Both the position numbers and the translations under genes were made by a program. From the NCBI GenBank assembly GCA_026413255.1, contig JAOCZO010000023.1, forward strand, positions 103,913 through 167,912: a DNA stretch of 64,000 bases, read 5' to 3'. Source of the stretch: Fereydounia khargensis (Eukaryota > Basidiomycota > Ustilaginomycetes > Urocystidales > Fereydouniaceae). How positions within the stretch are numbered: position 1 is the stretch's first letter; each line of letters starts with the position of its first letter. Shown here in pieces: positions 1-64,000 of the stretch. Under the pieces are notes generated by a model. That model was not told the DNA's origin and did not search any database. It worked only from the letters and a program-made list of their open reading frames with translations.

Positions 1-273
<273 letters not shown>

Positions 274-1941
274 GATTCCCGACTGTGGGGACGGTGAGCG
301 TGGCTGGACCCTGAGTCTTGACTCGGCGTTAGGGGTACCTTGCTGGAACGGCTAGACAGCCTTGGCGTTCTGCCTCTTGGATCGACTCTCGCGAAGGGAG
401 GGTTGCGGTTCTAGACTGATTCACTGCACGTGATATCTGCTGCGGGTGAGGGCGCTTGGACCTGGCCGTCGAGTGTCTAAGAAGCTTTGAAATGCGGTTG
501 TAAATGTGATGGTGGTCTGTGTGCTCTGCCTTGGCTTGCTGACTGGCTGGCTGAGTCGTACTTGCGCTGTGCAGGCAGACCTGATCAGGTCGGAGCCGCG
601 AGTTGGTTGGCTTGCTCGAAAAGGAGAAAAGAGGAAAGGGACGCGTGCCAGCTGCCTGCGCCCCATGTGTTGTGCTGCGAGGAGTCGCGTCAATCTGCGC
701 GCTGAGGCATTCGACTCGTTTCTCTCTGTCTCTCTGTCTCGTGGCTGTCCGGCGGACCCTCCCCTCCACACAGCTGTGCCATTTCTTCTCGACAGGGCAC
801 TGCTGTTTGCTGATTGCTGTTTCGCTGCTGCAGCTCTGCCAGGGGTCGCGTTTGCCAGGCATTGTCGATCCCGCATTGCCTCCTATCCTCTTTTCCTTCC
901 CTCCCTCCGTCGTGTATATGCTCATCCTGCCACCGACTTTCGTCCTTCTCAACCCCCGCAGCCGCTTTTGAAAGATGCGCGGCCAAAGTGTGCAAGGTCA
1001 TGCCTTGCAGTCGACTCGTCTGAATGCTCTCTCTCGTAAGCCTCTCCATCTTGCCTTTGCTATGAATGCACCAATGTCCACCTCTATCCCCTCTTTCGCC
1101 AAGTTGGGCACTTGGCCGCGTCTCCCTCGGTCTGAGGTACGTTGCATCCCCTCCGAGTCCTCCTTCCCGAAGACAGTAGCTACTCTGTCTGCCGATCCTT
1201 CCGGGCTGAGTAAAAGTCACCTGCATCGTGTCCACCATCTAGTCCCTTGGCCCGTCATGACAAAGTCCGCGAGCGTGCCCCTTGCTGTCTCTTCATGAAC
1301 GATCCTACATTATGATTCTTCTGAGTCTCGTTTTGACACTTGCAGCCTCTTTGCATCGGCACCGTAGCTGCACCAAGTTCTTAGCAGCTATTTGCGATCT
1401 CCACAAGGGTTCCATCTGGCCACCGATCCATCCCTTGTGAACTCTGCTTCCACTCATGAGGTAGTGGCGATCGCCGCATTCACTTGTCTCATACCTAGTC
1501 CCGCTAAACACCGGCAGCACTCTTCCCTTGCCGTCCCCTTCATCTCTGTGTCGCTCTGGATGCTTGAAGCATTGATGTCTCTCTCATCTCTTTCACTTCC
1601 TTCTACAACCATCACCCTCGACCTCACCGTCGTCGCTTTGCGCGACATACTCTCCTACCCTCCCTTCTCCCCTGGCTTTGATATCCTCTTCTCACCAGCT
1701 ACCTTCATTTCTCCACTTGAACGGGTTCAGGACCGGCTACTCCCTTTTAATCTTGGCTCCGCATCGGTTCTAGTATTCCCGCGTCTATCGTGCTCAGTAC
1801 ATTCCCATCATCGCGAGTATTACACGAGATATCACACCACGACGGCTACACCGTTTCGCGGCGGACCGGTGACCAGCAAAAGGTGCTCATATCCCCTTCC
1901 ACATCGACGATTATCGCCTTAGCTTCACGAACACCTTCACG
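274..1941. other. Non-coding leader region between BET3 and AXL2
   Basis: This 1.67-kb stretch lies between two divergent genes and must hold both promoters. It has pyrimidine-rich runs (for example TCTCTCTGTCTCTCTGTCTC near 719-738). The open frames in it overlap on both strands, lack recognisable motifs, and look like chance frames. I see no tRNA or repeat. Confidence 0.6.
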
Positions 1942-4900
1942 ATGCTCTGGGCTATACTTTTAGCAGGAGTGTTGCTACAGGTCCCAGCTCTGGCTGCTGT
2001 ATCCGTTGATAGGCCGATTGCGCAACAATTGCCGCAAATCGCAAGGCCGAATACACCCTACAGCTGGGCTTTCGCCGAGAACACGTTCCATTCGGATCAA
2101 CCTGGACATACCCTATATTACCAAGTTCAAGGGCTTCCACGATGGGCAACATTCGACAACAATACAAGATCTATTTCTGGAACACCTGGTGCGGATGATG
2201 TTGGATCGATGCAGGTCAATGTGGTGGCTTTTGAGGAAGGTGGCTCTCCTGCCGAAAGCTCATTCACCCTCTTGACTTTGGCCGGAAGCGGACCAAAGCT
2301 CAACAAACCTCTTCCAGAGCAACTTCCATCGGCGAGTAGCCTTGGCGCTGGGAGCATTTTACCGGGAGGCGAGCAACACTTGCCATTGGGCTGGTCGTTT
2401 AGCATTGGATTCGCGGGTGACACGTTCACTTCAGAGTCCGGCTCCATCTGGGTCGCTGCAAAGCTCGCAGACGGCAGCAACCTTCCGGAATGGCTTACGT
2501 TCGATCCGACAATGACCGTCTGGGGAGTGGCTCCTACCAACGTCGGTCCACAGGGCGAGCGATTGGAAGTAGTAATCACGGCTTCCGAGCGTGCCAACTA
2601 CAGCGGAGTCAGCAGCTCCTTCTTTCTCGTGACCAGCTCGGAAACTCTCACAATGTCTACGCCCCTACAGCCTGTCAACGTGACTGCTGGAGCTTCTTTT
2701 GAAGCTTTGTTACCTACTCAAGACCTCTTACTCGACGGAAGAGATAAAATCGATCCCGCCTCGGTCCAAGTGATGGCAAACATCTCGACTTACCCATGGA
2801 TCTCATACGATGAACGCCAAAAACAACTCAGTGGGACACCACCGTTCGACTTTCCAGGCGATTCTCTCAAATCTGTTCAAATTCCTCTGAGGTATTCTGA
2901 CTCACAGAATCATAATTTGACAACCAATTTCACCATCAACGTCTTCCCAGCGCCATTTACAGTGGAGAAGCTGCCCGACGTGAAGGTAGAAAGTGGTAAG
3001 AGGTTCACCGTGGATCTAGGTGAATATGTTCGCGAGGAATCAGACGGTAAAAGGTCACTCGATGCCTCCATCGAGCCTTCCTCCGCCCGAAGCTGGGTCA
3101 AATTCGATCAAGACTCGCTTCAGCTTTCTGGACAGCCGCCGGAGAATCAAGATCTTGACCGTGTCAAGGTGACGCTAACGGCACCTAGCCCTAGTCAAAG
3201 AGGTACGAATAGCACTAGCACTGCCAGTTTCTTCCTACAGCCACAAGATGGCGGCAGCTCACCGACCGAGACCACCAATGAGTCGATGGGCGATGATCAG
3301 GCGAAATCAGGGCTCAGTCGAAACGCCAAAATCGGTATTGCAGCCTCAGTTGGTGCAGTTGGCGGACTTGCACTCATGATCCTCCTCCTCATGTGTTGTC
3401 GCCGTTGCTGTGCAGCGGAGGACCACGATACTTCCGGTCGGCAAATCGACTATGATACTTCTGGCGAGGATGACCGCACGCTCACCGAAGGCAAGTCTCC
3501 AACCATGGGATTTGGATGGAAGGGAAGCCCAAAGAGCCAAAAGTGGCGCAAAGGTTCAGCCAAGGAGCACGCAAGTCCCTATTTGAATGCACTCAATTCG
3601 CCGTTCTCTGACGCTCACACGCTGGCTGCTGAATCGCCAAACCCCGCTGTCCTGACTGCTGTGAGACTCGACAATGGGGGAAACCATGATGGCGTCAATG
3701 CTCGGTCGCTTCCGCCAGTCGTAGCTGAGCAGCCACGAAAATCTGCGATGCTAGGCTTTCTTAAGCGCAAGTCCGCCTCTGGACGAAGTCTGGTTCGTGA
3801 CGCAACGTTCAACAGCGCGAATCTTGCTTCGTCTGGCAGTATCGGTCTTGGACTCGAAGGCATGGGCGCCCCGTCCAGCGACAACCCTTACGCAGACACA
3901 CGCCGCGGGTCGCTTGGCCACTCTCGCAGCTTGGCTCGAAGCAGCTGGGAGAGCGATATCTGGAAAAACGATGGCTCGCGACCAAGTAGTCGGCTGAGCC
4001 AGCTGCGTGACAGCATGAGCAGCGGGTCTGACACCAGATCGGTCTCTGGCCATAGACTCGGCGTCGACTCGACGGACGAGGTCCCTGTTCGTCGTGGTGG
4101 AGCTGGTCCGATGCGACACAGAAACGCACACATCAACGCGAGTCCCGCCTTCAACCTAGGTCAGGGCTTTGACAGTCACGCTTCTGTCATTGATAGGACC
4201 GACAGGGACTCGCAAACATCCCGAGTCAGCAATCGATGGGAGGGCTTCGAAACCATTGATGAAGCTCAAGATCCCGAAGAGGCTGCGGATGCTGTCGTTG
4301 CTCACGCGAGAAGGGTTAACGTCGAGCCGTCCGGAACCGTGCTTACGCGACAGCCCATCTCGATTGAGCCTAAGCAGCGAGACAAATCCCAACATATTGA
4401 CGAGGTCGAGGACGCGCAGAGCGCATTCGAGGATGCCGAGACGGAGCCAGAGTACGTTGATCAGGTTTACCAGCGCCATTCTACACGCAACACGACAGCC
4501 GATCGCGGTAGCAAGGCGAGCTATATGCCTGGTCTCGACGGCACCGACATCAGCGCCGTCCGCTTCTCGGACAGCTACCGCGACTCGATCCGCCTTGGAA
4601 CCAGCCAACCGCCAAACATGAAAGCGGAGGAGACTGTGAGAGTTGTACCTGCTTCAAACACACCTCTGCCTCCTACGCCGCTCTTCCCGAGTGCCAGTAT
4701 CGCGTCCAACGAAGTGGAAGAGCCAGCACAGCGACAGTTACAGCCGCAACCACAGCCTGAAGTGCACCAGACCCGAGTGCATGGGCGAACGAGCTCCGTC
4801 AGTAGCACTGGAACCAAGTCTTACCAGCGTGAGCAGCACGTTACTGTTGTCCCTGGAGAGCTCATTCGTGTCAAGGCACTTTCGGCTTCTCAAGCGCCGC

Positions 4901-5298
4901 CGATCATTGGTGGCGCACCTGGCTCGCCAGGTAAGCGAAGTGGCAAGAGGCTCAATTATATGCCTGTTCTGCAAGACGAGAAGTACATGGAATATTGGGG
5001 AACGCGCCCCGATTTCCTAGAGTGGCTCAGCTGGGACTCGAGGATGCATGAGCTGAGCGGAACTGTTCCACCTCGCTTTGGACCGACTCCGCTGTCTTTG
5101 CGAATTGCAATCATGGCAAAGCCGGTCTATACTCCTCAGCAAGGGGCTCCCAACTCGAGCCCCGGAAAGCGACACTCGAGACAGTCGAGTATTGAATCAA
5201 CTGGCACTAGCGTTGAAGAAGAGGTGGTCGCGATTGTCATCCTTCACATTCAAAAGGCAAGCGCTGGTCCCGGAGCGGGGTCCACGGCTGTGATCTAA
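1942..5298 (+). CDS. AXL2: Axl2-like cadherin-domain polarity/bud-site membrane protein
   Basis: A single-exon gene for a 1118-residue type I membrane protein. Residues 1-19 form a signal peptide (MLWAILLAGVLLQVPALAA). Four cadherin-like (CADG) units follow, each marked by a W/I-x-x-[FY]D...LSGxP core: about residues 66-84, 181-199, 284-300 and 384-400. A Ser/Thr-rich linker leads to a transmembrane helix at about 461-488 (KIGIAASVGAVGGLALMILL) followed by a cysteine/arginine-rich stop sequence. The roughly 630-residue cytoplasmic tail is Ser/Arg-rich and disordered. This is the architecture of yeast Axl2/Bud10, which marks sites for polarised growth and septin organisation. Oddly, a fifth copy of the CADG core (PDFLEWLSWDSRMHELSGTV) lies at about 1021-1042 in the predicted cytoplasmic tail. 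The start is the first ATG before the signal peptide. Confidence 0.85.
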   Translation: MLWAILLAGVLLQVPALAAVSVDRPIAQQLPQIARPNTPYSWAFAENTFHSDQPGHTLYYQVQGLPRWATFDNNTRSISGTPGADDVGSMQVNVVAFEEGGSPAESSFTLLTLAGSGPKLNKPLPEQLPSASSLGAGSILPGGEQHLPLGWSFSIGFAGDTFTSESGSIWVAAKLADGSNLPEWLTFDPTMTVWGVAPTNVGPQGERLEVVITASERANYSGVSSSFFLVTSSETLTMSTPLQPVNVTAGASFEALLPTQDLLLDGRDKIDPASVQVMANISTYPWISYDERQKQLSGTPPFDFPGDSLKSVQIPLRYSDSQNHNLTTNFTINVFPAPFTVEKLPDVKVESGKRFTVDLGEYVREESDGKRSLDASIEPSSARSWVKFDQDSLQLSGQPPENQDLDRVKVTLTAPSPSQRGTNSTSTASFFLQPQDGGSSPTETTNESMGDDQAKSGLSRNAKIGIAASVGAVGGLALMILLLMCCRRCCAAEDHDTSGRQIDYDTSGEDDRTLTEGKSPTMGFGWKGSPKSQKWRKGSAKEHASPYLNALNSPFSDAHTLAAESPNPAVLTAVRLDNGGNHDGVNARSLPPVVAEQPRKSAMLGFLKRKSASGRSLVRDATFNSANLASSGSIGLGLEGMGAPSSDNPYADTRRGSLGHSRSLARSSWESDIWKNDGSRPSSRLSQLRDSMSSGSDTRSVSGHRLGVDSTDEVPVRRGGAGPMRHRNAHINASPAFNLGQGFDSHASVIDRTDRDSQTSRVSNRWEGFETIDEAQDPEEAADAVVAHARRVNVEPSGTVLTRQPISIEPKQRDKSQHIDEVEDAQSAFEDAETEPEYVDQVYQRHSTRNTTADRGSKASYMPGLDGTDISAVRFSDSYRDSIRLGTSQPPNMKAEETVRVVPASNTPLPPTPLFPSASIASNEVEEPAQRQLQPQPQPEVHQTRVHGRTSSVSSTGTKSYQREQHVTVVPGELIRVKALSASQAPPIIGGAPGSPGKRSGKRLNYMPVLQDEKYMEYWGTRPDFLEWLSWDSRMHELSGTVPPRFGPTPLSLRIAIMAKPVYTPQQGAPNSSPGKRHSRQSSIESTGTSVEEEVVAIVILHIQKASAGPGAGSTAVI

Positions 5299-7671
5299 TT
5301 CCTACCTCTACCACGGGGCTTTGTCGTTGAAGCATTCCCCTGTCTCTGCTCCCCGACCTTCTCCGAGGACATATTGTACCATACGACAGTGGAGCATCGG
5401 CAGCACTTGACGGCCAAGTCACAAGGGCCTGAACCCGACTCGTGTCGCGGCGTTCGGCCCCATGTCGCCTCAGTGCTTGCCACTGAACCGTACATCAGTT
5501 GCTCGCTCGTCCACCACATTCATTAGCTGTATCGTCCTAGCCGTATGGCCCACCTTCATTTCCCGCTCGCACTCACCCTGGCCTACAATCCATAGTCACT
5601 CTTTCACCCGTGCGTTAGCGAACTGTACTCTCTTAACTTTTACTGTATTTGTATTAACCCTTCGATTCGCGAGAGCAAATAGCGGCTTTTAGATTAGGAT
5701 CCTCTTCTCCTATCCAGGAGTGTATCGTGACCGTGACCAGGCACTCGGTCACTTACAGAACGTATCGTCAGGATCTTGTGTGGGTCGCGTCCGCAGTTAC
5801 AGTCGGCGAGAGAAGTGCAGAGACGGGACCCAATGGAAGGATCACGTCACGCATCAGGTCACCGCATCTGAACGCGACGCGCGTTCCGTTCCTCTGGTAC
5901 AGCCTAACCGAGATTCTCAGGATGGGGGAAAAAGGGCAGGGTCCTGACGCTGTTTTGACACGAGACTTACCCATTCCGACAACGTCTTAAATTCGCCATA
6001 CCCCCAACACTTCGTATGCTTTACTGCTTTTCACTCGGTCACTTGGTGCTGAGCGCAGCTACAGTAGGCAAGCTTTAACCAAGTGGGGGTTAGCCTTTTA
6101 GATTTGGTTGTTGGGAGCTTCCACCCCGACCGTGAGAGGATACACGGCTTAAGTTATCTCCTTTCTCGGCTTGAGGTTGAGCTACTGTCGCTAGCTCCGT
6201 TGGCTACGGCGGCTCGCCAGCCCTGGCCCTTTCTCGCCTTGTGACCAAGCCTTTGTGGCTGCGCTCGGGCCCGGGTCGTGGCCTCGACGAGTTTAGTTTG
6301 AATACAGTACAGTACAGTAACTGTACTGTACTGTACTGTAACTCAGCCTGCGCCTGCGCATTTGGCTTGCTCGTCTTCGCTCTCCACTCTTGTCATCGGC
6401 CAGTCTCCGCTACTGTTACCGTCGTGTCTACGTAAAATTAGAAGTTTGGCATTCTCGGTCTCTGGAATGCGGAGCGTTTCTCTGCGCCCGGCGTTGTCAC
6501 TCGAGTTCAAGTCCCGCTCGCACGAGTCGGAGAGGCGCAGCAGTCCACACAGTTGCTCAATTCGACGTACTCCGATACGGCAGGCTTGCTCTGCATAGTT
6601 TGGTGGCTGCCGGCTGCCCGCTGCGCTGCCGGCTTGCTGCAACATTGGCTTGCCTGCTTCTTCGCATGGGCCGACGCGGAACAGTACAGTAGGTTGTGGT
6701 GCATCGTAGTGCGTGCCTTACGAGCCGATTCGCATCCTCACTTGCCTCAATCGGTCCCTTCCCTCTCCCACCCTGGACGTCTCCTCATCGCCGATTCAAT
6801 TTCTGTGTGGCAAGCGAGCCGGACTAGACTTGCGGGGCGCGTATCGTGTACGGTGGGGCTCTGAGCCCAGTCCTGGTCTCGGTCCCATCAGCGTGGCATT
6901 CTATGACATCTCTCTCGCCCGCGACGTCGCTCGGCTATGTACCAAATGCTTATTCCGATCTTTCAACATGTTTACCCTTTTCTCTTGTCTTCATGCCTTT
7001 CCCTTTCCGGATGCCTTGTATATAGCTAACCATGCTAGCTGAGCGCTCCCACGTACCTGGTTTCTGAATCAAGGAGCTTACCACCATCTCCTGCATCCGG
7101 CTGAAACAGATAACGGCATTCAGCCACGCTTTGCCTGGTTTCTTCCATGCTTTCCTTCCCCCTTCCGTTCTCACTCACCATCGATCGCATCAACAACCGC
7201 ATCTTCCAACTTTCCTGTCAGTATCTTTAGCTTCTTGGACGCCATCTTCGATCCCTGGCCACCTTTCCCTCTCCAGATCACGGTCACCCCACCCCTCAAG
7301 CCAAGCCGATCCGAGACAGGCGCCAATTAACCTGCCCTACAGTGACCAACACTTTCCCAGCCGTCTCACCATCTCGCAGTGCCTGATCCCAATCAGTGCC
7401 TGAGCCTCCGCGTTTCAGTTTGGTGAACCCTTTCGTGGCCCTGCATGAAATAGGTACGTTTCAGTTGAATCCGCCAATCTGAGCTCCTATGCCTCCCTTC
7501 CAATCGGCCCAAACATCCTGGTGTCCTCTTGCTTGGCCATCAACAGCTTTTTCTCTTTCTACAACGTCCCTTTTTCTTCGTCCTACGACTCGTTCTTCTT
7601 CTTTCCAGCGTTGCTGACCCTCATCGACCTTACCCATATTCTTTCACTACCGCCCCTTTTGCTCCGCCACC
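5299..7671. other. Long intergenic region with a TACTGTA hairpin
   Basis: The 2.4 kb between AXL2 and the next gene has no frame I can support as coding. It contains a strong inverted repeat at 6303-6340 (separate entry), an isolated CAGTACAGTAGG near 6681-6692, and pyrimidine-rich sequence from about 7130 to 7670 that probably forms the promoter and 5' UTR of the gene starting at 7672. Confidence 0.6.
6303..6340. repeat. Perfect TACAGTA/TACTGTA inverted repeat (hairpin)
   Basis: Tandem copies of the 4-base unit ACAG/TACAG on one side (6303-6319) are followed at once by tandem ACTGT units (6320-6340). The two arms are reverse complements, so the strand can fold into a nearly loop-free hairpin of about 17 base pairs. 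Related palindromes recur through the array region at 10-22 kb. Confidence 0.85.
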
Positions 7672-9795
7672 ATGCAGCGCTCACGAGTAGTGTCCTCGGA
7701 CTCGATTCATCCCCAGAGGCTCTTCTCTCGTCGACCCATCCCAGAAGCGTTTCGTATTGGCCAGAGTGTTGACTGGAGTCCCGAATTTCTGAAAGGCACT
7801 GCACCGGGCTCACCTCTCGGTTTCCCAAGCTCTCCTAACACCAACAGTATCAGTCCTGAAAGGCTCGAGCCAGATTCTCCAGATTCGCCCAGTCCACCCT
7901 CTCCAACGCTTCGCATCAAGACTCGCTGCTTAGCCAGAAAACCTATCCCAGACTTTTCAACAGCCTTGTCAGCTAAAGAAGGCACAACAAGTCAGCTGGA
8001 CCTGATCGACAGCGTTCCGTGCCCTCTTTTCATGGAAAGAGGCCTCTCAGCATCTTCCGATTCAAGCTCTGGTTCATCTTCGATCCTGGAAAAGGCATCC
8101 CCAGGTGCTATCACCCCGATCACATCGCCGGACGACAGTCTCATCCTTCCATCCAGAACTCACTCTCGTGCTCTGAGTGACATCGCTTCACCATCCAAAC
8201 TCGGCCGTACCCAGAACGGACGGAGGCTCAGGCGTGCTTCAAAGCCGAAAGAAGGTGACATGAGGAAGGAATTTACCGTTGAGCACGGTGACTCTGAGTT
8301 GCGTGCGCAAGACGGACAAGCTACTGAGCATCGCAGGGCCACCTCCGACTTTCTCGACATACACAAGGCTCAGGGTCGCTCGCCCGCCAAGACGCCGACC
8401 GGAGGTTGGAGCAAAGAAGACCCTGATGGAGATGTCGAGGAAGCTATAGCGGCCGCGCTGATTCGTTTTCAGTGGGTACCTGACAATGCCGGCTCCTCAG
8501 GCCCATTGCATCCGGCCCTACTTCGTATCAATATTCCCTCAGATGATGGTGTCGAGATGCTCAAATCTCCGGCCTCTGACTCCGAGATCGTACCATCCAC
8601 GAGCGAGACAGTCAAAGAACGTCAGCAGTACCGCAAAACTGTCGTTGAGACGAAATTGCGCGACGTCTTCACAGACGATGGCTCCCAAAACAAGAACGCA
8701 AGCGCTCAAGCACCTGCCCAGCCAAAATCGTCGGACTCGCCCAAACAGACCGACCCTCTCCCGTCTATTACTTCGGTTGATAGCCTGAACCTGCTGCACT
8801 ACGATTTTCCCCCACCTCCGCGATTGTTGAATGAGAGGCACTCGCACGGTTCATTGAGGAGCCTTGGGGGATTCACCACTCGTAGCATGTTGAGCCCACC
8901 AGAACCTTCTCCTCCCAAGTCTACTATTGGTCCTATAGATGCTGCGCCATCAGTCCCCGGTAGATCGCCTCTGCGCGAGAGGCGCGCCAAGCCGCCGATC
9001 CACATCGTCCTCGAGAGGAAATCCACTTCGTCTCTCTCTGGTCGAAAGATGTCTCTCCCAATTCTGGATGGCGACAAAGGTTCGCCAGCTACTTCTGTGT
9101 TCTCGCCACCACCTTGTCCTCCTCCAAGCGCTCCCCTTCCTGATCTGCCTACCCCGAGCTCGGAGGACGGTCCCTCTTCTGCTACATATAGAAGGCACCG
9201 GCCATCTGTGTCTGCCGTTCCGACCTTCTCTAGAAGGTCATTTCATTCGAGCGAAGCTAGTCAACCTGGTCCACCGTCATCGGCAGCCCTTCAGCTACGT
9301 AAGCGACCATTCCTGAAGAGCACATCGAACCCCTCTTCGACTATCGTTTCGCCGCTTTCAGCATCATCAAGTCCAAAATCACGCACAGTGCCGCTTGACA
9401 CGCCGCCACAATCGTCCAACAAGCCGGGATTTTCACCCACAGCCGCTATACCCTTTCAGCCAATTTCCAACTTTACTCGAGTTGAGTCGGACGACTATTT
9501 CCGTGCTCTCGAGGATGCATTCACTCCCCCGCCGTCTGCACGGACGTCGAAGGGAACAGTGTCGTCCAAAGCCAAGCTTGATGACTTGGTCCAGTGTTTG
9601 AGCCCTTCATCGGACTCGTTCACACCACGTTGCTTCATGCTGGATGGTGATGCCGGGATCCGGAAGGCTGTCAGCAGGGACCAGAATCAACAGCCACCGC
9701 CGTCTGTCAAGAACAATGTTCGTCCAGCATTTCCCCATGATATGCCTGTTGGGGTCGAGTGCGAGGACCAGATCGTCTATGGTCTCGCGCTCTGA
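7672..9795 (+). CDS. Ser/Pro-rich protein of unknown function
   Basis: A single-exon frame of 707 residues starting at an ATG in good context (CCACCATGC). I do not recognise it. The protein is rich in Ser, Pro, Arg and Lys, with many SP/TP sites, prolines in runs (SPPPCPPPSAPLP near 480) and no signal peptide or membrane segment. Near the start there is a compact segment, RRPIPEAFRIGQSVDWSPEF, and around residues 84-100 a related RKPIP; these short RxPIP motifs may be docking sites. Composition suggests a largely disordered phosphoprotein such as a cytoskeletal, septin or signalling adaptor, but this is inference. Length without stop codons on this GC-rich strand, codon-like composition and a long leader support it as a real gene. 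Confidence 0.7.
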   Translation: MQRSRVVSSDSIHPQRLFSRRPIPEAFRIGQSVDWSPEFLKGTAPGSPLGFPSSPNTNSISPERLEPDSPDSPSPPSPTLRIKTRCLARKPIPDFSTALSAKEGTTSQLDLIDSVPCPLFMERGLSASSDSSSGSSSILEKASPGAITPITSPDDSLILPSRTHSRALSDIASPSKLGRTQNGRRLRRASKPKEGDMRKEFTVEHGDSELRAQDGQATEHRRATSDFLDIHKAQGRSPAKTPTGGWSKEDPDGDVEEAIAAALIRFQWVPDNAGSSGPLHPALLRINIPSDDGVEMLKSPASDSEIVPSTSETVKERQQYRKTVVETKLRDVFTDDGSQNKNASAQAPAQPKSSDSPKQTDPLPSITSVDSLNLLHYDFPPPPRLLNERHSHGSLRSLGGFTTRSMLSPPEPSPPKSTIGPIDAAPSVPGRSPLRERRAKPPIHIVLERKSTSSLSGRKMSLPILDGDKGSPATSVFSPPPCPPPSAPLPDLPTPSSEDGPSSATYRRHRPSVSAVPTFSRRSFHSSEASQPGPPSSAALQLRKRPFLKSTSNPSSTIVSPLSASSSPKSRTVPLDTPPQSSNKPGFSPTAAIPFQPISNFTRVESDDYFRALEDAFTPPPSARTSKGTVSSKAKLDDLVQCLSPSSDSFTPRCFMLDGDAGIRKAVSRDQNQQPPPSVKNNVRPAFPHDMPVGVECEDQIVYGLAL

Positions 9796-10088
9796 TCGCA
9801 GCTGCATCCTCTTTTATTCGATCCAGAGTGGTCCTCGCAAGTGAATCAAAGGGCTTACCAAAATGAGGTCTCCATCATCGCATTTTGTACTGTAGAACAA
9901 ACAATATCTGTCTTTTACTGCTCATCAAGTCAAACACTTTCATTCTCGTGAGCATCTAGTTCCTTTTTGGACAAGCCGGAAAGCCTGACGGTGATCAAGT
10001 CACGAACGGGTAGAAATGAGTTATTGTCGGTGTTTCTCGAGTGTGGGAGGCTGGTTGCGAGGCTGGTTGCGAGGCTGGGACGTGCATG
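9796..10088. other. Short intergenic stretch with a 12-bp tandem repeat
   Basis: No gene is seen. At 10047-10080 the unit GAGGCTGGTTGC occurs twice in full and a third time in part. Confidence 0.6.
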
Positions 10089-10452
10089 TCATGCCACGAG
10101 TTCCCCGTTGACGGTTATGATGCGATAGAGGGGGATCAGATACTGCCGTACGTCGTGTTTTGATGCGATAATGAGCGACTATTTCATTGCAGCCTCACGT
10201 TCTGGACGCAGAGAAGACTTACGATGACGTTGTCCGACTCGACTGCGATATGGTCGTTCGTGTCATACTGCGATCAAAATGTGACGGAAATGGTGTCAGT
10301 TGGAGGTCTTCAAATGATGGTGGTCAGAATCGACGGACAGATATAAAGTGGCCCCAATGGAATCTCATGTTCTCGTCTATCCACTTGATCTCGTCTCCGG
10401 CCTCGAGATCCTCGAGCAACGGATGAAAGGGTGTCCTGTTTGCACCTGTCAT
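10089..10452 (-). CDS. Small three-exon SH3-like array protein, member 1
   Basis: The first copy of the small-gene family. Exons are 10452-10339, 10267-10223 and 10142-10089, joined in phase 0, giving 70 residues. Exon 1 has a 17-residue leader and then EAGDEIKW...WGHFIS, the family core G-D-x-[VI]-x-W ending G-x-F-x-x. Exon 2 encodes 15 residues (YDTNDHIAVESDNVI) that start with the usual aromatic. Exon 3 encodes YLIPLYRIITVNGELVA and a stop. The donors are GTCCGT (weak) and GTAAGT and the acceptors CGCAG and GGCAG. Function is unknown; a small beta barrel is inferred. The gene is antisense to its next neighbour. Missing-base support comes only from the shared gene plan, not from homology search. 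Confidence 0.65.
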
Positions 10453-10898
10453 CGTTTCTCGCAAAGATCAGACTTGCTGTTGATGTGACGTCCCTTTCCC
10501 TCATCTTTCAAGCGTAGCACCTCTTATTATACAGTATGGCTGTCGACGATCGGAAGAGAACACCGCCGGGCAGTCAGTCACAAAGCTTGCGAACATGACC
10601 AAGGTGCTAGCAGTAGAAGTGCAACTCTCACCTTGAACCTCGAGCCAGTGAGAAAGCATAGTCGTCTAGCATGAGAGATTCCATCTCGAATCCTCCGCAA
10701 AGAGGCGATGAAAAGCAACAGAAAGTTTCATGCGCTGATTCTGCCTTCAGCAGAGAAGAAGACACGAAGAGAGAGAGAGAAGATGTCGAGAGTCATTGAC
10801 GTACAATGGCGGTTCTTCTTCTTTTTCGGTATTGTCCTTCGAGCTTCGTGCCGATTGATGTTAAATCTTGGTATCCTTCCCGACTTTGCTCTGTTCGA
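10453..10898. other. Divergent upstream region of array members 1 and 2
   Basis: A 446-base stretch between head-to-head array genes. It contains ATACAGTATGG near 10531 and purine-rich runs near 10758-10785. I see no further exon with the family core. Confidence 0.5.
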
Positions 10899-11205
10899 AT
10901 GACCCAATTGAGCCGCGGCTGGACCGTGTGTGGCCCAACCGAATATCCCAAAGGAATCGAGTTCTGCCTAAGCAACTGGCAAGCGCGCCAAAATGCGACT
11001 TTGGTAGCTACAGTAAGTGCTACTAAAACGAGAGGGTTGACTGTCCTGTCGGGAACGGGGTGGGGAAGAGGTGTACTGTATCACTGGGAAAGGCTTATTG
11101 CAAGCAAAACAGGGTTTCTGGCTTCTACCTTGTGGTCTGTATCGTGGTCAGGATCGCGTGCTAGACCCACTGTACCAGTTATCAACCGCACCCCGAACTT
11201 TATGA
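10899..11205 (+). CDS. Small SH3-like array protein, member 2 (first intron absent)
   Basis: Exon 1+2 is continuous (10899-11012, 38 codons) and ends at a GTAAGT donor; exon 3 is 11152-11205 after a GTCAG acceptor. The product has 55 residues. The first part (MTQLSRGWTV...KGIEF) corresponds to exon 1 of other members and the next 16 residues (CLSNWQARQNATLVAT) to their exon 2; NWQA recurs in exon 2 of member 6. The intron that splits these parts elsewhere is missing here. The family tryptophan is one step displaced (GWTV), so this is a divergent copy. Exon 3 encodes DRVLDPLYQLSTAPRTL. Function unknown. Confidence 0.55.
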
Positions 11206-11710
11206 GGCATACAGTACGTTATCAACGGTGCTCGTGACCAAAGCGAGTGCCACTCTCCGTTTAGCTCCGAAAGAGGCTGAATTGGCTTGCAATTCCTAGC
11301 TCGAAAAAGCTCCGGTTGACAACGCCTCTTGTGGGAAAAATCGAAAGTTAGCCTACTCGAAACCTGCACATGCGTATACTTACAATGTGAAACGGCACAA
11401 AAAGGGCAAGCCTGCCTATCCCTGACGCCGTACCACGACCAGAGCACCAAGAAATCACGTTCTTTCCATGTAGGCTCGATATCTACTGTACATTGAGGCT
11501 CAATACGAAATCACGGAAATGAGGTGAGATGGTGGCGTCTCTGGACAAAAGGTCGGAAGTCACATGTCGAGGTCTCTGAGCAGGGTCCTTTGTTGAATAG
11601 CGACTGAGCATCAAGTATATCTAGTGGCTTGTTGGCGGGAGTCTTGTCGCTCTTCATCGAGGACCTCAAGTCTCTCTTCGCCTAGCATCCAAACTCTTCA
11701 GCACAGCAAC
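11206..11710. other. Intergenic region with a possible minus-strand exon relic
   Basis: Palindromic ATACAGTACGT (11209-11219) and CTACTGTACAT (11483-11493) lie here. On the minus strand near 11460-11384 a frame reads NVISWCSGRGTASGIGRL and meets a GTAAGT donor, resembling an exon 1, but it has no ATG and a spacing error in the core, so I treat it as a relic at best. Confidence 0.4.
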
Positions 11711-12034
11711 ATGGCCTACAGCCACGAGTCAGGTTTTACGATCGGTGACTGGGTTATGTGGAAGGATTCGACCGGCCACCACGAGGGCAGGATCGTGCTC
11801 GTGAGCAGTGTTCCCCCAAAAAACGGTGACAAGACAACAGAATTCTGACACACAGATTGAATTGGGTTGACCTCGGATGTGCAGTTTGATTCGCGACACA
11901 TCGCTAGGGTTCTTTCGGGAGGACAGATGGTGAGCCAAACCGTTACCCAGTGATCAAAGGAGCATTCTGGCTGAACGCTGCCCGTTGCACTTTCTCAGTA
12001 CTGCGTCAACGTGAGCTATCTCCAACTTGCCTGA
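11711..12034 (+). CDS. Small three-exon SH3-like array protein, member 3
   Basis: Exons are 11711-11800, 11885-11929 and 11999-12034, all joined in phase 0, giving 56 residues. Exon 1 encodes the clear core FTIGDWVMWKDSTGHHEGRI and ends before GTGAGC. Exon 2 encodes FDSRHIARVLSGGQM between TGCAG and GTGAGC. Exon 3 encodes YCVNVSYLQLA and the stop after TCTCAG. Introns are 84 and 69 bases. Hydrophobic residues alternate as in four short beta strands, and the GDxVxW turn fits an SH3- or Tudor-like barrel; this fold is inference. The protein is neutral to slightly basic, with no signal peptide. Function unknown. Confidence 0.75.
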
Positions 12035-12866
12035 CCTCTGGCAAGTTCCGAGCGCAGGCGGACTCATCTCACAAAGCGTCACCGGCTCTTCCTACCGAGG
12101 CGTAACGTAAAGCGACTCATGGCTCCTCTCCGGTTCACTTCGCGTCCATACGAAAAAGAGAAAAGAAAAAAAAAAGTCGTGGTCAATGTACCCTACTTGT
12201 CGCAAGCCGTCTTGTGGGTCGCTCGGCCCTAAGCGGGCTCAAATCGATCCCTTTCGGTCCCAGCTGCTTACTAAAAGGGCTCCGGCCGGAACCGATACCC
12301 TTTGTTGTGCAATTCATGAGTGTCTGACTTAGGCTCAGGGGCGAGAGGACCCCATCAACCGACTATGCTTTGGCCAAAGGGCAGTAGTAAAGTACAGTAG
12401 CTTTGCCCAGCACATGAAGCACGGGGCGTAAAATGCGCCACATTGACTTTCCTTCAACAGCTGGACAAAGAGGTAGCATCAGAGCGCTCTGCTTCGTGTC
12501 TGCGCATCCCGGAGATAGGACGGCGAGACTTATCCTGCGCATTCGTTACATCATAACGGTGGGGTCGTCCTTTGTCCTCGTGACTTCCTGGCCAGCTGGG
12601 CAATTGATCCACTCGAGCGATAAGGCTCATCTTGATTAGATTCAAACAAGGCTCATTGTATCATGCTCACGCACGGCGTCGCGTCCACCTTATTCGGTGA
12701 GGACCCAAGCCTACCCGGGGCAACCATAGCGTCGGGGTTGGAATCAGATGACTCTCTCGTGATATAAAGTCATGCAATGGTGGCGATCCAGTGGCGAGCA
12801 GAAAAGAGCAATTCTCTCAAACCCAACCCTCTTTCCACAAAGAAGCTCCTACACGCCCTCACAGCT
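12035..12866. other. Intergenic region between array members 3 and 4
   Basis: An 830-base stretch without a supported gene. It holds an A-rich run near 12155-12177 and AGTACAGTAGC near 12393. A minus-strand piece near 12640 (SLIARVDQL) resembles an exon 2 but has no partners. Confidence 0.5.
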
Positions 12867-13176
12867 ATGCATCAATTTGCTAAGGGACAGCACGTCTGGT
12901 GGCTCAGCCCTCAGGGTTGCGTCCGCAGCGGCTTCTTCATCGAGGTGAGTGACACGTCTAAGATCATGCCGTAACAGCATTTTTACTGATACGAGAATCT
13001 TCTCGGCTCTGATAGTATGTTGAAGATGATCTATGCCGAGTGGAACACAAGGACTTCGGCATTGTGAGCACACTCAGCCACTTCTCCTCACTTGTACAGA
13101 CTTGGAAGCCAAACTGACTGTCAGTTGTGTGGCTGGGCAGCTCATTCTCGAGGCCTTCAAGCTGCATCCTCAGTAG
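12867..13176 (+). CDS. Small three-exon SH3-like array protein, member 4
   Basis: Exons are 12867-12944, 13016-13063 and 13141-13176, phase 0, 53 residues. Exon 1 reads MHQFAKGQHVWWLSPQGCVR and then SGFFIE, a textbook family core (F-x-x-G-x-x-V-x-W, ending G-F-F-x-x) before GTGAGT. Exon 2 encodes YVEDDLCRVEHKDFGI and exon 3 LILEAFKLHPQ followed by TAG. The acceptors are ATAG and GGCAG and the introns 71 and 77 bases. A longer upstream frame starts at 12777, but the ATG at 12867 gives the same start position as members 5, 6 and 9. Function unknown. Confidence 0.75.
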
Positions 13177-13640
13177 CAGCTTTCTCGCTCTCGCGGCTCG
13201 TTTCAACGTGTGTCCGTCTACGAAGAGCCGACAGGCGTACCGGCGGAACTTCCGATCTCGGGGAGCGCCCAGCGACTCAATGTGACTCAAGAACTCAAAT
13301 GAGCGCATGACGTGATAGGCAGCTTCCGCTCCAGCGTTCGAACAGCTGCTACTCAGAGAGCTTTGACTGATGACCAGAGTCCATGTAGTGCATCACAGCC
13401 TGACCCTAGCCCGAAAAATCTAGAAAAGCCGCCGAATGACGTATTGCTCGTCTCAGATACAGTGAGCTGTGCCACAACGAAGACAAAGGGTCTAAGGCTC
13501 TCGCTCTGCTACACACACTGTACGAGCTACTTGACAACGGGCTGTTGTCTCAGTTTGTGCACGGGGCTGAATATGGTCCACTTCCCGGCAGATGCCGAGC
13601 CTGCTGAGGGTCTCGTGCCGAGTTAGCCCCGCTCAGCATA
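13177..13640. other. Intergenic region left of the MITE, with weak exon-like pieces
   Basis: Two pieces have splice-like borders: one ending NDVLLVSDT before GTGAGC near 13461, and one starting FVHGAEYG after CTCAG near 13554. They resemble exons 2 and 3 of the array genes but I find no exon 1, so no gene is called. Confidence 0.4.
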
Positions 13641-14062
13641 CTCGTTTTTTCACTGACGCATGGACACGGTGACTAGCTTGCAAGGGTCGATTGTGGACAG
13701 CGCCGAGTGATCCGTTATGAGAAGTCAAGGAGACATCAAGCAATTGTGGACGGTGTTTCATTCAATTATGGACAATGTGTGTGTACGCAAATCAAGTTGA
13801 AGGGTGTCCGCGCGCGCACCCTAGCTGAGCGCTCTCAACGTGTCTGCGCGCACACCCTCCAGTCCATGGATCAGCGTGCTCGCGCGCGCACCCTCAATTC
13901 AAATCAAAATCAGCGTAGACACACACGCTGCTCGCAATTGACTGGAACATTGTTCGCAATTGACTGATGCCTCCTGGACTCTTCATAACGGATCGCTCGG
14001 CGCCGTCCACAATTGACCTTTGCATGTTAATCACCGTGTCCAGACGTCAGTGAAAAAACGAG
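13641..14062. mobile_element. MITE-like non-autonomous DNA element with long terminal inverted repeats
   Basis: The ends are perfect inverted repeats of 18 bases (CTCGTTTTTTCACTGACG at 13641-13658 and its complement at 14045-14062). The inverted similarity continues inward for roughly 120 bases with scattered differences; TGGACACGGTGA and GATCCGTTATGA are shared by both arms. The element is flanked by TA on each side (13639-13640 and 14063-14064), as expected for a TA target-site duplication of the Tc1/mariner superfamily. At 422 bp it has no transposase. The middle (about 13800-13925) contains diverged repeats of a GCGCGCACCCT-containing unit. TA duplication of two bases alone is weak, but the long inverted arms are clear. 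Confidence 0.8.
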
Positions 14063-14382
14063 TACTTAGTTTGCGAATGTTAATTTCGGGGTGTGCCGTA
14101 TCCTAGTTCACCAGCTGGGAAACCCTTGAGGCAGAGCCAAAAAAACAGCATGGTTGACGACTTTAACGACCAGCTGAAGCCGACGACTCGTGACCTCGAG
14201 ATCCTTTCAGGATATGATAGCCTTCAACCAGGTCACAATGGTCAGCAGACATTCTTTGTGCAGGCGTCTGCGCAGAAACAAAAGGTTAAGTAGACGAGCA
14301 ACTGTGGCTCACGACCACTGGAACAAAACCGAATACAAGCAAGCCACAGAGACGCAGGAGGAACAAATTAGCTGACGACAAG
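14063..14382. other. Intergenic region right of the MITE
   Basis: A 320-base stretch. A short frame at 14150-14293 (MVDDFNDQL...) lacks the family core and I cannot support it as a gene. Confidence 0.5.
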
Positions 14383-14835
14383 ATGTACACGTTCAGGCCG
14401 GGTCAACGAGTGTTCTGGTTCGAAGGCAGAGACTGCAAACGTGGGCTTTTCGTCTCGGTAGGTGATTCTTTCTATTCTGCTCCTTTTCCACCCACAACCG
14501 TCTCACGGCCGAAAAAACAATCAATGCAGTACACCAGCGGCGGGAGGCGCGCGAAGGTGCGAATAGGAATCTATCCCCAGGTAAGTGAGTGGAATCGAAA
14601 GGCTTGTGCCAGACCGTCTCTGACTTCAGCCCCGAACAATCACGTACGCCTCCAAAAGACATACTTTGAAGTGATAGTGAGTGTGAAGCGTGGACGCAGC
14701 CGAATCGTCAGAACCAGCAACGCCCAAGCTTTTGCGTCAGACAGGGAAAAGCGTACTCAATGGCTCTTGTTCGTTCCCATCAAGGTTGAGGTGGATACCC
14801 TTCTGCTTCAGCCAGACCATGACTACAGCGACTGA
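14383..14835 (+). CDS. Small SH3-like array protein, member 5
   Basis: Exon 1 (14383-14457) encodes MYTFRPGQRVFWFEGRDCKR then GLFVS, a perfect family core, before GTAGGT. Exon 2 (14530-14580) encodes YTSGGRRAKVRIGIYPQ and ends at GTAAGT. The best exon 3 is 14785-14835 (VEVDTLLLQPDHDYSD), after an AAG acceptor. That gives 57 residues, but it implies a second intron of 204 bases, longer than in the sister genes, so an extra exon is possible. Unusually, the whole span is one open frame of 150 codons, so an unspliced message would also be translated to the same stop. Function unknown; exons 1 and 2 are well supported and exon 3 less so. Confidence 0.65.
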   Translation: MYTFRPGQRVFWFEGRDCKRGLFVSVGDSFYSAPFPPTTVSRPKKQSMQYTSGGRRAKVRIGIYPQVSEWNRKACARPSLTSAPNNHVRLQKTYFEVIVSVKRGRSRIVRTSNAQAFASDREKRTQWLLFVPIKVEVDTLLLQPDHDYSD

Positions 14836-15644
14836 AGCCGATCTGATCCGGCCAGCGCCTTCTCTAGTGGCCAAGATCGAGACCGTCAGCCACCTTAGTT
14901 TCCGTCATGGTGCCATACATCAGAGAGGCTGACGCCCTACACCGGTTCAAGCTTTCCAAAGTCTACCCAGTCAGCTCATCTCCACCTAAACCCTCGGCGA
15001 CGAGCGTTTCCTCCGTGTTCTTTGCACTTTAGCATGAATGAATCGAACCTTTCACGAAGCGAAACTTTACGCAGACGATTGCTAGCCAGCTCGGACGTTT
15101 CTGTGCCTTGGGCAAACCTGGCCACTTTGACTTACAGCACAGGTCTCCATCAACACCTTATCAGGCTCATTCGTCCTCGTGATCTAGGCTTCGTCTTCAG
15201 ACTCCTCACCGACTGACTGTGCGCGGCTGTATCTCGATAAGTTGGGCTCCGCACCCTTCGCCCGACCAGGCTTTATGAAGTCACTAGCTGTTGACTGAAG
15301 CTGTTCCGGAAAGTGGCTAATTCTGATCGATGTAGGTTGCTGTAACTGAGGTCAACGTCCTTTTCCAGGCGTAGTGGCCGAGGCGAGGCTTGAGTCGTGA
15401 GCAGCCTGCACCTGAAGAGTCCCCAGAGGAAATCGAGACTGCACAGAGCTGAATCGCTTCTATCATCACGAATGTACAGTAGAGGGGCTGTGAGCGACCT
15501 TTGTTACTTAAAAACGTATCTTTCACTCCCGCAGGACTCCCAATGCCAACCATCAACACGGCTCAAGTGCCGACTTCCTCGATCACAGCCATCTTTCCGT
15601 TTGACCCTCCATTCCTCCGACACCGCAAGCAAGCAAGACTCGGT
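14836..15644. other. Intergenic region with an orphan exon-3-like piece
   Basis: At 15336-15374, after a GATGTAG acceptor, a short frame encodes VAVTEVNVLFQA and a stop, matching the size and pattern of exon 3 in the array. I find no exon 1 with the core upstream, so this looks like a remnant of a lost copy. A CAGTAGAG palindrome half lies near 15475. Confidence 0.45.
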
Positions 15645-16066
15645 ATGGGCTTCGTTGCGGGAGATCGTGTCGCCTGGATAGAAAATGGCAAGGAAGCCAA
15701 GGCGACCTTTGTCGAGGTGCGTATTGAGACCAGGCCTGTCCTGCGCACTTTGGTCGTATAGGAAGAATACAGTACTTACGGCAACTTGGACCCTATGCTG
15801 TACGCTTGATTTTGATCCTTTTTCACGCAGTACGTCAACAACTGGCAGGCAAAAGTCAGTCTTGGTCGTTACTGCTTCGTAAGTTACAGCTCGCGATGGT
15901 CATTCAGCAGAAGAGATCTCGCCCGGTGAGGCTGACACACTCCTACTGACACCTGTCAAACCGACTCGCTTAAAACCGGCTGTGTCGCGTTAAATCGTGA
16001 TCCATGGCGATGCAGATACTGCTCGACGCAAGCGTACTTTACTACGACCTCCAATCCAGTCAGTGA
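15645..16066 (+). CDS. Small three-exon SH3-like array protein, member 6
   Basis: Exons are 15645-15716, 15831-15878 and 16016-16066, phase 0, 56 residues. Exon 1 encodes MGFVAGDRVAWIENGKEAKA and TFVE before GTGCGT: the GDRVAW core is intact but the usual glycine before the final F is Ala-Thr. Exon 2 encodes YVNNWQAKVSLGRYCF before GTAAGT. Exon 3, after GATGCAG, encodes ILLDASVLYYDLQSSQ and a stop. A longer frame could start at 15543, but the ATG at 15645 matches the start position of other members. Introns are 114 and 137 bases; the first contains ATACAGTACTT. Function unknown. Confidence 0.7.
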
Positions 16067-16867
16067 GAGATCGAACAGAGTGGGTCGATACGATGAGAGC
16101 GGGAAGGAAGCGGACTCAAGATCCGGTGTCTTGGAAAAGGCACTTACTGTACTTCGCCCGATTGGAAGCGGGTTCATTTTCTCCCTCGTCAGGGTGCGGG
16201 ACGCTCTCGGCCGGAACGCGACATTTCCTCTTCGCTTTTTCCTCTTTCATTCATTGATTCATACCCTGCCCGATCCTGTAGCTTCAATCTCCTACGAAAG
16301 AAGCGCTACCCTCCATTCGGTAGATGCAGTATAGTGTAGCTACATAATCTCGAGTCGAGTTCGCGGTTGCGTCGTCCCCAAACTGCGAGCTTTCGAAAAG
16401 ATTGGTTGTCACAATTTGTTTCGTTGGCAGGTCTTCCCTGCGCTTGAGACTCTCTTCTACAGTATAGTTTCAGTTTAAAGCTGCCAGCCAACTGAAAGTA
16501 TGGAGCGTGCCAATTCACACGACCGGAAGAATAAGGAAATAGACCTCGCGACGACGGAGAACTTTTCTCGCGCGTGACTCGCAAGCAGGCTTCCACAAGC
16601 TCGTTGTTGCTGCCTGTGTTACTGTGCTTCATGGACCTCAGATTTCAGGATGCTGTTATAGGTGAATGTGACCTTATACTTTCAGCTTGTGAGGAAAACT
16701 GCGATAAAAGAGAGAGGGTGTGGAAAGGGACACGATGCAACGAGCAACGCCTCTGATTCTACAGTACCCCTTGTTCCGTACCATCTGCGCGTTGCGTCGG
16801 AAGCATTGCACGCGCATCCATCAGACGATTTCCTCGAACACAACGTTGTCGGATTTCAGCGACGCGA
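16067..16867. other. Intergenic region with TACTGTA-type palindromes
   Basis: About 800 bases without a supported gene. It has TTACTGTACTT near 16145, CTACAGTATAG near 16459 and CTACAGTACC near 16759. Frames on both strands lack the family core and other motifs. Confidence 0.5.
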
Positions 16868-17503
16868 ATGACTACCTGGGGTCAGTTCCGGGATGGCGAT
16901 CGGGTCCAGTGGTTTGAAGATGGGAAGCGTCAGCACGGGATATTCCTCAGCGTAAGTCTCCTCAGTCGCCCAAGCGGTTGTGACTCTGGCCTCTCAGAAG
17001 ACAGGTGTGATTAGAACGCTAACGCAGGTCTGATGGCCACCAGTCATACGCAGGAATTGCTGAAGTAATGTGTGTGAACACTCGCCAAAAGGTGGGTATC
17101 AGTTCGGAGGCCACTTCTCCAGTACGTCCAGCGAAACTGACCAGCTATTCACGGACATACTGTAACTCTCGACGTGGACGATCCGGACTGAGCCCAGCAC
17201 TTTATCAGAGTGTGTGAACTTCGCCATTTCGACCACGAATACGAAAGCGACGAGGGGGAAAGTAACGGCGGCGATCGAGACGATGAAAGCGAGGAGGAAG
17301 CGGAGATGCCAGGCGACGACACAGACGCAGAGGGAGAAGTTGACCCCAATTGGGAGGGTCACGAGGAGGATGCTGAGGGCGAGGTTGATCCGAATTGGGA
17401 GGGCGATGACCAGGACGCTGAGGGAGAGGTTGATCCAGACTGGCAAGGCGACGACGATGATGAAGCTCAGTCCGGGGCTGATTCGAGTAACCACAGTCAC
17501 TAG
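16868..17503 (+). CDS. SH3-like array protein with acidic 15-residue repeats, member 7
   Basis: Exons are 16868-16951, 17044-17091 and 17198-17503, phase 0, giving 145 residues, the longest of the family. Exon 1 encodes FRDGDRVQWFEDGKRQHGIF, a perfect core, before GTAAGT. Exon 2 encodes SYAGIAEVMCVNTRQK before GTGGGT. Exon 3 starts after a CCCAG acceptor with HFIRVCELRHF, the usual last strand, then runs into a strongly acidic tail. The tail has three tandem 15-residue units of type DAEGEVDPNWEGxxx (45-bp repeats at 17324-17368, 17369-17413 and 17414-17458). So one member of the array has gained a long acidic domain, which could bind basic partners such as histones or ribosomal proteins (inference). 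Confidence 0.75.
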
Positions 17504-17963
17504 CGAAAAAATCATGGCTGACGCCTGGAGACCCACTAGGCCCTAGGATAAACCAGTGCGCTTACCAATTATCCCCAAAACATGCTTGTGCGGCTTGTTG
17601 CGGGCAGTTACCGACAAAGCCTAACCCAAAGAGCTCCCACCATCGATTCTCTCTCGTTTAGGAATTTCAAATTGAGCTGGGTTCGGTTGCTGAGCTCACC
17701 TCCACAGACCAACGAAATGAGGTGGACTTCGCAACGCAGGCTATCGACTGAGCCATGACGATTGAAAGCAAATAGCCTTGGCCGTAACCGGGGTCCGAGG
17801 CGGAACGGTCTACCGCTCGGTGATCGCCGGATCTCGGACTGCCGATGAGACGTGGCTTGACCTTGGCTTGTCTCCGCTCATCACTCATGAGCGATTGGAT
17901 TGACCGTTGAGGGGCGCTCTGATCAAGGGGGTGTGCTAATTACGTACATCGTCAAACAAGTCA
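17504..17963. other. Intergenic region between members 7 and 8
   Basis: A 460-base stretch. I see no supported gene, repeat or RNA in it. Confidence 0.5.
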
Positions 17964-18242
17964 ATGGCCGGGTGTGCTTGTGGCGAGCAAGTAGACAATG
18001 AATCTCAATTCAGACGCTGCCCAGCATTCTCGTCTTACAATGCCAGGGGTGAGGCAAGTGACAAGGTTGTGTCCATCGACAATTACGCGGGAAAGGTTGG
18101 TATTGGCCATTTGTCGCGACCATGTAGTGTATCATACGGGTGCCATTTTTTTGATGAGCTTCGGAACATAGCGAACGTTGCAAATCACTTTCAATCGCAG
18201 TGGGACCTGATAACCGTCACCACCAGCCTCTCCAGAGACTAA
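17964..18242 (+). CDS. Divergent small array protein, member 8 (first intron absent)
   Basis: A continuous first part (17964-18095, 44 codons, MAGCACGEQV...) covers what other members split into exons 1 and 2; the second half begins with the usual tyrosine (YNARGEASDKVVSIDNYAGK). It then meets a weak GTTGGT donor. The last exon (18201-18242) follows CGCAG and encodes WDLITVTTSLSRD. The spliced product has 57 residues. The family tryptophan is missing (GEQVDN), so this copy is diverged or decaying. The intron keeps frame and has no stop, so an unspliced 92-residue product is also possible. Confidence 0.4.
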   Translation: MAGCACGEQVDNESQFRRCPAFSSYNARGEASDKVVSIDNYAGKVGIGHLSRPCSVSYGCHFFDELRNIANVANHFQSQWDLITVTTSLSRD

Positions 18243-18479
18243 ATTAAAAACATGTTGTGGTATCCGATGACAATACAACGGACGGAAATGGCTGACAGGC
18301 TCTCCGAGGATGCTTTTAGAAACAGACCTTTCGGCAGCTCAATGGCAAAGCTTACAGCATCAATGGCACGACAACTCTTTCAGACTCGTAAGGTACAAAA
18401 TCTGAGCGGTTGGTCTCTCCATCTGTCTCTTTACTCCTCGTTCGTACCTCCTCGAGCTGTATTGTGGACTGAACGAAAC

Positions 18480-18832
18480 ATGCCGAGACGACCGCCTGAT
18501 CCGGACTCAATCTTTATCGGGGACACCATCCGCTTCTTCTTCCAAGGACGTTTCGGATCCGGTATCATCATCGGTGTAAGTCTGGATCTTGGGGATACAG
18601 TACTTCGGCGGGTATTTGTCTTGGTGGCATAAATTGACTGCGGCCGTGCTGATTGACGTTCCTTAGATATCTCGTTCGCTCATCTACAGGGTTCACGACT
18701 TGGAAACGAAAGAAGTGGTAAGCTGGTAATCAATCAGCAACGCCGCGCCAACGACCCAAGGCTCACTGACTCCCGCTTTTTTCTGGCATGTCACCACAGA
18801 TTGAGATCGAGTTCGAGCACATGATTTTCTAG
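18480..18832 (+). CDS. Small three-exon SH3-like array protein, member 9
   Basis: Exons are 18480-18575, 18667-18717 and 18800-18832, phase 0, 59 residues. Exon 1 has a proline-rich leader (MPRRPPDPDS) and the core IFIGDTIRFFFQGRFGSGII then IG, with Phe in place of Trp. Exon 2 (ISRSLIYRVHDLETKEV) is bounded by CTTAG and GTAAGC. Exon 3 encodes IEIEFEHMIF and TAG after CACAG. Introns are 91 and 82 bases; the first holds ATACAGTACTT. An in-frame upstream extension to 18252 exists but has no counterpart in the family. Function unknown. Confidence 0.7.
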
Positions 18833-19159
18833 CCAATGGACTCAGGATAAGATAACGAGGATACCCTCTAGATCCGACGTGCTCCGGAGCGTCATGCGAG
18901 ACCCTTCCATCCCCATGTCCCCCTCAGATCCCTCTCCAGGCCTCCTACGAATTTGAAGACTGTTCACCTCACAGACTCAGACAGGCAAAGCTCCTTACCC
19001 CTTTTTCTGAGAAACATGAAGGCTTTTTGAACATTTCGATCGTGCGGGAGGGATTGTATGAAACACCACAGCTACCTCAACGCCGTCTGACGGAGCTTTC
19101 AACGCTGGCAGTGAGTAGAAAGAGAAAGTCTCGAGTGACCCTACGCTGGTTCCACCTCT
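18833..19159. other. Convergent intergenic region, members 9 and 10
   Basis: The 327 bases between two converging array genes should hold both 3' UTRs. I see no coding frame or repeat. Confidence 0.5.
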
Positions 19160-19498
19160 CTATTCGCTGTCTGACGAAGTGAATGAATCGGAGAAGGCAT
19201 CTGCATCGGCACCTCGTAACTTGGTGCTCTTGATGCGCCACTGTAAACATGTGAGAAAGCAAGTTAAGGAAGTGATGAAGATAACGAGAGTTTAGGAAAG
19301 ACATCATGCAGTACCTTGGAGCCAGCAGAGTCTTCAACCCAAGCCCAGGGCCAGTCGGAATACTGTGCAAAGGGAGGTCAGAATCTGTTATCAGACTTGA
19401 GGCGCGAAGGAAAGGTAAAAACTCACGCCCAGAAAGGTGCCGTACTTGCACTCTCCACTCGACATCCACTTGACCCTTTCTCCGGGAGCGAAAGCCAT
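19160..19498 (-). CDS. Small three-exon SH3-like array protein, member 10
   Basis: Exons are 19498-19427, 19362-19315 and 19240-19160, phase 0, 66 residues. Exon 1 encodes MAFAPGERVKWMSSGECKYG then TFLG, a perfect core, before GTGAGT. Exon 2 encodes YSDWPWAWVEDSAGSK, between CACAG and GTACTG. Exon 3, after TTACAG, encodes WRIKSTKLRGADADAFSD and a short Ser/Asp-rich acidic end. Introns are 64 and 74 bases. The acidic tail is a smaller version of that in member 7. From here the array runs on the minus strand. Function unknown. Confidence 0.75.
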
Positions 19499-20165
19499 CT
19501 CTGACGTAGGAATTCTGAGGAAGATGGGGCCTGTGATGTCGATGCGGCGATGATCGCGCTTATATATTGTGCAGGACAGACGGAGGGTGGACTGGAAAGT
19601 GTAAGAACGAGTCTGATTTCTGGCAGACTCTTTTCAGATGCCAGTGCGAAAAGGTGTCACACCCTGGAAGTTTATTTTCCTGCACAGTCACTTGACAAGG
19701 CCCTCATAAAGTTGATGAGCACCTGCCCTAGACGGAACGCAGTGGCTAGTAGCTGTAGGTGCAGTGCTGCGCGAATCCCATCGCATTGAAATTACCGTCC
19801 TTGAAGAGGCTTTCTTGAGCATCCATGTCGAGGTACGAAGAAGAAACGCGATTGTACAGAAGGTCTAGGTACATTGGCTGCGTATCTCCGATCTCATTTT
19901 TCTCCGTTAAGGGACGCAGCACGTACGAGACGGCACACTATACATGCTAGTGCTTCAGCTTTTCTTCCTGCGTAGTGAGTTGTCACATCAGTCGTGCTGT
20001 TGGATCAGGAGGTGGACAGAATGAGCATCATGGAGAGAGGAAAGAGCCTAATTGTACAACATTGAAGGTCAAGGGGGCAGAACCTCTTTTGAAAAGCTGA
20101 GCACGCGCTCCATGAGGGACGAGGGTCACGCAGTGATCCAAATGAGACAACCAGAAGAGTTGGGC
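19499..20165. other. Intergenic region between members 10 and 11
   Basis: A 667-base stretch with no frame carrying the family core. No RNA gene or repeat is evident. Confidence 0.5.
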
Positions 20166-20517
20166 TCAGGGGTAGGGCGTATCTCGAAGCTTTTTCAACC
20201 CCCAGACCCTTCGATTCAACTGCTCGTAAGGCAACATTGTCAGTTGACGACAGATCAAGATCACATGGCCAAGATGTTGAGGGCTTCGGGGAGCAGCCGA
20301 AGGAAATGATAACTCACCAGAACGTTGCTCCCATACACACGAAGCCTGACAAAATCTCCGTCAAGATACTGTTTGGACCGGTCAGATCGAGGGGAAAAGA
20401 GATTCGAATGGCAGTCGTGCTTACCTTTTCAAAGACGCATATCACCTTTTTGTCATTTTCGTAAAAGAAAACCAATTGACCAGAGAAGAAGAAGGTCATA
20501 TCGGGTCGTGACGCCAT
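20166..20517 (-). CDS. Small three-exon SH3-like array protein, member 11
   Basis: Exons are 20517-20425, 20368-20318 and 20219-20166, phase 0, 65 residues. Exon 1 encodes TFFFSGQLVFFYENDKKVIC then VFEK; the core is G-Q-L-V-F-F, with Phe replacing Trp. Exon 2 encodes YLDGDFVRLRVYGSNVL between ACAG and GTGAGT. Exon 3, after GAGCAG, encodes LNRRVWGLKKLRDTPYP. The frame of exon 1 stays open upstream to an ATG at 20859, which would add a 114-residue Ser/Thr-rich leader (MDPRNIYGIK...); I prefer the ATG at 20517 because it matches the other members. Introns are 56 and 98 bases. Confidence 0.7.
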
Positions 20518-20912
20518 CTCTCGTGACTTTGATCCGCTCAAGGACTCGGAATTGAACAAAGAAGGCGAATGCTGAGCAGGTAAGGGTGACTGTGTCGATA
20601 GGACAGTTGTGGTAGCCTGGTCGTATGTGGCAAGACGGGCGTGACCTGAACCTTGGCGAATGTCGATAGGTGTCCGAGATCGCCTTTCTGAAGAGCTCGA
20701 GATGCTAAAGGCCCTCTGAAAACTGATATGCTCTAGCTTTGTCGTGTTGGGGCTCACCAAGAAGTGGTCCGAAGTGGCATTTCCAAAGGTACGCCTTCCA
20801 GGGCGAGCGTGGTGGCCAGAATGACTGGGTTTGATGCCGTAAATGTTCCTTGGATCCATTTCCGATCCCTAGGCACTTCGTTGACTGAAGGCTTTGGTAG
20901 CCTGGAAGAAGC

Positions 20913-20940
20913 TACTGTACAGTACAGTACTGTACAGTAC
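20913..20940. repeat. Nested TACTGTAC/GTACAGTA palindrome cluster
   Basis: Alternating TACTGTAC and AGTACAG units overlap for 28 bases and form several perfect palindromes. It lies between array members 11 and 12 and echoes the hairpin at 6303-6340. Confidence 0.8.
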
Positions 20941-21097
20941 CTACAGATTTCAGAGTAAAGCAAGTCGCGTTTTGGGAAGAAAGAGGGAAAGAGCCAAGTG
21001 ACTTAACATTGGTCAACCCCCCGTTCGGTATAGGAAGGGAGCGCGGACTATCTGCTTAAGCCATCTCAACTTCCTGGTCAAGCGCCGGGTCGGTCTT

Positions 21098-21576
21098 ATG
21101 GTTCATTGTTGCCTTTGTTCGGAGGGCGAGTGCAGGTGGCTATCGAGCGCTCTCGGACGCACGGAGGTAAGGTGGGTCCCGCTCGGACACGGACGGTGGC
21201 GGTTCATTGCTGCGCACTGGATCGCTTCCGCGGAATGGGGAGGGGATATTTGTCGTCCCCTAAACTGGTGGCTTCCTGGGGCTTGAACAGCTCGAAAATG
21301 GAAACAAGGCTTCCATTGGATCATGCGATAGCGCAGAAGGTGAACGGTAGCCTCGTGCGAATATGGTCGGACGTTGCTAGGACACAGTCGAGATCCCCTC
21401 GCAGACAAGGGAGGCTTAGCCGTGTCCGTGCTCGGAAGGCAGCAAAAGTAGTGTGCTTGGCATCAACCCTTCATCTTTCCACGCGTCTGGAAATCCCGTC
21501 CAGCGAGACCGCACAGGTCTGCGATTGGAAGGTGGAAATGAAGGCTCACAAGGGAATCAAAGGAGGTGAGAAATGA
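21098..21576 (+). CDS. Possible divergent array gene (uncertain exons)
   Basis: A possible further copy on the plus strand. A candidate exon 1 (21098-21166, MVHCCLCSEGECRWLSSALG then RTE) ends in phase 0 at GTAAGG. A candidate exon 3 (21517-21576) follows CACAG and encodes VCDWKVEMKAHKGIKGGEK and a stop. Between them, after a GCGCAG acceptor at 21337, the frame KVNGSLVRIWSDVARTQ looks like exon 2, but no GT donor sits at its end. The core is one residue short (G-x-x-x-W). This may be a decayed copy or a coincidence. Confidence 0.3.
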
Positions 21577-21755
21577 AAATGATGTGGAACATTCAGAGCA
21601 TTTGTTGCGCTAAGAGGAAAGACGTAGTTTGTGAAGGAAAGAGTCGGAGCCGCGCCTAGATCTTGAAGAGTCTCGCACGAAGAGGTGAAAGTGACACGCG
21701 AGGGAGCGCATGCTGGCGAGGTGGACGTGACCTCCTCCGTTGACATAAAGCCCGG

Positions 21756-22073
21756 TCAGCGTTCGGCAATAACATCGACTGGAGCGATGACATACTGGCA
21801 CGACATATGAGGTCAGTGTTTCCTACGTCATAACAAGTCAACCGATTCACCTCACATCATTCTGCGTATAGTAGCAATAGATTCGCACTCCTACACCAGT
21901 CTGATACTGTGCTCACCGTATTAAATGTCAGCTTAAGTTACTCTACAGTCGTAAGTGGCATGCACGGCTAGGCTGAGACCTATACTTACGCCGAACACCT
22001 CACCTGTCCTGATCAGGCGCCCGTCATCGAAGAAGTTCACGACGGCACCGACTCGAAACTTGCCAATAGCCAT
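21756..22073 (-). CDS. Small three-exon SH3-like array protein, member 12
   Basis: Exons are 22073-21990, 21906-21856 and 21794-21756, phase 0, 57 residues. Exon 1 encodes MAIGKFRVGAVVNFFDDGRL then IRTGEVFG; the core is F-x-x-G-x-x-V-x-F with Phe for Trp, before GTAAGT. Exon 2 (YQTGVGVRIYCYYTQND) lies between CACAG and GTGAGG. Exon 3 (YVIAPVDVIAER) follows GCCAG. Introns are 83 and 61 bases. Frames extend upstream to 22163 but the ATG at 22073 matches the family. Function unknown. Confidence 0.72.
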
Positions 22074-22524
22074 TGCTGATATCTCTACGGTGGCGGAAGA
22101 ATGGCCAAGGGACAAGTCAATCTCAGGAGAAGGGACGACGAGGGAGCTTTCGAGGACACGCACTCTGCAACACCTTTATAGGTATAGGGGAACAACATTT
22201 GACTTTGAGAACAGGGACTCTTGGCTAAAACGTGGAGAGCATTGGGACGCTGGAACACTACTTCGAGCTACAGTACTTGGGAAAGATAGGGCCTGCCCTG
22301 CAGAAAATCACAGCACGCAACAAAATGGCGGACTTGCTCGGCAAGCCGACCATATCGAGCTACGGGACTCGGTAAGCACCAACAGTGAGGGTACTTTGGC
22401 TTGATAGACGGGAAAGAAACCAGCAAGCCGTACGTTCACAGGGTGCTGGTAATGCCTTGAAAGACCGACTGGCTTTGCCTTGACGATGAAGCCAGTTTCG
22501 GATCACCCGAAAATGTGATCAATC
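22074..22524. other. Intergenic region between members 12 and 13
   Basis: A 451-base stretch. CTACAGTACTTGG lies near 22270, and a short ADHIELRDS piece ending at GTAAGC near 22373 resembles an exon 2 without partners. No gene is called. Confidence 0.45.
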
Positions 22525-22899
22525 CTACATGGAGAAAGTATCGGGAGAGGGACGTAGCTGGTCGATGTCGACCGTGAACTGGAAATTGAAAGTCAAAATG
22601 GTGAGGAGCGTGGGAAGCCAATGCGTTAGGTATCAAGTACCGCAGCTATTCTCTGCTTTCGCTTTCAAACTACTGAGACGAAGACGAGTGACACTCACGA
22701 TTTGCTTGAGATCAATGTCCCAGACCGAAACCTCTCCGTTCTGGACTTCCTGCTCGAGCAGCGTCATGCATCGTCAGACATATTTCAGGCTCGAAGAAGC
22801 CAACTCTGACTGACTCACTCCGTAGACAACGCCCCTGCGCTCAGCGCCCCAGTCATCCTCCCAGATAACGCTGTCCTTGTCGGTGAAAGTGTACGCCAT
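22525..22899 (-). CDS. Small three-exon SH3-like array protein, member 13
   Basis: Exons are 22899-22819, 22749-22699 and 22578-22525, phase 0, 61 residues. Exon 1 encodes MAYTFTDKDSVIWEDDWGAE then RRGVVYG; the core is K-D-S-V-I-W, lacking the usual glycine before the acidic residue, and ends G-V-V-x-G before GTGAGT. Exon 2 (EVQNGEVSVWDIDLKQI) lies between AGCAG and GTGAGT. Exon 3 (FTVDIDQLRPSPDTFSM) follows TTCCAG. Introns are 69 and 120 bases. It is the last copy before the conserved genes begin with GLE1. Confidence 0.75.
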
Positions 22900-23467
22900 T
22901 TCGAACGGAGATTGGTGTGGGTTTTCTTCTTTGGGAGACTAGTACTTTGACGTTCTTGAACTCGACCTCGAGAAAAGCAATTGGGGGGATTCCTTTTATC
23001 GTGTGAGATTGAACGTGCCCGGCGTTGACTAGTGCCTGGCATCCGAGTGACAAATCAAGTGCTCCTTGCAAGGAATGCTGTAGATTGTCCACCAGTACCA
23101 CTAACGCATGGCGTTGATAGCGTCACAAAGCGAGCGCCAAACGTCAGCCCCGAGATCGTTGACTGATAGCGAAGCCCTCAAAGGCTTGTCGGGACGTGCC
23201 GCTGCCCTAAGGCTATCTGCGACCTGACCACCGTAACGGAATCACCTAATATTCAGCCCCTTTCCATCACGGAGGGATCTTGCCGGTGACGCATCACGCA
23301 CGCTATGGTCACACGCTGCGCCGCCGCCATCACGCGGCACCTTTACGGGGCACATGGTGGCCTAGACCCTGTTCGGCAAAGGATCGATTGATTAAGCTTT
23401 ATGAAGTGACCTCCGAGGGTCATGTGTGATTGCGATGATGTTGCAAGCTTCTTACAGTGCATGGACG
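22900..23467. other. Right border of the array region
   Basis: 568 bases between the last array gene and GLE1. A minus-strand frame at 23101-22900 contains GHVQSHTIKGIPPIAFLEV, which loosely resembles an exon 1, but there is no room for exons 2 and 3 before member 13. Otherwise no feature is seen. Confidence 0.45.
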
Positions 23468-25989
23468 TCAAGGTTCTTCCATCTCAGATCCCTTTGTTGC
23501 CTCTTGCACTTTACCCGACTTTTCCCACCCCTCGAGCAGAAGCTCGAGTCTTACTATCGCCGCTTTCACGTAGCCTTCTTGCTCGCCTTTCTTGACGAAT
23601 CCAGCCCTCTTGCCACGGAGACCCTCCTCGAGCATCAGGCGACAAACCTTGGCCATCTGCTTCCCGTAAATGGCCAGAGCCCGGTTGCCACCCACTTCGA
23701 GGTAAGTGGACCACAGCGAAGGCAAAAGCGGGTGATCAAGAATCGGAGCATCAGCTGACAAGGTCCGCACGGCCCAGGTCCACAGCGTTCTGGAGCGGAG
23801 AAATTCAGGGACCTGGCTGACGTCCATGGATGCGGCGCCGGGCGGGGCGGTAGGCCGGGTCTGAAGAATCGCAACAAAGAAGGCAAAAATACCCGACATC
23901 CTGTTGGTATAGTTCTCACTGGACTCATCTGGTGCTTTGTAGCCCAGAGTCTTGCGATAAGCCTCGTCATCCTGGCCCTGATACGGAAAAGACATTAGTT
24001 TCAGACATGGGTCCAGCGCTACCTCATGTGATGAAGGTTACTCACAGCCTTTTTGCCTGGCCAATAGGCCAGAACCCAACAGCACTTTTTCACAAGTCGA
24101 GCCATCAGTACGTCGCCAAGCTCCGCGTGGCCTTGAAGCAGGAGCCAGACAACAACGCGCGCCAGAGGATAGGCAGTGTCTTGCTTGGCAGCGACCTCTT
24201 GCTCTGCTTGTCGGATGAGGCACTTGGAAAGGTGGTTGAGGATCCAGGTATAGATCTCGCCTGTGGGAGAGGCAGCTTTTGCTGCGCTCAGCACGGATCC
24301 GATGGCGCTCGTCTACACGATTTGACCAGAAAGTTCATGTCGTCAATAATGGGACAAATCGTTCAAGACTCGAAGTATAGCATCAAAGAATACTCACAAT
24401 GCGGACGATCTCTTGTTTGGAGTTCGTCAACTGACCAACCTTGGGCGTGATCTGTCTCTTGGCTGCAAAGCATTGCTTGCGAAGGTCGGGATTCTGCGAG
24501 ATCATCGGCAGAACATTCTGTTTGATGTGAGTGATCTTGGCCGTCCAGCCATCGAACTCCTTCTGAGCAGCCAGTTTGATGTCTTGACCACCGCCACCCA
24601 TCGCCTTCTCTTTCTCCTCTCGTTGTCTTGCCTCCTCTTCGTCCTTCTTCCTCTCCTCCTCGGCCTTCTTCTTCCTTGCTTCCTCCTCTTCCTTTGCCTT
24701 CTTCTCGGACTCAATCCTCCGGCGCTCGTTCTCCCGCTCCTCTTCAGCCTTTTTCTCTGCCTCCTCCTGTGCTCGTCTCGCGGCTGCCAATTGTTCTGCC
24801 TCGGCGGCAGCTGCCTTCTTGGCTTCTTCTTCCGCTGCTAGGATGCTAGCGTCGATGCTTTGCCAAAGAGCGCGATTGCGTGCCTCAAACGCTTCGCGTT
24901 CCTTCTTCTGCTGCTCGTCATGTTTCACGTTGAGACTAGTGAGCAAAGTCCGTACTTCGTCGAGCTCCGCATCCAAGCCTCCTTGAGAATCTGATGGAGA
25001 CGATACCGGAAACCCCTTTCCGACCTGTTTGCGCCCCGCCAACGGACTTGCTAGGTGGCCACCCTGCCCTCCTTCCGCACCCGCCGAGAAGGAGCGAAGG
25101 CCAATCTCGTACGTAGATCTCGCACGGTCCTACCTCGTAAGTCAGCTATCAGTCCAACGAACCGGGGGTTCATGAGCTGCAAACTCACCCAAGCTGTCTC
25201 TCTGGCTGCCATGTCCCATGACTCCCACTCATCAGCCAGACTGGCAAGTCGGATCTTGCGTGCCAGATCGCGCCGCTTCCTTCGGATTGCATCTTTTTGT
25301 CTGGAATTGGTTCGCAGAGCACCGGTGCCTATTCTTCCTGGCTGAACAGGCCACTCCTCTTCTTCGCTGTCGGTAAATGCATCCTCTGGAGAAGAGGTTA
25401 TGGGTGAAGGGCTGCTCTCGTCGCTGCTGCTGAATTCTGTTGAGCCATCTTGGTCGTCTGAATCATCGCTGGAGAGATCTCCATCGCGATAAAATCTGCT
25501 AGACTTTGGCGTGTTATCTGCTGCTACGTTATCGAGATGGCTTCTCATCCAGGACGGGGACGAACTTGGTCTTGATGAGGGGCCAGGTCGTGTTGAGCGC
25601 GAGGGAGATGATTGAGAAGCATTTTGACCAACCATTTGGAACAAAGGCGTTGTTGCGCGTACCCTCGTCTGACCTAATGATCGTGGTGTGACTGCTGAAG
25701 TCGGGCTCGGCATCCACCAAGGAGACTGGTCTTGATCCGCATCATCAGGTGCGGAGAATTTGGTGGCGCGTGGAGTACGGCTGGAGTCCTTGGACGCGGA
25801 TGGGTGGTTGTTGTTCCGCAGAATTCCCTTGCGTGGGGTGGCTGAGGATGGGGTGGCCCTGCGACTGGTCGAAGCTTCGCCCAATGTTGTTGGTTGGATG
25901 ACGCCAGGAGACCCTCGTTTTGCGACGATGCTGTTGTCAGGACGCTCGTCGGCCGAGACCTCAGAGGCGGATTCCACTGCGAAGCGCAT
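23468..25989 (-). CDS. GLE1: mRNA export factor Gle1
   Basis: Gle1 activates the DEAD-box ATPase Dbp5 with IP6 on the cytoplasmic face of the nuclear pore. Four exons join in frame: 25989-25189, 25129-24398, 24312-24046 and 23977-23468, giving 769 residues. The amino-terminal 250 residues are Ser/acidic and disordered. Residues about 330-430 are a highly charged coiled coil (runs such as KKAEEERKKDEEEARQREEK), typical of Gle1. The carboxy-terminal Gle1 domain is recognised from SAIGSVLSAAKAA, the cysteine-rich VKKCCWVLAYWPGKK and GQDDEAYRKTLGYK followed by ENYTNRMSGIFAFFVAILQ. The introns are 59, 85 and 68 bases with clean borders. Its partner gene NUP42 is 2.2 kb away. Confidence 0.92.
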
Positions 25990-26344
25990 TATGAGCGTCT
26001 AGCCGCACCTGTCAGAGGCGATGGTGTTAGGGGAGTATGCGACAGGGTGTGGAAACCAGAGGCCTTGGCGGGCTTGTTGGTCTTCTTGTTGGTTTCCCGT
26101 CCTCCGTTCGTCAAGTTGAATCACCGATGCGTCTGTCGGTCTGTCCGTCGAGCGCGTTGGAGACAATTGTTTGGTGCTGTCGGCTCCGACGCAGCTGGAC
26201 GCTACAAATTTAAGCTTCCCCCGCCGCCCTCCACCCAGCCAGGGTCTGCCGTTCTTCCTCTCAGTCTTCCCACACCACCATTAAGATCCCCATGCTGCTC
26301 ACCTCTTTCCGACTCTAAGCTTCCCTAGAGGATCTTCCACTCGT
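25990..26344. promoter_or_regulatory. Divergent promoter region GLE1/OGG1
   Basis: 355 bases between the two start codons. It must drive both genes. Pyrimidine tracts (for example TTCTTCCTCTCAGTCTTCCC near 26252) precede OGG1. No defined motif is recognised. Confidence 0.5.
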
Positions 26345-28157
26345 ATGCATTTGCAGAGCTGGTCTCGCTGCATACTCGGTCTGCGCCCTCGCATCAGCAA
26401 TAAACCATTTCCAGGCCAGTCCACACTCACCAGAGCATTCACCTTATCCCACACGTCCTTCACCGCCACAATGACAAAAGACCACTTCGACGAATCAGAT
26501 TTGGACATATTCAGTCCTAGAGCTCCGTCTGGGTATCGATCCATGAAAGCGTCATCCTCTCAGATCCTCCTCCCACTGACCGTATCCAACAAGTGCGGCC
26601 AAGCATTTCGGTGGCGTGGGATCAAAGTGTGGGAGCCAAAGCAGCGATTCAAGTCGAGATACACTTCTATAGATGACAAGCGTAGCCTCGCAGCAACATT
26701 TATCAAGAGCGAGACCGTCTTGGAAGAGGAAAGTATTTGGGAGGAGCAGACCGAGTGGTCAGTCTGCCTCTCCGACCGCGTTGTCTTCCTTCGGCAGGAT
26801 GAGGAGCGCGGATTCTTATACTATCGAACCCTAGTACCAGCATCTGGATCATCACTTAGTATCGACGCTATTGAGCTTCAAACAGCACAATGGCTAAGAG
26901 ACTACCTCAATCTCGACGTCCCCCTCGAGATGCTTTACCAAGAGTGGACAGAGAGGGACAAGGTCTTTGCTCGGTTCGCCGACCGCTTCTCTGGTCTTCG
27001 CATGCTCAGACAGGATCCGTGGGAATGCCTATGCGCGTGAGTGTTCATGTATCACGAGTTGATGAGAAATGGGACTGACATTAGTACGACCCGCAACTGC
27101 AACACCTCAGCTTCATCTGCAGCTCTAACAACAATATCGCTCGGATTGGCCAGATGGTGCAGAATCTGTGCACCCACTTCTCTCCTCCTCTTCTTTCGCA
27201 CACATATCCACCCTGTCCGCTGCCAGGTGACGCGTCTGACGAGCTGAAGCCCACTTCAGTCACCATCAACTATCATCCCTTCCCGTCGCCAGAGACTCTG
27301 GCAAGAGACGGAGTGGAGGAGAAGCTTCGAGATCTCGGCTTTGGATATCGGGCCAAATACATTGCCACGACCGCCAAGATGCTATGCGAAAAGCACCGCA
27401 AAGCAGATCCTGGAGGCGTTGAGACTCGGTGGGATTACGGCCTGAAGAACGAACACGAGGAGTCAGACTCGCTGCCACTGACGCCCATATCGACCAGCTC
27501 GGACCATACTTCGCCACGGAAACGGAGGCGGGCAGCTGTAAAGGAAGAGTCAGGAGCACCTTCGACGCCACTTGAGGAAGAGTCACCTCACTCGGTCCGA
27601 TCATATCTGCAGTCCTTACGCAAGATGAGCTATCAGGATGCGAGACAACAGCTGCTTCAATTTCCAGGAATCGGGCCCAAGGTTGCCGAGTAAGTGAATC
27701 TGGTCAATCCTCTTTGATTAAGAATGTTTGTGTTAAATTCGTCAGCAGCTGTATCCTCCTGATGTCGCTCGACCAGCCCTCAAGCATCCCCGTGGATCGG
27801 CACGTGTTCCAGTTCGCCGAGCGATGGTACTCGATCCGGACGAAGAAGTACGAGGACATTGCGCAGCGATTTCGTGATCTGTGGGGCGAGTACGCAGGAT
27901 GGGCCCACTCGGTGCTGTTCACAGCCGATCTCCGCTCGTTCGCCATGTACAAGGCTGGCGCCAAGAAGGAGGAAGACGTCAAGGATGAACTATTCTCTGG
28001 CGAGCCGATGTTGGAAACACCGCAGGCCAGCCCGACCAAGAAGGTCAAGACCGCTGCGAGCATCGATGGCTCTCCAAGCAAGGCAGACGACGACGACATG
28101 GCTGATGCCTCTTCGCTGGCAGATCGAATCAAGGCTCGGCGGCAGCGACAGCAATAA
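26345..28157 (+). CDS. OGG1: 8-oxoguanine DNA glycosylase/AP lyase Ogg1
   Basis: Ogg1 removes 8-oxoguanine opposite C in base excision repair. Exons 26345-27036, 27111-27689 and 27749-28157 give 559 residues. The ligand-side motif NKCGQAFRW, the HNH-like ECLCAFICSSNNNIARI and the helix-hairpin-helix LQFPGIGPKVADCILLMSLD are present. The catalytic lysine is K421 (GPKVAD) and the catalytic aspartate D440 (IPVDRHV). Both splice joins are needed to restore these motifs. The protein is longer than the human enzyme (345), owing to an insertion rich in Ser/Glu before the HhH and a carboxy-terminal extension with Lys/Asp-rich sequence. Two ATGs are possible: 26345 gives a basic amino end that could target mitochondria (MHLQSWSRCILGLRPR), 26471 would give a nuclear form. 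Confidence 0.93.
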
Positions 28158-28217
28158 AGCAATGCAAGTAGTCATTGATGTTCAGTACAATTACATATGA
28201 GTGTGCCAGCGGGTTGA
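28158..28217. terminator. Short convergent 3' region OGG1/NUP42
   Basis: Only 60 bases separate the stop codons of two converging genes, so their 3' UTRs must overlap. Confidence 0.5.
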
Positions 28218-30240
28218 TTAGCGCACATCGATAGGCGGTTCGACGATGGGAATCATGCCCCAATCGAAGCGATCCTTCTTGAAGCTCTCGAGTACAGCCT
28301 CTGTGAGATCTGACGACTTGGGAGCGAGGTCCTTGAACGCATCGTCGCTCCCACCACCAGCAGAGGTGGCTATAGCGCCAAAAGCCGATTGGCCAAAGCC
28401 GCTTGGGGTCGAGCCGAAAGCACTTGTCGCTGTCCCAAATGCGCTGGCTGTCGACTGAGGCGCTCCGAAAGCGCTCGTAGTGCCGAAAGCGCTCGTTGGT
28501 TGAGAAGGCGCTCCGAACGCGTTGGCTGGAGCTGGGTTAGCCCCGAAGGCAGAAGCCGGGGCCTGTGCTGGTGCTGATGCTTGGGCTGGCGCAGGTGGGG
28601 CACCAAAGGCACTGCCGGCTGCGGCTGTGCCGCCGAACGCAGAGGTTTGGGCAGCAGGAGCGCCAAAGGCTGAAGGTTGGCCAAATGCGGATGCTGGTGC
28701 GGTCGTGCCAAACGCACTTGGCTTGGCCGCTGTAGAGGCACCGAAAGCTGAAGACTGACCAAAGGCGCTGGGTTGTCCAAAGGCGCTGGGCTGGCCAAAG
28801 GCACTCGGTATAGCTGTTGAGCCAAATGCTGTGGCGGGCTGAGATGCAGTGCCGAACGCAGATGGAGCAGCACCACCACCAAACGCAGAAGGGGTGCCGG
28901 TGCTCGCGCTGCCAAATGCAGTGGCGCCGGGTGCTTGTGTGGGAGCTGAGGCTTGTTGCTTGGCAGCCCGGCTGCGGTTATACTCGTTGCGGTTCCGTTG
29001 AGCTTGTTGGCATGCTGAGTTTGGGTTGGTGAAGAATGGCCGGAAGGCAGCATCGGCTTGCTGGACGAGATTGGTCTCTTGCTGCGTCTGCGATCAGATG
29101 AGAGGATTGGGTCAGGTGCTTGTCGATGAATCAAAGAGCCTCAATGTTGGTGTGTCACTCACGTATCCGGCTTCTTGACCTTGCGCCCGCGCAGTGTAGG
29201 CAGCGAGACGGAGTTCTTCGGGACTCATGTCTTTGCCTGCAACAAGATTAGGCTCGCCTCTGGCTGGGCCGTAGACGGTGAGCTTCCACAGCGGGCGGCC
29301 ATGGGGTCCCAGGTCCTCAGCAATGCCCTGTGGAGTGAGCGTGACTTGAGGCTCATTTGGGTCAGTAAGCTTTGGTGTATTTGGCCCGAAAGCACTTGCG
29401 GGAGCAGCTGCAGGCGTAGCAGCTGGTTGGTTGCTGGACCCAAACGCACTTGGAGCTGAGGCTCCAAACGCAGACCCAGACGGTGGGTTTGTCGCTGCTC
29501 CCCCAAAAGCAGAGGTGGGGGTAGTCGACGTGCCACCGAAAGCTGACGGAGTGTTACCGAAGGCCGATGTTGAGCCAAATGCTGATGGCGCAGTGCCCCC
29601 AAAAGCCGAGGCTGGCTTGGCACCGCCAAACGCAGAGGGCGCTGCGGTGCTTCCGAAAGCAGAAGCTGCTGGCACGGCCGGATTGCTGCCGAAGGCGGAC
29701 CCAGGTGTGGATGTGCTGCCGAAAGCTGAGGTACCGCCAAAGGCGGATCCCGGTGTGGTGCTGCCAAATGCACTCGTTGTCCCGGGTTGACCGACACTAC
29801 CAAAGGCTGAGCCACCAGTTCGAGGCGCAGTGCCAAAGCTCGAAGGGCTGCCGAACGCTGAGCCACCACTCGTGGCAGCGGACCCAAAGGCAGACGGTGT
29901 GCCGAAGGCAGATGGCTGGCTGGCGGATGAACCGAAGGCAGACGTGCTTCCGAACGCAGAGGGCTGTGAGAAAGAGGGTTGTCCAAACGTTGCTGCTGTG
30001 GGAACGGGGCGGGTTGCAAAGCGGCGCGTTCAGCATGTGATTACAGGAAAGAGGGCTTGAATCAAGGACTCACATTTGTTCCCTTGTGGGTGCTGTAGGA
30101 AGTGCGCAAGCGTGAATTGGTGAATTGACAAGTCAGTCAGGGCTGTTTGGCTAGACGAAGAAGTAAGAGCGACTTACCTCAAACTTGCAGTTGTTGCCAT
30201 ACGCGCATCTTCCCTGTAGGAAGAACTTGCAGACGACCAT
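28218..30240 (-). CDS. NUP42: FG nucleoporin Nup42 (CCCH zinc finger, Gle1-binding)
   Basis: Exons 30240-30178, 30092-30074 (19 bases), 29995-29163 and 29087-28218 join in frame to 594 residues. The amino end has a CCCH finger, C-x7-C-x5-C-x3-H (VCKFFLQGRCAYGNNCKFEH), completed only when exons 1 and 2 are joined. This is followed by tens of SAFG repeats in two blocks that flank a conserved segment (GRPLWKLTVYGPARGEPNL and a glutamine-rich helix around TNLVQQADAAFRPFF). The carboxy end, FDWGMIPIVEPPIDVR, matches the hydrophobic Gle1-binding motif of Nup42/NUPL2. Role: docking of Gle1 at the cytoplasmic pore filaments for mRNA export. A CAGCAG acceptor at exon 3 allows one extra residue. Confidence 0.88.
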
Positions 30241-30526
30241 GGTGCCGGCTGCTCAGAGGCGAAGGCCGCTTTCAGACAGATACCGTCTGAGTTGGAAGGG
30301 GCAAAGTGAGTCCTAGCGGCAGGTCGATGATGATGGTGTGCGTTGGAGGAATCGCTTCCCTGTCACTTCGAATCCGAACACCCCGCGTCGCAGAGGGCGA
30401 GAAGGGCGCGAATGGCAGTAATGCATGGTCCGATCACGTCCACTTTTCCTAGCTTGCAAACAGAACAACACTTGTAGACGTGCCTTTCCCCCTCCACTCA
30501 CTCAACGTTCAAGTGACTTGTGCAGC
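30241..30526. promoter_or_regulatory. Divergent promoter region NUP42/SKI8
   Basis: 286 bases between the start codons of two divergent genes, so a shared promoter is likely. A pyrimidine run (TTTCCCCCTCCACTCACTC) precedes SKI8. Confidence 0.5.
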
Positions 30527-31809
30527 ATGGTGAGTGGCCAAAGGCACCTTCAAGAACAGGGCATGACAATCTGGGCCAGCTACTGATGCTCTCTCCGCAC
30601 ACGTCTCTAGTCCCTGCAATATCTCAACGACTACGAGTCGGCTCCCGGATCTTCCCACAGTGCGCCAATCCTGGCAGTTTGCTGGACTGCGAGTGCCATC
30701 TTCTCAGCAGACAAGGATGGTGTCATCAAGGCGTGGCAACCATCAAAAGGGGCGCCCTACTCTGATCTCGCTCGTCCCCATTCCAATGCCGTTGCCTGCC
30801 TGAGCACGAATGCCTCAAGCACACACGTCCTGTCTAGCAGCATTGATGGTAGCATAGCCCTCTGGGATGCCTCGCTATTCTCCGCGTCAGGGCAAGAGCA
30901 AGAGCAGCAAACTGAATCATTGCCCGATGCCGAGGAGATCATCACCATTCCTTGCCCCGAAGGTGTATTGCTCGCCTCTCACGACAGCGTAGCCGACACA
31001 AAAGCCGGCGTATCACAGGCATGGATCACAGTCCTCCACCCTACCAAGCCACTCTTTGCGTCAGTCGGTGTTGGTGCACGGGTCTCAGTCCATTCCGCTG
31101 AACCTCGCACTTTTGGAAAGCGCATTGCAGTCCTTGACTGCCCAGACAGCTCTGAACCATTCGGCACCGCGCTGGCCTTCAACTCCGATGGTAGCCTTCT
31201 TGCTCTTGCAACTGATGACGGGCAAGTGTTCCTGTACGCTGCAGCAGGAGGGAGCAGCTCATGGCGTATGATCACATCCTATGCGGATCACGCCAGTCCA
31301 GTCCGCGCGCTCAGTTTTGCGCCCAATCACCATCTTCTCGTTGGTGGCGACGACCGTACTATCACTATCCACGACATTCGCGCAGCGGGCCCAGACGCCG
31401 AGCGTCGCGTCGGTGGAACCGTTGCTAGTCTCCAGGGCCATGCGGGCTGGGTCATGGCTGTCCACGCCAGCCCAGTCGGAGAGGGACGTATCATTGCAAG
31501 CAGGTAAGCTTTCTGTGCATCAGACCAGCCTATCTGAACCGCATCTCACTCATCAATCCGCACTACAGCTCGATGGACCATACGATAAAGCTATGGGATC
31601 TGGCAGCAAGCCCCAAGTCTTGCGTCTGCACGTGCACCGAGGCCGGTCAAGTCTGGTGTTTCTCATGGCGACCCTCGCCGCCGGTACAGGACAGCGTGCA
31701 AGACGAGGTCGCGCGTATCACAGCGACACCAGGGCTGGGACAGGGTTCCAAGTTTGTCACAGGAGGACAGGACGGGCGAGTGAGGTGGTACCGCAGTGCA
31801 GGCGTATGA
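30527..31809 (+). CDS. SKI8: Superkiller complex WD40 protein Ski8
   Basis: Ski8 is the WD40 subunit of the Ski2-Ski3-Ski8 complex that feeds mRNA to the cytoplasmic exosome; in some fungi it also acts in meiotic recombination with Spo11. The first exon is just the ATG (30527-30529), cut at once by GTGAGT; exon 2 (30611-31503) begins SLQYLNDYESAPGSSHSAP and exon 3 (31569-31809) starts by completing SSMDHTIKLWDL. The product has 378 residues with about seven WD repeats: DKDGVIKAWQ, SSIDGSIALWDASL, GDDRTITIHDIRA and MDHTIKLWDL are visible, and it ends GGQDGRVRWYRSAGV, the typical Ski8 last strand. Splice joins all keep frame. Confidence 0.88.
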
Positions 31810-31903
31810 AATGGTGAAGGGCCAGATACACCCACACAGCAATCCTAGATCATTCAGACATCAAACGTGACAACTTTTTATGTTGATACTTGCATTGCAT
31901 CCC

Positions 31904-34432
31904 CTAGGCGACTGCACTCTCACTGTCGTCCTCTGCATCCGAAACATCGTCAGGGAACATGGCGCGGCATTCATCGTTCCTACGCAGCCGCCTCGTCCTT
32001 TGGTCGAAGCAGCGAAAGTACTCTCCGAGTCCGCGTAGGCGTAGTAGAGTGTCCACCTCATCGGACATGTCTGACAGAGGCTCAATGTTGACCTCCGCGA
32101 CATACCTGCGCGTTCCATCGGCAACCTGGCTGTGATAGAAGGGCTGGTGCCGTCCTGATCGAGAGCCTCGTCCTGGGAGACGATCGACGCCCATGTTGAG
32201 GATCCAGTCCTCGGGCGCATTACATTCTGTATCCCATCCGAGAATGCAAGCCACGTAGCCGAATCTTCGGTGGCGGAAGAGAGTGCCTACCCGATAGTCG
32301 ACTGCGTCCTCCGCTGATGCAGGACGCCTGTTGACCCTGGGAGGCTCGCGGTCCTTGTTCCTGACGTCGTCAAGCATGGTTCTGAGCATCATCTGCACTT
32401 GTGGATTGCGTACGTACGTACCTCGCCTCTCCTCACGCGAAGAAAAGCTGTCCGACTCGAAACTCGAATCGCTACCAGAGTCGGAGTGGTCCTCTGCTCG
32501 ATTCTGATACCGGCTCACACCGATAAAGTCGCGCCGGATCAAGTCAGCATCCAGTGGGAAGTAACTCTGCACCAAGCCGGCGATCCAGTCTGCGCCACGG
32601 TCACCAAGCTCGCTGCTGAGTCGGATAAAGCCGTTTGCGGCAGCATACATTGCAGCCTGCCGGTCGTGTTCGGACCAATCCCTTGCGCGTGGAAGATGGC
32701 GGTCAGTCCAGTCTCGACGGATCGAGAGCCACTGCTGGAAAGAGACGCCGAGAGTATCAAGGCTCGTTTCCCGCCATCTTCTGGCGAGTGTCCACGCGGA
32801 CAAGTTCTCAGGAACGACATCGCCTGAGCCGTACGTGGCGTGACGCTCTGACTCCATCACCCACCCTCGACTCAACTTGAGGAAGGTTTGGTCGGCGCGC
32901 ATCTCTGAGGACGGACCTGATTCTGACGCGGGATCGCTGTGATCAAGGTCATCGTCATCCCACGCCGCAGGTCCACGCAGCGGGGGCTGCGCTCTTTGTA
33001 CGCTGGCCACAATGTTGCGGCATGCGCGAACGACGATGGTATTGGCGCTTGCTGGGAGCAGGTAGACGTATCCGGTTTCAGGGTTGGCATTTACCAGGTC
33101 CTTGTAGGCAAGCACGGGTGGATTGGCCCGAACGTAATCGATTTCGTCTGAGCGACTGGCAGCAGCTGTGTACTCGGACACGTCAATCCAGAAGCGACTG
33201 TCGCGTTTCGAATATGGGGCAGTTGCCTCCTGTGCTGTGGTGACCTGATGGGCAGCAAGCCATGGCCCTTCGGGAATGACGACAGCAAAGATGCGCATGG
33301 GAAAGTTGCACAGGGATGCACGTAGACCTAGACGATTGGCTATCGCACAGAAAATGGTAGTGAGACTCAATGGCAGCGTCTCGCGATTTGTCTTGAGACA
33401 CATGTGAAGAAAGTCTGCAAAGAAGGATAGTGGTGATGAGACGAATATGTGACCGAGGGTCGGGTGACAGTGGAGCAACTTACGATTGTCCAGGTCTTGG
33501 AAGCGATGACTGCGAGCGCCTTGGAAGCCATTTTCTGCCAGGAATTCGCAGATAAGAAAAGCGAGCGGCCTTGCTCGCTTGACGGGGTCCGGAGACAGGT
33601 CGGACGCTCTTGACTGGATGTAGAGGTCGCAAGCCGCTGCAAGAAGGTCAAGCTGGTGCTGAATCTTATAAAATTCTCCTCCGCGGAACATGGAAAGATG
33701 ACAGACTGCCTTTTCGACCTGGTAAGGATCTGCGACAGTCTGGACCTGAGGGTCGTAGAGCTTGAAGGCCTCCATGGCCTCGCTGCGCTGAATGTGCTCA
33801 AGGAGTTCGCGTGCATGGTGGAGAAGGACAAGGTGATGTGAGGCAGAACGCATGGTTGTCGGTTGATGAAAGTCGTATGCACTAATGCGATAGTAATGCT
33901 GGTCGATGCCGCTGGTTTGCGACTCGATAACGGCGTTGAGGATGTCCTTGGCGTCTGCTCCAAAGCAGTTGAGGAGCTTTTGTGCGGCGGGGATGCGGGA
34001 GTGTGTGGCTTCGACCTGTGAGTAGAGTAGCTCAAGCACCTTTCCATCGAGACGAATGCGTTCTGAAAAGAGGCGGTGGTAGTTTGGCGTTGCATCTGCA
34101 GTCATATGGCTTTCGTGGTATGCTTGAAACAGGCGGAATGGGGATGGCTGGTCGTCAGTGACTTGGGCGAGTCGTCTGGACTCTCGTGCCCAGGCCTCGA
34201 TAGAAGCTGCATGGTAGTTGCGGCGAGCTTGTGCTGCGCCTCGCTCTAGCTCCTTTTTGGGATTCCCGGTCGTCCAGCGAAGAAGGTATGCATCTTTCCA
34301 AAAGCGTGGACTCGTGGCGAGGCTGTGGAAAAGACGGTTGACACGAGAAACTTGGGCGAGAGAGCGTGAATCGAGATGAGAGAAGATGTCGTTGAGAACA
34401 TCGACGGGTATGTGTCTTCGATCCAGCTCCAT
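31904..34432 (-). CDS. FBXO21-like F-box protein with SirB1-like and YccV-like domains
   Basis: A single-exon gene for 842 residues. Residues about 5-50 form an F-box (IPVDVLNDIFSHLDSRSLAQ and a following RFWKDAYLLRW). The middle, about 260-430, resembles the SirB1/transglutaminase-like domain of FBXO21 (GGEFYKIQHQLDLLAAACDL, PLSLTTIFCAIANRLGLRAS). The carboxy part, about 713-787, is a YccV/HspQ-like hemimethylated-DNA-binding fold (YRVGTLFRHRRFGYVACILG, with YHSQVADGTRRYVAE). This trio of domains is the FBXO21 plan, so it probably is a substrate receptor of an SCF ubiquitin ligase. The tail is acidic. Its 3' end faces SKI8 with a gap of 94 bases. Confidence 0.88.
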   Translation of the reverse strand: MELDRRHIPVDVLNDIFSHLDSRSLAQVSRVNRLFHSLATSPRFWKDAYLLRWTTGNPKKELERGAAQARRNYHAASIEAWARESRRLAQVTDDQPSPFRLFQAYHESHMTADATPNYHRLFSERIRLDGKVLELLYSQVEATHSRIPAAQKLLNCFGADAKDILNAVIESQTSGIDQHYYRISAYDFHQPTTMRSASHHLVLLHHARELLEHIQRSEAMEAFKLYDPQVQTVADPYQVEKAVCHLSMFRGGEFYKIQHQLDLLAAACDLYIQSRASDLSPDPVKRARPLAFLICEFLAENGFQGARSHRFQDLDNRKLLHCHPTLGHIFVSSPLSFFADFLHMCLKTNRETLPLSLTTIFCAIANRLGLRASLCNFPMRIFAVVIPEGPWLAAHQVTTAQEATAPYSKRDSRFWIDVSEYTAAASRSDEIDYVRANPPVLAYKDLVNANPETGYVYLLPASANTIVVRACRNIVASVQRAQPPLRGPAAWDDDDLDHSDPASESGPSSEMRADQTFLKLSRGWVMESERHATYGSGDVVPENLSAWTLARRWRETSLDTLGVSFQQWLSIRRDWTDRHLPRARDWSEHDRQAAMYAAANGFIRLSSELGDRGADWIAGLVQSYFPLDADLIRRDFIGVSRYQNRAEDHSDSGSDSSFESDSFSSREERRGTYVRNPQVQMMLRTMLDDVRNKDREPPRVNRRPASAEDAVDYRVGTLFRHRRFGYVACILGWDTECNAPEDWILNMGVDRLPGRGSRSGRHQPFYHSQVADGTRRYVAEVNIEPLSDMSDEVDTLLRLRGLGEYFRCFDQRTRRLRRNDECRAMFPDDVSDAEDDSESAVA

Positions 34433-34667
34433 TTTGAAGGAGTCCGCTTCTCCGTTGAAGGGGAGGGATTGTGATGGTAGTCGTAGTCAGAAGACCCAAG
34501 CAGTCTTGCTTGATTTCGGTAATCCACCACCTCCACATGGCGGGGAATACGGTACTGTGCAGAGTGTGCGTTAGTGAGCGGGCTTAAGCCCGACACAGCG
34601 TCTCGGCCGGGACGCGCTCTCCACGTTCTGAAATTTTTCTGCTGCAGCGAAGAACAAAAAATGGACC

Positions 34668-34698
<31 letters not shown>

Positions 34699-34853
34699 GG
34701 ACGAGGCTGATGCTGCTGTCGTTGTGCTGTTCTGCTTTGCTTCTCGAGTGCGGCGCAGCGGTCTGACACTGACAACGGGGAGGGTCCTAGCTACAGCACG
34801 TCTGGTCCATGACATACTTCTCATCACCACACCAGCACCAGCACTCGTTTATC
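34433..34853. promoter_or_regulatory. Divergent promoter region FBXO21-like/NOB1 with a 28-base poly(dA) tract
   Basis: 421 bases between divergent start codons. A run of 28 A lies at 34668-34695. Long poly(dA:dT) tracts exclude nucleosomes and are common in fungal promoters. Confidence 0.6.
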
Positions 34854-36437
34854 ATGACCGAAGCACAAGCGACAAGCAGTGCTGCCGGCCCATCCAGTGC
34901 GCCCATCGAGAAGCGGAAGGTCGGAGCGCTCATCCTCGACGCCGGTGCGCTCATCTCTCAGACACCACTAGGCGGACTGGCCGACACCTACTGGATGCCA
35001 ACATCTGTGCACAGTGAACTAAAGGACCCCGCCGCCCGTGCCTACCTCGAATCTCTCCAGCTTCGCCAAGACTTTGACCTCTCCCTCATCCAGCCTTCGC
35101 CCGAGGCACTCGCAGCCGTGACTGACTTTGCACGCAAGACCGGTGACTTGGCCGTCCTCAGCAGGCCCGATTTGGAGGTTCTTGCACTCGCATATCAGAA
35201 AGAAACGGAAAAGCATGGCACATGGCGCATCAGGACCGAAGTCGGTGGAAAGACAGGACAGCAGAAGCACGAACTCAAGCGCAAGCAAGAGAAGGCTGCT
35301 GCTGCCGCTGCCGCGCCGGGGCAGGACAAGGAGAACACGGACGCAGAGTTCCAGGAGGCTCCAGAGGCTTCCGTAGAGGCTGTTCAGTCCTCCAAGGATG
35401 CAGACAAGGAGCTTGCTCAGCAGTTGTCCCAGAAGGCGTCGATTCAGCCAAAGCAGCAGGAAGAGCCAACCGCGGCCCAGACCGACGCCAAGCCAGCAAC
35501 CGCCTCGACATCAACAGAACAGAAAGATGCGGCCCAAACAGCCGAGGCAGACGCATACGACGTGGACGACGACAGCGAGGGCGAGTGGATCACCCCGGCC
35601 AACATCCAGTACCACAAGAACCTCTCATTGGGACTTATCGCCGACGAGTCCAAGTTTGTCGCCGCCTCTAGACACAAGAACCAAGGCCAGGCTGTCCTTC
35701 CCGAGGTCGAGGAAGCCGAGCCCGGCTGGGAGACTGTCACGAGCGGCAAGGCGAGCAAGGCACGCTCAGCAGCGGCGGCCGTACCGTCGGGTCGACGAGG
35801 TCTCTCTGCGTCATCCAAGGCCAAGACTCCCTCGCACCTGACTGTGGCGTGCATGACTGGAGACTTTGCGGTGCAGAACGTGTTGCTGCAGATGGGCATT
35901 GCGCTGGTCGGCATCAACGGACAGCGTATCAACAAGGTCAAGTCGTATGTGCTTCGTTGCCACGCATGCGGCAAGCTGTGCAAGGATGTTGAGAAGAAGT
36001 GGTGTCCCTCGTGCGGCAATGCTACGCTCCTGCGTACCTCTGTTTCCGTAGATGCCAAGGACAAGGACGGTATGAAGGTGCATCTCAAGCCCAACTTCCA
36101 GTACCGCAACCGTGGCACTCTGTTCTCCATCCCACTACCCAAGCCCGGTGCAGCTAGCGGTGGCAAGACGGCTGGATCCAACATTATCCTCCGTGAAGAC
36201 CAGCTCGAGTGGCAGCGAGCCATGGCGCGAGAGAAAAACCGCAAGCACAAGGAAGAACGCGCGCGTCTGCGGGCCGCTGAAAAGGGCAAGGACAGCCTCT
36301 CGGTCCGGTACGAAGAAGCCTGGGACACGGGCGACATGTTCCTCTACGGAAACGGCAAGGCGTACGACCGCTCCATGCTACCAGACATTGGTGCCGGTCG
36401 TAAGAACCCGAACGAGCGACGCAAGTTCCGCAAGTAA
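34854..36437 (+). CDS. NOB1: 20S pre-rRNA D-site endonuclease Nob1
   Basis: Nob1 makes the final cut that turns 20S pre-rRNA into 18S rRNA in cytoplasmic pre-40S particles. The product has 527 residues in one exon. The PIN domain lies at about 20-110: LILDAGALI holds the first catalytic Asp, SVHSEL the conserved Glu, and TGDLAVLSRPDLEVLALAYQ the last acids. A Gln/Ala/Glu-rich linker follows. The zinc ribbon is RCHACGKLCKDVEKKWCPSC, with two C-x2-C pairs, then the basic end ...NPNERRKFRK. I chose the ATG at 34854; an in-frame ATG at 34809 would add 15 residues that are not like the family. Confidence 0.93.
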   Translation: MTEAQATSSAAGPSSAPIEKRKVGALILDAGALISQTPLGGLADTYWMPTSVHSELKDPAARAYLESLQLRQDFDLSLIQPSPEALAAVTDFARKTGDLAVLSRPDLEVLALAYQKETEKHGTWRIRTEVGGKTGQQKHELKRKQEKAAAAAAAPGQDKENTDAEFQEAPEASVEAVQSSKDADKELAQQLSQKASIQPKQQEEPTAAQTDAKPATASTSTEQKDAAQTAEADAYDVDDDSEGEWITPANIQYHKNLSLGLIADESKFVAASRHKNQGQAVLPEVEEAEPGWETVTSGKASKARSAAAAVPSGRRGLSASSKAKTPSHLTVACMTGDFAVQNVLLQMGIALVGINGQRINKVKSYVLRCHACGKLCKDVEKKWCPSCGNATLLRTSVSVDAKDKDGMKVHLKPNFQYRNRGTLFSIPLPKPGAASGGKTAGSNIILREDQLEWQRAMAREKNRKHKEERARLRAAEKGKDSLSVRYEEAWDTGDMFLYGNGKAYDRSMLPDIGAGRKNPNERRKFRK

Positions 36438-36525
36438 AAGTATTGTTGTTTTTAAAAACTACTGCGCTGTACTTTGCTGTTCTGTTCTGTAGAATTACAA
36501 CGTGTCTCCCATTCTTTTACATCAG
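36438..36525. terminator. Convergent 3' region NOB1/TIP41
   Basis: 88 bases between converging stop codons. AT-rich around TTTTTAAAAACTACTGCG; it should hold both poly(A) sites. Confidence 0.5.
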
Positions 36526-38240
36526 TCAGTATTTGAGAACAGCTACGTCAACTCTCGCACCAATACCCTCCCACTTGTCCTGATCCTCTTGTAGCTCTGC
36601 GAGAATCTTGGCCTCTTCTTTGCCTGGAGGAGCAGGGGCACGCGCAGGAGAGAGGTCAACGTGTTCCCCTGGCCGCGTACCTGGGAAGCCTGTCACTCTC
36701 GCCGAAGCGAGGTGGGATAGCGAGGTAGGTGCGTTGAGATGCGCGGCTGTGGACAGGTGTGGTGTACGGCCGGTGGCGAGAGATGCAGCCTGTGCCTGGT
36801 ACCGACGGCGAGAGATTGTCTGCAGCGAGTTGGCGACCCAGTTCGGGTCCGTGAGGGGCGAGAGGTCGTGCGGCTTGTACGGCGGCAAACACTGTTACCC
36901 ATCAACCAACTGTCAGCTTTCGTTCCGTATCTTGGCAGGTCGAATGGGCGAGAGACACTTACAGCTTTGACTTCGGCATATGTCGCCTCAGAGCCACTGC
37001 ACTCGCGGATCAGTCGAGGCCACTTGCTCGCTTGCTGCTCGTCTTGCGCCGTGGCTTGACGCTTGGTGGCAGCACGCGTTGCTCCCAGCGACAAAGTGGA
37101 CAGGTCTGGTCCGCCAGCACCTGTAGCTGGGGTTGAGGATGGAGCGGTATCCTGCGTAAACTCGCAGTAGAGACGTGTGTCAAATACGCGGAACAGCACA
37201 TCGTCGACGCGGAGGAAGAAACGCTGGAGCACTAAGAAGCCCGATGGCATGACACGCTTTTGAAAAGAGAAAAGAAATTGGTGCTTAGCTTGGCTTCCGG
37301 GACGGATGGGATGGAGCGGGAGACTCACCACTTTGACGTTTACCATACTAGAGCCATTATCCGCCAACTCGTCCTCGTAGAGAACAATGTCGTCGTAGAA
37401 GAGAATAGGCTCGCCGCTGCTCGGTCCGAGCCGTTCGACAGGGATGCGATCCTGTGCAGGATCTGTGCCGGGTGCGAACCAGCTTTGCTCGTTCGAGCTT
37501 GTGGTAGTGGCGAGGGTATCTTGAGCCTCTTCAGTGCCATCATTCGGGAGAAGTCTGGGTGGCGCAGTTTGTCCGAGAGCGCCTGCCCATGTGGACGAGT
37601 AGGTCCAGTCGTACTCCTTTGCCGAGGCGATGCCACTCGCAGCAGCAGCCATCGCAACGTCCGGGCCAAAGTTGGACGATGACGACGATGAGGAAGTGGC
37701 GGCAGCGGCAGGGCTAGGGTCGGTGTTATCGGTGTATTCATTCGAGTTCTGCTGAGCCTGAGCTTCGTTTCTTTTCTTTCCCCATTCGTCCGCATACGCC
37801 ACCTTGATAGCCGCCTTGCCCCTCGCGGTAGGCTTGTCGCCCATCTTTGTAGCTCTCCTCGGTTTGTCCGACCGGTCACAATCTACGCCTTCTAGCTTGT
37901 TTTCAGCCTTGACACCGTACACGCTCTGTAGGGCACGCACGGCGTCAAAGCTGAGATGAAAGCCAGACTGGGGGTGAGAGAGGACGAGAGAGTTGTGTGG
38001 GAACGCCATCTCGGGAGGCGGGATACCGAGAAGGTCAGAGAGAGCATCCATCTCAGCTGACGACCCAATGTTGCCCGACGTGACCTGGATCGACCAGCCG
38101 CCGAGTTTGATGCCACGAGTGTTCTGCGACGTCTTGGGCACGCTCCCGGACGAAGTAGTCGTCTTTTCTCCACCGCCAATGCTGGTGTGATGCGTCGTGG
38201 TGGTCGATGGACCAAGCCCTGGGTGCCGTGTTGGCTGCAT
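36526..38240 (-). CDS. TIP41: TIP41-like TOR pathway regulator of PP2A-type phosphatases
   Basis: Tip41/TIPRL binds Tap42 or the catalytic subunits of PP2A, PP4 and PP6 and tunes TOR signalling. Exons 38240-37329, 37256-36963 and 36891-36526 join in phase 0 to 523 residues. Family motifs are GIKLGGWSIQVTSGNIGSSA, EMDALSDLLGIPPPEMAFPH, EYDWTYSSTWAG, ILFYDDIVLYEDELADNG, MPSGFLVLQRFFLRVDDVLF, TRLYCEF and DPNWVANSL. It is longer than yeast or human forms because of low-complexity insertions (Asn/Ser/Ala-rich near 180 and a Ala/Thr-rich piece in exon 2) and a carboxy-terminal extension. The PP4 catalytic subunit, a likely client, is encoded 14 kb away. Confidence 0.9.
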
Positions 38241-38632
38241 TTTGAATAGACTGTGTGAGAACGGTATGGTATGGTGTCAAAAAGGCAAAAGAAGCAACGC
38301 CTCCTCTTTGTAAAAGTCGCTGCGCATGCAAGCTTCACGTTGCTCAAGAAAGGGTCCGCGCTCTCTCTCTTTCTCACACTTGGAAAAGAGGAAAAAAGAG
38401 AAATACAGAAAAAGAGCCAAAACGCGCACTCGTTGTAGCGCGTCCACCTGGCCAATGCGCGCCCCGCCACCACGGACCGCGTTGGTATGGTTACGCCGCA
38501 GCGATTGGTGAGCACAATCCTCAAGCATGTCCGCCTCTGTTGGTGGGTGTGCAAGTAGTTTCATGATAGAGTACAATGATGGCATGGTAATTACATCCAA
38601 TAAACAACGGCCCAACCTCAGCTTTGTTTCTT
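38241..38632. other. Intergenic region TIP41/NOP14
   Basis: 392 bases from the 3' end of NOP14 to the start of TIP41, both on the minus strand. It contains the TIP41 promoter; a purine/pyrimidine-rich part is seen near 38340-38420. No other feature. Confidence 0.5.
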
Positions 38633-41600
38633 TTACTTGCCCGCACGTTTCTTGAGGCGCGCCTTCTCCCTCTCGTGCTGTTTCTGCTCGCTCCGCTCCT
38701 CCTGGATAGTCGACATGATCTTGTCGATCTTCTTCTTGTACTTGTCCGACTCTTCCGCTTCCTCCTTGCGACGCACCTCGGCCAGGAACTCGTTGTCCCG
38801 ACGCAGTTCTCGCACCGCTCCCTTGCGCTCCTTCTTGATGAGTGCGCGCATCTTGGCGATCTCGTTACGCTCCGAGTCTGGATCCAGCGCGCCCTTGCGG
38901 TCCGGGTTGAAGCCCTGCTGGTCAAATTTGGGAACGTACGAGGCAATCGCAACTGCACGGTGCGCCTGCAGACGCAGGTGGCGACGAGAGCCTTTGGACA
39001 GCTTGACCGCCCGCGCCAGTCGGCTCTCGGTACCTTCAACACGCTCCACCAGCGTCTTGGGCATCTTGCTACGCTCAAGTACCGAGAGCAGATCAACATA
39101 TGGTGTCAACAGCTCCACCGTAGCCGTTGAGCCCTTGTACAGCTCGGCAAATTCCTCGACCAGCTCAAGCGCAAGGCCGAGCAGCTGTGCCTTGGTCTCG
39201 CCTTCCTTCTTGGAACTGGAAGGTGCCGATCCTGAGCTCGAAAGAAGCTCCACCAGGTTCACAGGACCAGCTGCAAACTTGACCTTTGCAGACGCAATCG
39301 AAAGCGACTCTGTATGCGACGCAAACACGTCTGGCGTGGGGATGCCGTACGCCTCGGCCTGCTTCTCGAGCTTGGCTTTGCCCTCCGCATCAATCGGAGC
39401 GAGGATCGCAATGCAGCTAAAGAGCAAATTGAGCGCTTCAGGGAAGAGTCGTCGGCTGTCCTTCTCGTGCGATGCAACTAGCGAGCAGAGGAAAAGGCCG
39501 GATGCCATGTCGGAAAGCGAACGGATGCGCGAGTGAGCCAGGTACTGAGCAATCAGAAGCGCCAGCGGCGTCGTGACCGCATGCTGACGATCCGAGGTGG
39601 GCCAGATCGATCCAGCAGCGCGGAGCAGAGTGAGCTCCGGCAAGGACGGCCACGTTCGCGCATCGCTCGAGAGCGCTCCCTTGGCAAGACCTCGAGATAG
39701 GTTCCGCTGCATTAGCGCAAGCTTGGAGACAAAGTGGTGCGCCGCAGCCGTCGGATATGTCTTGGACAAGCTGAAGATGTGCGGCATGAGTGCGTTCACC
39801 ACCGCAAAGTGGATCTTGTTCTCTGCGTCCGTGGCACCTGTCGCGGCCGAGTATAGGGCGTGGTCAAGTAGGACACCAATGAACGCTTGGAGCTTGTGCT
39901 TGTTGTCCTCATCCAGGCTAGCATGGAATAGCGTACGGATTCTCTTGACCACTGTTGGGATGAATTTGGCCTCAATGTTGTGGTCCTCGAGGATGGCGAG
40001 GAACTCTTGGTGCGTCGAGGGGCATGGGAAAGTGAAGGGAAGCTTGCCAACCTCCTCCTTAGTCAATGCCTTGGTAGACTTCTTGCCGCCCTTGACCTTC
40101 TTGATGCCAGAGCCTGAGCTGCTGACAAGGGCCTCCTGACCGCCTTCTTGTTCTTCGTCTTCATCTTCGCCTGGCACGGCCAAGACTTCGACGTCGGCGA
40201 GATCAGCGAAGTCATCCTCTCCGTCGTCGTCCTCATCTTCATCTTCTTCGTCGTCCGAGCCGGCGCCAGAGCCATCCTCATCGCTCTCTGCGTCCTCGTC
40301 CTCGTCATCGTCTTCATCTTCATCGTCTGTGCCGCTCGTTCCTGCAACCTGAAGACCGGATCCAAGGCCATATGCTTCGCCTGCAGTCATGCCGCCAAGG
40401 TCAAAGTCGTCGTCGAGGTCATCGGCTTGGGCGACACGCTTCTTCTTCTTGTCGCCTTTCTTCGCCCGCTTGCGTGAGCCTCCAACTTCGTCGTCATCGC
40501 TTTCGTCCTCGTTGTCGCTGTCTGCGCGCATACGCTTCAAGCGCGCCCTTTCAGCCTTCATAAGTCGCTCAGCCTGTTCGGCGGCAAGCTCAGCCTCGCT
40601 CTTGAGTCGCTCTGTTGGCTTGGCCCTGCGCTCAAAGGCGAGCTCCTTGATCAGGGAGTCGTATGTGTTAGTCGCCACCTTGGGGTTAATCAGAGGTCGC
40701 TTCGTCCCCTGCTGGTCATCATCAACCTCGACCTCCTTCTCCTTGCCCTTGCTCGAACTGGCCTCGGGCTCGGTGGCCTCTGGAGGCGCCTGGCTCATGA
40801 GCAGATCGCGAAGATCACCGAATTCGGAGTCGAGCTGGTGTCGAAGCTCGTCATCTTCATCTCGCATCTTTTGTCGCTCGAGCTTGTGGAGCTTGGACTT
40901 GGCAATGACCTCTCGCATGACTTCGGCCTTGGTCTTCTGGCGATCGGGGTCATCGTCGTTGTCGTCGCCAAAGCCACCGAAATTGTTTCCGTGCAAGTCA
41001 GGGGTATCTGAGGCAGGAGAGGGAGGATCGCAAAAAGAATCGTCAGCTCAAGACTCAAACGCGACTGTGAGTGTCTGGAACAAGAGGTATCCTGTCCTCC
41101 GTGGCCCGCTCTCTGCGACTGTGGAAACCTCAAACCCGCTCGGCTGAAATCAGTAATCTCCAGTGGATATTTTGACCGTCACGCTTGTCGCGCTTGTCAG
41201 CGCTTTTGATTGTGAATTCCGGATCATTTAATCGCCAATAGCAAATCATCATGAAGTGAAAGGAGCCAGAAGCAGGGCTGTCGTAGTCGACGAGGTAGAA
41301 CAGCACATGGGCCACCGACCGGACAGGAAGCATCGTAATAAGAGATAGACAGATGTACTCACCTTCTTCCTCTTCATCGGCAAGTCCAATGTCCGCGAGA
41401 TCATCAAACCCACTGAGACTCTGGCCGTAGTGAGTGAGTCCCTCGTCCTCACCATCGTTTAGATTGTACATGGCGCCTTTGGAAGCTCGTCGCTGCTTCT
41501 CGACAGTGAAACGCTCGAGCATCTTCTCCTCGGGAGTCATGTTGGCGTCATTCTCTCCAAATCGTCGATCGACAAAGGATCCACTCTTGTTCCTAGCCTG

Positions 41601-41909
41601 CCACTCGGGAAGGAGGGTGGCGCGACGTTGGGCGAGACCACTCGCCTTGGCAGCGCCAGGTCGGCCAGTAGCGCCCTTGACCTTCCTACCAAGGACGTCA
41701 TGCTTGAGCTTTGTGACCTTCTCGTCGAATGGGTTGAGAGACGAGACAATGTTGTTGATCTTGTTGCGCCGGGCAGCAGCGGCTTCCTTCTCGTCTAGGC
41801 CACCCTTGCGTGGCTTGCTCTTCTGGGACTGCTGGCGTCGGTCGGTGACCCCAGCCGTGTGGAGCTTGGCCTTGAGCTGCTTCAGCTGCGATCCACCTCC
41901 TTTCGCCAT
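38633..41909 (-). CDS. NOP14: Ribosome biogenesis factor Nop14 (SSU processome)
   Basis: Nop14 is needed for 18S rRNA processing and 40S assembly in the nucleolus. Exon 1 (41909-41363) and exon 2 (41007-38633) join within an acidic run (DEEEED then TPDLHGNNFGGFGDD) to 973 residues. Family marks are NPFDEKVTKLKHDVLGRKVK and GRPGAAKASGLAQRRATLLP near the start, RKTKAE-type sequence VMREVIAKSKLHKLERQ after the join, a long acidic centre of Asp/Glu runs (about 450-520), DHNIEAKFIPTVVKRIRTLF, and the basic carboxy end KGARELRRDNEFLAEVRR-like helix ending KKRAGK. The intron is 355 bases, long for this locus, and stops occur within it in all useful frames. Confidence 0.93.
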
Positions 41910-42278
41910 GCTGGGCAGGTAGAGAGATGACGAAGCTGAAAGGGGACAAGGGTAGGGGAGGGAGAGGTGGAAGAAGGAATGATTGCAGCTGGGTGCTGTT
42001 TCTTCTCTCCAGTCAATTTGGAAACCTGACGTGCCCAAAAAAAAGTTGAGGGAAAAAAAGCTGTTGGCCCCTTAAGAAAAAATTTCCCTGCGAATTGAGA
42101 CGTCTCGGTGCCGAGAACACAAATCGGAGCTGGTCTGCGCGTGATCGACGTCTCAGCGAGCAAGCCAAGGTGGGCTCCGAAGTCCAGATTGGCCAAATCG
42201 CGAGACGGCCATTACACGATATTGCAAGCTGAAACTTGCTTGCCTACACCACCCTTAGTCCACACCACATTCTACAAC
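41910..42278. promoter_or_regulatory. Divergent promoter region NOP14/NDUFA13
   Basis: 369 bases between divergent start codons, with A-rich runs near 42040-42090 (AAAAAAAAGTTGAGGGAAAA). No defined motif. Confidence 0.5.
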
Positions 42279-43188
42279 ATGAGCGGAACAGGTACGTGTC
42301 GCTGACTTGACCAGATGTCATACCCATTGCTCGCCCGTGCATGCTGACCTCCTTGCTCATCTCATCTCATCTCTGTGTTTCATCTCTTACAGTACCTTTC
42401 CGACAGTGCGTATTCTCCACTTCAAGCCTCTGGCAAACGAATAGGGTCACTGTCAGCTTTCGATCGAATCATCACGACTTACGCTTTTTCATCCTCGCAT
42501 TTTCATACCACAGAGATCTGCCTCCGTCGGGTGGCTACCAGCCCATTCGCTACAAGCGAAACCTCCCCGGAAAGAACCCAAGCGGTGTTGCCATCTTTGG
42601 TAGCATCCTCGCCATCTGCGGCTACGGCTTCTACAAGGTCGCCCAGGGTAACCTCGAGCAGCGGTGAGTTCAAGTGCAAATGGCTGGATCGTCGCTCTAT
42701 CCTGTCAGCTTCCAGGGTCTAGACGCGCCAGAGGAGGCCTCTGTTGTCTGTAACAGAAACAAAGTTGCCTAGGCTACGCGACTAAAGGGATCCCGTGTGT
42801 GGATCACCTGCAACTTGCGGCAGAAGCGGGAGAGTGAAGCTTGCTTGTCGAGTGACGGTGCGACTGACACTGCTTTGTCACCTCACAACAGAGAGCTCAA
42901 GAGGGAGCGTGCATGGTCGCGAATCCACCTGATCCCCCTTCTTATGGCCGAGGCCGACCGTGATGCGTTCAGAAGGGAGCAGGCTCAGCTCGAGCGCGAG
43001 AAGGAGATTATGAAGGATGTTCCTGGCTGGGAGGTGAGTACCTGCATCGGACCTTCCGTTGTCCCTGTCCTGTTCAACTCCTTAATCGCCAATTCTCACA
43101 ATCCCTGTTCATTTTTTTCGTCTTTTAGGCTGGCAAGTCAGTTTACAACACGAAGCGATACACTCCCAACAACTTCGTTGTACTCTAG
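42279..43188 (+). CDS. NDUFA13: NADH dehydrogenase (complex I) subunit NDUFA13/GRIM-19 homologue
   Basis: An accessory subunit of mitochondrial complex I. Five exons: 42279-42291 (13 bases), 42393-42405 (13 bases), 42514-42663, 42892-43033 and 43129-43188, giving 125 residues. The two micro-exons encode MSGTVPFRQ and are needed to reach QDLPPSGGYQPIRYKRNLPG, the family start. A transmembrane helix follows (VAIFGSILAICGYGFYKVAQ), then ELKRERAWSRIHLIPLLMAE and EADRDAFRREQAQLEREKEI, and the end YNTKRYTPNNFVVL. Length and motifs match fungal NDUFA13. Presence of this gene shows the organism has complex I. Confidence 0.93.
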
Positions 43189-43533
43189 AACGCCTCACAC
43201 TCTCGCACCGCGGATCCGGTCCAATCCTGCGGGCTTAGAAATTAAGGATACTTTACCCTGACGAGTGCTTGGTCCACTTCGACAACAACTGACCCCATCG
43301 GCTATGAATGTGGCGGCAGCAGTGATATGAGGTTCTGTTGGGACAACAGCTAGAGTTCAGAAGAATCGAGGATGCAAGGTAGCATTGGCTGGTCAGGCAG
43401 TCATGTTGTAGGCTTCGTCCATGCGACAGAATGGTGTTGCAGTGAGAGATGGGATTCACATCGATGTTGATGCGTGATTGAACGAAAGTTCTTGGAATAT
43501 ATATTTCAAAACCAGCAATCAATAGGAATCACA
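43189..43533. other. Intergenic region upstream of the tRNA gene
   Basis: 345 bases following NDUFA13. It holds that gene's 3' UTR. No other feature is evident; sequence before the tRNA is AT-rich (ATATATATTTCAAAACC). Confidence 0.5.
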
Positions 43534-43626
43534 GGCAAGATGGCCGAGTGGTTATGGCGCAGCGTTCAGGTTTCCTGAGATTTCAACCGCTGTCTTCGGG
43601 CGTGGGTTCGAATCCCACTCTTGTCA
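43534..43626 (+). tRNA. tRNA-Leu (anticodon CAG) with a 16-base intron
   Basis: The acceptor arm GGCAAGA (43534-43540) pairs with TCTTGTC (43619-43625), discriminator A at 43626. The D arm is GCC...GGC, the anticodon stem CAGCG (43560-43564) pairs with CGCTG (43588-43592), and the T arm is GTGGGTTCGAATCCCAC. The anticodon CAG is at 43567-43569. A 16-base intron (43571-43586) sits one base 3' of the anticodon and contains CCTGA, which pairs with TCAGG of the anticodon loop, as is typical for nuclear tRNA introns. Discriminator A and the variable arm fit leucine, not serine. Confidence 0.93.
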
Positions 43627-44036
43627 CATCCTTTTTCTTTTGGTTCATTTTTGAAGCTATAAGACGCGTCTTGAGCTGAGCTGTAGTGCGCTGCGCACGG
43701 TCGTCCGGCTTGCAGAGAGGGGCTCATCAAGCCAAGCCAGACTTGAGAGCTCCACACGAGACAACGAGGATCGGCAGTCTGACCTCACACGCAATCCGGA
43801 GAAGGGTCTCTCTTGCTCGCTCTCACCCTCATCCACCTCGCTGCCATCCAAATTACCTTTTGGCGCACTACGCCAATTCAGCCACAGAATCAACAGGCAT
43901 TGCCAGTGCCGGAGCATGCAGCTCGACTGCTGCGAGTTGCATGCCTCAAGCGACAACACCATAGCCGGCAACCTTGCAGACCATTCCGACATCGAAGAGG
44001 CCTGTCTCTCGCCCCCACTGGTGCTAGGCCGGTGCC
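43627..44036. other. Intergenic region tRNA-Leu/VPS41
   Basis: 410 bases. TTTTTCTTTTGG just after the tRNA (43631-43643) should stop RNA polymerase III. The rest is the VPS41 promoter. Confidence 0.6.
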
Positions 44037-47000
44037 ATGTCGTCGTCCGAGGATGCCGTAGCTTTGGCGCGAGACCTCCAAGAACGGCAGGCCGCGAGCC
44101 ACTTTCCGACCTTTGCGACCCGTGGAGCAGGCCGACGCGAGCGTCCATCACTCGCCAACTTACAGCAACCGCCCGAGATCGATGATGAACTTCGAGCTAT
44201 GCTCGATAGTCAGGTGGTGGAAGAGGGAGTAGACCACCAGCAATCAGCGGAATCGACTCTCCCTCCACCCGACGACGACAATGGCGATGGCCTTCTTGAG
44301 ATGGACTACCCACCGCCAGCAGAGCCCAAGCCAGAGGCCGAACTCAGCACGAGCCTAGGCAAACAATCTCAAACTTCGGGGAGGTCAAGAAGGAGAAAAG
44401 GCTCTGATGCACACTCACAGGCATCAGAGTCTTCCTCTCACCGTCGAAGGACAACAACCACTGAGCCACCCTCGCCAGTCAAGCGGCGGCCCAGCCATCG
44501 ATCCGAAGCAAGCGCCCAATCCTTGTCCAAGAAGCGTATGACTGTCCTCATGGAGGGTGAAATGCCAGAGGATGGCGCCCAAACTGATTCAGACGAATGT
44601 TATTCGGACGAGGATGAGGACGAGGACGAGGATGAGGAAAGGCTGTCTCCGGACGAAAAGGACAATGGAGCCGATGACAAAAGCACAAGATCCGGGCTTT
44701 CGGGGCCGTCTACGCCTGTCACAAATGGGAAACAAAGGTCAGGTCCTGATTCAAGTACGGAACCAGCTTCACGCAAGTCATATCTCGATAGAGCATCCGA
44801 ATCCAAGTTTAGTAAGGAAGACGGACTTGCGGAAGAAACGGAAAGCGAGCATGAGGAAAGCGAAGATGAAGAGGGCACCGAGGAAGACGAAGACGAAGAT
44901 GAAGACGAGGAGGACGAAGATGAGGAAGAAGTCGAACCGTCACTCAAGTATTCTCGCCTGAAAGGTGGAGCGTCCGATGTACTAGCCAAGGACACAGCGA
45001 GCGCCTTCGCGATATCCTCTCGCTTCATCGCCCTTGGAACTCACGGAGGCATGGTCTATATCCTCGACTTTGAAGGCAATCTTGTCAAGGGATTCCGGTC
45101 TCACTCTGCCAGCATTCTCGACCTTGACATTGATTCGACTTCTGAGTTCGTGGCCAGCGCCAGTATGGACGGCTTGGTCTCAATCTCGGCGCTTTCCACA
45201 TCAGAGCAGTACTCCTTCGACTTTAAACGCCCGATGCGATGCATCGCACTCGAGCCCAATTTTGGTCGCAAAAGCACGCGTGCTTTTGTCTGTGGCGGTA
45301 TGGCTGGGGCTCTGGTGCAGCGTGAGAAGAGCTGGTTCGGCCACAAGGAGGTCGTCCTCCATGCCGGCGAAGGCCCTATCTGGACAACCAAGTGGCGCAA
45401 CAATCTGATTGCGTGGGCGAACGACCGCGGCATTCGCATCTACGACACTAATACGCACCAGCGAATCAGCTTCATCTCAGCTCCCACGTCGAATGTCCGA
45501 GCCGACCTCTACCGTTGCTGTCTATTCTGGCAGGATGACCGTACATTACTCATCTCCTGGGCAGATCACATCAAGGTAGCCAAAGTACGAGAGAAGAAGG
45601 GTGCGCAGCCATCAGCGACTCCACTCGGGAACTTGGGGTCACAACATCCACAGCTCTTTGTCGAAATCACAGCCATCTTCCAGCTGGACTGTATGATTAG
45701 CGGCATAGCCCCGTATGGCCTCGACTATCTCGTGCTGGCCTACATCACTGAAGAAGTCTATGAAGGTGACGATGCGACAATTGAAGAGAATCGGGACGCC
45801 CAGCGACGGAGGGAGGCGTTGCGGCCAGAGCTCCGTATCATCAGTCGTTCTGGCGAGGAGCTTAGCAGTGATGTGCTCAGCCTCAACAGCTTCTCACGCT
45901 TTCAGTGCAACGACTATTTGCTCATCCCCTCGGAGGAGGCAAGGGTCTACAGCGCCGCTCTGATGGCCAATAAGCGCGTGAGGAGCGATCCGGAGTCGAG
46001 CTCCTACTACGTCATTAGCCCGAAGGACATTGTCGTGTCTCGCCCGAGGGATGAACGTGACCATGTGGAATGGTTGCTAGAGAGGCGAAAATACGAGGCA
46101 GCTCTGGTCAAGGTCGAAGCCATGGGCAAGAAGGCAGCGAAAGAGTACGGCTTTGACGCCGAGGAGATTGGGAAGAAGTATCTGCACTGGTTAGTTGACG
46201 ACGAACGATTTGAACAAGCGGCGAAAGTGGCATCCAAGATTCTTGGTCGCAACGTCCAAGCGTGGGAAGACTGGATCTTCCTCTTTGTTGAGAAGGGCAA
46301 GCTTGGAACGGCGATACCCTACATTCCAACGAGCGACCCAACGCTCAGCGGCGTGGTCTACGACATGATCCTGGCGCATTTCCTCCAGCACGACCCGCAC
46401 ACTCTTTTGAACACAATCAAAGAGTGGCCTCCAGAGATCTACAGCACACAGGCGGTAGTACTCGCTATCGAAGACCGCCTGTCGCGCGAAAAGTCGAGCA
46501 CCATCCTGATGGAGTGCCTGGCAGAGCTCTTCATCAAGAATCGTCAACCGAGCAAGGCACTGCCTTACTTCCTTCGTCTCCGAAGACCGAATGTGTTTGA
46601 CCTGATCCGTGAAAACAATCTATTCACGGCAGTCCAGGATCAGGCGCTGCTGCTGATCGAGTTTGACGAAGATCTCCGAGCTCGTCAAGCGGACAACGAG
46701 AAGGGAGAAAAGCGGCAGGCTAAAGGCGTCCAACCCAAGCATGGATCTGCGATAGAGCTGCTGGTCGATCACACGCATTCTATTCCGGTAAGTTGTAGCA
46801 GACCTGTCGTGATGAGACTGAGCGGACACTGACTGTAGACAATGTCGGGCAGATCGGACGGGTCATCAAGCAATTAGAGGGTCACCACCGGTTCCTCTAC
46901 ATGTACCTCGACGCGTTATTCGACCGAGACCCGCAGCAGGTGGTCAGCTTCTCTGATCTTCAAGTGAAGCTGTATGCCGAATATGAGTATGACAGGCTGA

Positions 47001-48169
47001 TGGCCTATCTGCGAGCGATGAGTAGCTTTTACTCGTTTGAAAAGGTAAGCCAGACCACTGCCGCGACCCTCCTTTCCTTTGTCTACATGTTACGGAACTG
47101 ATGCCCATATCCTTTCTCTGTCAGGCATTCAATGTGTGCCAAGAACACGATTATGTGCCGGAGATGGTGTTCCTGCTCGGCCGTGTAGGCGACAACAAAC
47201 GTGCACTCAGTCTGATCATTGAGCGTCTTGGGGACGTTGAGCGCGCAATCGACTTTGCCAAGGAACAGAACGATGACGATCTGTGGGAGGATCTACTCCG
47301 CTACTCAGAAAGCAAACCAGGTGAGTGTATCATTTACATCGACCAGCCGATGCGACGAGGCAGAGAGCTGAAATGATTGTCACAGCTTTCATTCGTGGAT
47401 TGCTCGAGAATGTCGGTGCCGAGATTGACCCGATCCGTCTGATACGGAGGATTCGCAATGGTCTTGAGATTCCTGGCCTCAAGCCGGCACTCATCAAGAT
47501 CTTGCATGACTTTAGTCTCCAGGTAAGAGTGCAGGCACAAGAGGGAGCTTAGCGTAACAAAGGCAGGCGACTGATGTTTCTATGTCCGTGTCAGGTCTCT
47601 CTGCTTGAGGGTTGCGATGCGATCCTGAGTCATGACAACCAGATTCTCTTGAATGATCTGCAACGCAGTCAGGACTATGCGCACTATCTAGACGGTGAGT
47701 GGGCATCTCGTGCCATCTGTTTGGTTTGCTGTGTGAGCTAACCCTTTTCTCAGGCGAGTCAATCTGTGCGACATGCGAGGCAACACTGTTCAGCGGCCCA
47801 TTAGTGGATACGTTCACAGCGGTGCGGACCCCGTCAAAGACGATTGTGTTTCTCTGCGGGCATGCACACCATCTCACCTGTCTGCTGCCAGCCGCGAACA
47901 TCCCAGCGATCAAGGAGCGGGTGGAAGGCGGGGGAGGCCAAGTGCGCACGACGACGACGCAGGCATTTGCGTCGTCGCCGAGTGTGCGACAGCGGTGGGG
48001 TGCGCCGTCTGACGCAGTGGTAGGGTACGGACCGGCACGTCGAGCTGACGAGGTAGCTCAAGCGTTCGAAGCCAGAATCAAGTACGAGGCGAGACTGCGT
48101 GTCGCACTCCGACGAGGATGCCCCGTCTGTCTGCGAGACCAGATGAAGGCAAACGAGTATGCGATATGA
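44037..48169 (+). CDS. VPS41: HOPS complex subunit Vps41
   Basis: Vps41 is the effector subunit of HOPS that tethers late endosomes and AP-3 vesicles to the vacuole. Six exons: 44037-46787, 46853-47044, 47125-47320, 47386-47522, 47595-47694 and 47754-48169, giving 1263 residues. The first 300 residues are acidic and disordered with long Asp/Glu runs. A WD40-like propeller spans about 300-680 (LKYSRLKGG, VASASMDGLVSISAL). The clathrin-heavy-chain-like repeat is clear (VKLYAEYEYDRLMAYLRA, ERAIDFAKEQNDDDLWEDLL, IRRIRNGLEIPGLKPALIKI). The carboxy end is a RING-like zinc finger (ICATCEATL, CGHAHHLTCL, CPVCLRDQ). All joins keep frame and match the family. Confidence 0.92.
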
Positions 48170-48273
48170 GACCTGATGATATCAGTCACCAATCAACCCA
48201 GAGATGCAAGTTAAAGATGGAGAGAGGTGTGTCTAAGTGTGGTGTATGTATACAGTAGCTTGTGTGGGGCCAG
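48170..48273. terminator. Convergent 3' region VPS41/MIX23
   Basis: 104 bases between converging stop codons, AT-rich in the first half. ATACAGTAGC occurs at 48250-48259. Confidence 0.5.
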
Positions 48274-49174
48274 TCAGAAGGTAGAACGACCCTCCCACAT
48301 GGCGCGTTCGCGTTCGTCTGCAGGGTCGGGCTGGAAGAATCGACACCGAGACTTGAAGGCTGTGAAGGCAAAGGCACGAGCAGCGTGGTAAGCAGGCCTT
48401 TTCTAGTGCTGGCTATTCAGGAGGCGGTAGCATGCGTACCATCTAATGTCCGTTTGCGTACGATTGCCTCGACTGCGAGTTCGTTGTGCAACTGTCTTGC
48501 CTGTGAGAGTAAGGTGGGTATCAGTGGTGCGCTTTTCACCAATGAGAAGGGAGGCGTGGACATACCAGGACATGTCTGGAATCTTCTCCTCTTCCATATG
48601 CGGGGGTCGGGGGTATGGCATCAGCATCTAACCTTGCATCAGCGCCCGTAGCCGCAGCGGCAGGAGCAGTGGGATCAGTGATGGCGATGCAGTAGCGGAT
48701 GACGTCTTCCCTCCCCGCCCAGACGGCAGCGAGTTCGGACCACATCTGTGCACACGCTTGACGCGGGGTAGTGGCGTATGTGGATGTTCCCAGGTCCGTG
48801 GCGAGTGAGGATGCCGTTGTGCGGGACGAGAGGAGGGAGGGCGCGGGACCTTCTCCCGCTTCTCTCGACCGCGCCAGTGCCCGGTTCAGCCGCGTGTTGA
48901 TGCTATCGTCCAAGCTGCGGTACTGGCGCAGCATATCTAGCAGCGCAGCACTCACGCAGGTCAGCACGGCACAGAGGGGGCCAGAGGATGGGGGGGCAAA
49001 CCTACCTTTAAAGTCGGAAAGTGCGAGACATGTCGATGGCCGCACATCCCTCACGTTCGGAGGTGTAGTGGGCACAGAGAGCGCCTGGCTTCCGAGAAGC
49101 GGCGGTTGCCCCGACCCCGCATTGGATTTGGAACCCGAGCCGGAAGCTGTGAGCGGCGGTGATACCCACGACAT
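48274..49174 (-). CDS. MIX23: MIX23/CCDC58 family mitochondrial intermembrane-space protein
   Basis: Exons 49174-49006, 48936-48566, 48500-48440 and 48359-48274 join in frame to 228 residues. Four conserved cysteine sites of the family are present in order: CLALSDFKDMLRQYRSLDDS, CAQMWSELAAVW, RYCIAI and SRCRFFQ; ARQLHNELAVEAIVRKRTLD precedes the last. The order and spacing match human CCDC58 (144 residues); here an amino-terminal Ser/Pro-rich extension of about 50 residues and a spacer in the middle add length. Mix23 is a substrate of the mitochondrial disulfide relay and affects protein import in yeast. Identity is from motif memory; the spacer around exon 2's end (AIPPTPAYGRGEDSR) could be partly intronic. 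Confidence 0.82.
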
Positions 49175-49490
49175 GGATGGTCCCTTGAGAGTAAGTCGAG
49201 AGCGAACGCAGCTTGCAGAGACGGACGGTGGAGAAAAGCAAGTGGAGTAGCAGAACCGGTCGCGATCGAGGAAGGCTCAGTCCGAGTCGGTCTTTCTAGT
49301 TGGGCGCGTAACCTGACTTGACTGAGCCTTCTGTGCTCCACTCGACTTGGCTAACGTAATCAATCATCGATCCCCAAGTCTATCTATCACACACAAAAAT
49401 GTAAGAAAATATCACGACAAAAAAAGACAAAGGCGGGAAGGAAGGCAAGTACGGTATGAATATTGCAGTGCCGTGCGATCGGTTTCCATT
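49175..49490. other. Intergenic region MIX23/DLD
   Basis: 316 bases including the promoter of MIX23 and the 3' UTR of the dehydrogenase gene. An A-rich run lies near 49393-49431. No other feature. Confidence 0.5.
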
Positions 49491-51271
49491 TTAGACTTGG
49501 ATGTACTGGCGGGCGGGAAGGGGCGAGTAGGGAGAGTCAGTAACTCGTCCGAAACAGCCTCGGGCGGCGGAGGCGGACTCACCTTGTAAGGGTTGAGGAT
49601 ACCCTTGGGGTCAAAGAGGGCCTTGATCTTCTTCATATACTCGATCGAGGTCTGGTCCTTGGAGTACCCGATCTTCTGTGCCTTCATCAGACCGAGACCG
49701 TGTTCGGCCGAGATGGACCCCTTGACCTTGGACGTCCACTCGTAGATCCAGGGTTCGATGATCGCCTCAATCTCCGGGTCGTACGTCTTGGCTACGATGT
49801 TGATGTGCAGGTTCCCGTCGCCAATGTGTCCGTATCCGCAGACTGCACCGACGCGCTTGTCGGCCCCGTGCTCGCCGTGCTCGTCGAATCGCGCGCGCAT
49901 GTCGAGCACCAGCTCGTACATCTTCTCTACCGGCATACTCAGGTCGTACTTGAACACCTTGCCCATCTTGCCAGCAGCTTCGGGCACCGACTCACGCAGA
50001 GCCCACAGCGACTGCACCTGCGTCTCGTCCTGCGCCAGCACACCGTCCGCAATCAGTCCGGTCTCCATCAGGTCCTCGAGCAGCGTCTGCAGCTTGTCAT
50101 CATCGTGGTCCTTGTTGCTTCCGCTAGTCTCGATCAGCACGTAGAACGGATGCCGGGCCTCGAACGGATCGCGAACACCAGCAGTGGCGTGGTTCTGAAC
50201 TACATCGAACGACTGCTGGTCAAAGAACTCGAATGCAGAGAGAATCTCACCGCAGTGCCTCTTGACCTGCGTAAAGGTCTTCTGCACGTCCTCGTACGAC
50301 TCGAGCGCAAAGACAGCCACGTTGACGGCTGAAGGCTTGCGCGGTGTAATGATGGACACGCCCGTGATGAGGCCGATGGTGCCCTCGGAGCCGATGAAGA
50401 GCTGCTTGAGATCAAATCCGGTGTTGTCCTTGCGCAGGGTGGAGAGGTTGTCGAGCACGGTGCCGTCGGGGAGGACGACTTCGAGGCCAAGCACGTTGCC
50501 GTGCAGCGAGCCGTAGCGAAGGAATCGGAGTCCACCTGCGTTGGTTGCAACGTTGCCTCCGATGTGGCACGAGCCCTTGGCACCAAGGTCGAGGGGCATC
50601 ATGTACCCCTTCTCGGCGACATGGTTGTCGAGGCTCTCGAGGATGCAGCCAGCATCGCAGACGAGCGTGCCCGCGATCTCGTCAAAGCTGCGGATCTTGT
50701 TCAGTCCGCCGAGGTTGACGATCACCTCGTCGAAAACGGGCACACCGCCGCCGACAAGACCCGTGTTACCGCCCTGAGGAACGACGGCAATGTTCTTGTC
50801 GTAGCAGTACTTCATCACCTTGGAGACCTCCTCGGTGGACTTGGGCTTGAGCACGAGCTGCGACTTGCCGTGGTACTTGTTCATCCAGTCGTCGTTGAAG
50901 CTGACGAGATCGGAGGCGTCGACAGTCTGGTAGGTGGCGGCGGACGAGGGCTGCGGTGCGATGGTGGTCAGGATGGAGGAGGGCGAGGAGAGCATCTTGG
51001 CGAACGCCTCGACGTCCGCGGAAGTGAGCGTGGCGAAGGCATCAGACCGGGCTGGAGTGGCGAGCGAGCGAATCTGAAGCTGCTGGCCGCGGTGAGGAGT
51101 GCTAGTACTCTGGCGTAGGAGAGGAGCGATGCTGCGCTGTGACACGGCGTGGCGTGAGTATGAACGGGCAGAGGTGGCGGCGACAAGCGGAGCAGTGGCC
51201 TCGCTGGGGCGCGGAGGACGGCGAAGACCAAGTGTCGTCCGAGCAATGCTGGTTCGTGGCGAGGCAAACAT
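49491..51271 (-). CDS. DLD2: Mitochondrial D-lactate/D-2-hydroxyglutarate dehydrogenase (Dld2 type)
   Basis: A flavoprotein of the FAD-binding PCMH/oxidase family that oxidises D-2-hydroxy acids. Exon 1 (51271-49583) and a 15-base last exon (49505-49491, YIQV and stop) give 567 residues ending NPYKYIQV; yeast Dld2 ends NPYKYI, which supports the tiny exon. The amino end is Arg/Ser-rich without acids (MFASPRTSIARTTLGLRRPP), a mitochondrial presequence. FAD-binding motifs are VVPQGGNTGLVGGGVPVF, GGNVATNAGGLRFLRYGSLH and LFIGSEGTIGLITGVSI; the C-terminal domain has AVCGYGHIGDGNLHINI and SISAEHGLGLMK. The sequence fits the D2HGDH/Dld2-Dld3 branch; exact substrate cannot be read from sequence. Confidence 0.9.
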
Positions 51272-52211
51272 ACTGACTGACAATGACGGTTATGATGGTT
51301 GTCCAGTCGGTGGTCGACGTGCGCGAGAAGAAAAAGCTTAGGGTACAGCGGGGACCAGACCGGGAAGGGGGATGCGCGACAAAAAGTGAGGTGAGGTGAG
51401 GTGACTCGCCCGTCTCTGCTCGGCTCATGACCGAGAGTCGACGCGCTCAGGGTCGCTTTTTCGCCGACGTTCAGAATCGGGGTGTTGGTCTGTCCCGATG
51501 CCCGATGCCCGCTTCCCCTCGATTCGATTCGGTGGCAGGCCAGGCCAGGCCTCGCGAAAGTTTTTTTTTTTTTTTTTTTTTCTCAGATGCGGAGGCAGTT
51601 CGAGATACTGACAGTGTTGATGCAGGTGCGAAGGGGAAAAAAACCAGACGCGGCAGCACGCGACCCCAGAGAGTCAGTGTCACAGTCACAGTTACAGACA
51701 CGCCTCTGACAGCGCGATCAATTGATTTCAGATTCGCAACTCTTGCAGCTCAGCCCGTTCGGTCACTACCACTGCCACTCGCCACCCACCATAGCAACTA
51801 TCCATTCTCCCACCACAGCACCAACCTCCCTTCTGAACACCTACACCTCGCAGCAGGCCCGACTGTGTCCTGCTCTGCCTCATTACTCCGCAACGCGCGA
51901 TATAGGTTCTGCTTGTTCCACCCGCCGCCTGTACAGCCCAGCCCAGCCAGCGAACCACCAAGCAGCGAATCGGGCGACGCGTCCTCCACTCCGGCCCAAT
52001 CCGCATCCGACCAGTTTCTCCATCTGCCACCACCAACATCCAGTTTCAGCCAGCTCGCCCGGACTCGCCTCCCTGCATCCCATACCCCTCAGCGGCAGCG
52101 CCATCAGCAGCAGTAGCACGGGTCTAGCTCCACCGGATCCCTGCCTGCCTCCTGCCTCCATCCACGTCCATCAGTGTTGGTCGTGGTTGGCGTCTCGTCT
52201 GACCATCCACC
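51272..52211. promoter_or_regulatory. Divergent region DLD/PP4c with a poly(dT) tract
   Basis: 940 bases between divergent start codons. A run of about 21 T lies near 51561-51581. The part before PP4c (51770-52200) is pyrimidine- and CA-rich, typical of a fungal 5' UTR. A long plus-strand frame at 51427-52116 has no recognisable motif and I read it as chance. Confidence 0.5.
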
Positions 52212-53280
52212 ATGCCAAGCGACCTCGACCAGCAAATAGAGCAGCTCAAGCGATGCCAGCCACTCTCCGAGTCCCAGGTCAAGGAACTATGTCTCAAGGC
52301 CCGTGAGATCCTCATTGAGGAGGGCAACGTCCAACGCGTCGATGCCCCCGTCACCATCTGCGGCGATATTCACGGCCAGTTCTTTGACCTCATCGAGCTC
52401 TTCAAGCACGGTGGCATGTGTCCCGACACCAACTACCTCTTCATGGGTGACTTTGTCGACCGCGGCTTTTACTCGGTCGAAACCTTTCTCCTCCTCCTTG
52501 CCCTCAAGGTACGATACCCGGACCGCATCACCTTGATCCGCGGCAACCACGAGTCCAGACAGATCACACAGGTATATGGCTTCTACGACGAGTGTGCACG
52601 CAAGTACGGCAGCGTCAATGTATGGCGCTACTGCTGCGAGGTGTTTGACTACCTAGCTCTTGGTGCCATTGTCGACGACGGCGTCTTTTGCGTCCACGGC
52701 GGTCTCAGTCCCAACATTGAGACATTAGACGAGATCCGCGCAATCGACCGCAAGCAGGAAGTCCCCCACGACGGCGCCATGTGCGACTTATTATGGTCTG
52801 ATCCTGATGGTATGTCTCTCTCCCTGCTGCGATTCTTTCCCGCTCGCCCAGCCCTGACTCGGCTGACTTTGTCCTTGATTTCAGACATTACCGGCTGGGG
52901 CATGTCTCCACGTGGAGCAGGATACCTGTTCGGCGGCGACGTAGTCGCGCGGTTTACGCATCAGAACCGGCTGGACCTCATCGCACGAGCGCATCAGCTC
53001 GTACTCGAAGGCTACAAACTCATGTTTGAGAATACCATCGTCACTGTCTGGTCAGCGCCAAACTACTGCTACCGGTGCGGCAACGTTGCCTCCATCCTCA
53101 AACTCGACGACAACCTCAATCAAAAGTACGAAACCTTTGATGCTGCAGCGCAGGAGTAAGTCAACCCTACCAACCTACTACGCATGTCGTGGAACAGACC
53201 CGCTGACTGGGTGTCCCCTTTCGCTCCGCAGGGCTCATGGCGTTCCTGCGAAACGGCCAGCACCAGAGTACTTCTTGTAG
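52212..53280 (+). CDS. PPH3: Serine/threonine protein phosphatase PP4 catalytic subunit
   Basis: Exons 52212-52809, 52885-53155 and 53232-53280 give 305 residues. The metallophosphatase motifs are intact: [61 protein letters not shown] and [12 protein letters not shown]. The amino end ([18 protein letters not shown]) and [10 protein letters not shown], with the end KRPAPEYFL, place it with PP4c/Pph3 and not PP2A or PP6. The last three residues YFL are the site for leucine carboxymethylation. Pph3 acts in DNA-damage checkpoint recovery and other nuclear tasks with regulatory subunits Psy2 and Psy4. Joins are required for [13 protein letters not shown] and QEAHGVP. Confidence 0.95.
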
Positions 53281-53556
53281 CATCTCATGTGTCTCTCGCA
53301 TCCCTCTCCCTCATTCTCTCTCTGCTTGTACTTGTACTCCTCCACAACCTCACCCACCCAACTTGACCGGTGGAGGGAGGTATGCGCAAAAGCCATGGAA
53401 ATTCGCATGACCCGCGTCTGTGTGACTACGTACCGTATCTAGCCGGACACAATCGAGGTAGGCATCAGAGTCGTTTATACATTGAAACAAAACAGGAGGA
53501 GGCGTAAAGGGGGAAGGGCATGACACGGTGGTGGGATACCGAGCGGCGCACGGCGA
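53281..53556. terminator. Convergent 3' region PP4c/CLC1
   Basis: 276 bases between converging stop codons. No other feature is seen. Confidence 0.45.
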
Positions 53557-54521
53557 TCAGTAGCCCGAGGCACCGGGCGCAGTCTCGCCCTCTCGTCGGA
53601 GGGAAAGGTAGAGGTCCTTCATCCTCGACAGGTCGGACGCACCGGCACCCGTGCGCGCGATCGTCTTGGACTGGCTGTTCTGCAGCTCGAGCACCTTGGT
53701 AACGCGCGTCCACGTCGTCCCCTCTGCCAGCTCACGCTGTCGCTCCTCGTGGAACTTGGCCTCCGCTTCCCTGCTCAGCACCCAGTGTGTCAGATATCCC
53801 AGTCCACCCACACATCATCATACAAGCAAAGGTACTCACTTGTTCTTGGCAATGTTCTTCTCCTTCTTTGCGTTGTACTCGGCGTAAAAGTTGTCAATGT
53901 CTCGCTCGGCCTTGGAGATCGCCTCGCCCTTCTTGCGCTCGGCCTCAGCGTCGCGCTTCGCAATCGAGTCTTGCTGTTCCTCACGCCACTTCCTGCTCGT
54001 TGAGACCCAAAAGGAGGGGAGGGTTAGAGACAGGATTCAAACGCGGCCAGTTCAATCATCCCTCCTGCTACTTACTTGACAGCCTCGGGTTCTTCGCCAT
54101 CATCGTCATCGCCAAATGCCGGGGCGGTGTACGACGCAGTCTGCTGAACAGGCGCAGGTACGCTGTTGACAAAGCCGTTGGTGGGTGCCTCGTAAGCAGG
54201 AGAGTCGTCAGGCTGGTCGTCTAGTTCTGGGAAGCTCTTTTCGAACTGCTGCCTCTCGTCCGAGGGTTGAGCGTCCTCCGTGTTGTCGTCAAAGCCGAAC
54301 CCACCACCGGATTGTGGCTGTGAGGGAGATGCTGGGTTGCCCTCGTCGTCAAGGGCGGGGAAGGCTGATGCCGATCGCTCAAAGTCAGTGTCGCCCCCCG
54401 CGCCCCCGGCTGAACCGAACAGGTCAGCGTCACCGGAAAGCACGCCGGCCGCCTCACGCTCGCGTGCTAGGAAGTCCGCAGTGGGATCAGTCTCCTTGGG
54501 CTCGCCAAAGTCGAAGGACAT
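53557..54521 (-). CDS. CLC1: Clathrin light chain
   Basis: Exons 54521-54076, 53992-53840 and 53770-53557 join in frame to 270 residues. The amino half is acidic and Ser/Gly-rich ([20 protein letters not shown], repeated FP-x-LDD pieces). The central heavy-chain-binding coiled coil follows: [40 protein letters not shown], then [20 protein letters not shown]. The end [20 protein letters not shown] and [15 protein letters not shown] is the family carboxy-terminal helix. The protein regulates assembly of clathrin coats in endocytosis and Golgi traffic. Length is typical for basidiomycetes. Confidence 0.93.
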
Positions 54522-55296
54522 GATGTCGCAGGCTGTGATGGGATACTATGGGTTGATGGAGGACGGAACGGGAGCGTAGATGAATGAAGATCAGGTGTGG
54601 ATGAAGGCTGGAAGGTGGACGGTCGATGCACACTCGCCTTGACACACAAGGCGTCTGTGCGCTCTCTCACATCGCGTCTCGCTGGGAAAAGCACAGCAGC
54701 CGCCGCCCAGCCACGCTCCCTGTCTGTGATCGACCTGCACTCAAATGCAGCAAAATCAGGCCCTATCGCACGAAATAAAGAAACAGAACCCATGCCACCT
54801 GCTTGCTGGCACACACTCGATTCACACATCTCATCAGTCGGGGCATATGCATCATTTCGCAGATGGTGAAAGTATGGGAAAGAAAATACATGGAGAAAGA
54901 TGCGTAGAGGAGTTTCGTCCCGCAGAGCAGCTTTCGTGTGCCTGTCGAGACTGGTGGGATTTTTTTTTTAGTGATGGCTTCGAGTGAACCCAGAGTTCAG
55001 AGAGGCGTTTCTCGGCATCTCGTCGTTCCCAAGGATTCAGCATCGCCCCAACCTACGCCTCGCCATCGTGACGCAGATTCCACTGTGCACGAACATCAAC
55101 CCTTTTGCCAACGCAGTACAAACCACGCCCAGACTTCAAGAGCCACGTCGGCGGCCCAGGACCAGAGTACAGAGAATAGCCTAGCCTTCGTGGCTTCATT
55201 CCTATTTCTGGCTGTGTGCTTTTGGGGGAGGGAAGAGAAACATGGGTGATAAGAGATGCATGCGTGTGCCAGAGATGGGGATCGGCCTAGAGCAGC
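54522..55296. other. Intergenic region CLC1/RPS11
   Basis: 775 bases. It holds the CLC1 promoter and RPS11 3' UTR. A T run lies at 54960-54968. Open frames here have no motif. Confidence 0.5.
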
Positions 55297-56393
55297 TTAG
55301 AAGCGGCCGAACTGCTTGGCAGCCTTCTCAGCCGACTTGTTCTTGGCGACCTTGAGCACGTTGAATCGGACCGTCTTGGAGAGAGGTCGGCACTGGCCAA
55401 CAGTGACAGTGTCACCGACCTCGACACGGAAAGCGGGCGAAACGTGGGCGGCGAGGTTCTTGTGCCTCTTCTCGTATCGCTGGTACTTGGGCACGTAGTG
55501 CAGGTACTCTCGTCGGATGACGATGGTTCGCTGCATCTTGGTCGAGATGACCTTGCCGGTCAGGATACGGCCGCGGATCGAAACGAGACCAGCCCAGGGG
55601 CACTTCTTGTCTGTTAAGGTTGCCGAAATAGAAAAAGAGTAAGTATGGTCAGTGTCGCTGTTCCTCAGCCGAAGGGATGGAAGCTCAGGTAACAAGTTGG
55701 ATTGGACACAGCTTGGAGAAGCAGCAGCAGCATCATGAACAAAGGTGGACCTTTCCTTCGTTGCCCGAAAGGATCGATTGAGCCGACCGCCGAGTCCTCC
55801 AGATATTCCTCCTCCAGATACACGTCGCTCGAGGACCCAACGAAAACCGTAGCCAAGACGTGCACTTCAAACGAAGAGGCGGTGATCGTAGCAGCGTCTT
55901 GCAACAAGTATCGAGAGAGTACGAATGACAAGACGGAGAAGTGTTTTGCGTCGCATCCTCCATTGACCTCATCGCCCTCTGAAGCCTCCCGGTATCCTCT
56001 CTGTCGTCCGCAGGCATCATCGATCCGTCTCAAATGACGTCTCTCGTCCTAATTGTCGGTGGTGGTATCATTCCGGTCGAGCGTGTCCGTTGCCATATCC
56101 TCAACTGATCTTTGTATCCTCCAAATGTACGTCCGGACTGCTGATGCTGCTATCTCCAAATGCTGTGCTGCATTCCCGCGCTTGTTGTCCACGGCAGTCG
56201 ATTCGAAGAGGTTGCTGGAAAACTTACCGATGTAGGTGCCCTCAATGGCGGCACGGGGGGTCTTGAAGCCAAGACCAACATCCTTGTACCATCGGCGGTC
56301 ACGGGTGGACTTCCTGGCGGCCTTGGAGTTGTAGAAGATAGGCTGCTTCTGGAAGGCCTTCTCCGTCTGGACACCGAGCTCGACGTTCGACAT
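55297..56393 (-). CDS. RPS11: 40S ribosomal protein S11 (uS17)
   Basis: Exon 1 (56393-56228) and exon 2 (55610-55297) join within GTYIDKKCPW to 159 residues. Motifs are [60 protein letters not shown] and [20 protein letters not shown]. The intron is 617 bases, far longer than the others here; long first introns are common in fungal ribosomal protein genes and may regulate expression or host a snoRNA. The gene is divergent from RPS12, 643 bases away. Confidence 0.95.
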
Positions 56394-57036
56394 GGTGTAT
56401 GTGTTGTTGAGGGGGTTGGGGGTAGGTAAGAGGTTGCTTGATGACGACGACGAAGTGGAAGAAGCAAATCCAGCCTGGCATTTCCTGGCCGTCCCAGGCG
56501 GGCCCGGCGTGCGGTAGGCACCTCACTAGCCTTCCCCAGCCAAAGGTTCCGTCCCCCTCCCCTGCCTGATTCCAAGCTCGACGTCTGCCAAAAGCTCGCA
56601 GTCCTGGCTTGCTGGGCCTCAGTCAACTAGCTCGCGTGAGGTTCGAAAATTTTCTTCTGCACCATATTTCAAACGAGGGTGGTCTCAATACAAATTCTAT
56701 TAAACACGACAAGCAGGTAAATCTAAACTTGACTGAATGGATGCTAGTCACGTGAGAATTGAGAATCTTCGGCCGAGGTGTCAATCCCATTCGGACCCGC
56801 GCGAGGCTCTCATTGGCAGTGAGAATTGAAAGAGCGGTCCCTAGCGGGCAGAGCTCTGGCTGGCCCTGTTGTCTGGCTGGACGGTATGGAATTTGGCCTG
56901 CAGCACTCTTTTCGACCATCTTTCTCCTTCCATCATCCAAAAAAGCGCTGAGTTGAAATCGCCCAAACTTTAGCGATTTCGTTCGAAGAAGCCACCAGTA
57001 CCTTTCTTCAACCCTTATTCTACACACCTAAACACA
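56394..57036. promoter_or_regulatory. Divergent promoter region RPS11/RPS12
   Basis: 643 bases between the start codons of two 40S protein genes, probably co-regulated. Pyrimidine-rich sequence (TTTCTCCTTCCATCATCC near 56919) precedes RPS12. I cannot name a transcription factor site. Confidence 0.6.
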
Positions 57037-57556
57037 ATGTCTGACGTTGAGGAGGTCCCCCAGGACGTTCAGGAGGTCGAGGTCGCCGAGACCGCCGCCG
57101 CCCCCGCCAAGGGCGCCATGACCATCGAGGAGGCTCTCCAGGAGGTCCTCAAGAAGGCCCTCGTCCACGACGGTCTTGCTCGCGGTCTCCGTGAGTGTGC
57201 CAAGGCCCTTGACAGGCGTCAGGCCCACCTTTGCGTCCTCGTCGAGACCTGCAACGAGGCCGAGTACCTCAAGCTCATCGAGGCTCTCTGCACCGAGCAC
57301 AAGATCGACCTGCTCAAGGTCTCTGACCCCAAGACCCTCGGCACGTGAGTATTATCATACAGCGTCTATCAGGCTACCAGGAGCCTCAAACTGACTCGAA
57401 CATTCCTTCTTGCGATCCAGCTGGGCCGGTCTCTGCAAGATCGACCGTGAGGGCAACCCCAGGAAGGTTGTCGGCTGCTCGTGCGTCGTTGTCAAGGACT
57501 ACGGTGAGGAGTCGGAGGGCCTCAACGTTCTCCTCGAGTACTTCAAGAGCCGTTAA
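57037..57556 (+). CDS. RPS12: 40S ribosomal protein S12 (eS12)
   Basis: Exons 57037-57344 and 57421-57556 give 147 residues. The acidic amino end ([18 protein letters not shown]) leads to [40 protein letters not shown] and [20 protein letters not shown]; the end is [17 protein letters not shown]. This is a complete eS12 of the L7Ae/eL8 fold, placed on the 40S beak. Codon use is strongly C-ending, as expected for a highly expressed gene. Confidence 0.95.
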
Positions 57557-58272
57557 ATCGGTTTCTTGCTGATTGCTTGAGCATCGCCGAATTGAACGAA
57601 AGGTGAGCATTTCGCATCGCATCAGACCAGGACAGAATCGGGAAAGATCCCGATGCAAGGAGATGCACGGGCGGGAGAGGATCAGGGCAACGGGAGACAG
57701 GATGGAGGACAGACTCGACCACGTCAGTGAGCTAGCCACTCGCATGATGATCAACAGGACTCCCTCAACGGAAGGAGGCTTCGCTCTGCCCTTGTCACGA
57801 GGGTCAGGGCGCAGTTTCAAGGTAGAAAACCCCCTATCCGGAATCATTATACAATGTCTGAGACATGGCGAGTTGCGTCTAGGCGTCTCTGACGAGGACA
57901 GAGGAAAGAAAAGGAAACAGAGTTAAGACATTTGCACGTACTTGACGAACGTACCACTGACCTCCAGGCGACCTTTCTGCTAAACAGATCATCCGCCGGT
58001 GAAGGCACACACTCCCAAATATAGGACCATCATCCGGACTTGTGGTCCGTTGGTGTTCTCCTACAAAATTGTCACACTGTGTCGTTGATTTCTTGTTTCC
58101 CATGAATGAAGGATACAGTTGAGGACCCATACTTTTCTTTTTCCGTTTGTGCTTGGTGATGTGATTGTTTACGTGAAGTGATCATTAGCAGGTTACAAGT
58201 ACAGTACAAGATGCGCAACGTGACTCATTCCAGTGCATCTGGAAGTGGAGTGAGGGAAGTCACGTTAGGCCA
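57557..58272. other. Convergent intergenic region RPS12/SAP18
   Basis: 716 bases with both 3' ends. AAGTACAGTACAAG is at 58197-58210. No other gene is supported. Confidence 0.5.
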
Positions 58273-59053
58273 TCATGGTGGCATCGGCCCTCGGTGCCTG
58301 TCTTGCGATCTGTAACTGGATCGCTCTTGACCCTTTGAGCGCGCTTCGCCGACTCTGAGGGAGGTTGCATTGCGAATGGCGATAGGATCGGGCCTGATGA
58401 TGCAGTCGAGAATGTCGCCGTCCTCGAGCTGGAGCTTGGCAAGCGAAGTGTTTGCGGCATCTTCGTCCACTTCCTCCTTGAGTCTGGCCCAACCAGTGAC
58501 AGTGTCGATCTTGTCACGCATGAGCTCCTCTACGTCTGAGAGAGGGACTCTGGTGATGCCGGCGCCGGACTGGCGAGCGTCGTACACCCTTCGGTTGGAA
58601 TCGAAGAAGACCACACGGAAGGCGTGGAGTGACAGCGGCTCGGACAGAGCGGGGTTGGCCTCGTGCAGAATCTCGGCTACCTCTCGGAGCGTAGTAGTCT
58701 TCCTGAACCATGAGCAAGGTCAGATTGCGTTCAGTGAACAAGGTCGGGGCGGACAAGGTCAAGGAGCTGTCACTCACCAGACGTAGATCTTATACTCGTC
58801 GTTCTGGGAGCGGTACTGTGGCTCAAAGTCCGCGATCGGCCTAGAAGGGTTGGAGCAGGTCAGTTCAGTGTATTGTGGCAAGCCTTATTCAGAGACGCTT
58901 ACCGGAAAGGTGCGGCCTTGGCGTAGCATTTCAGTAAGAACGGCGTTGCCTAATTCGGAGTGGATACAGGAACGATGAGCTGGCCTCGCACTCTGCCGGG
59001 TCGGTAAGGATGGTGATACCTACATCATCTCCGGGTGACGGTGGGCGTTCCAT
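58273..59053 (-). CDS. SAP18: Sin3-associated polypeptide SAP18 homologue
   Basis: Exons 59053-59024, 58949-58903, 58840-58778 and 58702-58273 join in frame to 189 residues. The SAP18 core is visible only after joining: ATPFLLKCYAKAAPFRPIAD, YRSQNDEYKIYVWKTTTLRE, VAEILHEANPALSEPLSLHA, FRVVFFDSNRRVY, and LEDGDILDCIIRP. Human SAP18 has the same strand order (ubiquitin-like fold; PLLLRVF...LQIYTWMDATLKEL). SAP18 works with Sin3 histone deacetylase and with ASAP/PSAP RNA-processing complexes. The short first exon (10 residues, MERPPSPGDD) and the exon 1/2 borders (GTAGGT, TTAG) are the least certain parts. Confidence 0.85.
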
Positions 59054-59778
59054 GCTTGCCAAGCCTGTGATTCTTCTGGCAGAGGGCAATGGGTCTGAGC
59101 AGGGAAAGGCGAGCAAGGGTTCGTGATGAGGATGAGATAGGTGCAGCTGTCGCGTCTGGCTCGATCCGACAGGAAGAAATGCGAGAGGTCCTCGTTCGTC
59201 TGTTGGCACGCTCGCGCGCAGCATCACGCGTCGCAGCTGGGCAGCCACCGGACCACAGTACTGGACAGCCTCGAGAAAAAATGCGCGGAAAAAGTGGAGC
59301 AAACAACACTTCAGTCACACCAGTTCGTCTGTCAACGTCAGTCAGTCAGTTGGCGAGTCTCCTTCTCTCTCCCAGTCAGACCAACACAGAGCATACAACC
59401 CTGTCCGCTTCCATTTCGGCACCTGCATTTGGTCTGCTTTCCTATACTCACTACCGCATTTTCACTTGAGTCACAATACGCATCTCACCTTTTGGACTTT
59501 ATAGTGTCAATCACACTCAGCCCTAAACAGACGACAACCGCATACAAGCGCTCAGCTTTCACCACGCATCCCTCACGACTGGAAGCGATTAAAAAGACAG
59601 GACCGAGAGAGCAAGCAGAGATCGCCGCACTAAAAGACGCCTCAAGAAAGGATACTCTGGACACACAAGAGGGACTCCCTTACCATGCTCTAGTCATTTC
59701 TCATCACCCTTCTTTCTCGATTCGATCAACGGAGACTCGATCAACGGACGAGGTCGCTTGTCTTCACCACTTTCAAGA
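59054..59778. promoter_or_regulatory. Divergent region SAP18/CDC7
   Basis: 725 bases between divergent start codons. A plus-strand frame runs through it from 59141 but carries no motif; I regard it as the CDC7 leader. Confidence 0.45.
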
Positions 59779-61895
<2,117 letters not shown>

Positions 61896-62126
61896 ACCAC
61901 TTGTCCGTCGCACTCTTGTCTCTCTGTCACCAGCATTCAGTCACCAGGTCACACATGCATTCGCACTCTTGTTTCTTGAACACACAAGCAATAATGTATC
62001 AACACAAGTCACTGATATCTCGATGAAGGTCTCGGATTGCATCGCGTGTGGCAGAAATGGATACATTTTGGTGTGAGGAGAGATAGGCGGGGAGGTGGGT
62101 CGCCGGCTGCAAGCTCAAGCTACTGC
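61896..62126. terminator. Convergent 3' region CDC7/eIF3d
   Basis: 231 bases between converging stop codons. No other feature is seen. Confidence 0.45.
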
Positions 62127-63857
62127 TTAGGCCGTGGCCGCAGCGGCGTCCTTGGTCTCCTCATCCTCGACGTCCTCGTCATCCTCCTCACCGAACGAGG
62201 CGGGCACGCTGTAGAAGCGGATGGTGGGCTTGTTAGGGTCCTTGAGGAGGACAAATTTGCCCTCGGGAGCGCGGCGGGCGAGGTCAGCGATAGTACGAAC
62301 GATACCCCATCCGTTGGAGAGGTTGAGCGCCATCTGAGCGGCGAGCTCGCGGGGCTTGTACCACGAGGTACCGAGGATGACGTGGCGGGAAGCGTCGCGT
62401 GGAGTAGCACGCGAGATGTAGCCTAGCTTCATGTTGTCGGCACCAGCAAGGAGAGACTGGACAGCGAAGCGGGCAAGCTTGAACGAGTTGTTCTTCATCT
62501 CAGTAGCAACCACCGCACCACGCTGGCTGTCAAGCTTGAGTCGCCAGTCAGGTGCACCGCCCGCACCCTGAGCACGCGAGTCAAACTCGTTCAGAGACTT
62601 GATCGTAATGAACTGCTTGCCAGATGTGGCGGGCAGAACCGCATCCACCTCGGTTCGGACCACAAGCTCGACTGGGTCCTCCTCCTCCGAGCTGAGGTTG
62701 AACTTGCGGTATCGGAATCCGCAGCTGGCAAGCGGCTCAGTCTCGTCAGAGCTATAGAAGGGGTTCGAGTTGTCAAGCTGATGCACCTTCTTCTCGTTGA
62801 CGACCTGGAAGGCAAAGTTCTGGTTGACGTAGGTGGCCTCAAGGCTGAGCGCAGATGGCGTGTTGAGCTGGTTGGCACGGGACGCGGCATCCGTGTCCTT
62901 GTCGCCGAGCTCGATCGGTGGATCAGCAGCATTCTCGTTGACAGTGAGGAAGTCGAATGGACCGCCGTCTCGCTTGTCGAAGAAGACCTTGCCCTCGGCT
63001 GTCTTGGTTACGATAATGTCCCAGGGGTACACCGAGCGGGTGGAGCAGAGGAGGAGAGCAAGGATCGAGTCGGTCATGTAAATCTGAGCCTGGTCCTTGT
63101 TGGCAATCTCCTGAATGATCGGGTCGTCTGAGGTGGTTGGGTTGTAGCGGATGCGGTCAATGGACTGAAGAGCCTTCTCAGCACGCACGCTGACACGGTC
63201 GTAGGCTCGGTCGTACTCGTAGAGGGTACCGTAAGAGGAGATGTCCTCCGGGTCCTCAACCTCGAGACGGAGCTTGGACAAGCGGGAAAAGTCGATCTCC
63301 TCGAGCTGCTCCCAGTCTTGTCCGACAGTGACGGAGGCTTCACGGGTGCGCTGGGGCTTGTCCCAGTCCTTCCAGCCGAACCTGCGACCGCCACGAGCGG
63401 CAGCACCGCCGCGGCCACGAGCAGCACGGGGAGCAGCGCCGCCCCGGGCCGCCCCGCCACGAGCACCAGCAGCGCCACCACGAGCGCCGCCACGGGCACC
63501 ACGAGTCATAGCGCTGAGACCGCCACGCCTAGACGCAGCAGCACGGGTGTTGTCCACAACACTGAAGCTGGCCTCGTCCTCGCCGTGGAAGTAGGCAAAC
63601 GCGTTGGCAGCAGCACCACCAAAGTTCTGCTGAACATCACGGCCGCGTCCCTGACGGCCACCGCGGCCAGCAGCACCCTGCTGCTCGACAGACTGGGCAG
63701 AGCCGGCGTTCCAGTCGGCAATACGGCCAATCTTGTCGGTCTTGGCGTAAGGGGCGAATGGAATCTCCTCGAGCTGCGTGGGGAGCGCAGACGACTCGGC
63801 AGGAGGTCCCCAGAGGTCGTTGTCGAACTGAAGCTGCGGAAGCTTGAAGCTCGCCAT
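62127..63857 (-). CDS. EIF3D: Translation initiation factor eIF3 subunit D
   Basis: A single exon for 576 residues. The start FKLPQLQFDNDLWGPPAESS and IPFAPYAKTDKIGRIADWN matches eIF3d. A Gly/Ala/Arg-rich stretch (about 118-160, GARGGARGGAAGARGG) replaces the basic RNA-binding linker. The cap-binding core follows: GQDWEQLEEIDFSRLSKLRL, LCSTRSVYPWDIIVTKTAEG, DKRDGGPFDFLTVNENA, GFRYRKFNLSSEEE and GYISRATPRDASRHVILGTS. The tail is acidic (EEDDEDVEDEETKD). eIF3d can bind the mRNA cap and directs eIF3 to selected mRNAs. The first ATG fits the family start exactly. Confidence 0.95.
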   Translation of the reverse strand: MASFKLPQLQFDNDLWGPPAESSALPTQLEEIPFAPYAKTDKIGRIADWNAGSAQSVEQQGAAGRGGRQGRGRDVQQNFGGAAANAFAYFHGEDEASFSVVDNTRAAASRRGGLSAMTRGARGGARGGAAGARGGAARGGAAPRAARGRGGAAARGGRRFGWKDWDKPQRTREASVTVGQDWEQLEEIDFSRLSKLRLEVEDPEDISSYGTLYEYDRAYDRVSVRAEKALQSIDRIRYNPTTSDDPIIQEIANKDQAQIYMTDSILALLLCSTRSVYPWDIIVTKTAEGKVFFDKRDGGPFDFLTVNENAADPPIELGDKDTDAASRANQLNTPSALSLEATYVNQNFAFQVVNEKKVHQLDNSNPFYSSDETEPLASCGFRYRKFNLSSEEEDPVELVVRTEVDAVLPATSGKQFITIKSLNEFDSRAQGAGGAPDWRLKLDSQRGAVVATEMKNNSFKLARFAVQSLLAGADNMKLGYISRATPRDASRHVILGTSWYKPRELAAQMALNLSNGWGIVRTIADLARRAPEGKFVLLKDPNKPTIRFYSVPASFGEEDDEDVEDEETKDAAAATA

Positions 63858-63951
63858 GGTTGGTGATATGTGGTAGGATGAGGGTTGGTGAGGTGAAAGG
63901 AAGCACGAACATGTGTCAGTGACTGGAACTGCACCCTCGAATGCAACTGAG

Positions 63952-63952
<1 letters not shown>

Positions 63953-63993
<41 letters not shown>
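63953..63993. repeat. (CT)n microsatellite upstream of eIF3d
   Basis: About twenty CT dinucleotides in a row, 96 bases upstream of the eIF3d start codon. On the coding strand it is a GA tract. Confidence 0.95.
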
Positions 63994-63995
<2 letters not shown>

Positions 63996-64000
63996 GCTGG

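Follow-up and report, generated by a model that had tools for sequence, protein, structure and literature searches.

A local array of tiny three-exon genes probably encoding SH3/Tudor-like small-barrel proteins in Fereydounia khargensis

Introduction

The locus studied here raises the question of whether a short genomic interval can hold a whole family of minute protein genes whose DNA is almost unrelated and, if so, what kind of protein they encode and what the divergence between them means. The window, a stretch of 64,000 nucleotides within a 168-kb contig of the Fereydounia khargensis assembly, contains such an interval at positions 10,089–22,899, where a sequence-only reading had placed an array of diverged genes for SH3/Tudor-like proteins. 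The array of tiny three-exon genes is real and its position is as that reading gave it; the individual gene models are predicted. The members have in common a gene plan and, probably, one small SH3/Tudor-like barrel fold, almost without DNA similarity. Because most of the exons are tiny, an array of this kind is easily missed in annotation.

Gene models and extent of the array

Eleven genes were modelled within the interval, in the strand order one minus, six plus and four minus (Table 1), and a scan of the 168-kb contig located a twelfth member 1.8 kb to the left of the window, past an AXL2-like gene. The earlier count of at least twelve genes in the interval itself was therefore too high: eleven are supported, and among 528 relaxed exon 1+2 models none further exceeded 7.3 bits, a ceiling that applies to the 168-kb contig and sets aside wrong models built from the members' own exons. 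The gene plan proposed from sequence was recovered in the models, with three exons, phase-0 introns, an exon 2 of 15–17 codons in all 11 window genes, and products of 53–70 residues, one of 145, each a single small domain. Exon 2 opens with Tyr or Phe in 8/11 window genes (8/12 when the outside gene is included). Exon 3 was picked by eye from up to eight alternatives and is the least secure part of the models. The DNA is barely similar, as had been claimed: a repeat search (≥18 nt) listed no direct repeat family common to two members, and yielded short or unrelated matches only.

Table 1. Predicted genes of the array in window coordinates. The last exon is followed by the stop codon; promoter positions are those of TATA[AT] matches.
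Member	Span	Strand	Exons	Product (aa)	TATA[AT]	Remarks
10452	10089..10452	-	10452-10339, 10267-10223, 10142-10092 (stop to 10089)	70	TATAA at -79	first donor GTCCGT, unusual
11711	11711..12034	+	11711-11800, 11885-11929, 11999-12031	56	TATAT at -95	
12867	12867..13176	+	12867-12944, 13016-13063, 13141-13173	53	TATAA at -104	
14383	14383..14674	+	14383-14457, 14530-14580, 14630-14671	56		
15645	15645..16066	+	15645-15716, 15831-15878, 16016-16063	56		
16868	16868..17503	+	16868-16951, 17044-17091, 17198-17500	145		
18480	18480..18832	+	18480-18575, 18667-18717, 18800-18829	59		exon 2 one codon shorter at its end in best leave-one-out model
19498	19160..19498	-	19498-19427, 19362-19315, 19240-19163	66	TATAT at -68	second donor GTACTG
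20517	20166..20517	-	20517-20425, 20368-20318, 20219-20169	65		alternative ATG at 20499 gives 59 aa; shorter exon 1 in best leave-one-out model
22073	21756..22073	-	22073-21990, 21906-21856, 21794-21759	57	TATAA at -107	
22899	22525..22899	-	22899-22819, 22749-22699, 22578-22528	61		

Statistical support for the gene models

Exons of 30–303 bases, with an exon 3 that often has alternatives, are compatible with chance open frames or with decayed copies that yield no product. This explanation is nevertheless highly improbable given the scan statistics, the blind recovery of 11 of the 12 members and the promoter signal. A strict automatic three-exon scan of the 64-kb window returned eight models, all at 11.7–22.9 kb and none in the remaining ~51 kb, against a mean of 0.01 and a maximum of 1 in 200 dinucleotide shuffles. 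With wider limits, the 168-kb contig yielded 10 models, namely nine array genes and the gene to the left of the window (60 shuffles: mean 0.17, maximum 2). Three of the 11 window genes are missed by the strict scan. Member 16868 is lost because of its long exon 3 and is recovered with the wider limits; 10452 and 19498 are absent because one donor in each (Table 1) breaks the donor rule, and these two, modelled by eye, surface after the rule is relaxed to fit them.

When the 528 relaxed models of the contig were ranked with leave-one-out profiles, 11 of the 12 members outranked the roughly 350 scored non-members, except for two in most runs. According to the full-profile list, the two exceptions are wrong models that incorporate parts of exons from 12867 and 16868, and we take these high-scoring decoys to be carriers of real member exons. 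Member 22899 was not recovered blind. The exon-1 profile alone, again leave-one-out, gave more than 10 bits for 5/11 members and was weak for the other six. By a codon score that penalises stops in the other frames, frame 0 was the best of six in 11/12 members, the exception being 14383. TATA[AT] occurs at −107 to −68 in 5/12 members, with no match in the remaining seven; such a match is found in 2.3% of random 125-base stretches and at none of eight other gene starts.

Conserved core and comparison with known families

Across the 12 members, an F/I/L column (12/12), a G (11/12), a V/I (12/12) and a W/F (12/12) are kept, followed by a second G (10/12) and a V/I/L position in exon 2 (12/12). 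The core G-[DEQA]-x-[VI]-x-[WF] named in the sequence-only reading is upheld, with K in place of G in member 22899. Exons 2 and 3 together contain four hydrophobic columns, compared with a shuffle mean of 0.57, and none of 60 realigned shuffles reaches four; identity over these exons is at the level of the realigned shuffles (13.0 vs 12.8).

The conserved columns fit an SH3/Tudor-like barrel, and a fold of this type is predicted for the family. The alternating hydrophobic columns, weak Pfam matches and a profile match to Hva1_TUDOR all point to the fold assigned earlier, but no Pfam or PDB match reached significance. Pfam gave no significant match for any of the 12 members, NCBIfam none for the five members tried, and searches of the PDB likewise none; the profile consensus matched no Pfam family. 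Weak Pfam matches were obtained for 5/10 members in the forward direction and for 0/10 of those reversed, and three of the eight weak matches bear an SH3 or KOW name, none of them significant. In PHROGs, searched with the consensus only, there were two weak matches, the function of both being unknown. A weak SH3_retrovirus match (E 0.069) was the sole basis for considering the members pieces of an integrase or retroelement, and this assignment was rejected.

Four families were compared with the array profile using hhalign. Hva1_TUDOR, represented by 22 bacterial proteins, was the best (probability 80.5, score 26.9, 22 columns), with a maximum of 14.5 in 60 column shuffles, 5.2 for the reversed profile, and values between 68 and 82 in 12/12 leave-one-out runs. 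The match is limited to the exon-1 hairpin, F..GD.V.W...G.[VI], which is common to the bacterial and the array proteins; the global alignment was poor (probability 7.1) and left the C-terminal half unmatched. The bacterial proteins differ in having a stretch of ~15 residues between strands 2 and 3 (21 aligned proteins, by eye), which is absent from the array proteins. None of the 12 members was listed for PF11160 at E up to 10 (curated cut-off 24.1 bits), in a listing whose filters drop most matches above 0.1, and an exon-blind search of PF11160 against the organism's own genome gave no match, as it did for the controls. KOW scored 18.0 against a shuffle maximum of 16.3 (probability 17.6, 36 columns; not significant), SH3_3, an SH3 family, 10.0 within a maximum of 13.0, and CSD, a non-SH3 control, 14.8, slightly over its maximum of 13.4. 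KOW domains, including those of SPT5, have the GD.V hairpin in the same register, and KOW6_SPT5 and KOW7_SPT5 are among the weak Pfam matches, but the W of the array core is missing from the KOW side of the alignment.

The closest likeness is to Hva1 (PF11160 Hva1_TUDOR, DUF2945; PDB 4P5N), likewise a small Tudor-like protein that stands alone. Like the array members, the HVA1 gene of Cryptococcus has 3 exons; the published description gives 2 introns and 75 residues, with a barrel-like beta-sheet that resembles Tudor domains (PMC5008624). Hva1 is the product of one gene, whereas a gene cluster is found here. A search of the genome for a canonical HVA1 gene gave four one-mismatch sites, compared with eight in the control.

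A Tudor-like pattern could also indicate chromatin readers of methyl-lysine or methyl-arginine, and a Tudor domain was the first of four matches in the PDB profile search (E 0.37, not significant). We consider this role unlikely, and the columns lend it no specific support. Relative to the known geometry of an aromatic cage, no full aromatic set appears to be conserved beyond the core W/F column, one other column being Y/F in 8/12 members. The proteins probably resemble TUDOR (PF00567) in being small barrels, but 0/12 members match that family, and its Pfam model finds a single place in the genome (C5:454222, exon-blind), which lies on a different contig within a frame of 1098 codons.

Distribution and divergence

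The pattern F..G[DEQ].[VI].W has 14 matches over 10.46 Mb, six in the array, one in a neighbouring 707-codon frame and seven on other contigs; its backward control has seven. As candidates for a second array, the eight non-array matches were rejected, none being member-like by eye. The corresponding W-to-F pattern also gave 14 matches (control 17), two of which come from the family (20517 and the outside gene); none of the other 12 is a member. By these patterns, no member was found in the 10.46-Mb genome away from this locus, and diverged members may escape the search, since F..G[DEQ].[VI].W catches 6/11 window members. All five matches in protein databases are unspliced frames of this locus. 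One of these, P0004, had been considered a relative at 58% identity but represents the outside gene read through without splicing. At the level of search results, no description of such an array was found in the literature.

These observations bear on whether the array is simply old, its members being slowly changing paralogues, each with a fixed role, whose low identity reflects age and not an arms race. The mean pairwise identity of the 12 members is 18.7%, yet open frames and gene plan are kept in all of them; adjacent members are no more alike than non-adjacent ones (permutation p 0.25), which fits old duplications; and the few database frames are, by eye, identical to the window or one residue different. 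The failure of the patterns to reveal a second cluster and the TATA-type starts speak against an old array, TATA-type starts being more typical of regulated, changeable genes. We regard great age as a real possibility, though short of probable. Because the compared sequences are paralogues of one genome, the age and the rate of their divergence are not separable, so that the fast divergence and arms race suggested by the sequence-only reading are conjectural.

Under a different explanation, the modules form a self/non-self or anti-parasite repertoire, each with its own target among viral, transposon or partner molecules, and with diversity itself selected. A single cluster of many members with a constant core and a varied remainder, and no further cluster revealed by the patterns, would suit this explanation, but Pfam shows no known effector domain in any member, and we consider it unlikely. 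It is likewise improbable, and slightly more so, that the mini Tudor-like recognition modules of this single locus make up a repertoire not described before and diversified by selection as such a system. Under diversifying selection, the genes would amount to a fungal recognition repertoire of a new kind; otherwise they would still be a family without a name, made up of small stand-alone proteins close to Hva1, whose role is itself little understood. The locus suggests that whole clusters of minute genes, split by introns and not recognised by family libraries, can exist in fungal genomes and come to light only through the gene plan they have in common.

Proposed origin and function

On balance we think it probable that at least 12 small genes, 11 of them in the window and one to its left, form a local family descended from one three-exon founder that coded for a single SH3/Tudor-like barrel, nearest to Hva1_TUDOR, and that their products now serve as binding modules with different partners. 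The founder would have encoded one stand-alone barrel, and local duplication with inversion would have produced the present strand order. Since the core columns are kept and the others differ, binding modules with different partners seem the likeliest outcome; the partners might be peptides, nucleic acids or a cofactor, and any such function is a guess. Some members may be made on demand from their TATA-type promoters. Two members have acidic tails, which might serve as an additional arm for interactions: the C-terminal end of 19498 is Ser/Asp-rich, and the long, acidic tail of 16868 contains three 15-residue repeats.

Organization of the gene array

Gene models drawn by eye from the sequence and placed by script give 11 genes with a common plan in the array interval, in which three exons are separated by two phase-0 introns of 49–137 bases. 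Exon 1 begins with the ATG, encompasses 24–38 codons and contains the core G-[DEQA]-x-[VI]-x-[WF], with K replacing G in member 22899 (members are named by the window coordinate of their ATG). Exon 2 comprises 15–17 codons in the 11 interval genes, and exon 3 comprises 10–26 codons, or 101 in one gene; the choice of exon 3 was made by eye, which favours the exon 3 pattern. A twelfth gene with the same plan and an exon 2 of 18 codons lies outside the window, 1.8 kb beyond its left edge and on the far side of the He_PIG gene, which we infer to be AXL2-like. The sequence-only reading had placed at least twelve mini-genes at 10.1–22.9 kb. The array with its common plan stands, as do the intron phase, exon 2 length and, apart from member 22899, the core described there; the number of genes modelled in the interval is 11.

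Exon 3 of member 16868 contains three 45-base repeats, each coding for an acidic 15-residue unit.

Comparison of the shared plan with chance

Mechanical scanning of the 64-kb window for genes of this plan returned eight models, all inside the array, compared with a mean of 0.01 in 200 dinucleotide shuffles, and the identical scan of the remaining 105 kb of the contig returned none. With wider limits, the contig yielded 10 models, nine in the array and one left of the window, compared with 0.17 in the shuffle control (60 shuffles).

The members were also scored with profiles built without the member in question. In this leave-one-out comparison, 11 of the 12 members ranked above all of the approximately 350 non-member models that received a score, apart from two in most runs. 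The list obtained with the full profile includes two wrong models that incorporate parts of exons from members 12867 and 16868; we take these to be the two that outrank members in leave-one-out. Member 22899 was the sole failure among the 12 tested, and the best blind model of member 20517 uses a shorter exon 1. With the exon 1 profile alone, just 5 of 11 members scored above 10 bits in leave-one-out. Identity within exons 2–3 is at the level of realigned shuffles; the hydrophobic columns of these exons are above all 60 realigned shuffles.

Codon usage was best in frame 0 among the six frames in 11 of the 12 genes. A TATA[AT] motif is present 68–107 bases upstream of the ATG in 5 of the 12 members versus 2.3% of random stretches, and at none of eight other gene starts.

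Divergence and predicted fold of the members

The mean pairwise identity of the 12 members is 18.7% (range 7.7–35.3), and neighbouring members are no more similar to each other than other pairs. Hydrophobic residues or glycine occupy the best-conserved columns (F, G, V, W, G, F, A, V, I, L). This pattern suggests a small barrel of the SH3/Tudor-like type, in which the introns would fall after strands 2 and 3.

No significant Pfam match was obtained for the 12 members. At E-values up to 10, eight weak matches appeared in six of them (MS_channel_2nd twice, TrmI-like_N, SH3_retrovirus, SH3_12, KOW6_SPT5, DUF2642 and WD40_RFWD3), and reversed sequences of ten members, used as a control, gave none. 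The member profile produced four matches in the PDB, the top one being a Tudor domain at a non-significant E of 0.37 and the other three being unrelated by name.

We compared the member profile with Hva1_TUDOR, matches to which are present in 22 of 395 bacterial genomes, and with three control families. Judged by hhalign scores against the column-shuffle maxima, only Hva1_TUDOR stands clear among the four.

Comparison of the member profile with four domain families by hhalign
Family	Loci used	Probability	Score	Maximum of 60 column shuffles
Hva1_TUDOR	22 of 23 (bacterial)	80.5	26.9	14.5
KOW	25 of 30	17.6	18.0	16.3
CSD	30 of 30	4.1	14.8	13.4
SH3_3	20 of 30	0.6	10.0	13.0

The likeness of the array proteins to Hva1_TUDOR is confined to the exon-1 hairpin, and the members are not recognized by the Hva1_TUDOR family profile. 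Cryptococcus HVA1 is described as having three exons and encoding 75 residues with a Tudor-like barrel (PMC5008624). The array looks like an Hva1-like gene and may have been derived from one. We propose that the members are diverged, putative binding modules that share one fold and are partly regulated from TATA-type promoters. There is no specific support for a chromatin-reader role.

Genomic extent and surroundings

The window corresponds to positions 103913–167912 of contig C23. With the patterns used, no second cluster was found elsewhere in the 10.46-Mb genome (40 contigs), and the search of the genome with the TUDOR profile gave a single hit, on a different contig. Searches of open-licence papers gave no description of such an array.

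The genes around the array are an ordinary fungal setting. Pfam domains in the window comprise He_PIG, GLE1, OGG1 N-terminal, F-box/YccV, NOB1, TIP41, NOP14, VPS41, FAD oxidase, phosphatase, clathrin light chain and eIF3 zeta.

Features of the array and its surroundings
Feature	Window position	Description
Heptamer example site	6303–6340	
Open frame	7672–9795	707 codons, flanked by the AXL2-like gene and the array; no Pfam match
Gene array	10,089–22,899	
Inverted repeat	13639–14064	Arms of 146 nt, 82% complementary; 134-nt spacer
Repeats in exon 3 of member 16868	17324–17458	
Heptamer example site	20913–20939	
Open frame	31904–34432	F-box, transglutaminase-like and YccV-like domains in a single frame

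The inverted repeat, located between members 12867 and 14383, contains three 22-nt GC-rich copies 36 nt apart and looks like a small non-coding, MITE-like transposon. The heptamer TACAGTA/TACTGTA occurs in 87 copies on the 168-kb contig, compared with about 4 in 20 shuffles, and 20 of its 32 copies in the window fall within 9800–23300.
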